DNA from: Manduca sexta
Lineage: Eukaryota > Arthropoda > Insecta > Lepidoptera > Sphingidae
Length of the DNA: 64,000 bases
Direction: 5' to 3'
Assembly: GCF_014839805.1 (NCBI RefSeq)
Contig: NC_051121.1
Location: forward strand, 4,199,116-4,263,115
The position numbers and the translations under genes are program-made. Positions 1-64,000 of the stretch are shown in pieces (position 1 is the first letter of the stretch; each line of letters begins with the position of its first letter). The notes beneath the pieces are model-generated. The model did not search any database. It was not told the DNA's origin and was given only the letters and a program-made list of their open reading frames with translations.

Positions 1-499
1 CAAATTTGTACGTCATGAAGAATTTAAAAACCTCTCTTTCCGAATTGGCAACACTCAAACGTGTTTCATAACACCACGTAACATAAATAACCGCGGGTGA
101 AGTTTTAACCTTCAAAATATAAATAATTAATAACTCTCGTAATTCGCACTGGTAGCTAAGGCATAATGTTTAGCCATGATTTCAAAGCCAGCAATTTGTT
201 GTCTGTCCTTAATTTCATTTTAATGAGTTCAGCAAACGTTTACATACATACAGACAAGAAAATATTACACTAGTGAGTATAAAAGTGTGTTTTTGCATAA
301 TTGAAACGTGATTAAATACAATTGTTATTGTATTACGAGCGCTAGGACACGACATAGATTATAATTTTTATATGATAATATGTATTTTTTTCACATGTTG
401 TAATTAGATTGACAGAACTGTAGACAAAATGTTGGCATATTTTTTATGTATGTATTTTGTAGATTTCGGCGACGGACAGTGATTTTTTTATGTGTACAG

Positions 500-630
500 C
501 AAAGTGATCTCATTGCACCTGATCATAAGTGTAGTGGGGTTCAATAGAATATCGACTGACGAAAGATGATTACCCCTCGGCAGTCGACACAATTTTGCCG
601 GCTTGTTAAAATCGAATATACACTCGCGTA
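500..630 (+). repeat. Dispersed repeat related to the 130-bp satellite
   Basis: The segment from AAAGTGATCTCATTGCACC through GATTACCCCTCGGCAGTCGA to the GCCGGC stretch recurs at about 37800-37950 (minus), 40150-41245 (plus, amplified) and 60998-61175 (minus). The copies differ by several per cent, so the family is old. No coding capacity is seen. Confidence 0.75.
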
Positions 631-2477
631 AAGTATGGTAAATTGTGGCATTAAAATATAGATTAGTGAACGCTGTGTTTACCTATAAGTTTGTTTGTCA
701 CATTCAGTTCAACATTGTTCTAAGCTATAACATAATGTAATGTATGTGAAAACCGTTGGTGCACCTAAGAAAATAAATAAATAAATACAGATAATTTAAT
801 TTTTTAATCCAGCATGGCGCAGTGACGTCACTGCATTTGACAGTATTGCTAATGTCACAGTTTCAAGTTGACGTTTTTATTTTTAAGACAATGCGCTGGT
901 GAGGTTAAAGCGCATTTCCTTAGTCTATATTTAGAGAAGAGCTGACCTTTTGCTTAATAACCTACCTAAAGTAATGAATGGAGGCAGTTAGAAAAGACCT
1001 TCACCAAGATCATTAAAAAAACAAACATGATCTTATAAAATTTCGAAAATAAAGAAATTGCTGCAAATATTATTTATTTTAAAATAAAATCTCTATTGTT
1101 TTTTATATAAAGATATCTCATAAAAACGAAGGGTAAATTGGCAAGTCGAAATCCTTTTAAGAGAATGTGTTTTTTCCTTCCCGTCAGCTTTTATTGACGT
1201 TAAGAGCTGACGTAGAATCAATTGCCCATACCGTATGTGGGTCAAGCGTGTTATCTTATGTCCGTCTGTCCGTTTGTTATTATATATTAATTTATTAAGG
1301 ACATTTGACACCGGGATATCGGCGTGGTCATTTTATCATTGCACGTTGTGTGGAAAAATACGAATTGGATTGTATTTGTGACGTTTTTGTTTTTTTTTTT
1401 GAAGTTGAATGAAAAATAGTTTGATTGTATCTGTTAATACTGTGCATTTTTTAAAAAAACAATAACACTATGACTTGATGCGGAAATTAAAGGACCTTCT
1501 TTGGTGACACATTTTTCCATTTTCGTTTTAAAGTTAATGTTGCCAAAACAATAAATTAGTTCCATATTTTACCGCAACATGTCGAGGTTTTTGTATTTTC
1601 CTGGTTAGGCTATACATAAAAAAGAACTGAGGACATTTCTACAACAATGCACGCGTTGATTACGCTGAGACATGAATATTTTTTTACTAGTAAACCTTAA
1701 TTTCTTCTTATTACCTTTTTTGAACAATAATAAATAAAGAAGGATTATTTTTACTATTTAACCTATACGGCTATTAAAGATGTCCTTTGATTAGATCGCC
1801 CGTAATTGCAAAAAGACGGATATGGCTCCGTAGACGGAATTTGGCCCGTTGACTATACCTGTAATCTGTATATACATCCTCCTATAATTCAATAAATAAA
1901 TTAGTTTGTAGTAAAATTTGTCTCGAAATGTGGGAAAAAGATAATAATATTAAATAAATGCGATGAAATTCGTAAAATACTTATATTTTAATGTCTAACA
2001 TTCGCGTAAACATAAAACATTATGTAAATTTTGTGTCACAATGAGGTATCAAAGTCCACTGTATGTATAATATCAAGTTTGCACATTAACTCGCATAACC
2101 TTGATCTTAGAAACAGAAAGCCGATCATAACACGTTATATATTATCTATGTTTAATTAAAGCGTGGTAATGATCAAACATCTCATTCATATTCTATTTTG
2201 TTTCCTACTTTGTATGTATTATCTGGAAAGCGTGTTCGACAGTTTCGTCTTACCGTTTTGCTCATGCCAAAACTTGTAAGTGGTGGTAGCCTATAAGTAA
2301 GACAGCACTACAGTAAGTAGATCGAATCAGTATCTACTGTATTATTATATAACTTTATCAAGTAAGGTGTATGTTTTGTTGGTTGTCCTATTTAAAAATA
2401 AATAAATTAATGTAATTGTTACCTTTCGATAAAAATAAATTAAAATTGAAATTACTTATAGATGCAAAAGAAGTAAA

Positions 2478-2900
2478 TTTTGCGGATGATTGTTAGAAGT
2501 AAACGCAGTAACAGCTGGGGCCTTATTCTCTATCCTGCACGTTATTTTAACAGTGCGTAACAAGCACGTAACACAACGCATCATGTTTAGGACTATAGAA
2601 ATTTGGCTTACAGAATACCATTCCACGCACATTTCTCGAAGATAACATGACACGGCCGCGTTACGCGTTTACACGATCATACAGAATAAGGGCCATGAAC
2701 GCTTTTGGATGAAATTTGGCACATTTTAGACCATGTACTGGACAAGTCATGGCTACTTTTGCCCGGTCATTTGCTTCTATGGGAAACAATGCAATTTTTT
2801 AAATCAAATTTCTTATATAGATGGCGCTGGCTTCGTTCGTGTTTTAGGAATTATTGTAGCAAGAAAGACTTTTCACACGGGCGTAGTCTCTAGCAACACA
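2478..2900 (+). repeat. Dispersed retroelement-tail-like repeat, interrupted by a MITE
   Basis: The order of words (TGTTAGAAGTAAACGCAG, GATGAAATTTGGCACA, TTTGCTTCTATGGGAAA, then ACACGGGCGTAGTC) repeats at 49195-49475 and 55280-55595 with changes. Such conserved 3' segments are typical of degraded SINE or LINE copies in Lepidoptera. This copy is split by an inserted element at 2519-2694. Confidence 0.65.
2519..2694. mobile_element. MITE-like insertion inside a dispersed repeat
   Basis: The short inverted ends are GGCCTTATTCT (2519-2529) and AGAATAAGGGCC (2683-2694), and the 176-bp interior has no ORF. The two sister copies of the host repeat lack this segment, which defines the insertion. A target duplication is not clear. 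Confidence 0.6.
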
Positions 2901-3995
2901 TAGTTACAAATAAAAACTAGTTTAATAGGAATTAAGAGATATGAATTGATGAAAATTTTAATGAAAAATATATTTTTTAATGACGAATAAAGATTATTTT
3001 CCTATGCAGCCTTTGTAAATCAAATAACCATTACCAGCTTAAGGCTTTAAGAGACACGCACTTTATGCAGGCTTTTTGTGCAAACCAATAATTCACAGAC
3101 ACTCTTGTTAGTCAGTCAGTAGATTATCTTAAAGATCACAGGTCAATGAACCTTGGCTCCAATGTCAGACGTTTTGAAATGTGACAAGAAGGAATATACT
3201 GATGCTATCAGTTTGCTGGCTTGTTGAATGTCAATTCTATAGTCGGACTATTGTTTGTTCATAAACCAATGGATGCGAAGAGCGAATACAAAATACAATG
3301 GATTTAGTTTCTTCGTATTGGATTGGCCATTTAAGCTCTGCGAAAAATTATGTAGCTTTGATTCGTAATGATTAGTATATAACATTACGCCTTTACTCTT
3401 TTTGGGGTAGGCAGAGGTGCAAGACACCCACATTTCAGATATGTCAGGTTACATGTAAGGACTGATTAGTAAAATTATTATAAAAGGTTAATTTATAACT
3501 ACAATTTGCCTTTTATAAAATTCATAATAATTAATCACAAGTCCAATTATAAAACTGAATTAATGTACTATTCTCTCCTTTAATTGACCTGTCACTATAG
3601 AAGGATAGGGTTTTATTTATGACATTGCTGATATAATTGATTGGCACAACAAAGGGTTTTGAAAAGGACTTTCAAAGGACATTTTTTATTGCTGTACTTT
3701 TAGCAATTATAAAATAATTATTTTAACAATGAAACTTCATAATACAAATAGATTCTAAGTTGCGACCACGAACTAGACTTTAATATTATGTTTTTAAAAG
3801 CGAAAATATATTCCGTACAAGTCTTCCGCACGATAATCATTTTTCACGAAATTACCTCTTCATGACCTATTAATTCTCTGGTATAAAAAGTCTAGATGCT
3901 TCTCTTAACTATCAGTTGTTTCGTATAGAACAAACCAACATACAACTATAGAATTTAACATTAATGATTATAACGTCTCTTTTCCTTTGTTCCAG

Positions 3996-6900
3996 TTGTG
4001 TACTGCGACTACAGTGGGTCTGGACGTGCCCTCCACTGGATCGAGGAGTTCATCGGCAGAGAGGTGCTGCCGATTCACGCGACGCGATGCACCGCGCTCT
4101 CACATAGCTCTGGACAGAGCGAGATTTACAGGTAACGTTACGCCAATATGATCTATATCAGCATAGTCTCCTCAATATTCGATATCTGTTTTTTATATGG
4201 GGACGGAAAAGTCACCTTATAATGCCTGATGGTAGCAGTTTTTTAAAGCATTCATTGAATAGGTATGAATCTTCCCAACTAGTCGCCATAATTATGTTAT
4301 AAGACTCATTATCCAGTAATTAAATACAATGATTGCAACGGTACTTTAAAAAAAACTAGAGTCTGATTTTTTAATTCCGCAGGTCAGAATCAAAGACGAT
4401 AATCCGCAATGCAGTTGGCGCGTGCCCTGAAGATGTGGTGGTGCTGGGATCCTCGCTATCGACGTTCTTGCGCACTCTTCGGCCTCAGAGGGTCGCTCTA
4501 TTCGTATCCTCACGGGAGACCGAAACCCAGTTGACCCCATGGCGTGAATGTAATGCGGAGGTAAGGGATTGATTATTTTATTTATTCATTTAGTTGTTGC
4601 TCGATACTCCATCTGGAAAGACCTTTTCCAGTATAAAAGTAATAATATTAATATATTATATATTCCCTGTAATCATTTGGGATAAAACACCTATATTAAT
4701 TATATTGAACGTAAATCCTGGCCATGGTCCATCTATACTGTAATTTTTTATCAAATCCATTTAGCTGTTTCTGAGTTTATTTTAAATAATCACTTAAATA
4801 TCCGAACATCTTTAATGTACCGTCACCTGAAATCAATAAACCAATCCACAGCTTCAAATATACACTTTTGTGTTCTTCCCAATATTTTTTCGTGATAATA
4901 AAAGCAAAAAAAGCTTTATTTGACTCAAAGAAAAAATATTCAAGGTGTATTAATAGTAATTTGAAATTTTGAATTTATTCAGCTACTTTTGTGGCTTACT
5001 GTACGTTGTCGCGTTTATAACACTAATTCATGCTCAAATAATATTACCAACGTCATTTCAATGAACTATTTTGTTACTAAGGTTATATACATATAGGCGT
5101 TCATATAATTTACCTCCTTAATACATTTGAGTGTTCAATGAACGTACAGACGTTGAGGTGTTTCGAGTGTGTATTTAATCTTATTTAATTCAGAACATAG
5201 CATTATCGTTTCTATTAATACCAATGTTTTTTTATTTTGCACGCTCGAAAATATTTAGAGATTTGCTATTGCTATACGGAAGTAACATTAAAAGTTTTAA
5301 CATGGAGAATTTCAAAAAGTCTAATTCCTTTTTGTGTAATCTCTTAATTAAATAAATACATTGTGTTTCTACCGCGTAAAAGTCCATATTTTTTGTGGCA
5401 AATGGCAAAGAATTCAATTTATAAAGCCAGTGATATCCTTTATTATCAGGTCGAGAAAAATGCGAGCAATAATTTCTCCGGAATTGTATGTATGAAGGGA
5501 TTCGTGGATGTATTAACTTCATCTAAGTCTGTCCTTTGAGGATACTATAATGATATTTTATTATATTTTGTTCTCGGCAATAATTACTGCTAATGTCGAA
5601 GGGCTTCGTTTATTCAGAAATCGTTTGTAATTAAGGCAACGTCAAAGTATTATGTAAGCACTAAATTGGACTGGGAGGTCTATAGTTTACTGATTTTGGG
5701 GGACTAGGGGGTGGGGTTGTAGGAGGGGGGGGGGGTCTAATCTGAATTGTGATTAGGTCAAAATCTTTTTTACAAATAAATTGTTTAGGTTAGCAAGGGG
5801 GAAGACGGACTGACAAGGGGACAGGGGATTAAAAAATACTAAATTTATGTCTATGTAATTTTTAAACGGCCACTAACCATTAAAATTACAGTAGATTGTA
5901 TATAGATACTCTAACATGAATGGCATCGTCTGTCTATTGTTACTGACAAGACAAGGACAGCGAATATATTTTTACCGACTCCAAAAAAGGGAGTTTCTTA
6001 ATTCATGTGTTTGTATGCTTTATTTATATTTTTCGTTTATGATGTCTACACGCTAACAGAAATATTATACTGGATATTGCTAGTTTAATTATTTCTACAG
6101 AATCTGTCTACACTATAGCCATATACTGGTGCGTTAGCTATAGTTATTATCCTTGAGGCTTATAAATCTTTTATACTGACTTTAGGGTGGGAACAGTCGT
6201 GAGCAAACATTACATAAATAAAAAAAGAAAAAGACCAATATTTACACAACCATTTGTGTAAATATTGTTCTTTTTGCAAACAAGTTAGAAAACTAACGTG
6301 TGAAGCCGAGCCCGCGCCCTTCAATGCTGACCGTGAAATGACTTACGTAATCGCCCTACATTCAACAGTTACTGTATTGTGCATACAGCGGGCTTGTGTG
6401 CGATTAGACGGTTTTGATGTAGATTAAACAATGAAGTAATATGTAAGGACTGCAAAAATTGTTCATGAATATTTTAATGAGACGAAAATGTAGGGATTGG
6501 ATAGGATAGTGACATGTTTAGATTTTGTATACTATATTATCTGAGAAATGAGAATGGAATTAGAAACATTATAGAATATAAATAATCTCAAAAATGTAAA
6601 TTAAATGTTAGTCTAAAAAAACACACATGGCGAATAAGAACCTTCTTTATGAAGCAGGTTAATTATAGCGGAAAAAAACAATTCGACGAAACCGGCATTC
6701 GAAAAACGACAACATGGCACAAAAACATTTAAATTTCGAATATGTCCTATATAGGTCGACAGAGGGCGTTGTTATTTTTAGACATTTTTAAGGAGAGCAT
6801 AATGCGTTAGCGCACCGTGACATGCAAATACTTTTAACGATCGGTAAATTCCTTGGTTTTATCGAAGTGCGTGCATAATGCATGATAATCATGTGTTTGG

Positions 6901-9900
6901 AATATGGGCAGACTGCAGCCTTGTACTGACGTCCTTCTAATTGAAATGTGATATACTTAGTCTGGCCATAAATACTGTTACACTTAATTATAAAAAAATA
7001 TTACATTTGAATTTCGAATCTGTCATTTTTATACGATTGTTCATTGTGTTTTCTCATTTTGGCGCCAATACATTGTAAAATATTTTGCGATATTAAAATG
7101 GTGTGGGGTGATAAAGAGAACCGAATCGCTGTGATAGCATTACACAAAGTAGGTATGGAGCCAAATGCAATTTTAAAACTCTCCATACACTTGGTATTAG
7201 TAAAATGTTTGTGTACCGGGCTATTAATAGGTACAATGAGACCTCCTCTGTTTGTGACAGAAAAAGATCTGGCCGTCCACGTAGTGTTCGTACGAAAAAG
7301 GTGGTCAAAGCAGTAAGGGAAAGAATTCGAAGAAATCCTGTCCGAAAGCAAAAGATTTTATCTCGGGAAATGAAGATAGCACCTAGAACCATGTCGCGTA
7401 TTTTAAAAGATGACTTAGGACTTGCAGCCTATAAGAGACGCACTGGCCATTTCTTAACTGATAATTTAAAGAAGAATAGGGTGGTAAAATCGAAACAACT
7501 ACTGAAGCGGTACGCAAAGGGAGGTCACAGAAAAATTTTGTTTACGGATGAGAAAATTTTTACAATTGAGCAACATTTTAACAAACAAAATGACCGTATT
7601 TATGCTCAAAGCTCTAAGGAAGCTTCCCAATTAGTCGACAGAGTGCAACGTGGACATTATCCGACTTCAGTGATGGTTTGGTGGGGTGTTAGCTATGAAG
7701 GAGTGACTGAGCCATATTTTTGTGAAAAAGGTATCAAAACATCGGCACAAGTGTATCAAGATACCATTCTTGAGAAGGTAGTTAAGCCCCTTAACATCAC
7801 CATGTTCAATAACCAAGTATGGTCCTTCCAGCAAGACTCGGCGCCGGGTCATAAAGCTCGGTCCACGCAGTCTTGGTTGGAATCGAACGTTTCGGACTTC
7901 ATCAGAGCTGAAGACTGGCCGTCGTCTAGTCCCGATCTTAATCCGCTGGATTATGATTTGTGGTCAGTTTTAGAGAGTACAGCTTGCTCTAAACGCCATG
8001 ATAATTTGGAGTCCCTAAAACAATCTATACGATTGGCAGTGAAGAATTTTCCCATGGAAAGAGTGCGTGCTTCTATTGATAACTGGCCTCATCGTTTAAA
8101 GGACTGTATTGCAGCCAATGGAGACCACTTCGAATAAGCTTTTTATATTTTTAATTGTTTTATATTTATGTATTAAACTGACACACTGTAAAAGTAATAA
8201 ATGTTATTTGCAGTTAACAATTTTCTTTTTTCTTTATTACAATATTTATGGCAAGACTAGGTATATTACCAACACATTGCTCTATTAAAGAGCTTGTTTG
8301 CTCGCAGTTGGTTTAATTATAGTATCGTTGTTAGGAGCTAAATTTAATTTCCACGTTTATACTCGCGCCTTTATTCCAAGAGGAAGGCAGAGCTTATTTT
8401 CGTTACAGCATGGACGGTGACAGGAATTAAAATGTTTTTAATTACAAAAACGACATCATTTATTGCAAAGAATATAACCAAACTGCTTTAGACCAATGAA
8501 ACAGAGATTAATTAATATCTTTCGTATAATTACGCTTTAGAACACGTTCTAATAAGTCTTAACCAAGATGAGTTGACAATATATCAAATTAATTACACGT
8601 TACATAATATATATTTTTATTTTAAAATATTACACATACACTGACTGAAAGTAGTTTGACGCGACCTATACCAACCTCTTTTCCAATTAGTAATTATGTT
8701 TGAGGAATATATTGAACTCTAATTTCATAGCCAACTAGATTATTAAGACGTGAAAAACTATTGATCATTCCGGTAATTTAATATCGACGTTTGAAAGGCA
8801 ATCGTATCTAAGCGACAAATATACCGAAAATGTATTCTATAAATATTTAGAATCGCCACATGTTTCTGCGTCATTCGATCTAGGTTTTGTAGGTCTAGGA
8901 CAATTTTAATATCATTAGGCTATCTTTATAAAATAAAAAGTTGAATTGGTATGAATTTTTATATTAAAATCGATACTTTAAATCACTCTACTCAAAAATT
9001 TACTGATTGTCGCTTAGATATTATTGCCTTTCAAGGACGATATAAACTTCGCAGTGTAATCCCAATACGCTGTTACTAATCACGTGCTTCTGATACTTTG
9101 CACACGTTCTATACGATTTAACGGTGGGATGCCTTAAGCCCCTATCAAATAGAGTGTTCAATAGGAATGGGATTATATTTATTAATATCGTGGTGTAAAT
9201 ATACTTGCGATGGCGTAGTTGTATTACGTATGTGAGATGATGTCTAAGTCTGATTCCCAGTAATTCAACTCGCGCTTTTATATTAGTTCATAAATTTACT
9301 ATGCTTTCTGAGCCAGAATGCTGGTCATCGGAACAAACCACCGTCTTACCATTAGGTTTCTGTATCTCAAACGTAACCCTCATAGGATCGTTTTGTTTTC
9401 CGTCTGTCTGTTTGTCAAGATCCTTTTTTTTAAAGAAGTCGTATAAAGTTGAAATTTATATTAAATACTTGAGTAATATGGTTTCTTTCGGCTGTGAAAA
9501 AATCAAATATATAAGTAAAAGTGATCGAAATATATTATTGTTTATATCTACGGTTGATAGACTAATTTTACTAAGCGACATTGTTTTTCGAAAAATATTA
9601 ACTACGTTAAAAAACATAGAATAAAGTGCTGATTTTAAATATGTATGAAACTTTGCGTTGTAAAAAAATTTCGCTTAAGTTAATTAGCCTTTCAACCTTC
9701 GTTATCATATTTGTGATTACACAAGGGAATCAATAACTATAAGGTACTTTCCATTGACCTAGAATGATGAAAGGCAATAAGCAATGTTCAGCTAATGTTA
9801 AGGAACTAATCCGAAAACCGTTAATATGTATTTCGATAACAAAGAAATGCTAGTTCGTTCAGAAACTTAGATGCGCGAGTCCAATGCGCAATTGCCCGTT

Positions 9901-12900
9901 TTTTAAGTCAATACACTAAATCTTATAATTTATTCTGACTGAATGACCATGCTAGTTTAAAGGCGAGTGCCAAAATGTACGGATTTCGAGTCAACATTAT
10001 CTTGTTTAGATAGCGTCATATGAACGCATATAAATATTTTTAACAACCGGTTAACATAATTTACACGACTGATATTTTTAGTGCATACATTAGAGCGTCC
10101 GGTATATTTTGGGTTTTGAGTTCACAATCGTGTTTTGTCATAGAATCCATAAAAGGATCAAAGGAATACGTTTGCAAAGGAACTCTCAAGGTTAGGTTAG
10201 GTGCCTTTTTTATATTTTAGTTTGATAAGTCGTTTTAGTTTGTTACTTAAGGCGACATTTTTTGTTGATATATCTCATAATAAAAGTGAGAGCCTTTGGC
10301 CTGTGTCTGGATAATTAACACTGTGATATTTTATTATAGATATTAGATATATTTGTAAATGTAACAATACACGAACGTGTTATGACTGCGTCAGCGTTCA
10401 AAGAATCAACATAACCAAAATAAAAACATTATTTTCTTAGATATCAAATAGAATGTATGTTCAAAAATGTTTACAGTAATTGTTCTGAGTGCTAAACTCA
10501 TTTTTAAATTATAAATAATGTTGCCACAGATGTGTAAGAGCCTGAAGAATGTAATAATTATAAAAAGCGCGTACAAGAAATGATAAAAAATATAAACATA
10601 CGTTTATTGCATAAGTATATTTACATTTAAGTACATATATTATATTTGCCTGCGGCTCCGACCGCCTGATATGGGTAGTTTTTCCGGGGTAAAAATTTGC
10701 GTATAGCACTCAGCAGTAATGTAGCCTATGAGTGAAAAAAAATCTAAATCAGTTCAGTAGTACCTGAGATTACCGCGTTCAAACAAACAAACAAACTCTT
10801 GAACTGTATATATTAATATAGATTCTAGCTATAAACTGTTTAAATATGCATTAATACTATAAAAACATGCAATATTTCTATATCATTTCAAGGTCTAAGT
10901 ATTTGGGCATCACAAGCGTTCTCTGTTTCCTAACATGGACAATGACGTCATATTTCGGTGCGTCGCAAAATGGCGTGTTTTGCAGAAATAAACCGTGTCC
11001 TTGTTGTTTCATGTGACTTGTGGGGCCTATTAACCATGAGCATTACAGGAAGTACATTTAGAATAAAATGAACGACATGAAAAATTCATTTCTTTTTTTA
11101 TATATCAGGGGACTTATTCGTATGAACTTAGTATTTTGATATGTATGAACTATGACTTTAGACTACTTTTATTTATCAAACATAAAACAATATTGCCGGT
11201 TAAAAGGACAATTGACTTAAGCGCCATTGTTGTTTCGAAAATTTTTAATTAGGTTAAAAAAACATAGAAAAATGTTTTGATTGTAAATATGTTTGAAATT
11301 TAGTGTCGAAAAAAAATGTTGCTAAGTCAATTAGCATTTCAACCGGCGATATGTATATTGTATAGTATTTGACATATTCAAACATTAAGCGCCGTATTAA
11401 TAGGTACAACTAAGGTACGCTCTCAAGTGTGACATCAGCTGAGACGCTGTCAATTATAGTCAGCATTTTAATGTCGCTATAATAAACAGATATTAACATC
11501 TCATATGATGTTTTAAATCACAGAATATGACGGATTTTGACAACTGACTTTTAAATGACGCTGACTCAGGTGAAGCTCCTAAATGAATACTTATATTTGT
11601 TTATCAAATAGTTCAAAATATTAAATGTCTACTTGAGATCGATCTCATAGATGAGGTTGGTTATTAATACAGCTCTTAATAATGAAATACTAATATCGTT
11701 ATTTGTGCTGATATAATAACTTAGAATACTAATTATGTTCTAGTTCCAATAAATCTGTCTAGACCGGCCTTGTAACCTTTAGTTAAAATTACAAAGGCGT
11801 AACTCGACAACGATGTTAAGTAGAATGTAATGCCTTAATTAATCCAGAATTTATTTTCACAATTAAATTCCAACCACACAATTTCCTTCGCTTGAATCCG
11901 AATTTATTTTGCAAAATCCTTAACCTTGTTGCTTATGGCTTCATTACGCATTCGGACTTCCTGGTTCCGTCCAACTGACGTTCTAGTTGCCCGCCATATT
12001 TGGTTTACGAGGTTACGTTTTGCTAGCTTTATCCTTTTGCTCAATGATGCAATTGTGGAGAAACTTTTAAATATCTCGGAGTCGGTTAGTAAAATCAATT
12101 GTCCGGTAACATTGACCTACTTGTGAGGTTTCTATGACATCGCCTCGGGTGTTAACATTTAGAATGCATTTTTGTGCTCTATTTTATAACTGCGTAGGAA
12201 TAGAATGCCATTCTTTTGCCTCTGTTATATCGTTTTAAGACTGCCAGTATTATTACGAGCAGTTTTTACGTCATCGTCTAAGCAAAATATTTTTAATAGT
12301 TCTTTTTCTATGATAATTTTATTTTGCATTACGAGTACCGCAGCTTTGAAGCAAATTGGTAGACGATTTCAAACGTTAAACTAGTACAGTAATCGAACCG
12401 TATTGAAATAGCCATTTAAATGATGTTCAAAAAAGGCTTAAAGGGTCATTTTCAGATGAATACTATCAAAAAGATTTTCAAATGCATTTAAGTAGCCGTT
12501 AATGTTCCTCCTTTACTTTCGTTTACTAGCCTTAAAACGTTTCTGGGTATTGGCAGTATTGGTGTTGTATAAATGAAAAGCAATTTTGCCCTGCACGCGA
12601 CGCCATTCGATCCATTAATTGGATAGTATTTAATTCATTGTTATTGTGAATGAGAGTGTGATAGTATTGCAGTAAAACGGCGGATGGTTTTAATGAAAAA
12701 TAATTCTAGATTAAAAAGCAATTATTGGAACGATGCAGTCCTAAAATTGTCTCGAGTAATGAATGCCACAAGAATTATGCTGGATATAACTGGTAAAGAA
12801 GAATCAGTTATGGTGAATTCTCATGTATGCAAAACAAACCCGGTAGACAATGCCAGAAAAACAGCCAAGCCGTTGCCAGTAGCTTACATATCAAACAAAT

Positions 12901-15900
12901 AGTTTTAGAAAATCATCTAATTTGTAACTAGCTTTTGCTCGCAGCTTCTCCGGCGAGAAATAGTTTTTCCAGGATAAAAATCCCTGTTTACATTTTCCAA
13001 GGTCTCAAACTATCTCTATACCAAATTTCATCGAAATCCGTTTGGTAATTTATCTTTTTCAAAAATGAACCAATCAGAACAAAGTGTTTTTTGAGACGCT
13101 TGCAAATTACTTATTTTGATGGTTTAATTCACGGAATTTGATTGAAGATTGAGATTGCGTCGTTTATTGAAAACAGCTGTTAGTCGTGTAATAAAATAAA
13201 GATACTGTTAGAAGTAGTGTTTTTAACCACAAGCAATATTAATCTTTACTCGGCTACACGCGAATGAAAACGAGAGCATTGTAGATTATATCAGTGGTTC
13301 AAGTATTAGTCATTAACGTTGTTGACTATGAGCAATAAGTAACTAGTTCTTTACTCCGATATAAAGGGAGGAGCCCCGCAATTATGATTATTCTAAAATA
13401 TATCGTTTAAACTTCATCATACCAGCGAGAATAGTATACATAAACGTAAACACCAATTAGAATAATTATGCTAATATTTTGCTTAAGATTACGAACCAAC
13501 ATGAGAATGAATACAGACAAATTGATATATTAAAATACATTTATTCTAATCTTTGGTATAAATATGTATGCCTCTTTAAATTAATTCAATCATAAAGGTG
13601 TTTATATTGTATTAAATCGTTTTAATTCCTTTGTCCGCAGATCATAAAAATCCCAGAGACCAAAGAAGGTTTTATAGATTTAAATAATCTAGAGCAAAAG
13701 TTGCAAGAGAATACAGGCACTGGCAAACGCATGATTGGTTTCTTTCCAGCTGCTTCTAAATTGACAGGAGTTCTTGCTGACGATGTAGCTACCACATTAC
13801 TCCTGCACCAGTATGGAGCGTGGTCTTTCTGGGATTATACATTAGTAGCTCCAACAACTACTGTTGACATGAATCCTACCTTCCCTGGAGTTGATGAGGA
13901 GATGGTGAAGAAAGACGCTATGTTCTTCAATTGTGAGAAGTTTGTTGGCGGAGTCCAAGGTCCGCATGTAGTTGTGGTGAAGAAGGAAGTGTTTAAAAAT
14001 ACGCCTGTCTTTTCTGAGGATGTTGAGGTTAGTACATTAAGGGATCTAAATATGTGTTAATTTTACATAGAAAGCAAATTTATTATCAATATGGTTTGCT
14101 TTGTATTGGCAATATTACAAAGTAACTATCGTAGCAATATTGATAGAAGAAATTGGAAATGACGAATAGAGGACGAGAAATAACGTTATATCAGAGATGA
14201 ATAGATTTTTGCTTGATAAAGTGGCAGGAACAACAGAAGTGTTCTCACGTCGTGAATTGTAATTTTCTGCAAAGAAACGCTTTGTGCATAATGCGGTTGT
14301 TTTATTATGTATTTTAACTACTTTATACAACTCGGTAACGTCTCCATTATTCACAGCGTTGCAGCCGGTTGTAGTAATTAAATATTGTAATACAATGTTT
14401 ATGGTAATAAAATGGCGGATATTAATGTAGCCATTAGCTTAATTCTCCTTTGGGTAATTATATTTATTAAATTGCTTACCAGGTTTTGAGTGAAAGGATT
14501 GAGGAGATGAAATCTACTGAGGCTGTAAGAGCTGCAATTGTGATGCAGTTGCGAGATGCTGTTGGACTCCAAAACATAGCTGATAGACAGGATAATATTA
14601 CCAGGTAGGCGGAATATGTATTTCCAGACGTATCAACAGATAAAATAATACATTTATGGTACATTTCGCTAAACACGAGAATTCGCTTATAGGCGATGAA
14701 CCATGTCATGTTGACTGAATTATATCTAATGCTTTATCTATATAATATGGTTATTTAATACGTGATAGAATGCTTGTCAGTCATGATTCTAGCACATTTG
14801 TGCTTTAATATTAAACACAAATAAAGAACAATATTGCCTGGTGCATCTTTATATGCATTTATATTAAAAGCTAACTCGACGCCAAGGTTGCACAAGTTTA
14901 TCTAAAGCAGGCACGTTTTTCTTCAATAACATCTTAGCCTTTCAAAACTCGCTCGGGAAACTAAGATTTTATCCAATAGAAGTTGTAGTCCCCAGATTAT
15001 GTCCGGAGACGTGATGGCAGTTCGCACTGATGCCATTTCAAAGCAATTTTAATTACATGATCGATTGTAACTCCACGGTAAATCTAGGGCAGGGAAATAG
15101 TATAGCATTTAGAATCGTGCAGTGGTGTCTAATTCTTATACAGTACCGATTTTTAGAAATATTCACTTAGGGAATATAAAAATAACAAACGATATGTATA
15201 CGGATTTCTTCAGAATGTATCAGAGGAAGTAATTCAATATCTGTACTAGCCTATATCTAAACAATGGAAGGTAATAAATGAAAGTGTTAAACCACGCGAG
15301 CCAATTACCACAGAGCCAGTCTGGCAAGCTGAATGTTTACCTAAATTAAATGATGTTTGCGAATCGGTAGTAACTTACTGGCAACGCGAAGGAAAAACAC
15401 CACAGACGGTTCACAGTGTCAACTCCGATACATTATGTTTACAAATGAAATACAAATAATGGCTCTTTGAAAGCGGCTTCACCAGTCTATTTGATAAACA
15501 TCCATTGATAATTGGGATATTTATGTTAACTATAATACGAGACAGACGATGGGTGCAAACTGCAATTAATAATAATAATAATATCAGCCCTGTATTGTAT
15601 ACTTGCCCACTGCTGAGCACGGGCCTCCTCTACTACTGAGAGGGATTAGGCCTTAGTCCACCACGCTGGCCTAGTGCGGATTGGTAGACTTCACACACCT
15701 TCGAAATTCCTATAGAGAACTTCTCAGATGTGCAGGTTTCCTCACGATGTTTTCCTTCACCGTTAAAGCGAACGATAAATTCACAAAGAATACACACATG
15801 ATTTTTTAGAAAAGTCAGAGGTGTGTGCCCTTGGGATTTGAACCTGCGGACATTTGTCTCGGCAGTCCGTTCCACACCCAACTAGTCTATCGCCGCTTTT

Positions 15901-18900
15901 TACTAGGCTATCGCCGCTTTTTGCTAGGCTATCGCCGCTTTTTTTTTGCAATTGCTTTAAGACTTTTTTGTTTCTTTTTATTTTGAAAGTCCTATTCATA
16001 GCATTATGACGTATGTTGACTAATATACGTTTTTATTTTTATTCTGCAATGATCTATTTACTCAAGTTTATTTATACTTTCTACAGTTTTTATTTTGGTA
16101 GTTGTGAAAGACTCGTAGCAGATACTTAAGTGTATAAATTCGAAATTTGTGAGATTTGTTTTCGAATCATTATTCATAGAATTGGTGATGATAAAGAAAA
16201 TAAGATGTTTTCTATGTTTGAATTTGTACATTGTTTTATAGGTAACAGAAAATAAAAGAAATTATTTTTTGAAAACAGCATCAAAATTTATGGAGAAATA
16301 AAACAGTTATTCATATTTGAGATATTTTTGTAGCGGCGTGGTAGGTTTATCGCGTTATCTCTTTTTCACGCACGCAGCGGTATGGCCAGTGATACTCGGT
16401 GACGTCACAGTTTGCTATTACTGTTATTTGACAATTACCCATTCTAATAAATTTAAAAACCACATAATTTGTTTTGCGCGGCTTTTGATAATTCGTTTTT
16501 CCGTGACATTTTGGATGACATACGTGTTTGATAATAGTATTAAAAAATAATTAAATCACCTATTATACTAGACATTTAAATACTTAATTATACACTATTA
16601 AAAACACACATAAATTTTCGTAAAAACATTCAAGGAATAAATATAGATTTGCTCCGGAAAACTACTGAATGATATTCTCGACGAATTAGAGATTTCCGCA
16701 ATCAAATTATTTCTCATATAAACGAAGTATTTTCACCTACATGCGTGAAGATATGATTCCTTACAATGTTTTTGTATTCCACATGGGTTGTTTGACCCCA
16801 ATAATACGTGATGTCATCACAACGCGACTCCCACGTAGAAAAATAATCACGCAAAATAAAATTTGTTGGATTTGTCTCTGTGCTTTGGTTTTGTTTTATT
16901 TTATTGATTGATTTACTTATTTATACTTCAGTAAAACCTCCTGTTGCTGGTTATTACAATACATCAAATTACAATTCAATTTATTTTATTTTAATTTTAT
17001 TTTAATTCTCATAAAAAATATATTTTCTAAAGTGGCTTTAAATAAAAAGTCAAAGGTACACCAAATTTCAAGAATATCGCTCAAACCGTTTTCAAATAAA
17101 ATGTTTATATAATTTATATTTTCATAAAATTATTTATTACATTCATTTATTGTAACAAACCCAACCTTTGTCCTCTTCAATTTATATAGAAAATGTGACA
17201 ATCATTTATATTTCGTCCCATTTAAATTAACCTAAATACACAATAACAAATCATAAAACCACTATAATTAATTTGAAAACATTTGTAACATAAAAAATTA
17301 TGTTAGATGAAAGAAAATAAAATTTTATTTGAATCGATGGCACATGTCCAAAAGCCAGATGTCGTAAATCGAAGGTCCGTCCATTGATAAATTAGTAATG
17401 TCAATGTTTGAACGGCCCGTATTCACAAATGTTACTTAGCTAAGTACGGATACGGAGCAATGCTATGATAACAAGTTTGTTTCTCAGTACTTACAGCATG
17501 ACAGCCTTCGCAGTGCGTAGGCGTAGAGGCGCTGTGATTGGCTAATATTGAGGTATAACTTTACGTCAGTCAGCTGTCACATTAACAGCTGAACAAAACA
17601 AAATAAAAATGGAAAGTAAGTACACTGTGCGTCCTCATAGTGTAGTTTGTGAATATGGGTGTTAGACTTGCAGTTTAATTTCACGCAAACACGAGCGGAA
17701 GACGCCGCTGACGATTATGCTATTCCAACATGAGCGAATTTTGCGTCATTGCACGCGTAGGTTTATTACTCCTGTTCGCACATTCGTTTATTTTTGTATA
17801 GTGACATGTAATCATTTGACGTTGTCTTTGGTTATTTACCAAAGACTATTGCGACATAATCATCCAAAAATGTAATGCCGTATGTTGCTATTTTCAATAT
17901 ATTCGAGTTTATAACATTTTACGAGTAAAATATAATCGGCTTTGAATTATCTATTTTAATCCTACTGTTACTGCAATTTTTGAAATAACTATTACTTTTA
18001 TATATCTTTTTATAAAGATATCCTCGAATACTTCACAATTATTTTTCCAATTTATTACCAATATTATTTCAGTGCGCTACCCTCGAATGATATAAAACAT
18101 ACCCTGATAATACATACTATACTATATTATCTTAAAAAATACCTAAAGCTAAATGAGAAGTATGAATTAATGGAGAAATGAACGTTACTATTTGTAAATC
18201 AGTATTATCGTTATGTAACCTTGGTCAAGCCACGTTACAAAATTAGATCAAGCAGGTTAATCAAATCTCGTGGGACTTCCTACTTTAGTAAGATATCCTT
18301 GTATACGTAACGCGCCGAGATTACGGGCTTCGTGGCAAAGCCAGTCTTAATTATACGGCTTATCCTTTTATTCACAGATAAGCATTTCGGGGAAACATCA
18401 GTTAGCATGATTTGATGGCACTTTCTACATCTTTGATGTTTTATAAAATGTGTTCTTCTGTTGTCCTTTCATTGTATGTATTAAAATAGAGTTTTGTTGT
18501 TAACGCATATTCAACACCACATATAAGTAAATACAAAGATACACAGAATTTTATCAAAATAAGCAATTTGATTTAGTTAATACTAAACGTCTTCTCGATG
18601 TCCTATTTAATGGCTATAAATATTTGGCATTGGTTGTGTCGGCGGTCTAACGACTGTCTCGAGATAAGGAAAGGGGAAAAGTATTTATAGTTTTCCTAGA
18701 CTAGAACTCAGTGCTACCTCTCCATGTGTTTAATACTATGGTAATTTTATCCATCAACACTGTATTTATATTAGTTTGTTAAATGTAACAACTTGTCTTC
18801 TATCTAAGAAATTAACACATGCTCATTGCGCAGGATTAGGAGCGGAAAACACAACACTGGGTCTTGAAGTTTTGTCATGGATGTGTTGCTGGGTTGCGTA

Positions 18901-21900
18901 TTTAGGATATTCAGTTCTATAGTAGATAGGGTATGGTGGGTATTGTTACTCAACAAGCACCTTGCTCGTTTCTTTTATTGTATCCATATCAATAGCTACT
19001 TGTGAAGATATAACTTCCACGAGTCTTCCCGTTCGAGATGATATATAATTTAATGTCTGGCCATTACGATTGCGTAACAATTGTAATGTGATGCCCCAGT
19101 AGATTTTATTGCTTTTTTTATTGAGCAACTACACTTTATTTCGCGCTTCGTCATTAAGGCGCCTCGTGTTTCGTCCGGCTTTGTTTTCTTTGTTATTTTT
19201 GAGGTTATTTTTAATTTTAAACTGGAAACTCAGTAGTTTTAATGAATCGTTATGCTGTCAAAGTAAATTAAGTGTAAATGCAATTTGAGTCTGCTTTCAT
19301 GACACAATGTGTTCTATTAAAACAATTCATTTATTCAGTACTCCTTCGTAAACAGACAACTTTAAATAGCGTTTAACAGTAGTAATATTATCATTTAAAA
19401 GTACTTCAGTAACAACAATTTAGGCCATAATAACTCTAGTCACGTAAATCTAATTCGGTTCTGGTAATGTTTAGGCAAACGTCTTGCATTGTAAAGCGAC
19501 ATTATACTACGCCGTTAAGATTTGTTGAGTCTAGTCGATTTTGTACAATATATTTGATTTTATAAGGACCGAAATCATTAATGTTAGTGAAGATAACTAA
19601 CAATACGAAATAATTGTCCAGGAGACTGCACGATACACGAACGAAAACCATATAATTGAATATTTTTATCATGATAATATGTGTAACAATGAAGGGAAAT
19701 AAAAGATCGTCAACTAAAATGCAGATTTGATTATTGAAACCTGAAATGTTTTACCCTTTAAGATTGAAGAAAAAAAACCATTTTAGAAGTTAGAAATAAA
19801 ATCAAATGTAACTCAGGAATCTCTCGTAATTATATCAAACCGTTCAAGATAAATCAAATACCTAATATCGATAAATATTCAGAAAGAGGAAATGACTTCG
19901 CAAAAGTTCAATTGATGGAATAACGCGGCCCGTTCCGACCGACGGAGTCCCGATCATTGGGAAAATTGTAGGAAATTGTGAACTCATTCGAACTTTGTTA
20001 GAATGGAACTGACACAGTGATGTTATTTGGGATTTTGGTAATGCCCAGTGGAGCGATTAATGAGGATAATTGGGAAGAAGGGTAGTTAACTTAAAGACAA
20101 TTTTGAAAAAGAAAAAGTCCCTCACCAGATGACATTATAACCTTTTTCCCCTTTTAGGGTTAGGCAGAAATGTCATCAAATACACACTTCACCAGCTCTA
20201 TTAGGTTGTAATGAGGTGGCAGTCTATGGCCATTTCAAATAATATATCTGATGTAATAACATGTTTGTACAGACACGGCGAACTTCCATGCTAATAATTC
20301 TCAATGCGTGCCAGTATCGATCCAGGAGTTGCAGTGTTGTGCGAGCGAGATGACCTGAAACAAACAATTTGTGTTTGTGTTTGACATATTAAATAATTGG
20401 TAAAATGGGGTAAACAGGAAGTCTGTTTAAATCGAAATTTTTATAACTTACATTATAAACTAAGTTATTGTAATCCGAGTCTCCAATTTAGATGATATTT
20501 TTATTATGTCTGTTTCTGCCGCCAAGCAGCAGTGTGTAATCACTGTTATGTTCCGGTTTGAAGGACATTGTAGCCAGTGTAACTATTGGACATAATGAGA
20601 CTTAACGTCTCATGTCTCAACTCTCAGGATGGCGAGCGCAGTGGAATACCAAACAATGCTTTGTAATTCAAGGTTGGATGGTGTTTCTACTGTTTATGGG
20701 CGGTCGTAACGCTTACCATTGGGCGAATGGCAAGCTCGTCCAGTCATTTAAAATAACAAAAAAAGCAAATTGTACTGAATGCAGACGCGCTTACTGTCCA
20801 CCTGATGATAATTAGTTTCCGTGGCCCATTGACGAAGTAGAAATGGTTCCACGTAGATTAGAATTAAGTTAAGTTACCAAAGAAATTTTAAATATAAATC
20901 ACGTTTCTTTTCACAATTTGCGACCTATTTTATAACACAATGTTACACTTAGGGATAAATGTGTTATAACACAATGTTACACTTAGGGATAAATGTGTTA
21001 TAACACAATGTTACACTTAGGGATAAATGTGTTATAACACAATGTTACACTAAGGGATAAATGCAACACTTTTCCTTAAAAATATCTTTGTCATTCAACA
21101 TTCCTACAAAGAAAATGGAAGTCAACATTTATTTCGTGAAAATCATTATTTATTACACTACGCAGTTGATTATCATATCATTTATAATCTCCCATTAATA
21201 CAATTGGGTATAACCAATTGTATGTAATGAACACATTAATAATTCTTCAATAAATCATAATTCAACATTATACAACGCTTTTTTATTGGAATTTATTAAA
21301 CCACACAAGTATGCAAAGCAATTTAATACATTTTATTCTGTTTTATTGGATGAATCCCTCCTAGTTGAATTTCGGTTATACTGGCCAATCTCAACGGAAA
21401 TCAGCTAGGTATGCAGGAGATATTATTGTGCACAAGTGTACGCGCAATACCCTGTGTATTTTTAAGATGGAGAAACCCAGACATTCATTATTTTTGCCCA
21501 ACCCGTGATGTGTGCTAGCGGTTCCGCATGAAAGAACAGTCTTGGTATAAAAGTCCCACTACCTTCTTCCCGGGTCATTAAAATAGCCAATATGTTTATC
21601 GAAGACATGGTTTATCTGTGCAAAATTTCATCCAAACCCTTCAGCTGTTATGACATTTACGTCTAACAAACATCTGAACCTCAAACACTTTCGCATTTAA
21701 ATAAAATCACTATTGTTCTCCACGTCAACTCAAAATAATATTGCACAACTTTGACATGGGTATTAAACACACTTCGGTACGCCAAATGTCTTATCTTCTA
21801 CACCCTTATCACACTAACCGGTATGTTTCATTATTGAGGAAAAGTTCTTGTGGGTTTTACGGCCAACCCTTTATCTCTACCCTTTTTGGGGAAACTTGTT

Positions 21901-24900
21901 AGCAAAAACTGCGCAACAGATGATTTATTTATTTATTTATTGGATAAGGATTGCTAACGGAGTTTACAATTATTCTTATAATAACTACACATATTTATAG
22001 CTATAATCATTTACGTAATTGTAAATCTGGTTATAAGCAATCACATTTATAAAAAAATATATGGCTCTTTTAACATATCTAAATAATAGAAAACATGAAA
22101 GAGTGTTTTTACACTGAATGACGAGACAAGCAAGCAAGTCTGATAATAAACTAGTAGGGAAATGAGTTATAAACAGTAGAAGTTAGAACTTTTAATCCAA
22201 GCACTGCGTAGCACGCAGATACAAGATATTAGTGTCATAATTTTCAGTAATTAAATTTAAAATTACCTTCAAACCATAGTAGAAAAATGTTGTCACACTC
22301 CTGACAGAAATAGAAATATATCGATAAATGACAAAGTATGATGACAAAAACACCTCAAATAAAAATATATTCCTTACAGTATATCAATAGACGCCCGCGA
22401 ACTGTTAAACGAGAAGAAAATTGCGTAAAGTCGCGAGTCATGACAAGCCCGTGTACGCGGAATCGAATTCAGGTCATTGCAGTTGCGTGCGCCCTCCAAA
22501 TATCGTTATACGGGTCACCGGCCGCGCCACGGTGCAACTCCGGTCAGTAACTCAATTTGCACCGATTGCTGTAGTGTGTACAGTCTATACACCGCGTCGC
22601 CAGCTCACTTTACAAGGTGCTTTGTAAATCTTTACTTGTGTTGCAAAAATGAGATGAAAAATTTGCATGTTGATAAAAATTTTAAAATACAACAATCATG
22701 GTTCCCCCTTTATTTATCTTTCGGTATTATAAAATTTTCACTGAAAAAGATTTAGAAATATGTGATATTTATCATTTAATTTCCATATAGAACTTTGTAT
22801 TGGGGAGCCAGCGACGTTTTGTTGTATGACTCTAGTTCATTTAATTTTTTTAATGTATATATGTAACCTCCTCCTTTTTTTGAAGTTGGTTAAAAAAGGA
22901 GAATAGGTTTTAGTGTAATTGAAATACACTCAGAGCCAACAGTAGCAGATATAATAAGTAAAATGTTTTGTCTCACCTTTCTGGTGTTAAATATCACTTA
23001 ACGTAGCAAAAAATTGATTACCTCGGCGTATACAATGTTTAGTAAGTAGAGTACAAAAAAAGATGTGGTTCTGCAAGGCATTATAATACGGAAAGGATTT
23101 TCTTTGTAAATGACCTTAGAGTGCAAAGTGAAATATTTTAGTAAATTGTAAAATAGGTTAGTAGGTAACTTATCTACTGCATCTGTGGAAGCAAGCCAAG
23201 CGTCGGACTGTCTGCGAAACTTGTGCGTTTTAGAACTTCCTTACTGTTGTAATGCAACTGTATTGTAAAATGTAGTTGGAAATAGATCGTTGCTACGCGA
23301 CTGGTGCTCGAACAAATTGCGTGTCAGACGCAATATTTGCACGCACTCGACAATATTGCACAGTTTACGATTATTAATAAACGCATGTCAATATTACGTG
23401 CAAATTAAAATATTTAAACTTGTTTTCGTACCTTAGCGCGTTTGGACTTTAAATTAATATTTTATTACTTGAAATTCGTTTCGTAAATTCCATTTAAAAA
23501 TACAGCATTAATTATATTATACTTATCACTACATTTTCTAAGCATTAGTAACAGAATGATCACAAAAAAATATTATACTTTTTATAATAAATTTTTAAAC
23601 ATGTCCTAATCCACTCTCTTTGTGAAGTAACGAGTTTGTCAACCTCAATTCAGTTTATAAAATAAAAAAGTAATTCATGAGTCCAAAATATACCACAATT
23701 TCATTGTTCGCGATTTTATTTGATTCACTATGGCCTCAATACATACAATAAAAGAAAGATGACATGAACCTTTCTCCGAATCAACATCAGTTTGCAAATT
23801 TCAAAACTATGAATCCATCTGATCATAAACATCAAATGACACGTTTCCAAAAGAAATGGCACAAGGAGAGAAATAGCTCAACGCAATAAACTATTTGTGT
23901 CATTCCGAACAGTCCAGTTCGAAGGAAAACGACGAAAACAATTCGTACAATAATTCATTGTGAAAAATTGGTGAAACAAAACTTCGAAATTTCCAATTTG
24001 TTACATGTTTGTGTATTCTGATGCGTTTAGAACAAAACATGGAAGGAATTAAGTTACAAAGTATACTAAATTGTCACTTGCAAATTCTAGATATTACTTT
24101 AGGCAGTGCAATTTTTTTTAGTATTTGCTTTGGAAGCAAAGTTTTAAACATCAAGAGTATTATATTGGTTAATAAGTATATAATTAATGAGCTGTTAATC
24201 TTAGAATCATAGAAATTAAAATGCTCTATATCTATATTCATAAGAAAAATACATAATTAATGTTCCGATGGATAAGTTTTCTCCTAATATACCTAGGAAA
24301 TGAATTGAAAATTGAATTATAATGCTAGTTCTACGTCAGAAGGACTATATTTAAATTCCAAGATTCGATAATATCCCGAATTTATGACTGTGAAAACAAA
24401 TGCATTGGAAATAATCTTATTCATTTGTACGTAGAGACTAAACTAGGTTAACGTGACAATTCATTATAAGTCTTAAATTCACTTACCTCAGTCTTTACAT
24501 TATCCACTAAAAATACAAGTAAATGGAGCTATTTTTATCGAAGCTTGTTTAAAATGAAATAAAATGCTTAAGTTAACCAATTTCTTTATTTTACGACTTG
24601 CATTCCATTGCTACGGTCTTTTATAATACTTTATGGTATAAATTGTGATTTGTACGATGTTTGTTTCTTTATCGCCAATTACTTATATCTCATTTTGTTC
24701 CAATGACTTGATGAAAAATAATTTCAATTCTTTCTTTACTTAGACCACATTCTAATTTAGTAAATAGTTTTTTAAATATTAACTTCAAAACAAATTCAAT
24801 TGTATTTAAGTATGCTATGGTAAAGAAACGTAAACAGGCAGTAAAAGGGGCCTTCAATCAGCCAAAACTTCATAAACACAATGCCGGAACACATCCTGAA

Positions 24901-27900
24901 TGCACGGATGAATCACGCGAACTGACATGAATTTATCGTTATGGCTGCTTTCGAAAGCATTTTTCACGGTGAAACATATTTGGGAAATAGACTACGGAAG
25001 TGTACGATTGAATATGATTTTATTTCATTTGTGTCGCAATACTTTTACGGTAAAATATGGGATGCGAAAAACAAATTGGTTTTATCAACTTTCTGTGTAG
25101 GTTGGAACGTTTTAGTTAACGTAAATCATGGTTTTACATGAAAACACATTCTTTTGACTAAGTTTTAACTATATAGAATAAATCGCCGTTATTAGACATA
25201 AATCTATTGATTTTGGAACCAGTGCAAATCTTATAAGAGAACGCCAACAAATCACTTGAGAAATAAATTCACAATGCCCTGTAAATGCCAATAAAAATTG
25301 GAGCCAGTCTCCGTACAGCATATTATGAAAGCTGTAAAGTTAGTTATGGAAATTTCATTGGCAAGGTAACTCCTGATCCTTCCGAGTTACATAACTTAGG
25401 GGAAAACAATGGCGTCGCATTGCTGGCTCGAATCCTGGAGTAACAAACTTTGAAATAACATTATTGTTTTCATAAAATCATTATATAATATTGTATGTCT
25501 TTCTTAAGTTAGCTAAGAGAGAAATCCTACGATGATGTCATTATTATAACTTGCATTTAAAATGAACAAGTTAACAGATTAAATCTCCTATGAATATTAA
25601 CAACTTGTTGAAATTCTATACTCTTTTCCTAAAGACTATTTTAAACTATTAATGGGAATGTCATCAGTTAGTCTTCAAGTAATCATTATGCCTTGAAAGA
25701 GATCTAGTATTTTCGATAAAAAACGTTTAAATAGAGTCCTCCCTACACAAATGCATAAACTGGAACGGTAACCATGCGAAGGGACGGCAGTGGAAGTATG
25801 ACGACACTTTTTCCACAATCGCATTTGATATCTGTTTCATGGTCAACAAGGGACAGGTTGTTGGGGAAATGATGGATGTCCCCATCGACTCATGATACGT
25901 CATCGTCAAATGTGTTTACAACCATTATGTACTTGATATAAATTAATGTATTTTGATGTCAATTGATATATTGTTATACATATTTCAGCTATAACAAAGC
26001 TCGTATAATGTAGTGACGTAGTTTATTGTTGTGGCCCAAATATCCAGGAATGACGTCAAGATGCCTCCAAAGGTGCGATAATGGATGTACTGTAAACACA
26101 TACTCACGATTCCGAAATTTTGAAAATGTTTGCTCAAAGCGTTCATATGAATCATTCTGATAAGTCTTGTTTATACAAAGTGAGTTCTTTAATATCTGAG
26201 ACTACACCAATACGCTATTTATTAGAAGATAAAACTTTAACGATCTTTCTACAACGCAACAGTGTATTCAATGCCCAAGCTTAGTCACGATTTGTTACTT
26301 TTTTAATACTTCTATATCAGTTCTTACTTAATGTTTTTATTGTTAGTCATTAACACATGGTTTAATATGTATACTTTAATACTTACCGGTTTTGTAATTT
26401 GTTCAAATCTACAAACTTTAATTGGATTAACAAATGGAGAAACAGACGATTGTATCCAATGCAAGACTAATCCGCATTGGCAATCACCCAGACGTATACG
26501 GACATACATCGGAGTGGTGTTGTGAGACCTCAGTTCTTGTATCGATAGCTTTATGTCTCTGCCGACCTAGTTCTGGCAGCGTTGAATGATCGTGTTGACA
26601 GATTCTATTGGCAGCGATTAAAATACTTTTGAAAAGGTCTGCGTTTAGTGTTACAGCTTCGAATCTATATCTATCGGTTATCTGTAGGTTTAGATTTTAT
26701 ATTGACTTTCCTTTAGCTAAGAATGTAGATTTTTTTAAATATATAGTATCGTATTCAAATTATCGCTTAAATGTAGATTGTATCAGAATGTATATTGAAT
26801 TTCCTTAAGCTAAGAATGGAGATTTTTTAAATATATAGGATCATATTCAAACAATGTTTCGTTTATTTTTGTGATAAATTTAGCTGTCTATTATATGCAA
26901 ATTTTCTCATTGGAATAATTAAGAATTCTGAATTTTGAACACTATTTTTCAGTGTAGTACAAATAACTTCTAATTTTGTCTAGGCATGGTCGTGTTGTTT
27001 GCAATAAAAAGTAGTTGATTAGCTTCACTGTTCATAGTTAGTCGCGAGTCCACAGCGTTGTGTAGCTACTAGCTTGTCATTATTACTGTGATAATAAATA
27101 TTATCATTTTATTTCTTGTTAATTTTTGTGTAAGAATTGCTTATCATTATATTAATCTGTTAATTAAGATTTTGTAACGTCATAATACATATACATATAC
27201 ATTTATAATTATAGCGTAATAGATTTTCTTTAGAACAATTATCAATGTATGATATTGTTATTTAGTATTGAAATGTTTATTAGTTCAATGTAGTTAAACA
27301 TGAAACATTAATTCAAACGAAGAAATCGCTTGGCAATGATGAAGAGATTTCTTGTTAATCACCTGGCTGATGTCACTATTTTAATCGACGTATTTAATAC
27401 CTCATTGAACTGTCCTTAGGTTCATTTTCCCGTTAAAATTATGGAAGAATCGATTTAGCGACTATCAATGGGAATTAGACGTCAAAACAGAACATAAAGT
27501 TCAAAGTTCAACGTCGGTTATAAATAGTACAGTTGCATATTTGCATTTACCGTCGGAACCGTTTTCGTTTATCCCGTAGCATAATCTTCCATCATTTCCT
27601 CAATTGTCTTCAGGTTATTTCAGTCTATTACCAATCCTAGGTCACAAAACGGATTTCAATACCGTATCATGCACTCTTTGTATAACAATTACCTTCCTAT
27701 TTAATAATATCGTGTTCGCATTTCCTATATTTTACTGCATATTATTAAACGTGATGAACATAGTCATGTTATAAATTAAAATGAGTTTAATGATGTTCAC
27801 GACTACGGCAAAAAAACAACATTTAAATTAATTTACATACAATAACAATTAAGTAGTAATCTATTAGTCATACTTGAATAGTAAACACTCGTCTATGAAC

Positions 27901-29970
27901 AGTAGATTTCTTGACATTATTATTTATCTTTATCATCGTGTTCAATTGCGTTTGTATTCTTACCCCCTTATTCATAGACGTTTTTTTTTTATCTGAGGAC
28001 CGAGTAAAGCTGTGATAACAAGTCTATTTCTCAGTGCCGACGGCATGGCAGCCTTCGCAGTGCGTAGCCATATGGCCATTGTCATTGGCTAATATTGTTG
28101 TTAGTTAGGGGTTAGTTTTTCCACGTTTTATGAAAAACATTTTATTACTACATTTCGTGTTACCAAACATGCTCATTACGTAAAACCTTGTCCAAAACCT
28201 GATAGCGAAAGATTTAAGACTTCCCGAAACCCGGAAATATATAACGTTGCCAAGTGTTTATTGAGATGTACGGTAACTTGGCACTAACCGAAAACCTAGA
28301 CCAAATTCTCAGAATTATAAATTAAAAGGTACTCGGAATTGTTCATTAACTTTAACAGTGGATTTAAATCAATGTAATTTTTTGTAAATAAGCGCATCTT
28401 CAAGAGTAAATTGTTACAACATAGTAGCACCAATTATCGATCTTGCAGTTTCAATATTTGCTTCTAAATTATCATCCGCCAACGAAGTGGATGCTGCAAA
28501 TAAACTTCGTATCAATATTGACGTATTTCGTCAATTAGCTTAGAATTGCTAGCGCAAGGTCTTTGTCTTGGTAAACAGGGCATAGTAACAACTAGTATGA
28601 CTATAATTGAGGAAAATAATGTTACTGGGCGATATTAAAACTTAAATTACAATTTACATATCCGATATTAATGAATTAATAAAGGTAAAATTCGTAATAA
28701 TTGGTTTGCTGCAAATAGCAATCTGTTTTACGAAAATTGAACTTATAGCAAATACAATTATTTATCCTATTATCAAATTGTTTCAGACAAGTCCTTTCTC
28801 ACATCAAGAATATACCGGAGTTGATTCTCCTCGGCAACGTGTCTCCCACTGTTCGAAGACTGCCCATCTTCTCGCTCATGGTCAAGCATCCTAGAGGGAC
28901 GTTCCTACACCACAACTTCGTCTGTGCAGTCCTCAACGATGTATTCGGTATCCAGGCTAGAGGAGGACTTAATAGTAATCTCAACTATGGCTCCGACGTC
29001 TTGGGAATAGATGACCAACTACTGAAAGAATATGAAAAGTTACTGGACGTTGAAGCGTGAGTAGCAAACTTTTTCCAACTACAATAATTCAAAGATAAAG
29101 ATAACTGTTTATTACGAAACTAATTTGTTAGTATAGCAAATATCCAAAATAAAACTCTATATATCTTTGAATTATCTTAGACGAAGATCCACGAAAACTT
29201 GCTGGCATTAGTTAGACTTAAAGGTCAAGTTCAATAATTTGCGTGGGTTGTTGTTGAAACAAATTATGTCAGTATTTGTATATATAATCTGCTGTTCAGT
29301 GTTAAAAAAGCGTTGGAGTGTGTGCAGATTAGGTAATTTTAAGAAGCATTAAGATTCGTCAAACATAGATTAAATATACACAAAAACTAGCAATTTATTT
29401 GGCACGAACATAATTGGTATCATGTATAATGAAACTGTAATATTTGGTATTGCGCATGCCATATAATTAACTATATTTGTTTTGATCGTTAGAAATCCAT
29501 TGCAAAATATCCATTCACATTCCACGCTCTATTGCGCTTAAAAATACCTTACATTTAAAATATTGTTTTGTTATGAACAAGTGCTAATTGCGCGTGAAGG
29601 CCAGGCGGTCGTAAACTCTACGTGCTAATAAATCAAAGCAATTCGTATTGCAGACAAAAGGAGATCGCGCGGGTTCGGAAACTAAGCGATGTCAAAGCAC
29701 CAGAAGTACCCATACACAATGAGCATTTGCGTCCAGGGTTCTGCAGGGTTTCGCTGCCGTACTTCATGTCTGATACGGAGCTGGCTTTTGTCCTGGAAGC
29801 GTTGAAGATGGTGGCGACTGAGGGCTGGAAGATCCTGCCGCAGTATGTCGTTAATCCAGAGACGGGTCAGTGGAGGCATCATTCATGCTCAGTCTTGAGA
29901 GACAGGAAGTCTTTACATGCGCTCAGATTTAATGGTGGGAAAGTGACTATGAGTGAAAGAAGGATTTCTG
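3996..29970 (+). CDS. Exons 1-6: class-V aminotransferase / cysteine-desulfurase-like domain, catalytic residues lost
   Basis: This is the N-terminal domain, about residues 1-470. Exon 1 carries the family opening VYCDYSGSGRALHWIEEFI. Exon 3 carries FWDYT, with the Asp that contacts the PLP ring nitrogen (residue 169), and EKFVGG, with the PLP Schiff-base Lys (residue 204). Exon 5 carries LHHNFVCAVLNDVFGIQARGG, and exon 6 LPYFMSDTELAFVLEALKMV then ATEGWKILPQYV. These read as the large and small aminotransferase domains. Against the pattern I know for the family, the HHSN motif is TETQ (residues 91-94), the Asn of SNVTG is Lys (144), the His before the PLP Lys is Glu, and the loop after RGG that should hold the catalytic cysteine reads LNSNLNYG (335-342). 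PLP binding therefore looks possible, but sulfur abstraction does not. The stretch normally between FKNTP and the next helix also looks shortened at the exon 3/4 junction. Confidence 0.75.
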
Positions 29971-32900
29971 GTGAGTGTTATACATCATTACTTACAATAC
30001 TATAGTCTAAACTACTACAATACTATAGTATAGTATAGGTGATAAAAATAAAATAGAATTATATTTTTTAGGATGCGGATTTGCACTAGTATAGATACTT
30101 GACTCTAACGAAATAAAAATTATTACATTTATTAATATGAAATAAGATATCGTTTTTATTAGATATGTAGATAATCTTATTTTACTTTCTCTTCAAACTA
30201 TTACAGGTCCCGGAATTTTCCCTCAAACTTTCACGGAGTGTTTGCAGACTGCGAGAAACTTATTCAATAGAGCTAGAAAGTTGGCAATGAAATGTTCTAC
30301 CGCTGAACCGGAAGTCAGTTTCAATCCGCGCATAGACTATTTGCGTTGGTTCATGTTGCCAAAAGAGGCTCATGATCTGTTATTAGGTCGCTCGGCGAAT
30401 GTCAAACATATTGTGCCATTTGACCCATCAGGGTACACTGGAGCTAGAAAGAGTCTACATCTCTCGCGATCTTCCATAACTTCTTCACCAATACTTGGAT
30501 CGTCGGCAAGACATTTCAGTCTTTCCGCTATAGACGACTGTCAAATATTTAGGTTAAAACAGAAGACAAAATTCTATTCCCGAGAGTCAAGTCTCAGAGA
30601 ATCGCACAAGGAAGGCACGGTAACAAATACACCACCAGTGCAATTTGCTGTTGGTGAATCAGTTTCTCCATTGCGATTGGGGCCTTCAAAGCAACCATTG
30701 TTAGTGAGGTCCCGGTGCTATAGTCTTGGATCTGACACTCCTCCAGTACAACTGAGCGCACAAACTAAAATGAACTTGGGCTTGAAAGAAACAAGTCCGA
30801 ACAATGTCATTGAGAAAACAAATAACTTCTGCAATTGTGGAAGCCAAACCGATCTATTCTCATTAGATGATCCCATGATCTCACCAGGAAAATCATTCCC
30901 GTACAGCACACAAAGCAGTACGTCTATGTCTGACTGTAGCCAAGTCGGCCGTTCATCTCCTACCACATCATTAACGTCTCACACTTCAGATGATCTTCAT
31001 GCTTACGTTAAAGAGATGACCAAAGAAATAGCGACGGAAATAAAGTCTGAAATAAGGGAGGTAATATCTAAAGTGGACGACATTTTGGAAAATTCTGATG
31101 CCGTCGAACAATCCAATTTGAGCATAAATTCAACTTCTAGTCAAAATGAAAAGAATTCAGTATCGGTTATCGACGTGGCTGAATACTTAATGGGAATGTC
31201 GAGGGAGATGGCTTCAGAAGTAAAGCACGAAATTCGCGAAATGGTTAGTCAAGTGGATGAAATGATTTCTCCGGATTACGTAGGAAACTGCGCGAGGAAG
31301 AGTTCTCCTCCTCAAACTGGGCGCAGAAGAATTGGCTCGGGGCCCGAATTGGGACTAGATTTGAGTAAGACCACACAAAGTCTGAGGAAGTGTCCTACAA
31401 GCCCAGTCCTTCCATCTCAATATGACGAAGAGAATGGTCGTTATTGTAAACTATCACCTCCGTCGCCGAAATCATCTCAGTGCACGCCTTCCCATGAGGC
31501 GTCTGGACCCAACAGCATCTCATTCAACTCAAGTGAAACATCTACTCCAGACACGATCATCCAGGTCGTCACTACTCAGAACTCGCCAAATCTTCCAAAG
31601 TCTTTAAGCTCAAATAAATTGTCTGACGACGAAGCAAGCTGCAACGATATTAACTGTAGACACTGCTGCATTAAGAAAACTTGGTGCCAAAACCCTTCAG
31701 TCAGTTCACAAGACAGCGGGATTAACATGACCTTCACAGAAACTGATTCATATTTAGATTTTGGTAAGTATCACATAAACTTTAAATGTCTTCAATAGAA
31801 TATATTTGTTTGAATCGAAACTAAACACTGCCAATAAAAGTAGCTCGTCGTTTCCAGTGGAGACCGATTGCGTCCAGAATTGCTATGGAACCAGTTTATA
31901 TGTTACTGCTTTTATGGTAATTTATATTTATATGTTTTTTATTAGTTCTGATATGGCTTGTTTTATATATTGTGCTACTGTCGCGTAATAAAGGTTTATT
32001 GTATAATAACATATAAATTTCTATAATTCACAAGCCTATTTTAAATTTGCCATAGTGTAGGTTTTTAATTAAAGCCTTTTTCCTCAGATCCTACGCACAA
32101 AGGAAGAAAACTTCAGGGTAGACTGAGAATGTGCCAAAAGCACGAGAAGAATGAAGTGCCAGATATTATCGAAGGTGTGCCAGTTTGTTCTGGAGATCAT
32201 ATAACGAGACCTGTCAAGAGATACGACACAGCTACTGATCCTGCCAGGATCGCGTTCCAGATGCCAGATGATGCTGACAGACAGAACAGGTAAATCCTTG
32301 AAGTATAGCTACATTTATATGTTATCTAGCATTTTGCAAAATTGGTGTTTATTATAAGATATGTAATGTTCCCTTTCTGAAATTTCAAAAAATTATAACT
32401 TATCTGGATTATTAAGAAAATAATTTCAAACTTTTGTGGTGCGTATCTATAAGCTACATCAAGCCTTCTAGCGCCATCTGTTAACATTTGTCGAATTTAA
32501 CTCGTTACGCAATGCAACAATTCACGCCAATTTCATAATCCAATAAAAATTTATATCATGAAAAATAATCCATTAACATCAATTAATTTTCTGAAACTGT
32601 CACTCGTTGCGTAAACACATCCATTGAGACACGTAACCGCATTTCAGAGGTTAATAAACTCTGTAATATATCGCTGGAAACATCCGACTTGGCTATTTCT
32701 TTGATGAACTTTTTAATGGGTGAAAATTATCTTTTGGCTCTTGGCATTCAGTCAAACGTCTCCGTGACGTCTCGTTATTCACAAAAGCAATATCTCAACG
32801 CGACAGCGCATCGTAACTTGGCGAAACACGCTCACAAAATTCATTTTAATAGGAAATATTAACAAACCCGGATGTGACTATATGGTTATTTTAGACTGAC

Positions 32901-35900
32901 ATTCGCTATTTTTATATGGATGTGTGGGAAATTTAAATGAACAGTGATTCAAGTTACGTAATTATCAATAATTCGGTACACAAAAAATTTGGGATTAGAA
33001 ATTTAAATGGCGAATAATAACTGAAATATTCTCCCAAAAATCAGAGAGGTCGAGCCTCAGTTTGCGGTCTCTGACATAAAAAAAAAACAAAATCGTTGGA
33101 GCTAGTACCGCTAGAAGCCCTTTAAATATACGAAAATTATCATGAGATTCCCTTGTAGTTCTATCTAATAGTATATCAATAAACATTTGACGCAGGGCGG
33201 CCGCGATCGTAGATTCAAAGAGATCAAGTCGCTCGTCCAACGCCTCGTCCAGTTGTTCAGACCGCAGCTCTCGCTCCAGCGGTTACGGGACCGACCAGAG
33301 GCCTCAAGACGAGCGCTTCTATGACAGGAGGTTAGTCTAGCGCTCGATAATATCTAGCATCTATCTAGATTCTTGTAAAGCAGGGGACAGGAGATAATGA
33401 ATCATATTCTAAAGTTACTAATATACATTTTCATATTGTCTAACTCAAAAGCATGTTAAAGGGATAATGTTTTTAATCAATGTTTGCATTAATTACATTT
33501 GTGCACACAATCCTTTCATGCTCTTCTATCGCTTTGTGCCTCTTTATTTATTTCTTAAGAATATAGATACCTAGCCAAAATTACCAAACATGGTATATTG
33601 ACATAAAATAGACAAGGGTCTGTGATAACATTTAAATCTTCAAAGAAAAGACAAATTAGATACAGATTTTCATCACCATTTAGAAAATTATCAATATTCA
33701 ATTCCTTATTGATGATTATCTCACCTCGAGTAGCTGTTGTGTGTAATTTAAACATAAAATTATACAATAAATTATATATAATATGTTTTCTCTGACATCT
33801 ATTTTTCGATTTCATTAAAATTGTAAAGATGTGTTAGTGTGTCATTTACATCATTATTAATTATTGTGATAAAAATAAAATGCATTAATTATTATATTTT
33901 GTTTTCAGCATGTCCGAGTGTCGTACCTTCAAACCGGAGTTCTGGGAGGAGGAACCAGACGACAGCAGCGCTTGCAGTGACAACTCCCTCACTGACTTCA
34001 CGTTGGACGACGAGGGCAAGTGGCAGTGCCCTCCCAAGCCTATCTGGAAGGCTACCGTCGAGGTAAGAATCATCACATTAGCTGCATTGATAAGTTTGAT
34101 ATTATTGATCATGGTAATAATTATTCTCAGCAAGCATATTCAACATGTTTAGAAAAGGAATAAATTGAGGAAAAGTAATCTGCTTACATTTCTGTGGTAT
34201 TTGTTGCAATAACAGTTGTTAATAGAGATATTGTTTGAAAATAAAGAACTAATATATAATGGTTTACACTGGATTTTTTTATTTGATATAATATACTTGA
34301 ATACTTTAAAGGCGATTGTTACTGATTCTTATATATTTTTTGACTGGTATGAATTTTATTATACTGGTAACTCTACAACGAACTTTTTATTTATCCAATA
34401 TTCCATCAATCTTTGATCCAGGGCTTTCTACCACCTAAAATTTCAAGGAACATAATTTTGAATACTTTTTCTCGTATACAGGCTATCCAGGAGTTCAACA
34501 TGGTGCGTCCCGGAGACAAGGTCCTGGTCTGCCTGTCCGGGGGCCGGGAGTCCATCGCACTCCTCCACACGATGCATCAGTATCAGTTCTACGCCAGATC
34601 TAAAGGGATCCATTTCAGTATTGGTGAGTATTTCTACCGTATTATTGTTTTGTCTGAGAAGCGGCGATAGCCTAGTTGGTTGTGGATCGGAATGCCGAGA
34701 CGAATGTCCGCAGGTTCAAATCCCAAGGGCACATACCTCTGACTTTTCTAAAAAATTATGTGTGTATTCGTTGTGAATTACCGATTGCTTTAACGTTGAA
34801 GGAAAACATCGTGAAGAAACCTGCATACCTGAGAAGTTCTCTATAGGAATTTTGAGGGTGTGTGAAGTCTACCAATCCGCACTAGGCCAGCGTGGTGGAT
34901 TAAGACCTAATCCCTCTCAGTAGTAGAGGAGGCCCGTGCCCAGCAGTGGGACAGTATATAATACAGGGCTGATATTATTGTTTTGTCTGATATTTAGTGC
35001 TGTGACACATAATTTACGTAGTTATTAGAGTTCCTGAATGCAAGATTCGAGACAGTACAGCTACTTTTAGACATTGCGTTGCTTAATGAAAACATATAAC
35101 ACATCTTTTTTCGTAAGATCGGCAACATCATACTTTCAGTGAGAAAAACACTCCCGCACACTACCTCTTTCGCACTAAACTATAAAATGATAATAATATT
35201 AGAAAACGAAAACAAATTTTTGGCGAAAATATTCGTAGACGATTTTTGGCACAATTTTAGCAGAGGTAAAGACGAATGTGTGGTTCCATTTAGCAACATA
35301 ATGGGAAAATCATCTTGTAGATAGGACTATCAATTTGTCTAGCCAAGCAGTAACACGTTACTGCGCACACACTCTCACTACATTTGAGGTATTTAATGGT
35401 TATTTTTTTAATCCAGGTGCTCTATACGTACACGAACCTTCCGCCCAAGTCGATCCCCTGCATTTGATGGCGTATTGCAAATCTCTTGGAGTCAAATTCA
35501 TATACCAAGATAAATTGGAAGAAGATGAGTGCCAAAGTAAGTATTTTTATTGTTTACAGCATGTATTGTAATAGCATTTTAAGGAGCTGTCCTGTAACTT
35601 GAATGTACTTAGCGTGTGTTTTAATAGCATTTTAAACAGCAGTTCTGTAGCCCGCAATAATAGTATTTATTTAGGTATAGGATAAAGGCCTTAACATATA
35701 GTGCATTAACATATAGTGGATTGACTACTTTGCATTTAACGTTTTGCATTGCTGTTGCATTTTATGCAGTGAAAGGATATTCGGGAGCAGTCGTAACTAT
35801 AATTATTGTAGGCACTAAAGTCTGTATTATTGGCATCATAGAACTATGATCAATGATAACCCTTATCAGGCGTATGTCCAGTTTCGAACATGCCGATGTA

Positions 35901-38717
35901 TTTGTGCCAAATGGCAATAACTATCTACCACCACTTAATATAACATTTGTTTCACTGTATGTATATAATATAAAAATGAATCGCTGAATGTCTTGCTAAG
36001 CGCAAATCTCGAGAGCAGCTGAACCGATTTCGCTTATTCTTTTTTATAATATTCCTTAAAGTACGAAAATGGTTCTAACGGAGAAAATTTTTAAAAAAAT
36101 GCCTGAACAAGTCTAAAAACAACACTTCTATATTCCCATACGAAAGATTCGTAACAATACTTAAAACTCAATTTGAACTTTAATACAATACTATAAAGTT
36201 TGAGTGGTAGTTGAGAGGTTCCGGGATCACTCTATCTATTACAACTTAGGTAATGTTTGTTCGTATGGAAGTATCCATCACGCCTAAACCACTGAAGCAT
36301 CGGAATGTTTGCCGGCAAACATGACAGCTACATGACATTTACGTGTGTCACGGGAATGTAACCTTAAATACTACATAATAAGATTATTTTTCCGTGACAC
36401 GAGTAATGTCATGTAGCTGACATGTTTGCCGGCAAACATTCCGATGCTTCAGTGGTGTCCATATGTGGACTGTTGGCGGTACGAAGTTCGCCAGGTCAGC
36501 TAGTCTATAAGTATGTTGTGGTTCAGGCAGTCGCCGCGGCCACATCTCGCGCTGGGCGCGGCGCGGCGTGCGGCGCGCGGCCTACAGCGCGGCGCGCGCG
36601 CACGGCTACGGCGCCGCCGCGCTCGCGCACACGCTCGACCACGCCGCCACCGCCTTCGTCGCCTCCGCCATGCACGCCGGGGAGCTCAGCACCATGAAGG
36701 CGCATTACAGAATCAGGTATATCATAATATCAGCCCTGTATTATATACTTGCACACTACTGAGCACGGCCTCTACTACTGAAAGGGATTAGGCCTTAGTC
36801 CACCACGCTGGCCTAGTGCGGATTGGTAGACTTCACACACCTTCGAAATTCCTATAGAGAACTTCTCAGATGTACAGGTTTCCTCACGATGTTTTCCTTC
36901 ACCGTTGAAGCGAACGATGAATTCACAAAGAATACACACATGATTTTAAAAAAGTCAGAGGTGTGTGCCCTTGGGATTTGAACCTGCCGACATTCGTCTT
37001 GGCAGTCCGTTCCACACCCAACTAGGCTATCGCCGCTTTTATATCAATCAATCAGGTATAGGATGCTATCATTCTACATTACTGTGCTTTTGGTTCTATG
37101 CGTTTTCCTCCATATTCAAATTTGAACTTCTTTTTGGTATGAATGAGGTAATTGGTATAAAAACGGTTGGTATAGTTCCTTATGTGCCGGCATACATGAA
37201 ATAAAATAGAATTGTGAAATAGTATTTTTTAGACATCTATAATCGAAAATCATCTAGATTCTAGATCAGCAAATGGGCAAAACTGTCCTCTATATTCCAA
37301 ACATTCTTGAAGATACAACATCAATAAAACTTGAACTTAACCTGACGTTACAGAGAGCACGAGGTGCGCATCATCCGTCCGCTGATCTACGTGCGCGAGC
37401 GCGCGCTGCAGGCGTGGGCGTGCGCGCGCAGCCTGCCCGACTTCAGGCAGCACGACCAACCGCGGACTGACGCGCGGACTGACGCGCGGACTGACGCACG
37501 GACTGACGCACGGACACGGTATATATTTTTAATATTATACTGGACTTGATGTTACATACATACAATATAGTGTAGTCCAAATATAATACCGACGAAATAA
37601 AGTGAGGTAATCTCATTCCTATCGCCCTAATCTTGGCTCTTCCAGTACCTACCTCTTAGATACAAAAACAATTATTACTAAAAGGAATGATTGTTTCTTG
37701 TTTTCTAAAAAATAGGTCCAGCTTACAATCTCTTTCATATATCTAAAAAAAACTTACCTCAGCGATACTTAACTAGGTAGCGACTACCATACTCAAGACG
37801 TAAAACCTGCCATACTGGTCCATGTAAGTGTGTCGCGTTCCGGAATGAGTCTTTGTACATCCAGTTTCAAACAGGCTGGCATAATTGTGTCGACTGGCAA
37901 GGAATAATCATCTCTCGTCAGTTGACACTCTATCTGAACTCCAGTCCTCTTACCATTTTTTTTTATTAAATAATTACAGCACTATGGACTCGAGGTCCAT
38001 ACCTTGTTGAGAGTGTTTATTATAACAAATATTTTGTATTATACATTATCTGCTGAAGCAACGTTGTGTGTTTAGTGTGAAGGTATAATAATGTTAGTTT
38101 ATGATTAAAGTATTGTAGACAGAATGAAAAATAATTATAATCTCATTTTTTTCAACAGCAGCGAAGAACCTATCCTCGACAGATCTATATCAGAGCCATG
38201 CGGATCTTCAGAGAAGCCCGCGACAGTGACAACAAGCCGTTCGCTAGAGGAGCCCCTCTCGGAGACCCTCGCAGACCCCCTCGACAGCGTGAGGGACCTA
38301 CTCGCTAACCAGGAGAATATATATCCATACTTATTCGCCAGTCTGAAGAATGCTTTACACCCGCTTATTAGTGGCAGGTGAGATAACCACACCATTTATA
38401 TTTCTACACACACATAAAAAGGACAACAATAAATGCGTAAAAAATATACAGTTAACAATATTAGTTATACAATGGTTTTGTTGTAATATTTGTGGGATTA
38501 GCTGGTAACACTTTACCAGCTCAGTATACTGAGAATAAATTAATTGATACCTATAAATGAAATTATTATGAATAACGTTCGTAATTGATTTGTTCACAGA
38601 CATTTTGACCAGAAGCAAAGAGAGCATAGACATAGAAAGAAGTCTGTGATACAAATGAAGAACGGGGCTCCGGTCTACGACTCGGACGAGGAGACGGAAG
38701 AGGAACCAGTGCCATAG
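3996..38717 (+). CDS. Large fused gene: cysteine-desulfurase-like N-terminus, Ser-rich linker, TtcA-like PP-loop C-terminus (5' partial)
   Basis: Sixteen exons join in one open frame: 3996-4131, 4383-4560, 13641-14027, 14483-14604, 28787-29056, 29654-29970, 30207-31763, 32088-32289, 33196-33330, 33909-34062, 34482-34623, 35417-35536, 36527-36716, 37354-37518, 38159-38377 and 38600-38717 (TAG). All have AG/GT borders and matching phases, giving 1469 residues plus stop. The first exon starts mid-protein (2 nt of a split codon, probably Val), so at least one upstream exon is missing. Family knowledge: class-V aminotransferase domains act as PLP cysteine desulfurases, and TtcA-type PP-loop ATPases thiolate tRNA, so the ancestral fusion would couple sulfur release to sulfur transfer. 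Here both halves lack catalytic residues (see the segment entries), so a regulatory or scaffold role is inferred. Residue numbers in the segment entries count from the first full codon seen. The weakest splice call is the exon-13 acceptor. Polyadenylation is unproven: ATTAAA lies near 38754, AATAAA at 39556 and 39901. Confidence 0.78.
5698..5735 (+). other. G-rich tract able to form a G-quadruplex
   Basis: Runs of 5, 5, 4 and 11 G (5698-5702, 5707-5711, 5713-5716, 5725-5735) are separated by 4-, 1- and 8-base loops in otherwise AT-rich intron DNA. It is on the sense strand, so it would also occur in the pre-mRNA. Confidence 0.7.
6235..6266. repeat. Perfect 14-bp hairpin, 4-base loop
   Basis: CAATATTTACACAA and its exact reverse complement TTGTGTAAATATTG surround the loop CCAT. 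It stands alone in intron 2 with no U-tract or gene next to it. Confidence 0.7.
6954..8263 (+). mobile_element. DD37D mariner/Tc1-type (maT-like) transposon, copy 1, frameshifted
   Basis: The element is 1310 bp, flanked by TA (6952-6953, 8264-8265). The ends are inverted and similar: TACTTAGTCTGGCCATAAAT on the left, and TACCTAGTCTTGCCATAAAT when the right end is read from outside in. It contains one transposase frame, broken by a single-base deletion. It lies in the 9-kb intron 2 of the large fused gene, in the same orientation. It is 1 bp shorter than copy 2 at 56413, which matches the deletion, so the two appear to be near-identical recent copies. Confidence 0.93.
7098..8137 (+). pseudogene. 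Transposase of copy 1, one-base frameshift
   Basis: The ATG at 7098 begins MVWGDKENRIAVIALHKVGM, as in the intact copy at 56539-57579. At the T run 7171-7174 one T is missing compared with copy 2, and the frame shifts after about 25 residues. The rest stays open in the next frame to the stop at 8135-8137. That part holds the helix-turn-helix region (RSGRPRSVRTKK) and the catalytic motifs FTDEKIF, QQDSAPGHKA and SPDLNPLDYDLW. From MFVYRAIN to the C-terminus (310 residues) it reads the same as copy 2, so the break is the only clear damage. Confidence 0.92.
9560..9700 (+). repeat. Dispersed repeat, copy at 11210-11350
   Basis: The order GACATTGTTTTTCGAAAAAT, AAAAAACATAGAA, GTATGAAACTTTG and TTAGCCTTTCAACC is found again at about 11210-11350 with substitutions. 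An open frame at 9301-9624 runs partly through this repeat and is not taken as a gene. Confidence 0.55.
12928..13070 (+). repeat. SINE/LINE-tail-like repeat
   Basis: It carries AGCTTTTGCTCGCAGCTTC, then TTTTTCCAGGATAAAAATCC and CCAAATTTCATCGAAATCCG, a string common in lepidopteran repeat tails. Related pieces occur at 10660-10800, 21510-21680, 59270-59475 and 62635-62790. Confidence 0.65.
15580..15935 (-). mobile_element. tRNA-derived SINE, family 1, with amplified head
   Basis: This is the same roughly 310-bp element as at 34660, 36722 and 60170, here reversed. The tRNA-like head (right end) is present as three near-copies of CTATCGCCGCTTTTT spaced about 22 bp apart (15885-15945). An AAT microsatellite (15567-15582) adjoins the tail. 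Confidence 0.8.
17412..17600. mobile_element. MITE-like element, relative at 27965-28130
   Basis: Both copies share TGATAACAAG, TTTCTCAGT, a CAGCATG/GGCATGG block, CAGCCTTCGCAGTGCGTAG and GATTGGCTAATATT in that order. No ORF. The start CCCGTATTCACAAA resembles ends of other short inverted-end elements, but clean termini were not defined. Confidence 0.5.
20560..20830 (+). repeat. Dispersed repeat with a spurious LFMGG ORF
   Basis: The DNA word GGCGAGCGCAGTGGAATACC and the translation LFMGGR-AYH-ANG-KLV recur on the minus strand at 63535-63720. The repeat is a family seen throughout moth genomes. The 67-codon frame is not a gene. Confidence 0.7.
20932..21064. repeat. 34-bp tandem repeat, about 4 copies
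   Basis: The unit ATAACACAATGTTACACTTA + GGGATAAATGTGTT occurs three times without change; a fourth, truncated copy has one substitution in its first 30 bases. The unit itself is partly self-complementary (AACACA...TGTGTT). Confidence 0.9.
22390..22625. other. GC- and CpG-rich patch within intron 4
   Basis: About 235 bp with many CG dinucleotides (CGCCCGCG, GTCGCGAGTC, GGCCGCGCC, ACCGCGTCGCC) stands out in an AT-rich 14-kb intron. Overlapping open frames of 60-90 codons exist in all plus frames, so none is convincing. It could be an alternative promoter or first exon, a regulatory element or an old repeat. Confidence 0.4.
26698..26865. repeat. 93-bp imperfect tandem duplication
   Basis: TATATTGACTTTCCTTTAGC at 26698 and TATATTGAATTTCCTTAAGC at 26791 start two copies of a segment that also shares AAGAATG-AGATTTTTT and a TATATAG..TCATATTCAAA end. 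Non-coding intron DNA. Confidence 0.7.
30207..31763 (+). CDS. Exon 7: end of small domain plus long Ser-rich linker with a duplicated helical motif
   Basis: This single 1557-nt exon encodes about residues 470-989. It begins with the end of the aminotransferase-like domain (CLQTARNLFNRARKLAMK, then a short stretch around NPRIDYLRWFMLP). After that it becomes low in complexity, rich in Ser, Thr, Pro, Asn and acidic residues, with many SP/TP sites that could be phosphorylated. Within it an amphipathic segment occurs twice: VKEMTKEIATEIKSEIREVI (about 31006-31065) and LMGMSREMASEVKHEIREMV (about 31189-31248), each followed by SxVDxx. It ends with a small Cys/His-rich stretch, DINCRHCCIKKTWC (near 31648). 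No catalytic motif is visible in the linker. The exon connects the two enzyme-like halves in frame, which is the best evidence that they form one protein and not two neighbouring genes. Confidence 0.8.
32088..34062 (+). CDS. Exons 8-10: linker leading into the PP-loop-like domain
   Basis: Three exons (32088-32289, 33196-33330, 33909-34062; residues about 989-1152) carry the frame from the Ser-rich exon to the PP-loop part. Exon 8 is basic then acidic, with a segment around RPVKRYDTATDPARIAFQMP. Exon 9 is a run of Ser/Arg (RSSRSSNASSSCSDRSSRSS). Exon 10 is acidic and aromatic (FKPEFWEEEPDD) and ends KWQCPPKPIWKATVE, which probably starts the folded C-terminal domain. Introns are phase 2 before exons 9 and 10 and phase 0 after exon 10. 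I recognise no family for exons 8-9, and most of the segment is likely disordered. Confidence 0.7.
34482..38717 (+). CDS. Exons 11-16: TtcA-like PP-loop domain with degenerate motifs, and acidic tail
   Basis: The fold follows the TtcA / tRNA 2-thiocytidine synthase order. Exon 11 holds the P-loop region (KVLVCLSGGRESIALLHTMH), then QYQFYARSKGIHF. Exon 12 holds the second strand (VDPLHLMAYCKSLGVKFIYQ). Exon 13 holds GYGAAALAHTLDHAATAFVA and GELSTMKAHYRIR. Exon 14 holds EVRIIRPLIYVRE. Exon 15 ends LANQENIYPYLFASLKNALH, and exon 16 is a basic then acidic tail (YDSDEETEEEPVP). Family knowledge: the ATP loop is SGGxDS, tRNA-modifying members carry CxxC pairs for an iron-sulfur cluster, and LDD follows the ALGQH strand. 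Here the loop is SGGRES, LDD is LDH, no CxxC precedes the Arg-rich helix, and the usual ENCPACF segment is replaced by a TDAR repeat. ATP-dependent thiolation is therefore doubtful. Exon 13 uses the acceptor before 36527; an alternative at 36511/36512 would add ICCG. Confidence 0.72.
34659..34981 (+). mobile_element. tRNA-derived SINE, family 1
   Basis: The pol III A box TAGCCTAGTTGG (34668-34679) and B box GGTTCAAATCC (34713-34723) form a tRNA-like head, followed by a conserved body (GAGAAGTTCTCTATAGGAAT, CCAATCCGCACTAGGCCAGC) and the tail ACAGGGCTGATATTATTG. It lies in intron 11 of the fused gene, 35 bp after the splice donor. Confidence 0.85.
36288..36457. repeat. Near-perfect long hairpin (foldback MITE-like)
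   Basis: Two arms of about 65 bp are inverted copies with very few mismatches: CCACTGAAGCATCGGAATG on the left and CATTCCGATGCTTCAGTGG on the right. Each arm contains the palindrome TGTTTGCCGGCAAACA. The loop is about 36 bp. It sits in intron 12, about 70 bp upstream of exon 13. Confidence 0.85.
36722..37043 (-). mobile_element. tRNA-derived SINE, family 1, next to a splice donor
   Basis: Reverse copy of the element at 34659. Its tail begins about 5 bp after the exon-13 donor (GTATATC at 36717). The A-box head, when reversed, ends near 37043. An open frame that runs through it (36965-37204) is not a gene. Confidence 0.82.
37455..37518 (+). repeat. In-frame 12-bp coding minisatellite (TDAR repeats)
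   Basis: Within exon 14, the 12-bp unit ACTGACGCGCGG / ACTGACGCACGG is repeated four times and encodes Thr-Asp-Ala-Arg repeats. It replaces the segment where TtcA-like relatives carry a conserved Cys pair. As a multiple of three, length change would keep the frame. Confidence 0.85.
37800..37950 (-). repeat. Dispersed satellite-related repeat
   Basis: It reads on the minus strand as the core of the 130-bp satellite family: CAGTCGACACAATTATGCCAG, then a diverged head. Intron 14 of the fused gene. Compare 500-630 and 60998-61175. Confidence 0.7.
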
Positions 38718-41700
38718 ACAACTGTCAAATCTCCCGCCAAAACGCGACACGTTTATTAAAGTTGCTATTTATTATAGATCGTGTTTATGAACGATTTGTG
38801 ATTACTCAGTGATTGTTTTACTTGTGATGAAGTATATGTAACACGTTGAAATGTTTATGTAATAGTTCGTAAGATGTAAGAGAGCATGCTTTATTTTGAG
38901 GTTAAGTTTGTCCAGGGTTGCCATGTTGAAGAAACTTTTGTTATAATAGTATGTTTTTTATTCTTACGAATAACTGTGGAATTGAATATAAAGTGCATTT
39001 GTTACAGTCTGCTAATATTAATGAAATATATTTTTCAATGTTGTTGAACGTTTTCAAGAGATGTATGTGAGACCGAGTCCTATTTATTCTGACGTAATGT
39101 ACGAAGAGATATATAAAATTATATAAGGTAGATGTTTACTGTAATAATTTCGTTCCGGTACCTGTAGTAATTATGCGTCCTAATAAGGGTACCTAACAAA
39201 AAATATATATTTTATGGATATTTGATTCATTATTATATTTACATTTGAATATACACTTTTACAAGAGAAAAGTTAGCTTGTACAGCTAAACATATATGAT
39301 TAGATGTAGACTTCGCTTTTTCTATAATCATTCGACATGGCTATTGGTTGTCTATCTCTCTGTACGAATATAGGACTTAAGTGTATGAGTATATAATGTT
39401 TAAAATACCGCCATTTCCTAAAAATATTATAATTTCATGAGCAATGTATACGTTTAATACTTAGTTTTAGAAAAAGAGTTTTTATTCTTATAAGCGTGAA
39501 CATGATGAGCCAGTGTCACTGGTCTTTTTTGATAATTTAAAATAGAAAAATGGCAAATAAATTGGATGATCTAATGAGAGTGGCGGTATTAATTTCGTAT
39601 TTACATCGAGTGTAATTCGCTGTATGAATTTGTAATAATAAGTTGGCAACATCAGCGACCAGCTTCCATTTTGGCGGGAAATCAAAATGGAATATGGCCG
39701 CCGATGTCAGACTGATTTAGTTGGTGTGATTTTTTCATCTCATTTTGTATTGTTTATCGTGCTGTATGTCTTTTGTATCGCCATATGTTTCTAAAATATA
39801 GATTTAAGAAATTCCTTTGTTTAAGAACAATATTTAAGATTATAACGATGAAAGTCCCATTATTGCTTCCATATTGTATTCATATACATTGGACTTATAA
39901 AATAAAGATATGTTTTAATGAAAATACTTACTTTTATTTTATAACCATTGGTATTTTGCGAGTTATTAAATAATACCAAAATATTATAATTATAGGAGTC
40001 AAAACAAAATTACATGCATTTTCTACACAAGGTACACTTGTCATTCTGAAGTTTGATTAGCGTGTGTCCATAATATACTTAGGGCTGTATTCATGTTTTT
40101 TTTAAACGAGTGGAAAGTCAATGTGCAATTTAATTTTTCTTTTCATACCGGCACAGCAATCTGAACCCCTCGCACCTGATGGTAAATGGAGTGGAGTCCA
40201 ATAGAATGTTGAGTGACGAGATGATTATTGATTCCTCGTCGACAGTCGACACAATTATGCCGCCTGTTTGATCCGGATATACACAGGCTGATGCCGGTAC
40301 GTGTCACGTGGTCCACTATTTTACTAACTCTTCTCCTTCTATACGACTTATGAGAGCTGATTACCCCTCGGCAGTCGACATAATTATGCCGGCCTGTTTG
40401 ATCCGCATATACACAGGCTGATGCCGGTACGTGTCACGTGGTCCACTATTTTACTAACTCTTCTACTTCTATACGACTTATGAGAGATGATTACCTCTCG
40501 GTAGTCGACACAATTATGCCGTCCTGTTTGATCCGGATATACACAGGCTGATGCCGGTACGTGCCACGTGGTCCACTATTTTACTAACTCTTCTCCTTCT
40601 ATACGACTTATGAGAGATGATTACCTCTCGGTAGTCGACACAATTATGCCGTCCTGTTTGATCCGGATATACACAGGCTGATGCCGGTACGTGTCACGTG
40701 GTCCACTATTTTACTAACTCTTCTCCTTCTATACGACTTATGAGAGATGATTACCTCTCGGTAGTCGACACAATTATGCCGTCCTGTTTGATCCGGATAT
40801 ACACAGGCTGATGCCGGTACGTGTCACGTGGTCCACTATTTTACTAACTCTTCTACTTCTATACGACTTATGAGAGATGATTACCTCTCGGTAGTCAACA
40901 TAATTATGCCGGCCTGTTTGATCCGGATATACACAGGCTGATGCCGGTACGTGCCACGTGGTCCACTATTTTATTAACTCTTCTCCTTCTATACGACTTA
41001 TGAGAGATGATTACCTCTCGGTAGTCAACATAATTATACCGGCCTGTTAGATCCGGATATACACAGGCTGATGCCGGTACGTGTCACGTGGTCCACTATT
41101 TTACTAACTCTTGTCCTTCTATACGACTTATGAGAGATGATTACCTCTCGGTAGTCGACACAATTATGCCGCCCTGTTTGATCCGGATGTACACAGGCTG
41201 ATCCTGGTACGCGACATACTTACGTGGGCCACTATTTTACAAACTCTTTTTTATGCTCTCTTTACACAAGGTCTTTGAAAATCAAACCCTTAAGGGGATT
41301 AAATCAATCGGACACGGTTAGTATATTACAATTACAGTGACACAATCCACACTGCGAATGCCAAAAACTTCCAAATAAGTTGGTGAATTAAATAATTTTC
41401 GCTGACTAATAACATTGGACGCAATTTCTGTGTATTTGCCCTTGAATTTTCCATCCTTAATGCCTTGGCCTAATTATGCCTTACGTCGGGGGCTACCGTA
41501 GTCGATAAGACTGGGGTATGAGGGTGTAGAGAATTTGTTAGAGCTGCAAACTAGTCGGCCCAAACTATTTAAGGTTGAATTGGAAAATTTTCAATAAAGC
41601 TACATTTTATTTGATTAAAAATGCTGTTTTGTACACTATACAACACATGGGACAACTCGACCGTAAGCGTCTATAATCTTTGTTAGGGTTGATATATTTT

Positions 41701-42675
41701 TGCTTATATTTATAAGGATGTATGGTATTTTTTCATTTACCGTGTACATATTTAATGACGGGTCTTTTAACAATCATTCAATTATTTTTAATATTATTTA
41801 ACGTTTTCAAATCACAGCCCTATTTCAAAAATAATTACCTATGTCAAAAACAGCCGAAGAATCATATTTCCTTAAGCTCTATACGTAGTATGAGATATTT
41901 GTCTTTTCCAATATGTAATGACATCCATTATGTGTGGTCAGTCGTGCGGTACATTGGTGTAAATTTTTTATAATATATATTATTTCAGACATTATGTTAT
42001 GTCAGACAAAAATGTCGACTTAGTGAGATTTTTCCAAAGGCTGCCTGTATCACACTGAAATTCTCGTGAAATCTTCGTGCAAAATTAATGACCCATCATT
42101 ATTATCTATTATTGGCAGTCGATAATATTGAAAAAAAGAAAGCATGTTAAACAAAACAACTGCCTGTATCACACCGAAGTTCTCGGATGATTAAGCTTAG
42201 GTGCAAAATTAATGACTCCATATTAAAATCTCTTCATATTGGCGATTGAGAATTTTCATAAGGATGTTAAATAAAACACACATAGTTACAGGCTTACTTT
42301 ACTAGATAGATACACTAGACAAATTACGATGCGTGTGTGCGTGCCCACGTCTCTTACGTTAATGAGTATTACATGTACCAGGGACTCTCCCTTCAAAGAC
42401 AAAGCTTAGATTAAACACTGAATGTGATAAAATTACATAATTACTTAGCAGTAAGCAGAGAACTACCCTAAGAGAATAAGCTATAATAAACGCTAGGTTA
42501 AATATTTAGTTTACATTTATTTCATGACACCACAATATTATCCTCCTTATACTAGAATATATAATCTTTAGAAAATCAACTACATTATACGTGTTACTCA
42601 GCTATTTAATTTCTACTTTACGTGTAGTTAAAATAGAGCATCATTTGGGAAAAAACATTATGTAATTATGAAGAT
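38718..42675. other. 3' flank of the fused gene and intergenic DNA
   Basis: It starts with the presumed 3' UTR; polyadenylation candidates are ATTAAA near 38754 and AATAAA at 39556 and 39901. It contains the satellite array (40150-41245) and two diverged copies of about 110 bp (42042-42150 and 42161-42270, each opening CTGCCTGTATCACAC). No gene is supported here. Confidence 0.6.
40150..41245 (+). repeat. 130-bp satellite, about 8 units, from a dispersed repeat
   Basis: The word ACACAGGCTG recurs with its last G at 40290, 40420, 40550, 40680, 40810, 40940, 41070 and 41200, exactly 130 bp apart each time. Seven units carry GTGTCACGTGGTCC or GTGCCACGTGGTCC, so each has a CACGTG E-box. The flanks (40150-40280 and 41200-41245) are single-copy ends of the same dispersed element seen at 500 and 60998. 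The last unit keeps an older form, GCGACATACTTACGTGGGCC, without the E-box. Units alternate in a pattern of three. Confidence 0.95.
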
Positions 42676-44134
42676 TTATTTTTTATCGCCACCCTGGCAG
42701 CATGGCTTGCCGCCTGTAACAAATGTTAAATTCTTTAGCATATCACATCATAATATCATGTAAACACACATCATAAAATAATTGAACAGCTTTAATTCAG
42801 CACTTTCTAATTGTAAAGAATCTTTAGTTCGATTATCTGACTACCAATTAAACAGTGAAGATAAAATGTCTAGTTCGAAGTCTCAATAAATTAGAATGAA
42901 CTGATTGTAGAGATAGTATGGATGTAGAATATAAGTCGGTACCCACCAGACGGCTTGCCATCTCCGCAGGCGCAGTTGGGGCCGCAAGTGCAGTTTGCAC
43001 CACAGGCGGCCGTGCCCCCACCGCACGTGTCTGTAAAACAAAGACATAAGGTTCATTTTACTGTTTTCAAAACCCAAAGCACCCCTGATGATTATTAATT
43101 GCACTTTTCCTGCGAAAAATTCAATTGTGAACTCGGCGCGGTAGGCACAAGATACTGATGAGTGCAACCCTTTATTAATCCTTCTTACAGCAAAGTCACT
43201 TCGAAATGATAATTTAAACCCAAGAATAACTAATGAAGACTAATGAGGAATGTTGTATCAATGGTCAGTGTAATTCTGTCGGCCCAATTTATTTTAGGAC
43301 CCAATATTAGGACGTCGCGACGTTGGATCCTTACGATGACGCTTACAAAAATCACAGTTAAGCCACAGAATTATTCACAATACACTAAGATCAAAAACAA
43401 CAGTATAGCTTATCATTAAGTGTCCTATTTGCATCACTGCTTTAATTAATTATTCAGGAAATAGCCCAAGTAAGTCTCAAGGGTTTGTGAAGAGTCTTTG
43501 CTTTGACTCTAAACATCGATTTGCCTCATTAAATGTTTACGATACCCTAAAGGATCCCTTTATTGTTTTAAATAAATTAATTGGAGTCAGCCGACGAGCC
43601 GCATTCCTTTGTTTGAATTTTAATTCGGAATGCGTTTTGGTCGGACATGGACAAAGTATTCTTCGATAGTTTATTTTTAGTCATTATCGATTAAAATGGG
43701 TTCAATATTGGCTTTATAAATAATTGCAAAAGAGGAGGTAAAACAAGTCAAATTAGGTAAATATATCACTAAAATAATGATAATTTTACCAAAAAATATA
43801 TAAACATTACTAATTATAATTCATTAATTTGTTATCATCGGTAAAAATGCATCGGTAAAAGACCAATTAATTGTTAAATTAATATCATTCTGAATCCATT
43901 TCTTGTGATTTAATTTCTACGCACTTATTTTTAAAGTTCAAATATCAAAACAATTATTAAAATGAATTACGAATTAAAATAATTAATCTTAGATAACAAA
44001 CTGAATTAACCAACAACAATAAAAGCGTGTTAAAAACTGAAAACCAATTTGAAAGAGCCAAACACATGGTGAAAATAAAATAAATTTAGGAATAATAAAA
44101 TGTTACCTTTGCACGAGTCGCACGGTGCAGGCAT
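42676..44134 (-). CDS. Metallothionein, 49 aa, 10 Cys
   Basis: Three exons on the minus strand: 44107-44134, 42947-43030 and 42676-42713 (TAA), both introns in phase 1. The protein opens MPAPCDSCKDTC, continues CGANCTCGPNCACGDGKP, and ends GGKPCCQGGDKK. Its ten cysteines sit at 5, 8, 12, 19, 23, 25, 29, 31, 42 and 43 in C-x2-C, C-x3-C-x-C and CC arrangements, with no aromatic residue and no His. That is the pattern of an arthropod metallothionein, a cytosolic thiol-cluster protein that binds Zn, Cu and Cd. The start has a good context (CCACC before ATG). Compared with the two metallothioneins at 56-61 kb it is richer in Gly, its last exon is longer, and it ends in Lys-Lys instead of CC. It lies about 10 kb from the cluster. 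A palindrome holding two metal-response-element-like cores lies just upstream (44165-44176). Confidence 0.85.
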
Positions 44135-44164
44135 GGTGGGCGACTAAGCCGGGCTGGAGCGAGG

Positions 44165-44176
44165 GTGCGCGCGCAC
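44165..44176. promoter_or_regulatory. Palindromic pair of metal-response-element-like cores upstream of a metallothionein
   Basis: GTGCGCGCGCAC is a perfect palindrome and reads TGCGCGC on both strands, which fits the MRE core TGCRCNC bound by MTF-1. It lies 31-42 bp upstream of the minus-strand metallothionein ATG in a GC-rich patch (about 44110-44200). A TCAGT-type initiator is readable on the minus strand near 44211, which would put the palindrome in the 5' UTR. A TATATA lies farther up near 44428. The transcription start is not known from sequence alone. Confidence 0.4.
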
Positions 44177-45715
44177 CGGCACCGACGTCTAGAAACTAAC
44201 GCGGGTCAATAACTGAGTTGCTACGTGGGGGAATCAGACGATTGCTGTCCTAGTCCGGCAGCTTGGAGACGTGACGTTTGATCGATGGTTTATTATCATC
44301 TCTGTATGCAAGAATTCGCGAGGAAACTTGCAGACGCGACTTTCAAAAGTAATTTTTATCATGCATAAGTCATAGTAAGCTGACCTGCAAATTTTGAAGC
44401 TTGCTATATTTGGCGGCAAGTCGCGTGTATATAGAACTATTGAAACATTACCGCTTGTGTATATGCACGTGTTAGTTCATGTGCAATATATTGCTGCAAG
44501 AACTTGCTAGTCTAAACTTAGCAATAGAAAAAAAAAGAGTAATATCGAGAAAACGTGTCTGTAAAAAATAACAATATTTTTAATGTTGCCTCTTGAGTCG
44601 AAGCAATTGAATTATTTACTAAAGGTCATTACATCATAGTTAAAAAATGTTGACGGCAATATAGAATTAGTTTAGAGGGTACTTCTCAGTGATGCAATCA
44701 ATTATTTAGATAGAATAGGGTAAGATGATGACTGTCGATATACAGCCGTTGCAGCAGCCGTTTGACTCTCAATCAGTACTCTCAATATTCATAATATTTT
44801 ATTATTAAGTATGTGCAAATTAAGTATTGGGTAGGTACGAATCGCCACTCAAATCTTAACCGACTAGAAAAAATCATGTCATGTCCAACTTTCATAAAAT
44901 ACATTTTTACATCAAAAGCTTACGAAACATTAATACTTTCATATCCGTAAAACAAAATTAATCGTTCACGCACAAAATACATGTAGAGTGAAAGTCAATA
45001 TGCAGAGAAACTGCAGTCAAGCTCCGAGACTAAAATAAGATAGTTAAGTAACTTATACCATACATAGGTATAATAAAATGATCAGAGGAGCGTAAACAAA
45101 AACACGGCCTGGTCCCACCGGGAACCGGTTGCAAGCCCCTCTCTTAAAACCAATGCGATCAATCGGAGTTAAACTGCAGTCACTCTGGCTATGTTTTGAT
45201 ACTTCTGCGAATTCGTTTTATAAATCCCAATACGCCATTGTTGACCTTTCTATATGGCACTTGGTATAAAGGTTAAACTTTCGTATAGTATAGGATGAAA
45301 TGTTGAGAATAAAGTCGATTTTTGAATGACTGGTTCCGATATTTACGTCTCTAGTTAGGTACTTTATAGGTTAAATATTTCTATGAAACATTCTTTCCTC
45401 AGTAAACTAACCGTATGTTAAAAACAGCTAATTGGGGAACTAAGTACTTACGTAGCAAAATAGTTCATATTATTTTTGCTGTGAAGTGAAAGACATTAGC
45501 TTATAAGATAAATCCCAATCAGGACTAGACATAAGTTTCATGTAATCTGCAAATCTGTAGTTTAAGCTGTTATGTTAAATAATAGATGCTCAAGGTCAAG
45601 ATGTTATCAGAGCATGACGGTGGTACCATCATTTGATTTAATAGGATCATTCGTATAAGTGTTTTATAACACAAACCAATATTGATAAAAATGGTTCTTT
45701 CAGAATCAGTTAGGC

Positions 45716-45955
45716 TCGGTTTACCCCTATGAATTCATCACGGGGCTGGTTTCATGTAAGAATTGCTCCGAATGATATGACTACATGGAAGTTCCTGAGT
45801 ATTTGGTTGGACTTTGCCAAGAAGAAGAGATATACCTGCCTCCGTCCTCTCTACACCACCCCAAGGTTGACTGGGAGAGAATGCCCATGGCATTACGTCC
45901 GCCTGTATACCTGTACAAAGTGTAAAATAAATAAATAAATAAATATAGCGACTAG
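45716..45955 (+). repeat. Retroelement 3'-end-like fragment ending in an AAAT run
   Basis: A GC-balanced block (CATGGAAGTTCCTGAGTATT, TACACCACCCCAAGGTTGAC) is followed by TAAAATAAATAAATAAATA (45929-45948), as expected for a 5'-truncated LINE-type insertion with a simple tail. A 69-codon frame across it matches no family known to me. Confidence 0.4.
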
Positions 45956-48221
45956 AGAGTTTTAAAAGGAGAGCCGTTTGCATAACGGTGATATCTGAAA
46001 AGCTAGTAAGATTTAAAAAATATAAGTATATTTAAGGTTTTTGAATTAAAGGTATCAAAAATATTACAAAATACACGACCCCATTAACATATTAGTAACA
46101 TACTTGTTTTCGTGGTGGTTGTTCTTGTGCTTCTGCACATGTTCCAGACGGAAGTATGAATGCACTTTCTCAATGCAGAATTGCAACTGATTACGTATTC
46201 TTAGTGTGATTAATGACCTAAGACTTATTACTTTCTAATCCTAGGGACTGAGTAGAGGTAAGCATTAATTTGTTTGTGCTTGGATAATGCTTCTTAATAT
46301 TATTTAACACCAAGAGACCCAAAAACAAGCTGTACTTAATTATAAAACATTCTTTGGCCTATCCCACCTAAGTATATTCACTTCTCATAATAGAAAATTA
46401 TAATTCATGTACCTAATCTGTTGGTTTATTTAATTCTGTTCTATAACCCGCAATATTATACAATCAGGGGACCCTGCCCTAACACCTCGATTATTAAAAC
46501 TCTGGTAAATCAATTCAGACGAAATAAACAGAAGTATAATCACCAATGCGTATCCATATATTTTTGCGTTTCATGGGAAAACAAATTATAGTTGCTGCCT
46601 AGCCTTGGGCGAATCGGGATGATTATAACATCGACTCGCCTGCTCCTCTAGCCAATATTTAGTGCGAGAAATAGATTTAAATTCTCACAGAATACTTTAC
46701 GTTGGCTCATTAAAGAAGGGAAGAAAAATTATTATAGTTTTGATTCCTGGAACATTTTCATATCCCCTTAATTGGATTAGCGTTGTTATATATTCAGAGA
46801 GATTAGGTATGTCCACACATACAACCTTCATAGTCGTAAACGAGACTGGCAAATTACAAAGCCCATAAATCATCTAAATCAGGAGACAATTCAGATCAAA
46901 TAATTTTGATTGAAGAGCCATTCTCAAACGTTACGGAAAAAATACTCTTAGGTATTTTTATTTTGTAATACAAATATTTTACGCTGTACTTTACATGTTG
47001 AAAATATGGTAGTCAAACAAAAATTTAAATAGAATAAAAAGTTTTTCCTACATAAATAACAAGCCTCATCAATTCGTGTTTTAACTAGTACCTAAGTAAA
47101 TGTATCTTCTTTATACCAACTATCTTGAATAAAGTAAATTGTTTCACCTCTAATTAGAAAAAAAAATTTCGCTCGGCAATTTTATAGCCAATTAGACAAA
47201 ATGTTTTGGCTGAATCGCAACCCGTTGTATAATATTCCAAGTCTGGAGCCAAATTTGCTTTGGCTGGCGTCAACTAGATCAAAATCGTAATATGCCGAAA
47301 TGAATCCATTTGTTTGTTTTGCCAAGGCAGATTTGATGCGTCGTTGCGCGTTCTTAAGCCCTCAATTCGATGGAGCAATTTAACCTTGTACTTGACATTC
47401 TTAAAGGGACACAAAACCTACCTCGTCTAAATACAATGGCAAAGCAATTCTTAAACGCGTTGCCAGGCGAAACTCGTCTCAAAAAACTTACAAGAAACAT
47501 TTTTTAAAAAACTCGCTCCGTCTTATTAAGCCTTAATGGACGCAGTTTCCTAGCAAATGTATAAGAGAATACTTCACGATTCGATTCGGCCAGCCTAGTC
47601 GACGTTACCTATAACTAGCCAACGCATATTGTCGCCGCTGTCGGTTGACACGATGCCAAGAAATGCAAGACCATCGTCCATATTGATTGTCTGCAGCACA
47701 TTCTTAAAACGATAAAAAAAATGCGAGACGTGATCTCTAGATGAGTCATCCTCCTAGTTTTATATTAAGGTTTCTGAGATAGCATGTATTGGAGTTTTAA
47801 GAGAGACTCAAGAATATTTTGAGTGACAGAATTAGGCTGTAGATATATTTGTCTTCAGAATCCATAGTCCGTGTTGACTGGTGTAATACCACTTTTCTAA
47901 ATGAGGTATCCGGAGGCTTATAACCCTTACTATCTTCAAGCCATCCCTTCCTTGTAGAGCCAGTAGTGCTTCCATAGGTTTTTTGGTATTATGGTTGTTC
48001 ATGCGTAGAAATAGCTAAATGTCAGTTGGCGTATATGCGTTTTTCCAAGCCTTTCGATTCATGTAAAGTATTTTCTACTGAAATGGTTTGATTAATCATT
48101 GCTTTCGCATTTTGATATGTCTTCTTCTTAAATCTTTAGAATTCCGCTGCTGAATATAGACCTCCGTTAATTTTTTCTTTTTTAATTTATATTAATTCCT
48201 TAAAAGTGATTCGGTAATGAT

Positions 48222-48470
48222 TGCCTCGTTGGCGTAGTGGTTTTACGGTATGACTGCGGTGTTGAGGTCTCAAGCCTCATCCCGGAGTCAGGAAAAGTGA
48301 TATTGGGTTTTTCTATTCAGTTTCAGCTCGGAGTCTGATATTTATGCCCTACATTGCGCTAGGCTTGCATTATAGGACGAAATACACACGGCAGAAACTG
48401 GGAGCCACAGTTGCGTCTACCTTGCATTGCCTAACCCTTCGAGGATAACAGATATGTGATTAAGGAGTCA
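48222..48470 (+). mobile_element. tRNA-derived SINE, second family
   Basis: A-box-like TTGGCGTAGTGG (48229-48240) and B-box-like GGTCTCAAGCC (48266-48276) are followed by CGGAGTCAGGAAAAGTGATA and AACTGGGAGCCACAGTTGC, a body different from family 1. No splice or ORF context. Confidence 0.65.
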
Positions 48471-49194
48471 AAGACAACATTGGTTATATTAAATTATAAA
48501 ATGTGTGATACGGTTCTAAGTATGCCTACGTGACTTGTCTACATCATGTTGCCTTTGATTCGTTTACAAATGGCTTTTTGATTCGTTCTTAGATTTACAA
48601 TAATAAAATAAAGACCATTTGATACGGTGCCTGGGCCTTGTGTTACCGACGATAGAAGAACTTTCTGTTAGTTCTCTTGAGAATGTGTACAATAATCATA
48701 ATTTACGTAAAGAAAGTAATGAACGACAACTAACATATTAAGGAGGTATTACTTGTAATTGAAAGAATGAAATAAGTTGATATTTTTATTAATATAATTA
48801 AACTGTGTTCAGCGAAGCAAAATTAATTGTTCACAAATATCTATAATCCACTTTTTAATATTATTGATATGTTCGAATGCAGGCACTATTTCAAAGAATT
48901 TATGTTTCTTCATTTTTATTTTACTTTACTGGTATCAGCTTTTAGGTATCATGTAGACAGGTGAGTATTAAATGTGAGCAGCATATAATTAACACTCTAT
49001 AAATAACATAATAAGTAAATAAATCTTTATTCCTACTACTTATATAAAATTCTTAGAATATATATGAGATTATTTTTAAATAACATAACTGAGGCGAAAA
49101 CGTAGAGACTTATTCAAAACATCATAATTTCTATTATCCTTTTTCATAACATCCTTCATTTATCCTTTTTCGTAACAAAATTATTATCTAACTT

Positions 49195-49475
49195 CATACT
49201 AATATTGTTAAAACGAAAGTTTGTGAATATTTGGATGTTTGTTAGAAATAAACGCAGAAACAACTTAACGGATTTGAATGAAATCTGGCACACGGGTAAA
49301 CGATGTCCTGGATTTACACGTAGGCCACTTTTTATCACAGTAATTTGCTTCCATAGTAAATAATTAAATTTTTAATCAGATTTTTAAATAAATGGCTCTG
49401 ACGTGATATGGTGTTTTGGGGACTTTTGAAGCGCGTGAGTCGTTCCACCCGGGCAATGTCGTGAGCATCATCTAG
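49195..49475 (+). repeat. Retroelement-tail-like repeat (second copy)
   Basis: It shares with 2478-2900 the words AAGTTTGTGAATATTTGGATG / TGTTAGAAATAAACGCAG, GAATGAAATCTGGCACA and TTTGCTTCCATAG, then CACCCGGGCAATGTCGTGAG. Uninterrupted here, it shows where the MITE entered the copy at 2478. Confidence 0.6.
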
Positions 49476-52400
49476 TATTTAATATACTTGCGGTTTTAAT
49501 CAAACGTTTATCACTATTAACTAAACTGACATCTACATAAAAAGGTCAAGTATTTAGTCAGTATTTTCATCTTTCATCACAATTTCTTGCCATCTATAAG
49601 TAAAAAGGCAAAATTTTGTAAGATTTGTTTAATACTCAGTTATAGACGGGTGCCGCGGAGTCGTCGACCGCACCATAGTCGCAGTGATTCATCGTTTTAT
49701 TACAAATCGTACTTTAAACGTGTCGCTTTTTGCGACTAACAATATAAAATCTTATTTAGGTATGTTTATTGTTCATTTTTTGTGTACACAAGGCGTAGGT
49801 ACCTACCTGATGTTCTAAATGTCTATAAATAGACCGAAAACTTATACACTAGATGTTTTTTCTTTGTAATTTTATTTCTTCTATATTCAAACAATGGTAA
49901 ACTTTATTCACAAACTGTATCGAATGTTATTTTAAATACGATAACTTTCTAGTTTAACTATGTATCTCTTCCAAAAAAAGAAAATGTTTAATTCTAAATT
50001 CAAAACAATATTTTTTTATGAATTTTGTATAAAAAAGATTATTTTGAATTTACAACGAAATTTTTGTTATATGTGACCGTTAATGATAAGTAAAGTAAGT
50101 CCCACCGCTGGATCCTAACTATGGATAATAACCTCACCACCCAGTAACTTGAAATATAAAAGCCTGCATCATAGTTGGCACTAAACTGCTCTTCATTCTG
50201 AGACATACCACATACTGCGCAATAACTTCACCGGCTACTATGTCGAACAATGAATGCGAACTTAGTAGAATTGATAGGAACGTCACGTCATTGCGGTCAA
50301 GTTAGGTTCAGAGATGAGGCAAGGCCAAACTTTTTGTTATTGATATTTAAGAGTAATAAGCAATACCTTCTTTTGTTTTTCTTAGGACTTTAGAATGTGT
50401 TATTTGTAGATACCAAAGGCTTGCTACGTTACTAGATAGATTTTACTAGAGTTACCTCACGATATTAAGTTAGTTGGTAAGCTGATACTTCTATTTATCA
50501 CTGACAGACAACTTAAAGTAGTGCCCCCAGTAAAATGGCGCGGTAATCGTGTATTTAGAAGTTATTGGAAATTTATAAAACACGTAAAAAATATATAAGT
50601 ACTTATTTCTACAATACGTTATCTTTACTTAAATTGTATAATGTGGATATTTTTTTATTAATACCATAATGGAAATACCACTAAAATTTGAACTCCCGTA
50701 CTTTTCCTCCTAAAATATACGTCATTTTAATTTGCATCCAATAATATCAGAACGACAATTCATATATATGTTGGTGGTTCAAAATTTTCAAAAAGAATGA
50801 ATATAATTTTTTTGGAGACATTATTCGTAAATCTGCATGTTCCCGTCGCGACTCGTGCGCCGTAAATGTATTGTGCTCAAGGCCGTTTGTTCGTGTAGGC
50901 TCTTAAAGAAACATAGGTTACTTATTTCCGACATTGATTATAAATTTAGATATTTTGCAAAGTCATCGTCAATATTAAATAACTTGTTTAGGCTATTTCA
51001 GCGAGAGTAGATACGTATTTAATTCGCAATGTAAATGTGCAAGGGTTTATTATTCATTTATTTTAATTATTTAGTAAAAAGTATTATTTCGCGGCACAAA
51101 TTAACAATATTGTAACTTAAATAGACAATGATTCTCAGAACCGTATCACGATTTTCGGACTATCGGGCCTCGATCTCAAAATGTAAACGTCACTTCAAGT
51201 TATTTAATGACTGTATCTTTTCGTCGGACAAATATATTTTTTGCAACAATTATTCCCGCCACAGCGGGTCAACGGCTCGCAAACCACGAGTTTTTGTTGA
51301 GATTTTTCAACGCAAAACTTAAATTGAGTGAAAAGGACGCCAAATATTTCATAAATTATATTAGACCGCAGTTAAATTGTTATTTATACTTAAACGTACT
51401 TTGTTACAACTCAAACTTATTTTTTTTACCGTGTTTTTTATTTTCTGTTTCCTCAAATTTATCTTGTATAGATCTTATTTATATTCTTTATGTTCATTAC
51501 GCGTCCGTCAAATAATGTCAACTTGTTATCAAAAAGTACGTAGTACATATTATATATCGATTCGAAAAACACGGTATTATTATAAAACTGACAGTTAAAT
51601 TTCTTAAATATTATACGTATAATTGTTGGTTTAACATTAAGGAAGTTAATAGCGTCTGGGAGACACTTTTTTTTTTATTTATTTGGCCACCAACAATTGT
51701 TTACACTATTACTTATGAATTAAATATAAAAACTAATACAATTAAGTTGCACAAATGTAACAATTATTTAAAGGTTGGCACAGCATGCACTTAAAAAGTG
51801 GTCCAGTAGAGCTAAACAAAGTGATCTTATTTCGTACAAAAACATTGGTATTTTAAATTGAATGAGCTATTACCATTACGTATTCACTTGGTGTATGTTT
51901 TTAAATTAATTTCTAAGTACTTTTTTATACCATCCGGCATTCATTCATTCGGCACACAAACTTGTTTCATTTACTTAAGGCTCTCCCACGAACAGATGAC
52001 CTTGAGAATTCTTTCCATATATTAACAGCGCACGCGTTACGGGCGGGAATATGTAAAAGTAACGAATAATTTTCATAAGTTAATTTTAGGTCTTATTAAA
52101 AAAAAATTGAACCTCAAAAATGTTCCTTATTAAATTATCCATCTAACAGTGTTAGTTGCTAAATAACATGTGTATTTTAGGACATGCGTGCAATCAACAA
52201 TTTTAGTGGCGTTTTCATTGTGAAATTAATGTAACAATACCTACATTTTAAAAATAATTTTAAACAAAATATAGATAACAAATTTTCTATATGTATTATA
52301 TATTTGAAAAGCTTCTAAAATACGGTTAGCGTGCCGTTTGAGTTAGGGCAACGCCTTAACGAAAGACTTCTTATTCCCATGTTAACAGTTATTAAATCTT

Positions 52401-53960
52401 GACCGTGAGTAAACCATAAAAACGTTCGTAATAAAATATTATGCTCTTCGCCGTTTTTACGCTGACTACGTATTAACATTAATTAAGATTTTATGGTGTT
52501 TGTTGATTTTTTATACCAAATTGAAATTGGCTCGTCGTCTGTGTAAAATGTGGAGGTAGCATGCCGCCTCCATTAAAAAAAAAAACCTGATGCTAAGTGT
52601 ATATTGTTATATGCCTAGCGAATGTAGCAGCCACGACGAGAGTACAAGAAGTGATTCACTATATTTTTTTCTGGTCTTGTTAAATTTAGGATTTATTGAA
52701 TTCGACGTTTTGCAGTTTCCTTCCTTCTTTTGCTTTAAATCCCTGATTTACACTATTCTTATACTTTTTATATTTATCTTTTTATGGTTTATCGTATTGC
52801 AAAATTCCCATCGCTTACTCCACTTTTAATGTACCAGGAATGCATAATAACAGTAGCGTGTTAGAATAAACGTGACTTCGGGACACGACGCCGGCCGAAG
52901 GCATCCCGGCCAATTGTGTAATTATTACAATCACATTGCTTAGGGCATTTACTTTGATTCTGTTCCGCCTAAATTGTAGGAATTTTGATTAAAAACTTAG
53001 GAGGGGAATGAAAATCGAAGCGTTCTTTTAGTTTTTTTGGTGTAAAAGCTAAATTTAAATAGACAAGTAAAAGAAACAATTTAAAATGTCATGGAATAAT
53101 GAGTATAAATACCGTGGTCTTAGGATCCAAAGAAGGGTTCAAAAAGTTCTTTTCGTTTAGAAATATTATATTTTATGCTCGATGTTCCATTAGTGCCCAG
53201 AATGGTAATATCTATCACTTGATGAGGTGGAACAATCTCAAGAAGATTAATCTACATGTTGTTAATTATATCTTTAATCTTACCTGATTTATCGCTGGCA
53301 AAAGACGCGTAATTGCTATGAGATGAGTGGAACGGTTATGTTGGTTTCACTGGTCTTACGGCCTAATATCGACATTCGTGAGAATAGCATCATCCGAGCG
53401 AGCATTTGACCGAGTCCTTAGCCCCTGTATCTACTCTAAACTGGCATACCAACCAAAACCCACGGTGGCTCTCTTCGGCGCATACAGGACGGTCTTGGGG
53501 TATGGGTCTGCTCGGAACCGTCCGTGATTATATCACACAGTTACCTACAATTTTGAAATTTGAACCTACATGTAAAGTAATATTTTTAGAAACTACCGTT
53601 AGAAATTTTAACGATACGCGAATTATTGTTTGAACAATAGAAGAGATTGTTTCGACTATAGAAACAATAGTTCGATTTTATCTAAAGTAGCCTTTCTATT
53701 TTAGCTGTCGTTTTTCTATTAATGTTTGCGTGTAAAGATGATAAGTTTAACAAGATACATCCATTGGAATTGTTTGATATTTAAGAAACATGAATAATAT
53801 TTAGAAAGCTATTCCTTTTCAATGTTACTCATAAATTAATTGTGACATTAAAGGTTTAAAGAAAAAAAAAACAATAAAACACCGACAATTATTTATTAAA
53901 TATCCGAAACAAAGAAATAAATACTTAAAACTAATAATAAATATTTTTTACAATTTACTA

Positions 53961-54621
53961 TCATTCTATCTTGACAGTCTTCTCATTCTTCTTCTTCATC
54001 ATTCTTCGTAAGATAGAGTAACCAACCCAAAACACAAGGTACAATTTAGAATCAGTGCTTACAATAAGATATGTTGCTAGTATCGCTATAATTATTCCAA
54101 TGGCATTGAACATTATCTGGAGTGGTGTTTTGGTACTTTTTACTCTGCAGGAACAATCTGCAGGACAGGTATTATTCGCGAAGGTCACTTTTTTCGGTTT
54201 CATTTCTATTTCCAAAGTCTTTTCATGTTTAGTTACGAATTCTGGAAAAAAGGAAGTTTCATGAGATTTCATTAAAAAGTTTAAGATTTTATCGTCATGT
54301 CGTTTATTGCTTTTAATTTTAAAACAGGCGCGATATCAAAAATGCAGGTAATGTTTTTGCTTTGATTAAGAAACAGGCGTTCCCAATTTATTGAGATGGT
54401 TTTCAAACGAAATTATTACAATTAATTAAAGTCAATAGATAATCGGGGAGGATGCTTATAACCCAGCTCTATTTCTGATAGTAGTAAATAAGCAAACATA
54501 AAGAAAAACATTAACATTTAAATATCAATCAAATCTAAATTAGCATTTAGTAGAATAATTATGAAACGCAAAAAGTTTTTAGAATCTCATTACCTTCCAC
54601 AGTTTGTGTAATTGTCGCCAT
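53961..54621 (-). CDS. Small membrane protein with a C-x3-C-x-C motif; metallothionein-like gene structure
   Basis: Two exons on the minus strand: 54594-54621 (ATG, 28 nt, donor GTAATG) and 53961-54241 (acceptor TTCCAG, stop TGA). The spliced product has 102 residues. It opens MATITQTVEEFV, then a charged stretch. TCPADCSC follows (Cys 35, 39, 41), then a strongly hydrophobic helix at about 51-71 (IMFNAIGIIIAILATYLIV), a second shorter hydrophobic patch (KLYLVFWVGYSIL) and a Lys-rich tail (RRMMKKKNEK). I do not recognise a family. The first coding exon has the same length (28 nt) and phase (1) as those of the three metallothioneins, and the C-x3-C-x-C spacing equals their core motif. An alternative start inside the intron (54272) would give 103 residues with a different N-terminus, but it would read through a good splice acceptor. 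AATAAA on the minus strand is at 53892-53897. Confidence 0.6.
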
Positions 54622-55279
54622 AACTGCAGTTCCCGGTGTGCCGGATGGGAATGACTTGATACAAAATATTATCACTTAAATATTATCCGCAATGCGTATT
54701 CGAAGGCCGTGTGACAAAAATGTAGGAAATGTTTCGAGCCGACGAGCCTTTTCTTTGGTATCATCAAATGAATCCGTGCAGAACGATTGAATCTTCCGGA
54801 ACAAATAAAAAGTTATTTGCTTCGGCTGCGAGTAAAAAATGCTAAACATTGAAATGCACTTCGAAAGATTTGAAACTCTAAATGATCGTCATTCTTTTGC
54901 CTTGGTCCCAATTTATTTGGCCAATAAACATTCCCCTTCCATTCTTCCTGCAATCATTTTGCCTGTTGCTTTATTTTTTGGCTTCGTCCCTCCCTTAATT
55001 CATCCTTATTTAAGATAAGTTATAATTAACAATAATATGATTATTTTAAATGTATAAATTTTATTTATATCTACATCAGACTACATTTTGAGAAGCATAA
55101 ATTCTACTACCTAACACGATCTTTTGTTAGACCTATAAAGTTTTGTAACATTATTTTGGTAATTGCATGAAACGTATCTATCGAAATGCCACGTTGAAAT
55201 ACTACTTAGTAAAGTGCAAGCACTGTTGGAATGAAGTTTAGTCTAATTATAGTCTGTAAAATCATCTTATATTAGTGAT

Positions 55280-55595
55280 ATTATAAATAAGAAAGTTTGT
55301 GAAAATGTTTCGAAGTTTGGTTGTTTATTAGAAGTAAATGAATAAACGGATAAGATGTCTAAATTTTATGAAACTTAGCACACTGGTAAATCATATTCTG
55401 GATTAACATAGAGGCTACTTTTATCCCGGTTATTTTCTCCCACAGGTTTTTTTTCATCTATATTTTTAAATACATGGCATTGTCGTCGTGCTTGTAGCAC
55501 TTCGAAAAGCCTCAGTGTTATAGATATTTTTGTAGCGGGAAAGATTCTTCAAGCGGGTGAAGCCGTGATCAACTCCTAAATACTGGGTCATTTGT
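55280..55595 (+). repeat. Retroelement-tail-like repeat (third copy)
   Basis: It shares GAAGTTTGGTTGTTTATTAG, AACTTAGCACACTGGTAAAT and GCGGGTGAAGCCGTGATC with the copies at 2478 and 49195. Diverged and without an ORF. Confidence 0.55.
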
Positions 55596-56055
55596 TTACG
55601 GGCAGTGGCACTCTATAGGGAGGCAATTTTGTGTATCTCGTCTTTTATTCATATAATAAAGTCTACTTATGGCTAGGGTAAACTTGTTCTTTTATTAAGT
55701 TTTACGCCTATGATATAAGCCGTAAGCCATTAGTCATATAAATTAGGATATAGGTATGTATTTCATTAAATTTACTATATCTATAAGGTATAATATTTAA
55801 GTTCTAAATAAATGAATACAAGGAAACTTCGAAACCTAACATTCTAAAACATTTTTAAAATTATGAAAGTTATCAATATTGTTACATTTTTTTCCGTAAA
55901 CGTCCACAATACTTTTACTTTGGTTATTGTGTATTTTCATATTTACTTTTGTAGTTTTCATATCAACCATTATATTGGTCAAACTACGTGTTATAATAGA
56001 TAAGTTTTTTAACAGCCTTGCTCCAGATCTGATGGTTTTTGCGAATATTTTGCGG

Positions 56056-56095
56056 TATAAAACATTGTTGGCTGCTGGAAAGTGCATAGTTCAGT
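56056..56095 (+). promoter_or_regulatory. TATA box and initiator of the 38-aa metallothionein
   Basis: TATAAAA at 56056-56062 is followed about 35 bp later by TCAGT at 56091-56095, the arthropod initiator form. The ATG is about 30 bp further on at 56124. I saw no clear TGCRCNC core in the 300 bp upstream, so metal induction is not evident from this promoter. Confidence 0.6.
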
Positions 56096-56123
56096 AATAA
56101 ACAACTGAGAAACAACAACCAAG

Positions 56124-58448
56124 ATGCCTTCCCCCTGTGAACCCTGCAAAGGTAAGTACATAAATTCCTTTGAATTGTATGTCTAAATTAATACTTCTAA
56201 GATACTGTGATAGTATAAATTTAGCTAGAAATATAGTACTTTGTTGTGTTGTAAATATTTGAAAATTTTTAACCGTAAAACCATATAGAGATTTTTAATT
56301 CGAATTACAATATAAAAAGGTTTAAAATCACCTTTTGCTATTTGATACAACAAAAGTAAACTACAGACATATTTACATAGTCCTACCATAATTAAAGAGT
56401 AGGTATCTATTATACCTAGTCTTGCCATAAATATTGTAATAAAGAAAAAAGAAAATTGTTAACTGCAAATAACATTTATTACTTTTACAGTGTGTCAGTT
56501 TAATACATAAATATAAAACAATTAAAAATATAAAAAGCTTATTCGAAGTGGTCTCCATTGGCTGCAATACAGTCCTTTAAACGATGAGGCCAGTTATCAA
56601 TAGAAGCACGCACTCTTTCCATGGGAAAATTCTTCACTGCCAATCGTATAGATTGTTTTAGGGACTCCAAATTATCATGGCGTTTAGAGCAAGCTGTACT
56701 CTCTAAAACTGACCACAAATCATAATCCAGCGGATTAAGATCGGGACTAGACGACGGCCAGTCTTCAGCTCTGATGAAGTCCGAAACGTTCGATTCCAAC
56801 CAAGACTGCGTGGACCGAGCTTTATGACCCGGCGCCGAGTCTTGCTGGAAGGACCATACTTGGTTATTGAACATGGTGATGTTAAGGGGCTTAACTACCT
56901 TCTCAAGAATGGTATCTTGATACACTTGTGCCGATGTTTTGATACCTTTTTCACAAAAATATGGCTCAGTCACTCCTTCATAGCTAACACCCCACCAAAC
57001 CATCACTGAAGTCGGATAATGTCCACGTTGCACTCTGTCGACTAATTGGGAAGCTTCCTTAGAGCTTTGAGCATAAATACGGTCATTTTGTTTGTTAAAA
57101 TGTTGCTCAATTGTAAAAATTTTCTCATCCGTAAACAAAATTTTTCTGTGACCTCCCTTTGCGTACCGCTTCAGTAGTTGTTTCGATTTTACCACCCTAT
57201 TCTTCTTTAAATTATCAGTTAAGAAATGGCCAGTGCGTCTCTTATAGGCTGCAAGTCCTAAGTCATCTTTTAAAATACGCGACATGGTTCTAGGTGCTAT
57301 CTTCATTTCCCGAGATAAAATCTTTTGCTTTCGGACAGGATTTCTTCGAATTCTTTCCCTTACTGCTTTGACCACCTTTTTCGTACGAACACTACGTGGA
57401 CGGCCAGATCTTTTTCTGTCACAAACAGAGGAGGTCTCATTGTACCTATTAATAGCCCGGTACACAAACATTTTACTAATACCAAGTGTATGGAGAGTTT
57501 TAAAAATTGCATTTGGCTCCATACCTACTTTGTGTAATGCTATCACAGCGATTCGGTTCTCTTTATCACCCCACACCATTTTAATATCGCAAAATATTTT
57601 ACAATGTATTGGCGCCAAAATGAGAAAACACAATGAACAATCGTATAAAAATGACAGATTCGAAATTCAAATGTAATATTTTTTTATAATTAAGTGTAAC
57701 AGTATTTATGGCCAGACTAAGTATATGCTGATTTTTACATTGTATTACTAAATGCAACCAAATAAGTTTATGTTTTTGAAAATAACACTTTACAATAAGT
57801 TACACGAACTCTACATATGAAATAAAAAAGTGTATGTTTTGAACAAAATAAATACTGTATATAAAATGAAAAGTTTTCTCACTTTATTAGGCGTGTGAAG
57901 AATAGATTTTAGGAAATAAAATTTTAATAATCATTTCGTATTGTTCATCCCTCACAAGTTTAGGTTGTGAATTATGACAGTAGTCTAAAATGTGAGTTAT
58001 TTTCTCCTCAGATTCCTGCAAGGACGGCGCCTGCACCACCAACTGCGCTTGCAAGGACAAAGGCTGCAACGACTGCTCATCTAAAGGTATAATTAATAGT
58101 CTTCTAAACGTCCTTTATTACGACGAAACTATCGGGTTTCGTTCTTTTCCTCTTTCCTTCGATATTTCGAAGGCATTTATGTATACCAAAAATCAAGAAA
58201 ACGTGTTGGTTGTAAGAACTCACCTCTATTACAAGGGTAGTCCTTAACCAAATACACTGTTGTCAGTTATTATTATTAGAAAAACTCTCAAATTTTAATT
58301 TGATTTTTTTAATAATTGGAATTAAACGTATTCAGCATTGTAAAACTTCAACATAATAAATACATTGCAACACAACGCACCCACGAAAAGACTGTCTTTC
58401 TAAGATTATATTTCAGCTTAATTTAATTTTCCAGGCGGCTGTTGCTAA
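56124..58448 (+). CDS. Metallothionein, 38 aa, 10 Cys; intron 1 carries a mariner
   Basis: Exons 56124-56151, 58012-58086 and 58435-58448 (TAA), both introns phase 1. The protein starts MPSPCEPCKDSCKDGACTTN, continues CACKDKGCNDCSSK and ends GGCC. Its ten cysteines (5, 8, 12, 17, 21, 23, 28, 31, 37, 38) show C-x2-C, C-x3-C-x-C and terminal CC patterns, with no aromatics: a typical small arthropod metallothionein that binds metal ions in the cytosol. TATAAAA (56056) and a TCAGT initiator (56091) precede the ATG, whose context is AAG before ATG. Intron 1 is long because a complete DD37D transposon sits in it on the opposite strand (56413-57723). Two nucleotides after the stop a second, GC-rich ORF begins (58451), described separately. 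The gene forms a head-to-head pair with the membrane-protein gene ending at 54621. Confidence 0.88.
56413..57723 (-). mobile_element. DD37D mariner/Tc1-type (maT-like) transposon, copy 2, apparently intact
   Basis: The element is 1311 bp between TA duplications (56411-56412 and 57724-57725), with the same inverted ends as copy 1. It lies inside intron 1 of the 38-aa metallothionein gene, antisense to it. The transposase ORF is unbroken, so the copy could still be active or is very young. Its insertion lengthens the metallothionein intron from about 0.55 to 1.86 kb. Confidence 0.94.
56539..57579 (-). CDS. DD37D transposase, 346 aa, intact
   Basis: The likely start is the ATG at 57579 (MVWGDKENRIAV), because the upstream 18 codons of open frame lack a conventional ATG; stop at 56539. 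N-terminal helix-turn-helix DNA-binding domains span about residues 1-110 and include an AT-hook-like RSGRPRS. The DDE/D domain has D in FTDEKIFTIEQ, D in FQQDSAPGHKA and D in SPDLNPLDYDLW. Thirty-seven residues separate the second and third Asp, the spacing that defines the maT (DD37D) branch of the Tc1/mariner superfamily. The enzyme cuts and pastes the element at TA sites. All catalytic residues and both ends are present, so activity is possible. Confidence 0.93.
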   Translation of the reverse strand: MVWGDKENRIAVIALHKVGMEPNAIFKTLHTLGISKMFVYRAINRYNETSSVCDRKRSGRPRSVRTKKVVKAVRERIRRNPVRKQKILSREMKIAPRTMSRILKDDLGLAAYKRRTGHFLTDNLKKNRVVKSKQLLKRYAKGGHRKILFTDEKIFTIEQHFNKQNDRIYAQSSKEASQLVDRVQRGHYPTSVMVWWGVSYEGVTEPYFCEKGIKTSAQVYQDTILEKVVKPLNITMFNNQVWSFQQDSAPGHKARSTQSWLESNVSDFIRAEDWPSSSPDLNPLDYDLWSVLESTACSKRHDNLESLKQSIRLAVKNFPMERVRASIDNWPHRLKDCIAANGDHFE

Positions 58449-58450
58449 CA

Positions 58451-58579
58451 ATGGACCGAGCTAGGAGCAGGCGCCCTTCCCGTTTCACCCGGATCAGTAA
58501 TGTGCTAGAGACCTGCTTCCCTGTTGCCTTTACTGTCGTCTTCCTCATCACCATTATATTGTTCTATTGCTTTATCTAA
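58451..58579 (+). CDS. Possible 42-codon membrane microprotein ORF right after the metallothionein stop
   Basis: The ATG lies 2 nt after the metallothionein TAA (TAACAATGG), in the -1 frame, with A at -3 and G at +4. The product starts MDRARSRRPSRFTRISNVLE, a basic head, and continues TCFPVAFTVVFLITIILFYC, a hydrophobic segment of membrane-helix length, then FI and stop. The stretch is far more GC-rich than the surrounding intergenic DNA and many codons end in C, which suggests selection on coding. The frame stays open up to the exon-3 acceptor, so it could be translated by reinitiation after the short metallothionein ORF, or from another transcript spliced into the same exon in phase 2. I recognise no family. 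Chance cannot be excluded, and the last metallothionein of the cluster (60645) has no such ORF. Confidence 0.4.
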   Translation: MDRARSRRPSRFTRISNVLETCFPVAFTVVFLITIILFYCFI

Positions 58580-58892
58580 ATTATATGGTTTATTGAAGTA
58601 AACAATTTATTTTATTTTATTCATTTCTTGTTCAGTATTTGATTAGGTTTTATTTAAAACGATTCGAGACGTTTGGTTGTCTATTTGTTTTGTAAATATT
58701 GTAAAATATTTACACTAAATACGCATTATTAACTTGTACGTTGGTATCATAAATTATTCTCTTCAGAAAAGTAGCACTTGATGCTATAAATAACTCGGTA
58801 ACATTAATAAAATAATATACAGACATTCGTAATATATTTAAGTTGATCACATCTATACTATTATATAAAGCTAAAGAGTTTGTTTGAACGCG

Positions 58893-59138
58893 CTAATCTC
58901 AGGAAGTATCGGTCCAAACTGAAAAATTCTTTTTGCGTTGGATAGCCCTTTGTTCGTGGAGCGCTATAGGCTATATATCATCACGCTATGACCAATAAGA
59001 GCGGAGCAGTAATGGCTAATCTCAGGAACTACCGGTTTGAACTGAAAAAATCTTTTTGTGTTGGATAGCCCTTTGTTCCTGGAGTGCTATAGGCTATATA
59101 TCATCACGCTATGACTAATAGGAGCGAAGCAATAATGA
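58893..59138 (+). repeat. 123-bp tandem duplication in a repeat
   Basis: CTAATCTCAGGAAGTATCGG at 58893 and CTAATCTCAGGAACTACCGG at 59016 start two copies that both continue TTGGATAGCCCTTTGTTC and GCTATAGGCTATATATCATC. It is part of a degraded retroelement; the following piece ends GGGCGGAGCCGCGGGC (about 59449). Confidence 0.85.
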
Positions 59139-60169
59139 AACATGTTGCAAAAACGGGGAAAAATTATTAGTTTTGAGAGCTTCCGTTGTGTGCGCTGCGT
59201 AAACGGTTAAAGTTATGCAACAATGATGTATGACGGGATTGTTCCTCTTAAAAAGTTCTTAAAAATATATTATAAAACAAAGTCCCCCGCTGCATCTGTC
59301 TGCCTGAACGTGTTAAACTCAAAAACTACCCAACGTATTAAGATGAAATTTTGTATGAAGACACTTTGAGACCCTGGGAAGAACATAGGCTCCCGGGAAA
59401 CTACTACTTTTATAACGGAAAACTTTAGCCTGAAAAACTTAATAACGCGGGCGGAGCCGCGGGCAAAAGCTAGTTGTATTATAATATGCATGTCGCCTTT
59501 AGGTTTAGTGGCAGAGTATAATATGGGCTCTAGGAGACGTCCTGGCTTTCATTCCCAAGTCGGTCAAACATTTTATGTGGATTTTTTTGCCCAAACCTAA
59601 CCCTAGAATGTGCGATACTCATTTTGACGTGTGTGTTTTAACTAAATCGAATGACATTACAGCTGACTATTTCTTTATGCTCAATCAAAGGATATGATAT
59701 AACAAAATCAATACTAGCGTTTTCTTCTTCATATCTACACTCTTGATAGGATGATATTAGTTTTCTATGATTGAAAAAAGCATTGCAAGGTGCACCGCCA
59801 CCCACATTGAAGGGACACAATATGACGTTGAAAATTATTATCTGTATAATCTTTTTTAATCAGTCACATGGTAAATACCTATTTTAAACTTAATTTGTAT
59901 AGCATTGAGGTTTATAATAGAGCTAACATGACTTTACACTTTAAAATAAAAACAATATATGTTCTCATTAGCATAGTTCTGGATAGATGGGGTGGAATAC
60001 ACATGGCGAATGGCCTTCGAGAATTAAGGTGTAAATATGTGTGTGTGAGTTCTACGGGAAACTCTAGTACTTCATTTTAGGACTGATTGTATGTACTATG
60101 AATATCTAGTTTTCATTAGATTCGGTAATAATATAATGTCTAAAGACAATGAGATATGCGTATATGTAT

Positions 60170-60497
60170 AAAAAGCGGCGATAGCCGAGTTGGTTGTGGA
60201 ACGGACTGCCGAGACGAATGTCCGCAGGTTCCAATCCCAAAGGCACTAACCTCTGACTTTTCTAGAAAAAATATGCGTGTATTCTTTGTGAATTATCGTT
60301 GCTTTAACGGTTAAGGAAAACATTGTGAGGAAACCTGCATAACTGAGAAGTTCTCTATAAGAATTTCGAGGGTGTGTGAAGTCTACCAATCCGCACTAGG
60401 CCATCGTGGTGGACTAAGGCCTAAACCCTCTCAGTAGTGGGGAGGCCCGTGGCCAACAATGAGACAGTATATAATACAGGACTGATATTATTATACC
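60170..60497 (+). mobile_element. tRNA-derived SINE, family 1
   Basis: The head TAGCCGAGTTGG and GGTTCCAATCC are the A and B boxes. The body and the tail (ACAGGACTGATATTATTATA) match the copy at 34659. Intergenic, between two metallothionein 3' ends. Confidence 0.85.
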
Positions 60498-60644
60498 CTG
60501 CGTATGCGTATCCCTTATATATAAAGTAGAAAATAAAGGAGTTATATATTAACAATATTATTTATTACATGATCAAAATATAATTCAAATCATTAACATA
60601 GTAAATTGTTAAATATTCAAAGCCCATGAAGTCACGCAGCAAGG

Positions 60645-61435
60645 TTAACAGCAACCGCCTGAAATAGACATTTGTTGAAATAAGGATAATGTAATATAAC
60701 CAACTGGATGGACGTGAAATAAAATATTGGATCCTTTAAGTTTGACATATGTGAACAACATAATACATGTCAATTTCATTTTCATATTTAAGAAAAATTT
60801 AGTTATTTTGAAAAACAGTCTTATCAAGAAGATTATTAAGACGCAAACGTTTAAGGTGGTTATATTATAAGCCAATTATATATCCCTTTCCTTTTTAGAG
60901 ATTATGTATTAGAATAAGAATTTTATTAAAATGTATGTATGTACCTTTGCTTGTGTTAGGATATATTTTATATTCGCTCTGAAAGCGACCACCATTAGGT
61001 GTTAAAACCTGCCACGTAAGTGTGTCGCGTTCCGGGATCAACCTTTCTATAACCGATTCCAATAGACCAGCATAATTGTGTCGACTGTCGAGGGGTAATC
61101 ATCTCTCGTCAGTCGACATTCTATTGGACCCCACTTCAGTTACCATCAGTTGCAGTAAGGTCACTTTGTTGTGCTCGTATAAAATCTACTTGAAAATAAA
61201 AACATAAATAAGTACCTTTTGTAGAGGAGCAGTCGGAGCAGTTGGGTTCACAGCTGCAATTGTCCTGGCAGTTCGCATCACCATCCTTGCAAGAATCTAA
61301 GGCAACAGACAACCAGTAAACATTAAAACCAAAAATAATCGAAAACATACTATATTAATAACACATACATTACAATTTGAAATGAATAATAAAGAATAGA
61401 TTTTTACCTTTGCAGGGTTCACAAGGGGCAGGCAT
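60645..61435 (-). CDS. Metallothionein, 40 aa, 10 Cys
   Basis: Minus strand, exons 61408-61435, 61216-61296 and 60645-60658 (TAA), both introns phase 1. The protein starts MPAPCEPCKDSCKDGDANC, continues QDNCSCEPNCSDCSSTK and ends GGCC. Ten cysteines at 5, 8, 12, 19, 23, 25, 29, 32, 39 and 40 match the 38-aa neighbour almost one for one; the main change is two extra residues before the third pair. It is clearly a paralogue of that neighbour and lies tail to tail with it. A TATATAAAA box reads on the minus strand at 61519-61527, about 85 bp before the ATG, and AATAAA reads near 60563. Intron 2 contains a copy of the dispersed repeat found in the 40-41 kb satellite (about 60998-61175). The conserved DSCKDG start of exon 2 and the GGCC end suggest recent duplication. 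Confidence 0.88.
60998..61175 (-). repeat. Satellite-related dispersed repeat in intron 2 of the 40-aa metallothionein
   Basis: On the minus strand it reads CAAAGTGACC, then CAATAGAATGTCGACTGACG and the GATTACCCCTCGACAGTCGA core, then the GCGACACACTTACGTGGC end: a full-length, unamplified version of the element that became the 130-bp satellite. Confidence 0.75.
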
Positions 61436-61518
61436 TTTGATGTTTGTTGTTTATTTTAGTTGAACTACTGAAAACAGGAGATGGTGATTGAATGATAACT
61501 TGAATGCAGTGGGTGCCA

Positions 61519-61527
61519 TTTTATATA
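61519..61527 (-). promoter_or_regulatory. TATA box of the 40-aa metallothionein
   Basis: TATATAAAA reads on the minus strand, 84-92 bp upstream of the ATG at 61435. No perfect TGCRCNC metal-response core was found between it and 61700; TGCGCGT near 61563 misses the consensus at the last base. Confidence 0.55.
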
Positions 61528-62431
61528 CTAAAGCATTTTAGTAAAAACAGTCAAGTGCAAGGCTGCGCGTTGGAAAGACCCCGATTTCTTTATCAATGCT
61601 TTTTTCAAACACTACTTGTGATAAGGTCGTGTTTGAAGAGATATTTCGAGTTATATACAATATATACTAAGAATCAGACTTCGGCGTTTGTTGTGTGTTC
61701 AACATAAAAACGCACAAAAAATACAATATATTACAATTAAGTGTTACACTTTAATAGACGTTCCACCTATTATAAAATTATTAAAAAGACATCGCCTTGC
61801 TTATGAAAGTTTTTATATTAAAAACATGTGCGTGTTTTGTTGGTTTTTTAATTGTATTTTTCATATATTGTCTATCTCGAGAGGCAATGAAACAAACTTA
61901 TATTTATACTGCTACAAGAAGGCACCAGCGCAAATTATACAACTAACATCATTAATTTCCCATAAATTTATCACAATATAACAAGAAGATTAAAATCTCT
62001 CGACAGGTTCCCCGTCAGTACCTATATTTTTATAATATTCTGTAAAATCACTTACCGCCATTTTCAATAGTGATCTTTATCGCTTTTTTCGGTCTATCTC
62101 AAATATGTACCAATCAGAACATTTTTTTGTCATGCTTACAAACGAGATATTTTGATTGGTTCATTCTCGGAATCAGATTGAAGATTGAGATTGGGATCAT
62201 TTATTGAAAATGGCTGTTGGTCGAAGTTTCTGTTCTCTGTTTTTTAACATGATCTAATTGGAACCGATTATCCGCTTGTCACGAGTCATTTAACTTTTGT
62301 TAGCGTTCCGCATCAATGTCAAATGTTTAAAAAGGTCGCTTTTTATTTATTTTTGTCATTGCAATGCAATTTATTGGTGCATTACGAAGCATTGTTATGA
62401 TAAATTTGTCACGGATAACACGTCTTTCTGT

Positions 62432-62437
62432 TATAAA
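62432..62437 (+). promoter_or_regulatory. TATA box for the possible 4-Cys peptide gene
   Basis: TATAAA in a GTTATAAATAC context, 75 bp before the proposed ATG at 62507. In a very AT-rich genome this is weak on its own. It counts because spacing, ATG and splice donor follow in order. Confidence 0.35.
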
Positions 62438-62506
62438 TACTACCGTAGGAATTTCAAGTAAATGCTTCTAATTTTTGAGTAACAACTCTTTCACTTATTT
62501 GTTACA

Positions 62507-63792
62507 ATGAAAGTTATCGATGGACGCTCGTGTAAGTTTCTCATTCGTTTTCAATTTCTTTAAAGTGTATCTGTGTGTGCTGTCATCTTTTCAATTCTGA
62601 TATCATTTGCCTTTATAAATTTACTGCCTCTTGATCACCGTTTTGCCAGCGTGACAGAGTTTTTCCGGGATAAAGTCCCGCTCTAAATATTTCCAAGATG
62701 AAATATCTTATGTCACAAACTATCTTCATACCAAATTTCATCGAAACCCGTTCGTTAGTTTTTGATTTATCAGACAGATGGACAGGCAAACGCGGCAGGG
62801 GAATTGTTTCATAAGGCCTAGTGACAGCTGCATCATAATAATTAAATTCAAAAAAACGTTCCAAATAATGATCGCGTCGTTGTTCATAATTATTACACCA
62901 AAGAATACTCTAGAACTACGTTTTATAAAATTAAACTTTATACCTACATCTAGTCATAAATTCAGTAAACACTTCAACCCGTTACATTGTTCTATAAATC
63001 TATATTTGCACACATATTGTTTGAGTCAGGAATCCGGTAAATATACAGTAGAGGGTAAATCTATTTTTATCATCAGATCTGAAGCCTGACACGCCTTGGA
63101 GCAAGGAGTGCGTGCCGGGCTGCGATTGCCACGATATCTACATAGATAGTGAGTATTGAATCATAAAATAATAGCGTAATTCATAAGTTGCTATTTTTGC
63201 CCATGTCGAAGTTTGGATCCAACAGGGCCTTATCCGTCTTTTTCCAATTACAACTCTTCTAATGGCAGGTTGGTTTTAATAGCCTTTAGGTAAAAAAGGC
63301 AAAAATCCCTTATTTATGCCTATCTAAAAGCAGTCCTTCGATTACGCCCGTAATTACAAAAAAATATTCGTCTAAGTAAACCCTGAGTGACCAAACAGCT
63401 TATATCATGTGTTGGTGTTATTCACAATGTATCTAACTATATTTAATTTGATCTTATGAAATAAAATTTAGGCCTTTACGGTATTAACCAATAAAATCAT
63501 GAGCATTAAAATCGTAATGTAAATGTATTTTTTGATTGCTTTGAGTGGCGAGACGAGCTTACCGTTCGCCTGATGGTAAGCGATACGACCGCCCATAAAC
63601 ATTAGAAACATCATCCTACAACTCGAATTACAAAGCATTGTTTGGTATTCCACTGCGTTCGCCATTCTGAGACATGAGATGTTGTCTTATTATGTCCAGT
63701 AGTTACACTGGATATAGCCGGCTGGTCTAAAACAATATAAGAATTTAAAGTCCTTGCCAATTTCTTTTTCAGATTCCTGTATCAAGTTATAA
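62507..63792 (+). CDS. Possible 38-aa, 4-Cys peptide gene with metallothionein-like exon plan
   Basis: Three exons fit in frame: 62507-62531 (ATG, donor GTAAGT), 63077-63148 (pyrimidine-rich acceptor, donor GTGAGT) and 63773-63792 (acceptor TTTTTCAG, TAA). Both introns are phase 1, as in the metallothioneins. The product starts MKVIDGRSYLKPDTPWSKEC, continues VPGCDCHDIYID and ends NSCIKL. Cysteines at 20, 24 and 26 repeat the C-x3-C-x-C core; a fourth is at 35. TATAAA at 62432 is 75 bp before the ATG. Unlike a metallothionein it contains Trp, Tyr and His, so it may be a diverged member, a different metal peptide or a decaying copy. Exon 3 starts ATTCCTG, like exon 2 of the 38-aa metallothionein, which could be a trace of ancestry. 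It is head to head with the 40-aa metallothionein. No transcript evidence is available. Confidence 0.4.
62635..62790 (+). repeat. SINE/LINE-tail-like repeat in intron 1 of the 4-Cys gene
   Basis: GAGTTTTTCCGGGATAAAGTCC and CCAAATTTCATCGAAACCCG match the tail family at 12928, ending with CAGACAGATGGACAGGC, a very common lepidopteran repeat ending. Confidence 0.6.
63535..63720 (-). repeat. Dispersed repeat with LFMGG-like frame, second copy
   Basis: The minus strand reads GGCGAACGCAGTGGAATACC and the translation MFMGGRIAYHQANGKLV, as at 20560-20830. It lies in the last intron of the 4-Cys gene. The 65-codon frame is not a gene. Confidence 0.7.
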
Positions 63793-64000
63793 GATGGATG
63801 AAATTGGTGCTTCGTTTAAATATTATTGGCGTTTATACAGGGTCATTTCGACATTGCGTTACTAAATGAAACCACAAGTTCGTGGTGACCTCTGCTAACA
63901 CCGTGCAAAAGATTATTCACAAGTAACGAATATTTACGTCAATAATCTCGATTTTAGATTTATGGTTTTTTGATCACGCTGTCTCTTAGCGCGCTTAACT

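What the first reader, a model, noticed from the sequence alone, without database searches (positions are those of the whole stretch)
53961..63792. Cluster of four small C-x3-C-x-C genes in two head-to-head pairs
Within 10 kb lie, in order: membrane protein (minus), 38-aa metallothionein (plus), 40-aa metallothionein (minus), 4-Cys peptide (plus). All carry the spacing C-x3-C-x-C, all introns read are phase 1, and three first coding exons are exactly 28 nt. Seen in sequence: motifs, frames, splice sites. Inference: local duplication of a metallothionein gene gave rise to non-classical members that kept the exon plan while losing most cysteines. I know of no description of such a mixed cluster.
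Basis: partly seen in the sequence, partly recalled or inferred. Interest (0 to 1): 0.75.

Follow-up and report, generated by a model that had tools for sequence, protein, structure and literature searches.

The report
Hawkmoth metallothionein cluster with membrane gene
A stretch of tobacco-hornworm DNA holds a cluster of small metal-binding protein genes with an old, uncharacterised moth-and-butterfly membrane-protein gene in its midst; the cluster is real and larger than first seen, but it is unproven that the odd neighbours descend from the metal-binding genes.

Summary
The four gene models are in the sequence as described, with 28, 28, 28 and (G4) 25-nt first exons and seven of seven introns in phase 1. 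The cluster is larger: a third metallothionein (49 aa) lies at 44134-42676 and a fourth (46 aa) 3-6 kb past the window end. An exon-1 pattern of the MT1-MT3 type occurs three times in the 470-Mb genome, all here.

The membrane-protein gene (G1) is real and old: 24 homologues, 16 from named Lepidoptera. Its conserved part is a hydrophobic helix pair; the C-x3-C-x-C unit varies from 0 to 3 copies. Descent from metallothionein is suggested by exon plan, position and some coinciding cysteines, but metallothionein-profile scores do not beat spacing-preserving shuffles for six of seven sequences. G4 has strong splice sites and a TATA box, but relatives could not be searched for and its motif alone is within chance.

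Verdict: a metallothionein cluster hosting one uncharacterised, lepidopteran-wide membrane gene; the duplication-and-decay story is partly supported for G1 and open for G4. In passing: a nearly uniform mariner-like family, one copy inside MT1 intron 1.

The parts
53961..54241 (-). G1 exon 2: C-x3-C-x-C (CPADCSC), hydrophobic helix 50-71, second helix, basic tail, stop
   Evidence: splice model; homologues; alignment
54594..54621 (-). G1 exon 1, 28 nt, phase-1 donor
   Evidence: intron site consistent with five homologous frames P0008-P0011 and P0016
56124..56151 (+). MT1 exon 1, 28 nt; TATA box at -68
58012..58086 (+). MT1 exon 2, 75 nt
58435..58448 (+). MT1 exon 3, 14 nt with stop
60645..60658 (-). 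MT2 exon 3, 14 nt with stop
61216..61296 (-). MT2 exon 2, 81 nt
61408..61435 (-). MT2 exon 1, 28 nt; TATA box at about -92
62507..62531 (+). G4 exon 1, 25 nt; TATA box at -75
63077..63148 (+). G4 exon 2, 72 nt (CVPGCDC)
63773..63792 (+). G4 exon 3, 20 nt with stop
42676..42713 (-).
42947..43030 (-). MT3 exon 2, 84 nt
44107..44134 (-). MT3 exon 1, 28 nt
44166..44175 (.). Palindrome TGCGCGCGCA upstream of MT3, matching the recalled metal-response core TGCRCNC on both strands
56408..57726 (-). Mariner-like element in MT1 intron 1 (transposase frame on the minus strand)

Best explanation
The locus is the metallothionein cluster of Manduca sexta (or a very near relative): at least four classical metallothionein genes in about 28 kb, from 42.7 kb in the window to 6.4 kb past its end. 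They arose by old local duplication and act as cytosolic metal-thiolate buffers (function inferred from the family). Within the cluster lies G1, for which one locus was found in the genome and homologues across ditrysian Lepidoptera. G1 encodes a small membrane protein: an N-terminal segment with, across the family, 0-3 C-x3-C-x-C units, then a strongly hydrophobic helix and a second, weaker helix ending in a basic tail. Most likely the N-terminal thiols face the cytosol and bind metal, or carry lipid, beside the membrane, as an accessory to a job done by the helix pair (inferred). G4 is most likely an expressed but strongly diverged peptide gene on the metallothionein exon plan; that it is no gene at all remains possible.
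For: Cluster: four MTs with 20-26% Cys. The MT1-MT3 exon-1 pattern is found 3 times in 470 Mb, all here, 0 in the reversed control. MT2 and MT4 protein searches of the genome found only their own loci. MT4 scores 24.7 bits to Pfam Metallothio_5, cut-off 25. G1: 24 homologues, 16 from named Lepidoptera; mean majority-residue frequency 0.75 in residues 50-90 against 0.52 in 1-49; one locus, the other three matches having E 0.07 or worse with stops. Frames P0008-P0011 and P0016 lose similarity just before the E/D at the window's intron site, consistent with a conserved phase-1 intron. Helices 48-71 and 76-97 predicted at low confidence, pLDDT 63. G4: four strong splice sites, TATA at -75, exons 25/72/20 nt against 28/75/14 for MT1.
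Against: No expression data. G4's relatives could not be searched for. The one protein search with a metallothionein (MT2) found no homologue, and MT1-MT3 match no Pfam or NCBIfam model, so their class rests on composition and on resemblance to MT4. G1's cysteine unit is missing in 5 of 25 rows. No TGCRCNC site lies within 1 kb upstream of MT1, MT2, G1 or G4. Own-genome protein searches are insensitive: the MT2 query did not find MT1.
Confidence: 0.7

Rival explanations
1. One reading: G1 and G4 are metallothionein duplicates that kept the exon plan and lost most cysteines, G1 having gained a membrane segment.
For: 28-nt phase-1 exon 1 in G1, 25/72/20-nt plan in G4 (MT4 also has a 25-nt exon 1), position inside the cluster. 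Two C-x3-C-x-C units in Papilionidae and Chilo and three in P0022. Cys 5, 17, 21, 23 of Parnassius and Iphiclides fall on MT1 cysteines. Full shuffles: window G1 N-terminus against MT3 0 of 1000, MT4 4 of 1000, MT1 7 of 1000 as good; MT profile against family N-termini 0-44 of 1000 as good.
Against: With cysteine blocks kept, 168-671 of 1000 shuffles score as well for five family N-termini and 728 of 1000 for G4; only the window's G1 stands out, 9 of 1000. Profile comparison of MTs with P0017 22%. No DNA trace. Conserved core is the membrane part.
Confidence: 0.3
2. G1 is an unrelated membrane gene; its cysteines before the helix are lipid-attachment (palmitoylation) sites, and its place beside metallothioneins and its 28-nt exon are coincidence.
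For: Cysteine unit variable, 0 to 3 copies; core in the helix pair; motif count outside MT exons near chance.
Against: Repeated, evenly spaced C-x3-C-x-C units in 5 of 25 rows are more than a lipid site needs; exon plan and position would all be chance.
Confidence: 0.4
3. G4 is not a gene: a chance frame joined by chance splice sites.
For: Motif within chance expectation; no Pfam family; MT profile no better than shuffles (153 of 1000 full, 728 of 1000 block-keeping).
Against: Four strong splice sites in register, TATA box; 0 of 167 random motifs gave as good a model, criteria set afterwards.
Confidence: 0.45

Closest known systems
Insect metallothioneins (Drosophila MtnA-E; Pfam Metallothio_5, PF02067)
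   Same: MT1-MT4 are 38-49 aa with 20-26% Cys and no F, W, Y or H; MT4 matches Metallothio_5 at 24.7 bits, cut-off 25. Several loci per genome, as in Drosophila with five Mt loci (passages of PMC5673992).
   Different: MT1-MT3 match no Pfam or NCBIfam model; they have three exons with a 14-38-nt last exon.
Uncharacterised lepidopteran proteins O3G_MSEX011573 (Manduca sexta), LOC142980735 (Anticarsia gemmatalis), LOC124635974 (Helicoverpa zea)
   Same: G1 is their relative, 96, 47 and 44% identical.
   Different: 4 of 102 residues differ from the Manduca record; names given by the sources state no function.
Plant cadmium-resistance (PCR) proteins (recalled; not searched for)
   Same: Works-like comparison only: small proteins joining a Cys motif to membrane helices.
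   Different: Different motif and a PLAC8 domain (recalled); PLAC8 is not among the 13 families that any of the 25 aligned G1 rows matched at E up to 1.

Membership tests
Metallothionein (MT1-MT4) | Short, Cys-rich, free of aromatic residues | tested here: met
   Cys 10/38, 10/40, 10/49, 11/46; no F, W, Y or H in the translations
Metallothionein (MT1-MT4) | Match to a curated metallothionein profile | tested here: inconclusive
   MT4: Metallothio_5 E 2.5e-5, 24.7 bits, cut-off 25. MT1-MT3: none in Pfam; none of the four in NCBIfam
Metallothionein (MT1-MT4) | Metal binding and metal-induced expression | not testable with these tools
   Indirect only: recalled core TGCRCNC within 1 kb upstream of MT3 (one palindrome) and MT4 (two sites, about 0.5 expected), none for MT1 and MT2
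Metallothionein (G1) | Cys-rich, aromatic-free, soluble | tested here: not met
   3 Cys in 102 aa, F/W/Y present, hydrophobic helix
Metallothionein (G4) | Cys-rich, aromatic-free | tested here: not met
   4 Cys in 38 aa; W, Y and H present
Metallothionein descent (G1, G4) | Similarity to the MT profile beyond cysteine spacing | tested here: inconclusive
   6 of 7 sequences within block-keeping shuffles (168-728 of 1000 as good); window G1 the exception, 9 of 1000
Lepidopteran G1 family | Helix-pair core with its invariant residues | tested here: met
   25-row alignment, 9 invariant columns, all between residues 62 and 88 of G1

The most novel reading that the evidence does not exclude
G1 founds a class of membrane-anchored metallothionein: a metallothionein coding unit (28-nt phase-1 first exon, one to three C-x3-C-x-C metal units) fused to a membrane helix pair, kept in ditrysian Lepidoptera to load or buffer metal at a membrane, with linkage to the soluble metallothioneins as its birthmark.
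Probability: 0.2. Interest if true: 0.7.

Novelty: new member of a known kind. Interest (0 to 1): 0.38.

Why it matters
If G1 is a tethered metallothionein-like protein, it would be a natural link between soluble metal buffers and a membrane. Even if not, it points to a widely conserved lepidopteran membrane gene whose source names state no function, and it raises the count of metallothionein genes at this locus of the model hornworm to at least four.

Tried and rejected
G5, a frame at 52947 (-) with CPKQCDC: only a phase-0 acceptor fits and I saw no first exon; left as chance, though shuffles give it some likeness to G4 (8 of 1000 as good) and G1 (12 of 1000). Leucine-rich-repeat cap for G4's cysteine spacing: considered from memory; no Pfam match. 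Inverted block duplication G1-MT1 / MT2-G4: no DNA homology between the genes except MT exon 1 with its edges; G1 profile against G4 8.8%. Viral contigs for G1: 6 pattern matches, no relative. Solved structures for MT3: one hit, E 0.44. MT2 protein search: no candidate. Fold search not run because the G1 model is poor. Literature, listings only: searches listed no paper whose title or shown abstract is about a lepidopteran metallothionein gene cluster or a membrane-anchored insect metallothionein. Searches listed only 20 of 187, 15 of 49 and 12 of 27 papers, and only open-licence papers are held, so this is weak evidence of absence. Passages were seen of PMC8022704 and PMC5673992; a term search of PMC9073680 showed none.
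Full report
What was checked. The four gene models were rebuilt from the sequence with splice boundaries. G1 (-): 28-nt exon 1 at 54621-54594 and exon 2 at 54241-53961, 102 aa. MT1 (+): 28/75/14 nt, 38 aa. MT2 (-): 28/81/14 nt, 40 aa. G4 (+): 25/72/20 nt, 38 aa. All seven introns interrupt a codon after its first base.

What was missed. A six-frame scan for the motif showed a third metallothionein on the minus strand at 44134-42676 (exons 28/84/38 nt, 49 aa). The next stretch of the chromosome (contig C7, 12.8 Mb) holds a fourth on the minus strand, exons at window-equivalent 70352-70328 (25 nt) and 67255-67140 (116 nt), 46 aa. The cluster spans about 28 kb with at least four metallothioneins. 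All ten introns of the six gene models are phase 1. The MT1-MT3 exon-1 pattern occurs three times in the 470-Mb assembly, all here, and not in the reversed control (exact matches only). Genome searches with MT2 and MT4 proteins found only their own loci, but they are insensitive, since MT2 did not find MT1. The MT3 search did not complete.

Whose genome. G000 has 470,002,661 bases in 4,056 contigs. The M. [quoted passage not shown] G1 is 96% identical to the M. sexta record O3G_MSEX011573, 4 of 102 residues differing. I infer M. sexta; that the record comes from the older assembly is a guess from memory.

Chance. Nine motif occurrences against a mean of 2.6 (s.d. 1.6) in 30 Markov randomisations. 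Four of the nine are in metallothionein exons. The five others (G1, G4, 35367, 52947, 60936) are hardly above expectation. The motif by itself does not make G1 or G4 interesting.

G1. Two protein searches gave 24 homologues: 16 from named Lepidoptera and 8 from unnamed assemblies. By my knowledge of the names they cover Sphingidae, Noctuidae, Erebidae, Lasiocampidae, Papilionidae, Pieridae, Nymphalidae, Tortricidae, Crambidae and Pyralidae. The 25-row alignment has nine invariant columns, all between residues 62 and 88. Mean majority-residue frequency is 0.75 over 41 columns of residues 50-90 and 0.52 over 42 columns of residues 1-49. In the 60 residues before the helix, C-x3-C-x-C occurs once in 15 rows, twice in 4, three times in 1 and not at all in 5. 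Frames P0008-P0011 and P0016 lose similarity just before the E/D at the window's intron site; I read them as unspliced genomic frames, which fits a conserved phase-1 intron. A model from the 24 homologues gives helices 48-71 and 76-97 at low confidence (pLDDT 63, pTM 0.32). Hydropathy over 17 residues peaks at 2.4 in the first and is about 0.75 in the second, so the second may lie on the membrane surface. Basic residues flank both ends, which favours but does not prove a cytosolic N-terminus. No Pfam family reached its cut-off for G1 (BRI3, 13.7 bits against 25.9).

Is G1 metallothionein-derived? For: same exon plan; location inside the cluster; in Parnassius (two species) and Iphiclides, Cys 5, 17, 21 and 23 fall on MT1 cysteines without a gap. 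That gives hypergeometric p 0.0017 each, uncorrected, in 3 of 28 comparisons of 7 chosen members with 4 MTs; the three are close relatives; the other 25 gave p 0.04 to 1. With the block kept intact, 3 of 304 placements do so for MT1 and 13 of 1216 over four MTs. Against full shuffles, the window's G1 N-terminus resembles MT3 (0 of 1000 as good), MT4 (4) and MT1 (7), less so MT2 (64), but such shuffles break the motif that is the reason for the comparison. Against: a profile of the four MTs scores six of seven chosen sequences (five family N-termini and G4) no better than shuffles that keep the blocks (168, 208, 578, 447, 671 and 728 of 1000 as good). Only the window's own G1 stands out (9 of 1000). 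With full shuffles the seven gave 2, 11, 40, 23, 44, 0 (G1) and 153 (G4) of 1000. Profile comparison of MTs with Parnassius gave 22%. I hold descent at about 0.3.

G4. Its four splice sites, a TATA box at -75 (MT1 -68, MT2 about -92; none in MT3 or G1 within 150 nt) and an AATAAA 383 nt after the stop are good. None of 167 motifs in 60 random sequences allowed such a model, while one of nine in the window did, G4 itself; the criteria were chosen after the fact and the true MT motifs fail them. One locus was found in the genome. It has no Pfam family and could not be searched in the protein collection, being under the minimum length. It is a candidate, no more.

Regulation. The recalled metal-response core TGCRCNC occurs 0.5 times per kb in 83 kb. 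In the 1 kb upstream of each ATG, MT3 has one palindromic site, MT4 two sites, and MT1, MT2, G1 and G4 none; with so few sites this proves nothing. Head-to-head gaps of 1.5 and 1.1 kb do not argue for a shared core promoter.

Mechanism. Shown: gene structures, conservation of G1, cluster size. Inferred from family knowledge: MT1-MT4 chelate Cu, Zn or Cd in the cytosol. Inferred: G1's thiols sit beside a membrane and bind metal or lipid. Because 5 of 25 rows lack the unit, the core job must be carried by the membrane part, with the cysteine unit an accessory.

Novelty. The metallothioneins are new members of a known kind. G1's relatives are already in the databases as hypothetical or uncharacterised proteins. 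The unusual reading, a membrane-anchored metallothionein, is not excluded and is put at 0.2.

Noticed in passing
window 56408-57726 (MT1 intron 1) and 6951-8268: A 1319-bp mariner-like element with an open 346-codon transposase frame (three catalytic-type D, 32 residues between the last two) and imperfect terminal repeats flanked by TA. The two window copies are 99.85% identical; in the genome 40 of 40 scored places show as 100% identical, out of 1349 first-look candidates not all scored. This points to a very recent burst. The main texts of PMC8022704 and PMC9073680 do not contain 'mariner' or 'Tc1'.
   Followed up: partly
L009:4140-4255 and 7328-7352 (-), 3-6 kb past the window end: A fourth metallothionein, near Pfam Metallothio_5, with a 25-nt first exon like G4's.
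   Followed up: yes
window 60165-60495, 34651-34982, 15572-15902, 36720-37040; L009:5951-6276: A dispersed repeat of about 330 bp, 78-90% identical between copies, that looks like a tRNA-derived SINE (by eye).
   Followed up: no
window 40141-41227; single copies near 0.5, 37.8 and 61.0 kb: A tandem array with about 130-bp spacing, with related single copies elsewhere, one between MT2 exons 2 and 3.
   Followed up: no
window 58892-59137: Two tandem copies of a 123-bp unit downstream of MT1.
   Followed up: no
window G1 (54621-53961) against P0002: G1 differs at 4 of 102 residues from the named M. sexta record, which seems high within one species; divergent strains or haplotypes may be involved.
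   Followed up: no
window 52947 (-): A short frame with CPKQCDC just downstream of G1, without an identifiable first exon.
   Followed up: partly
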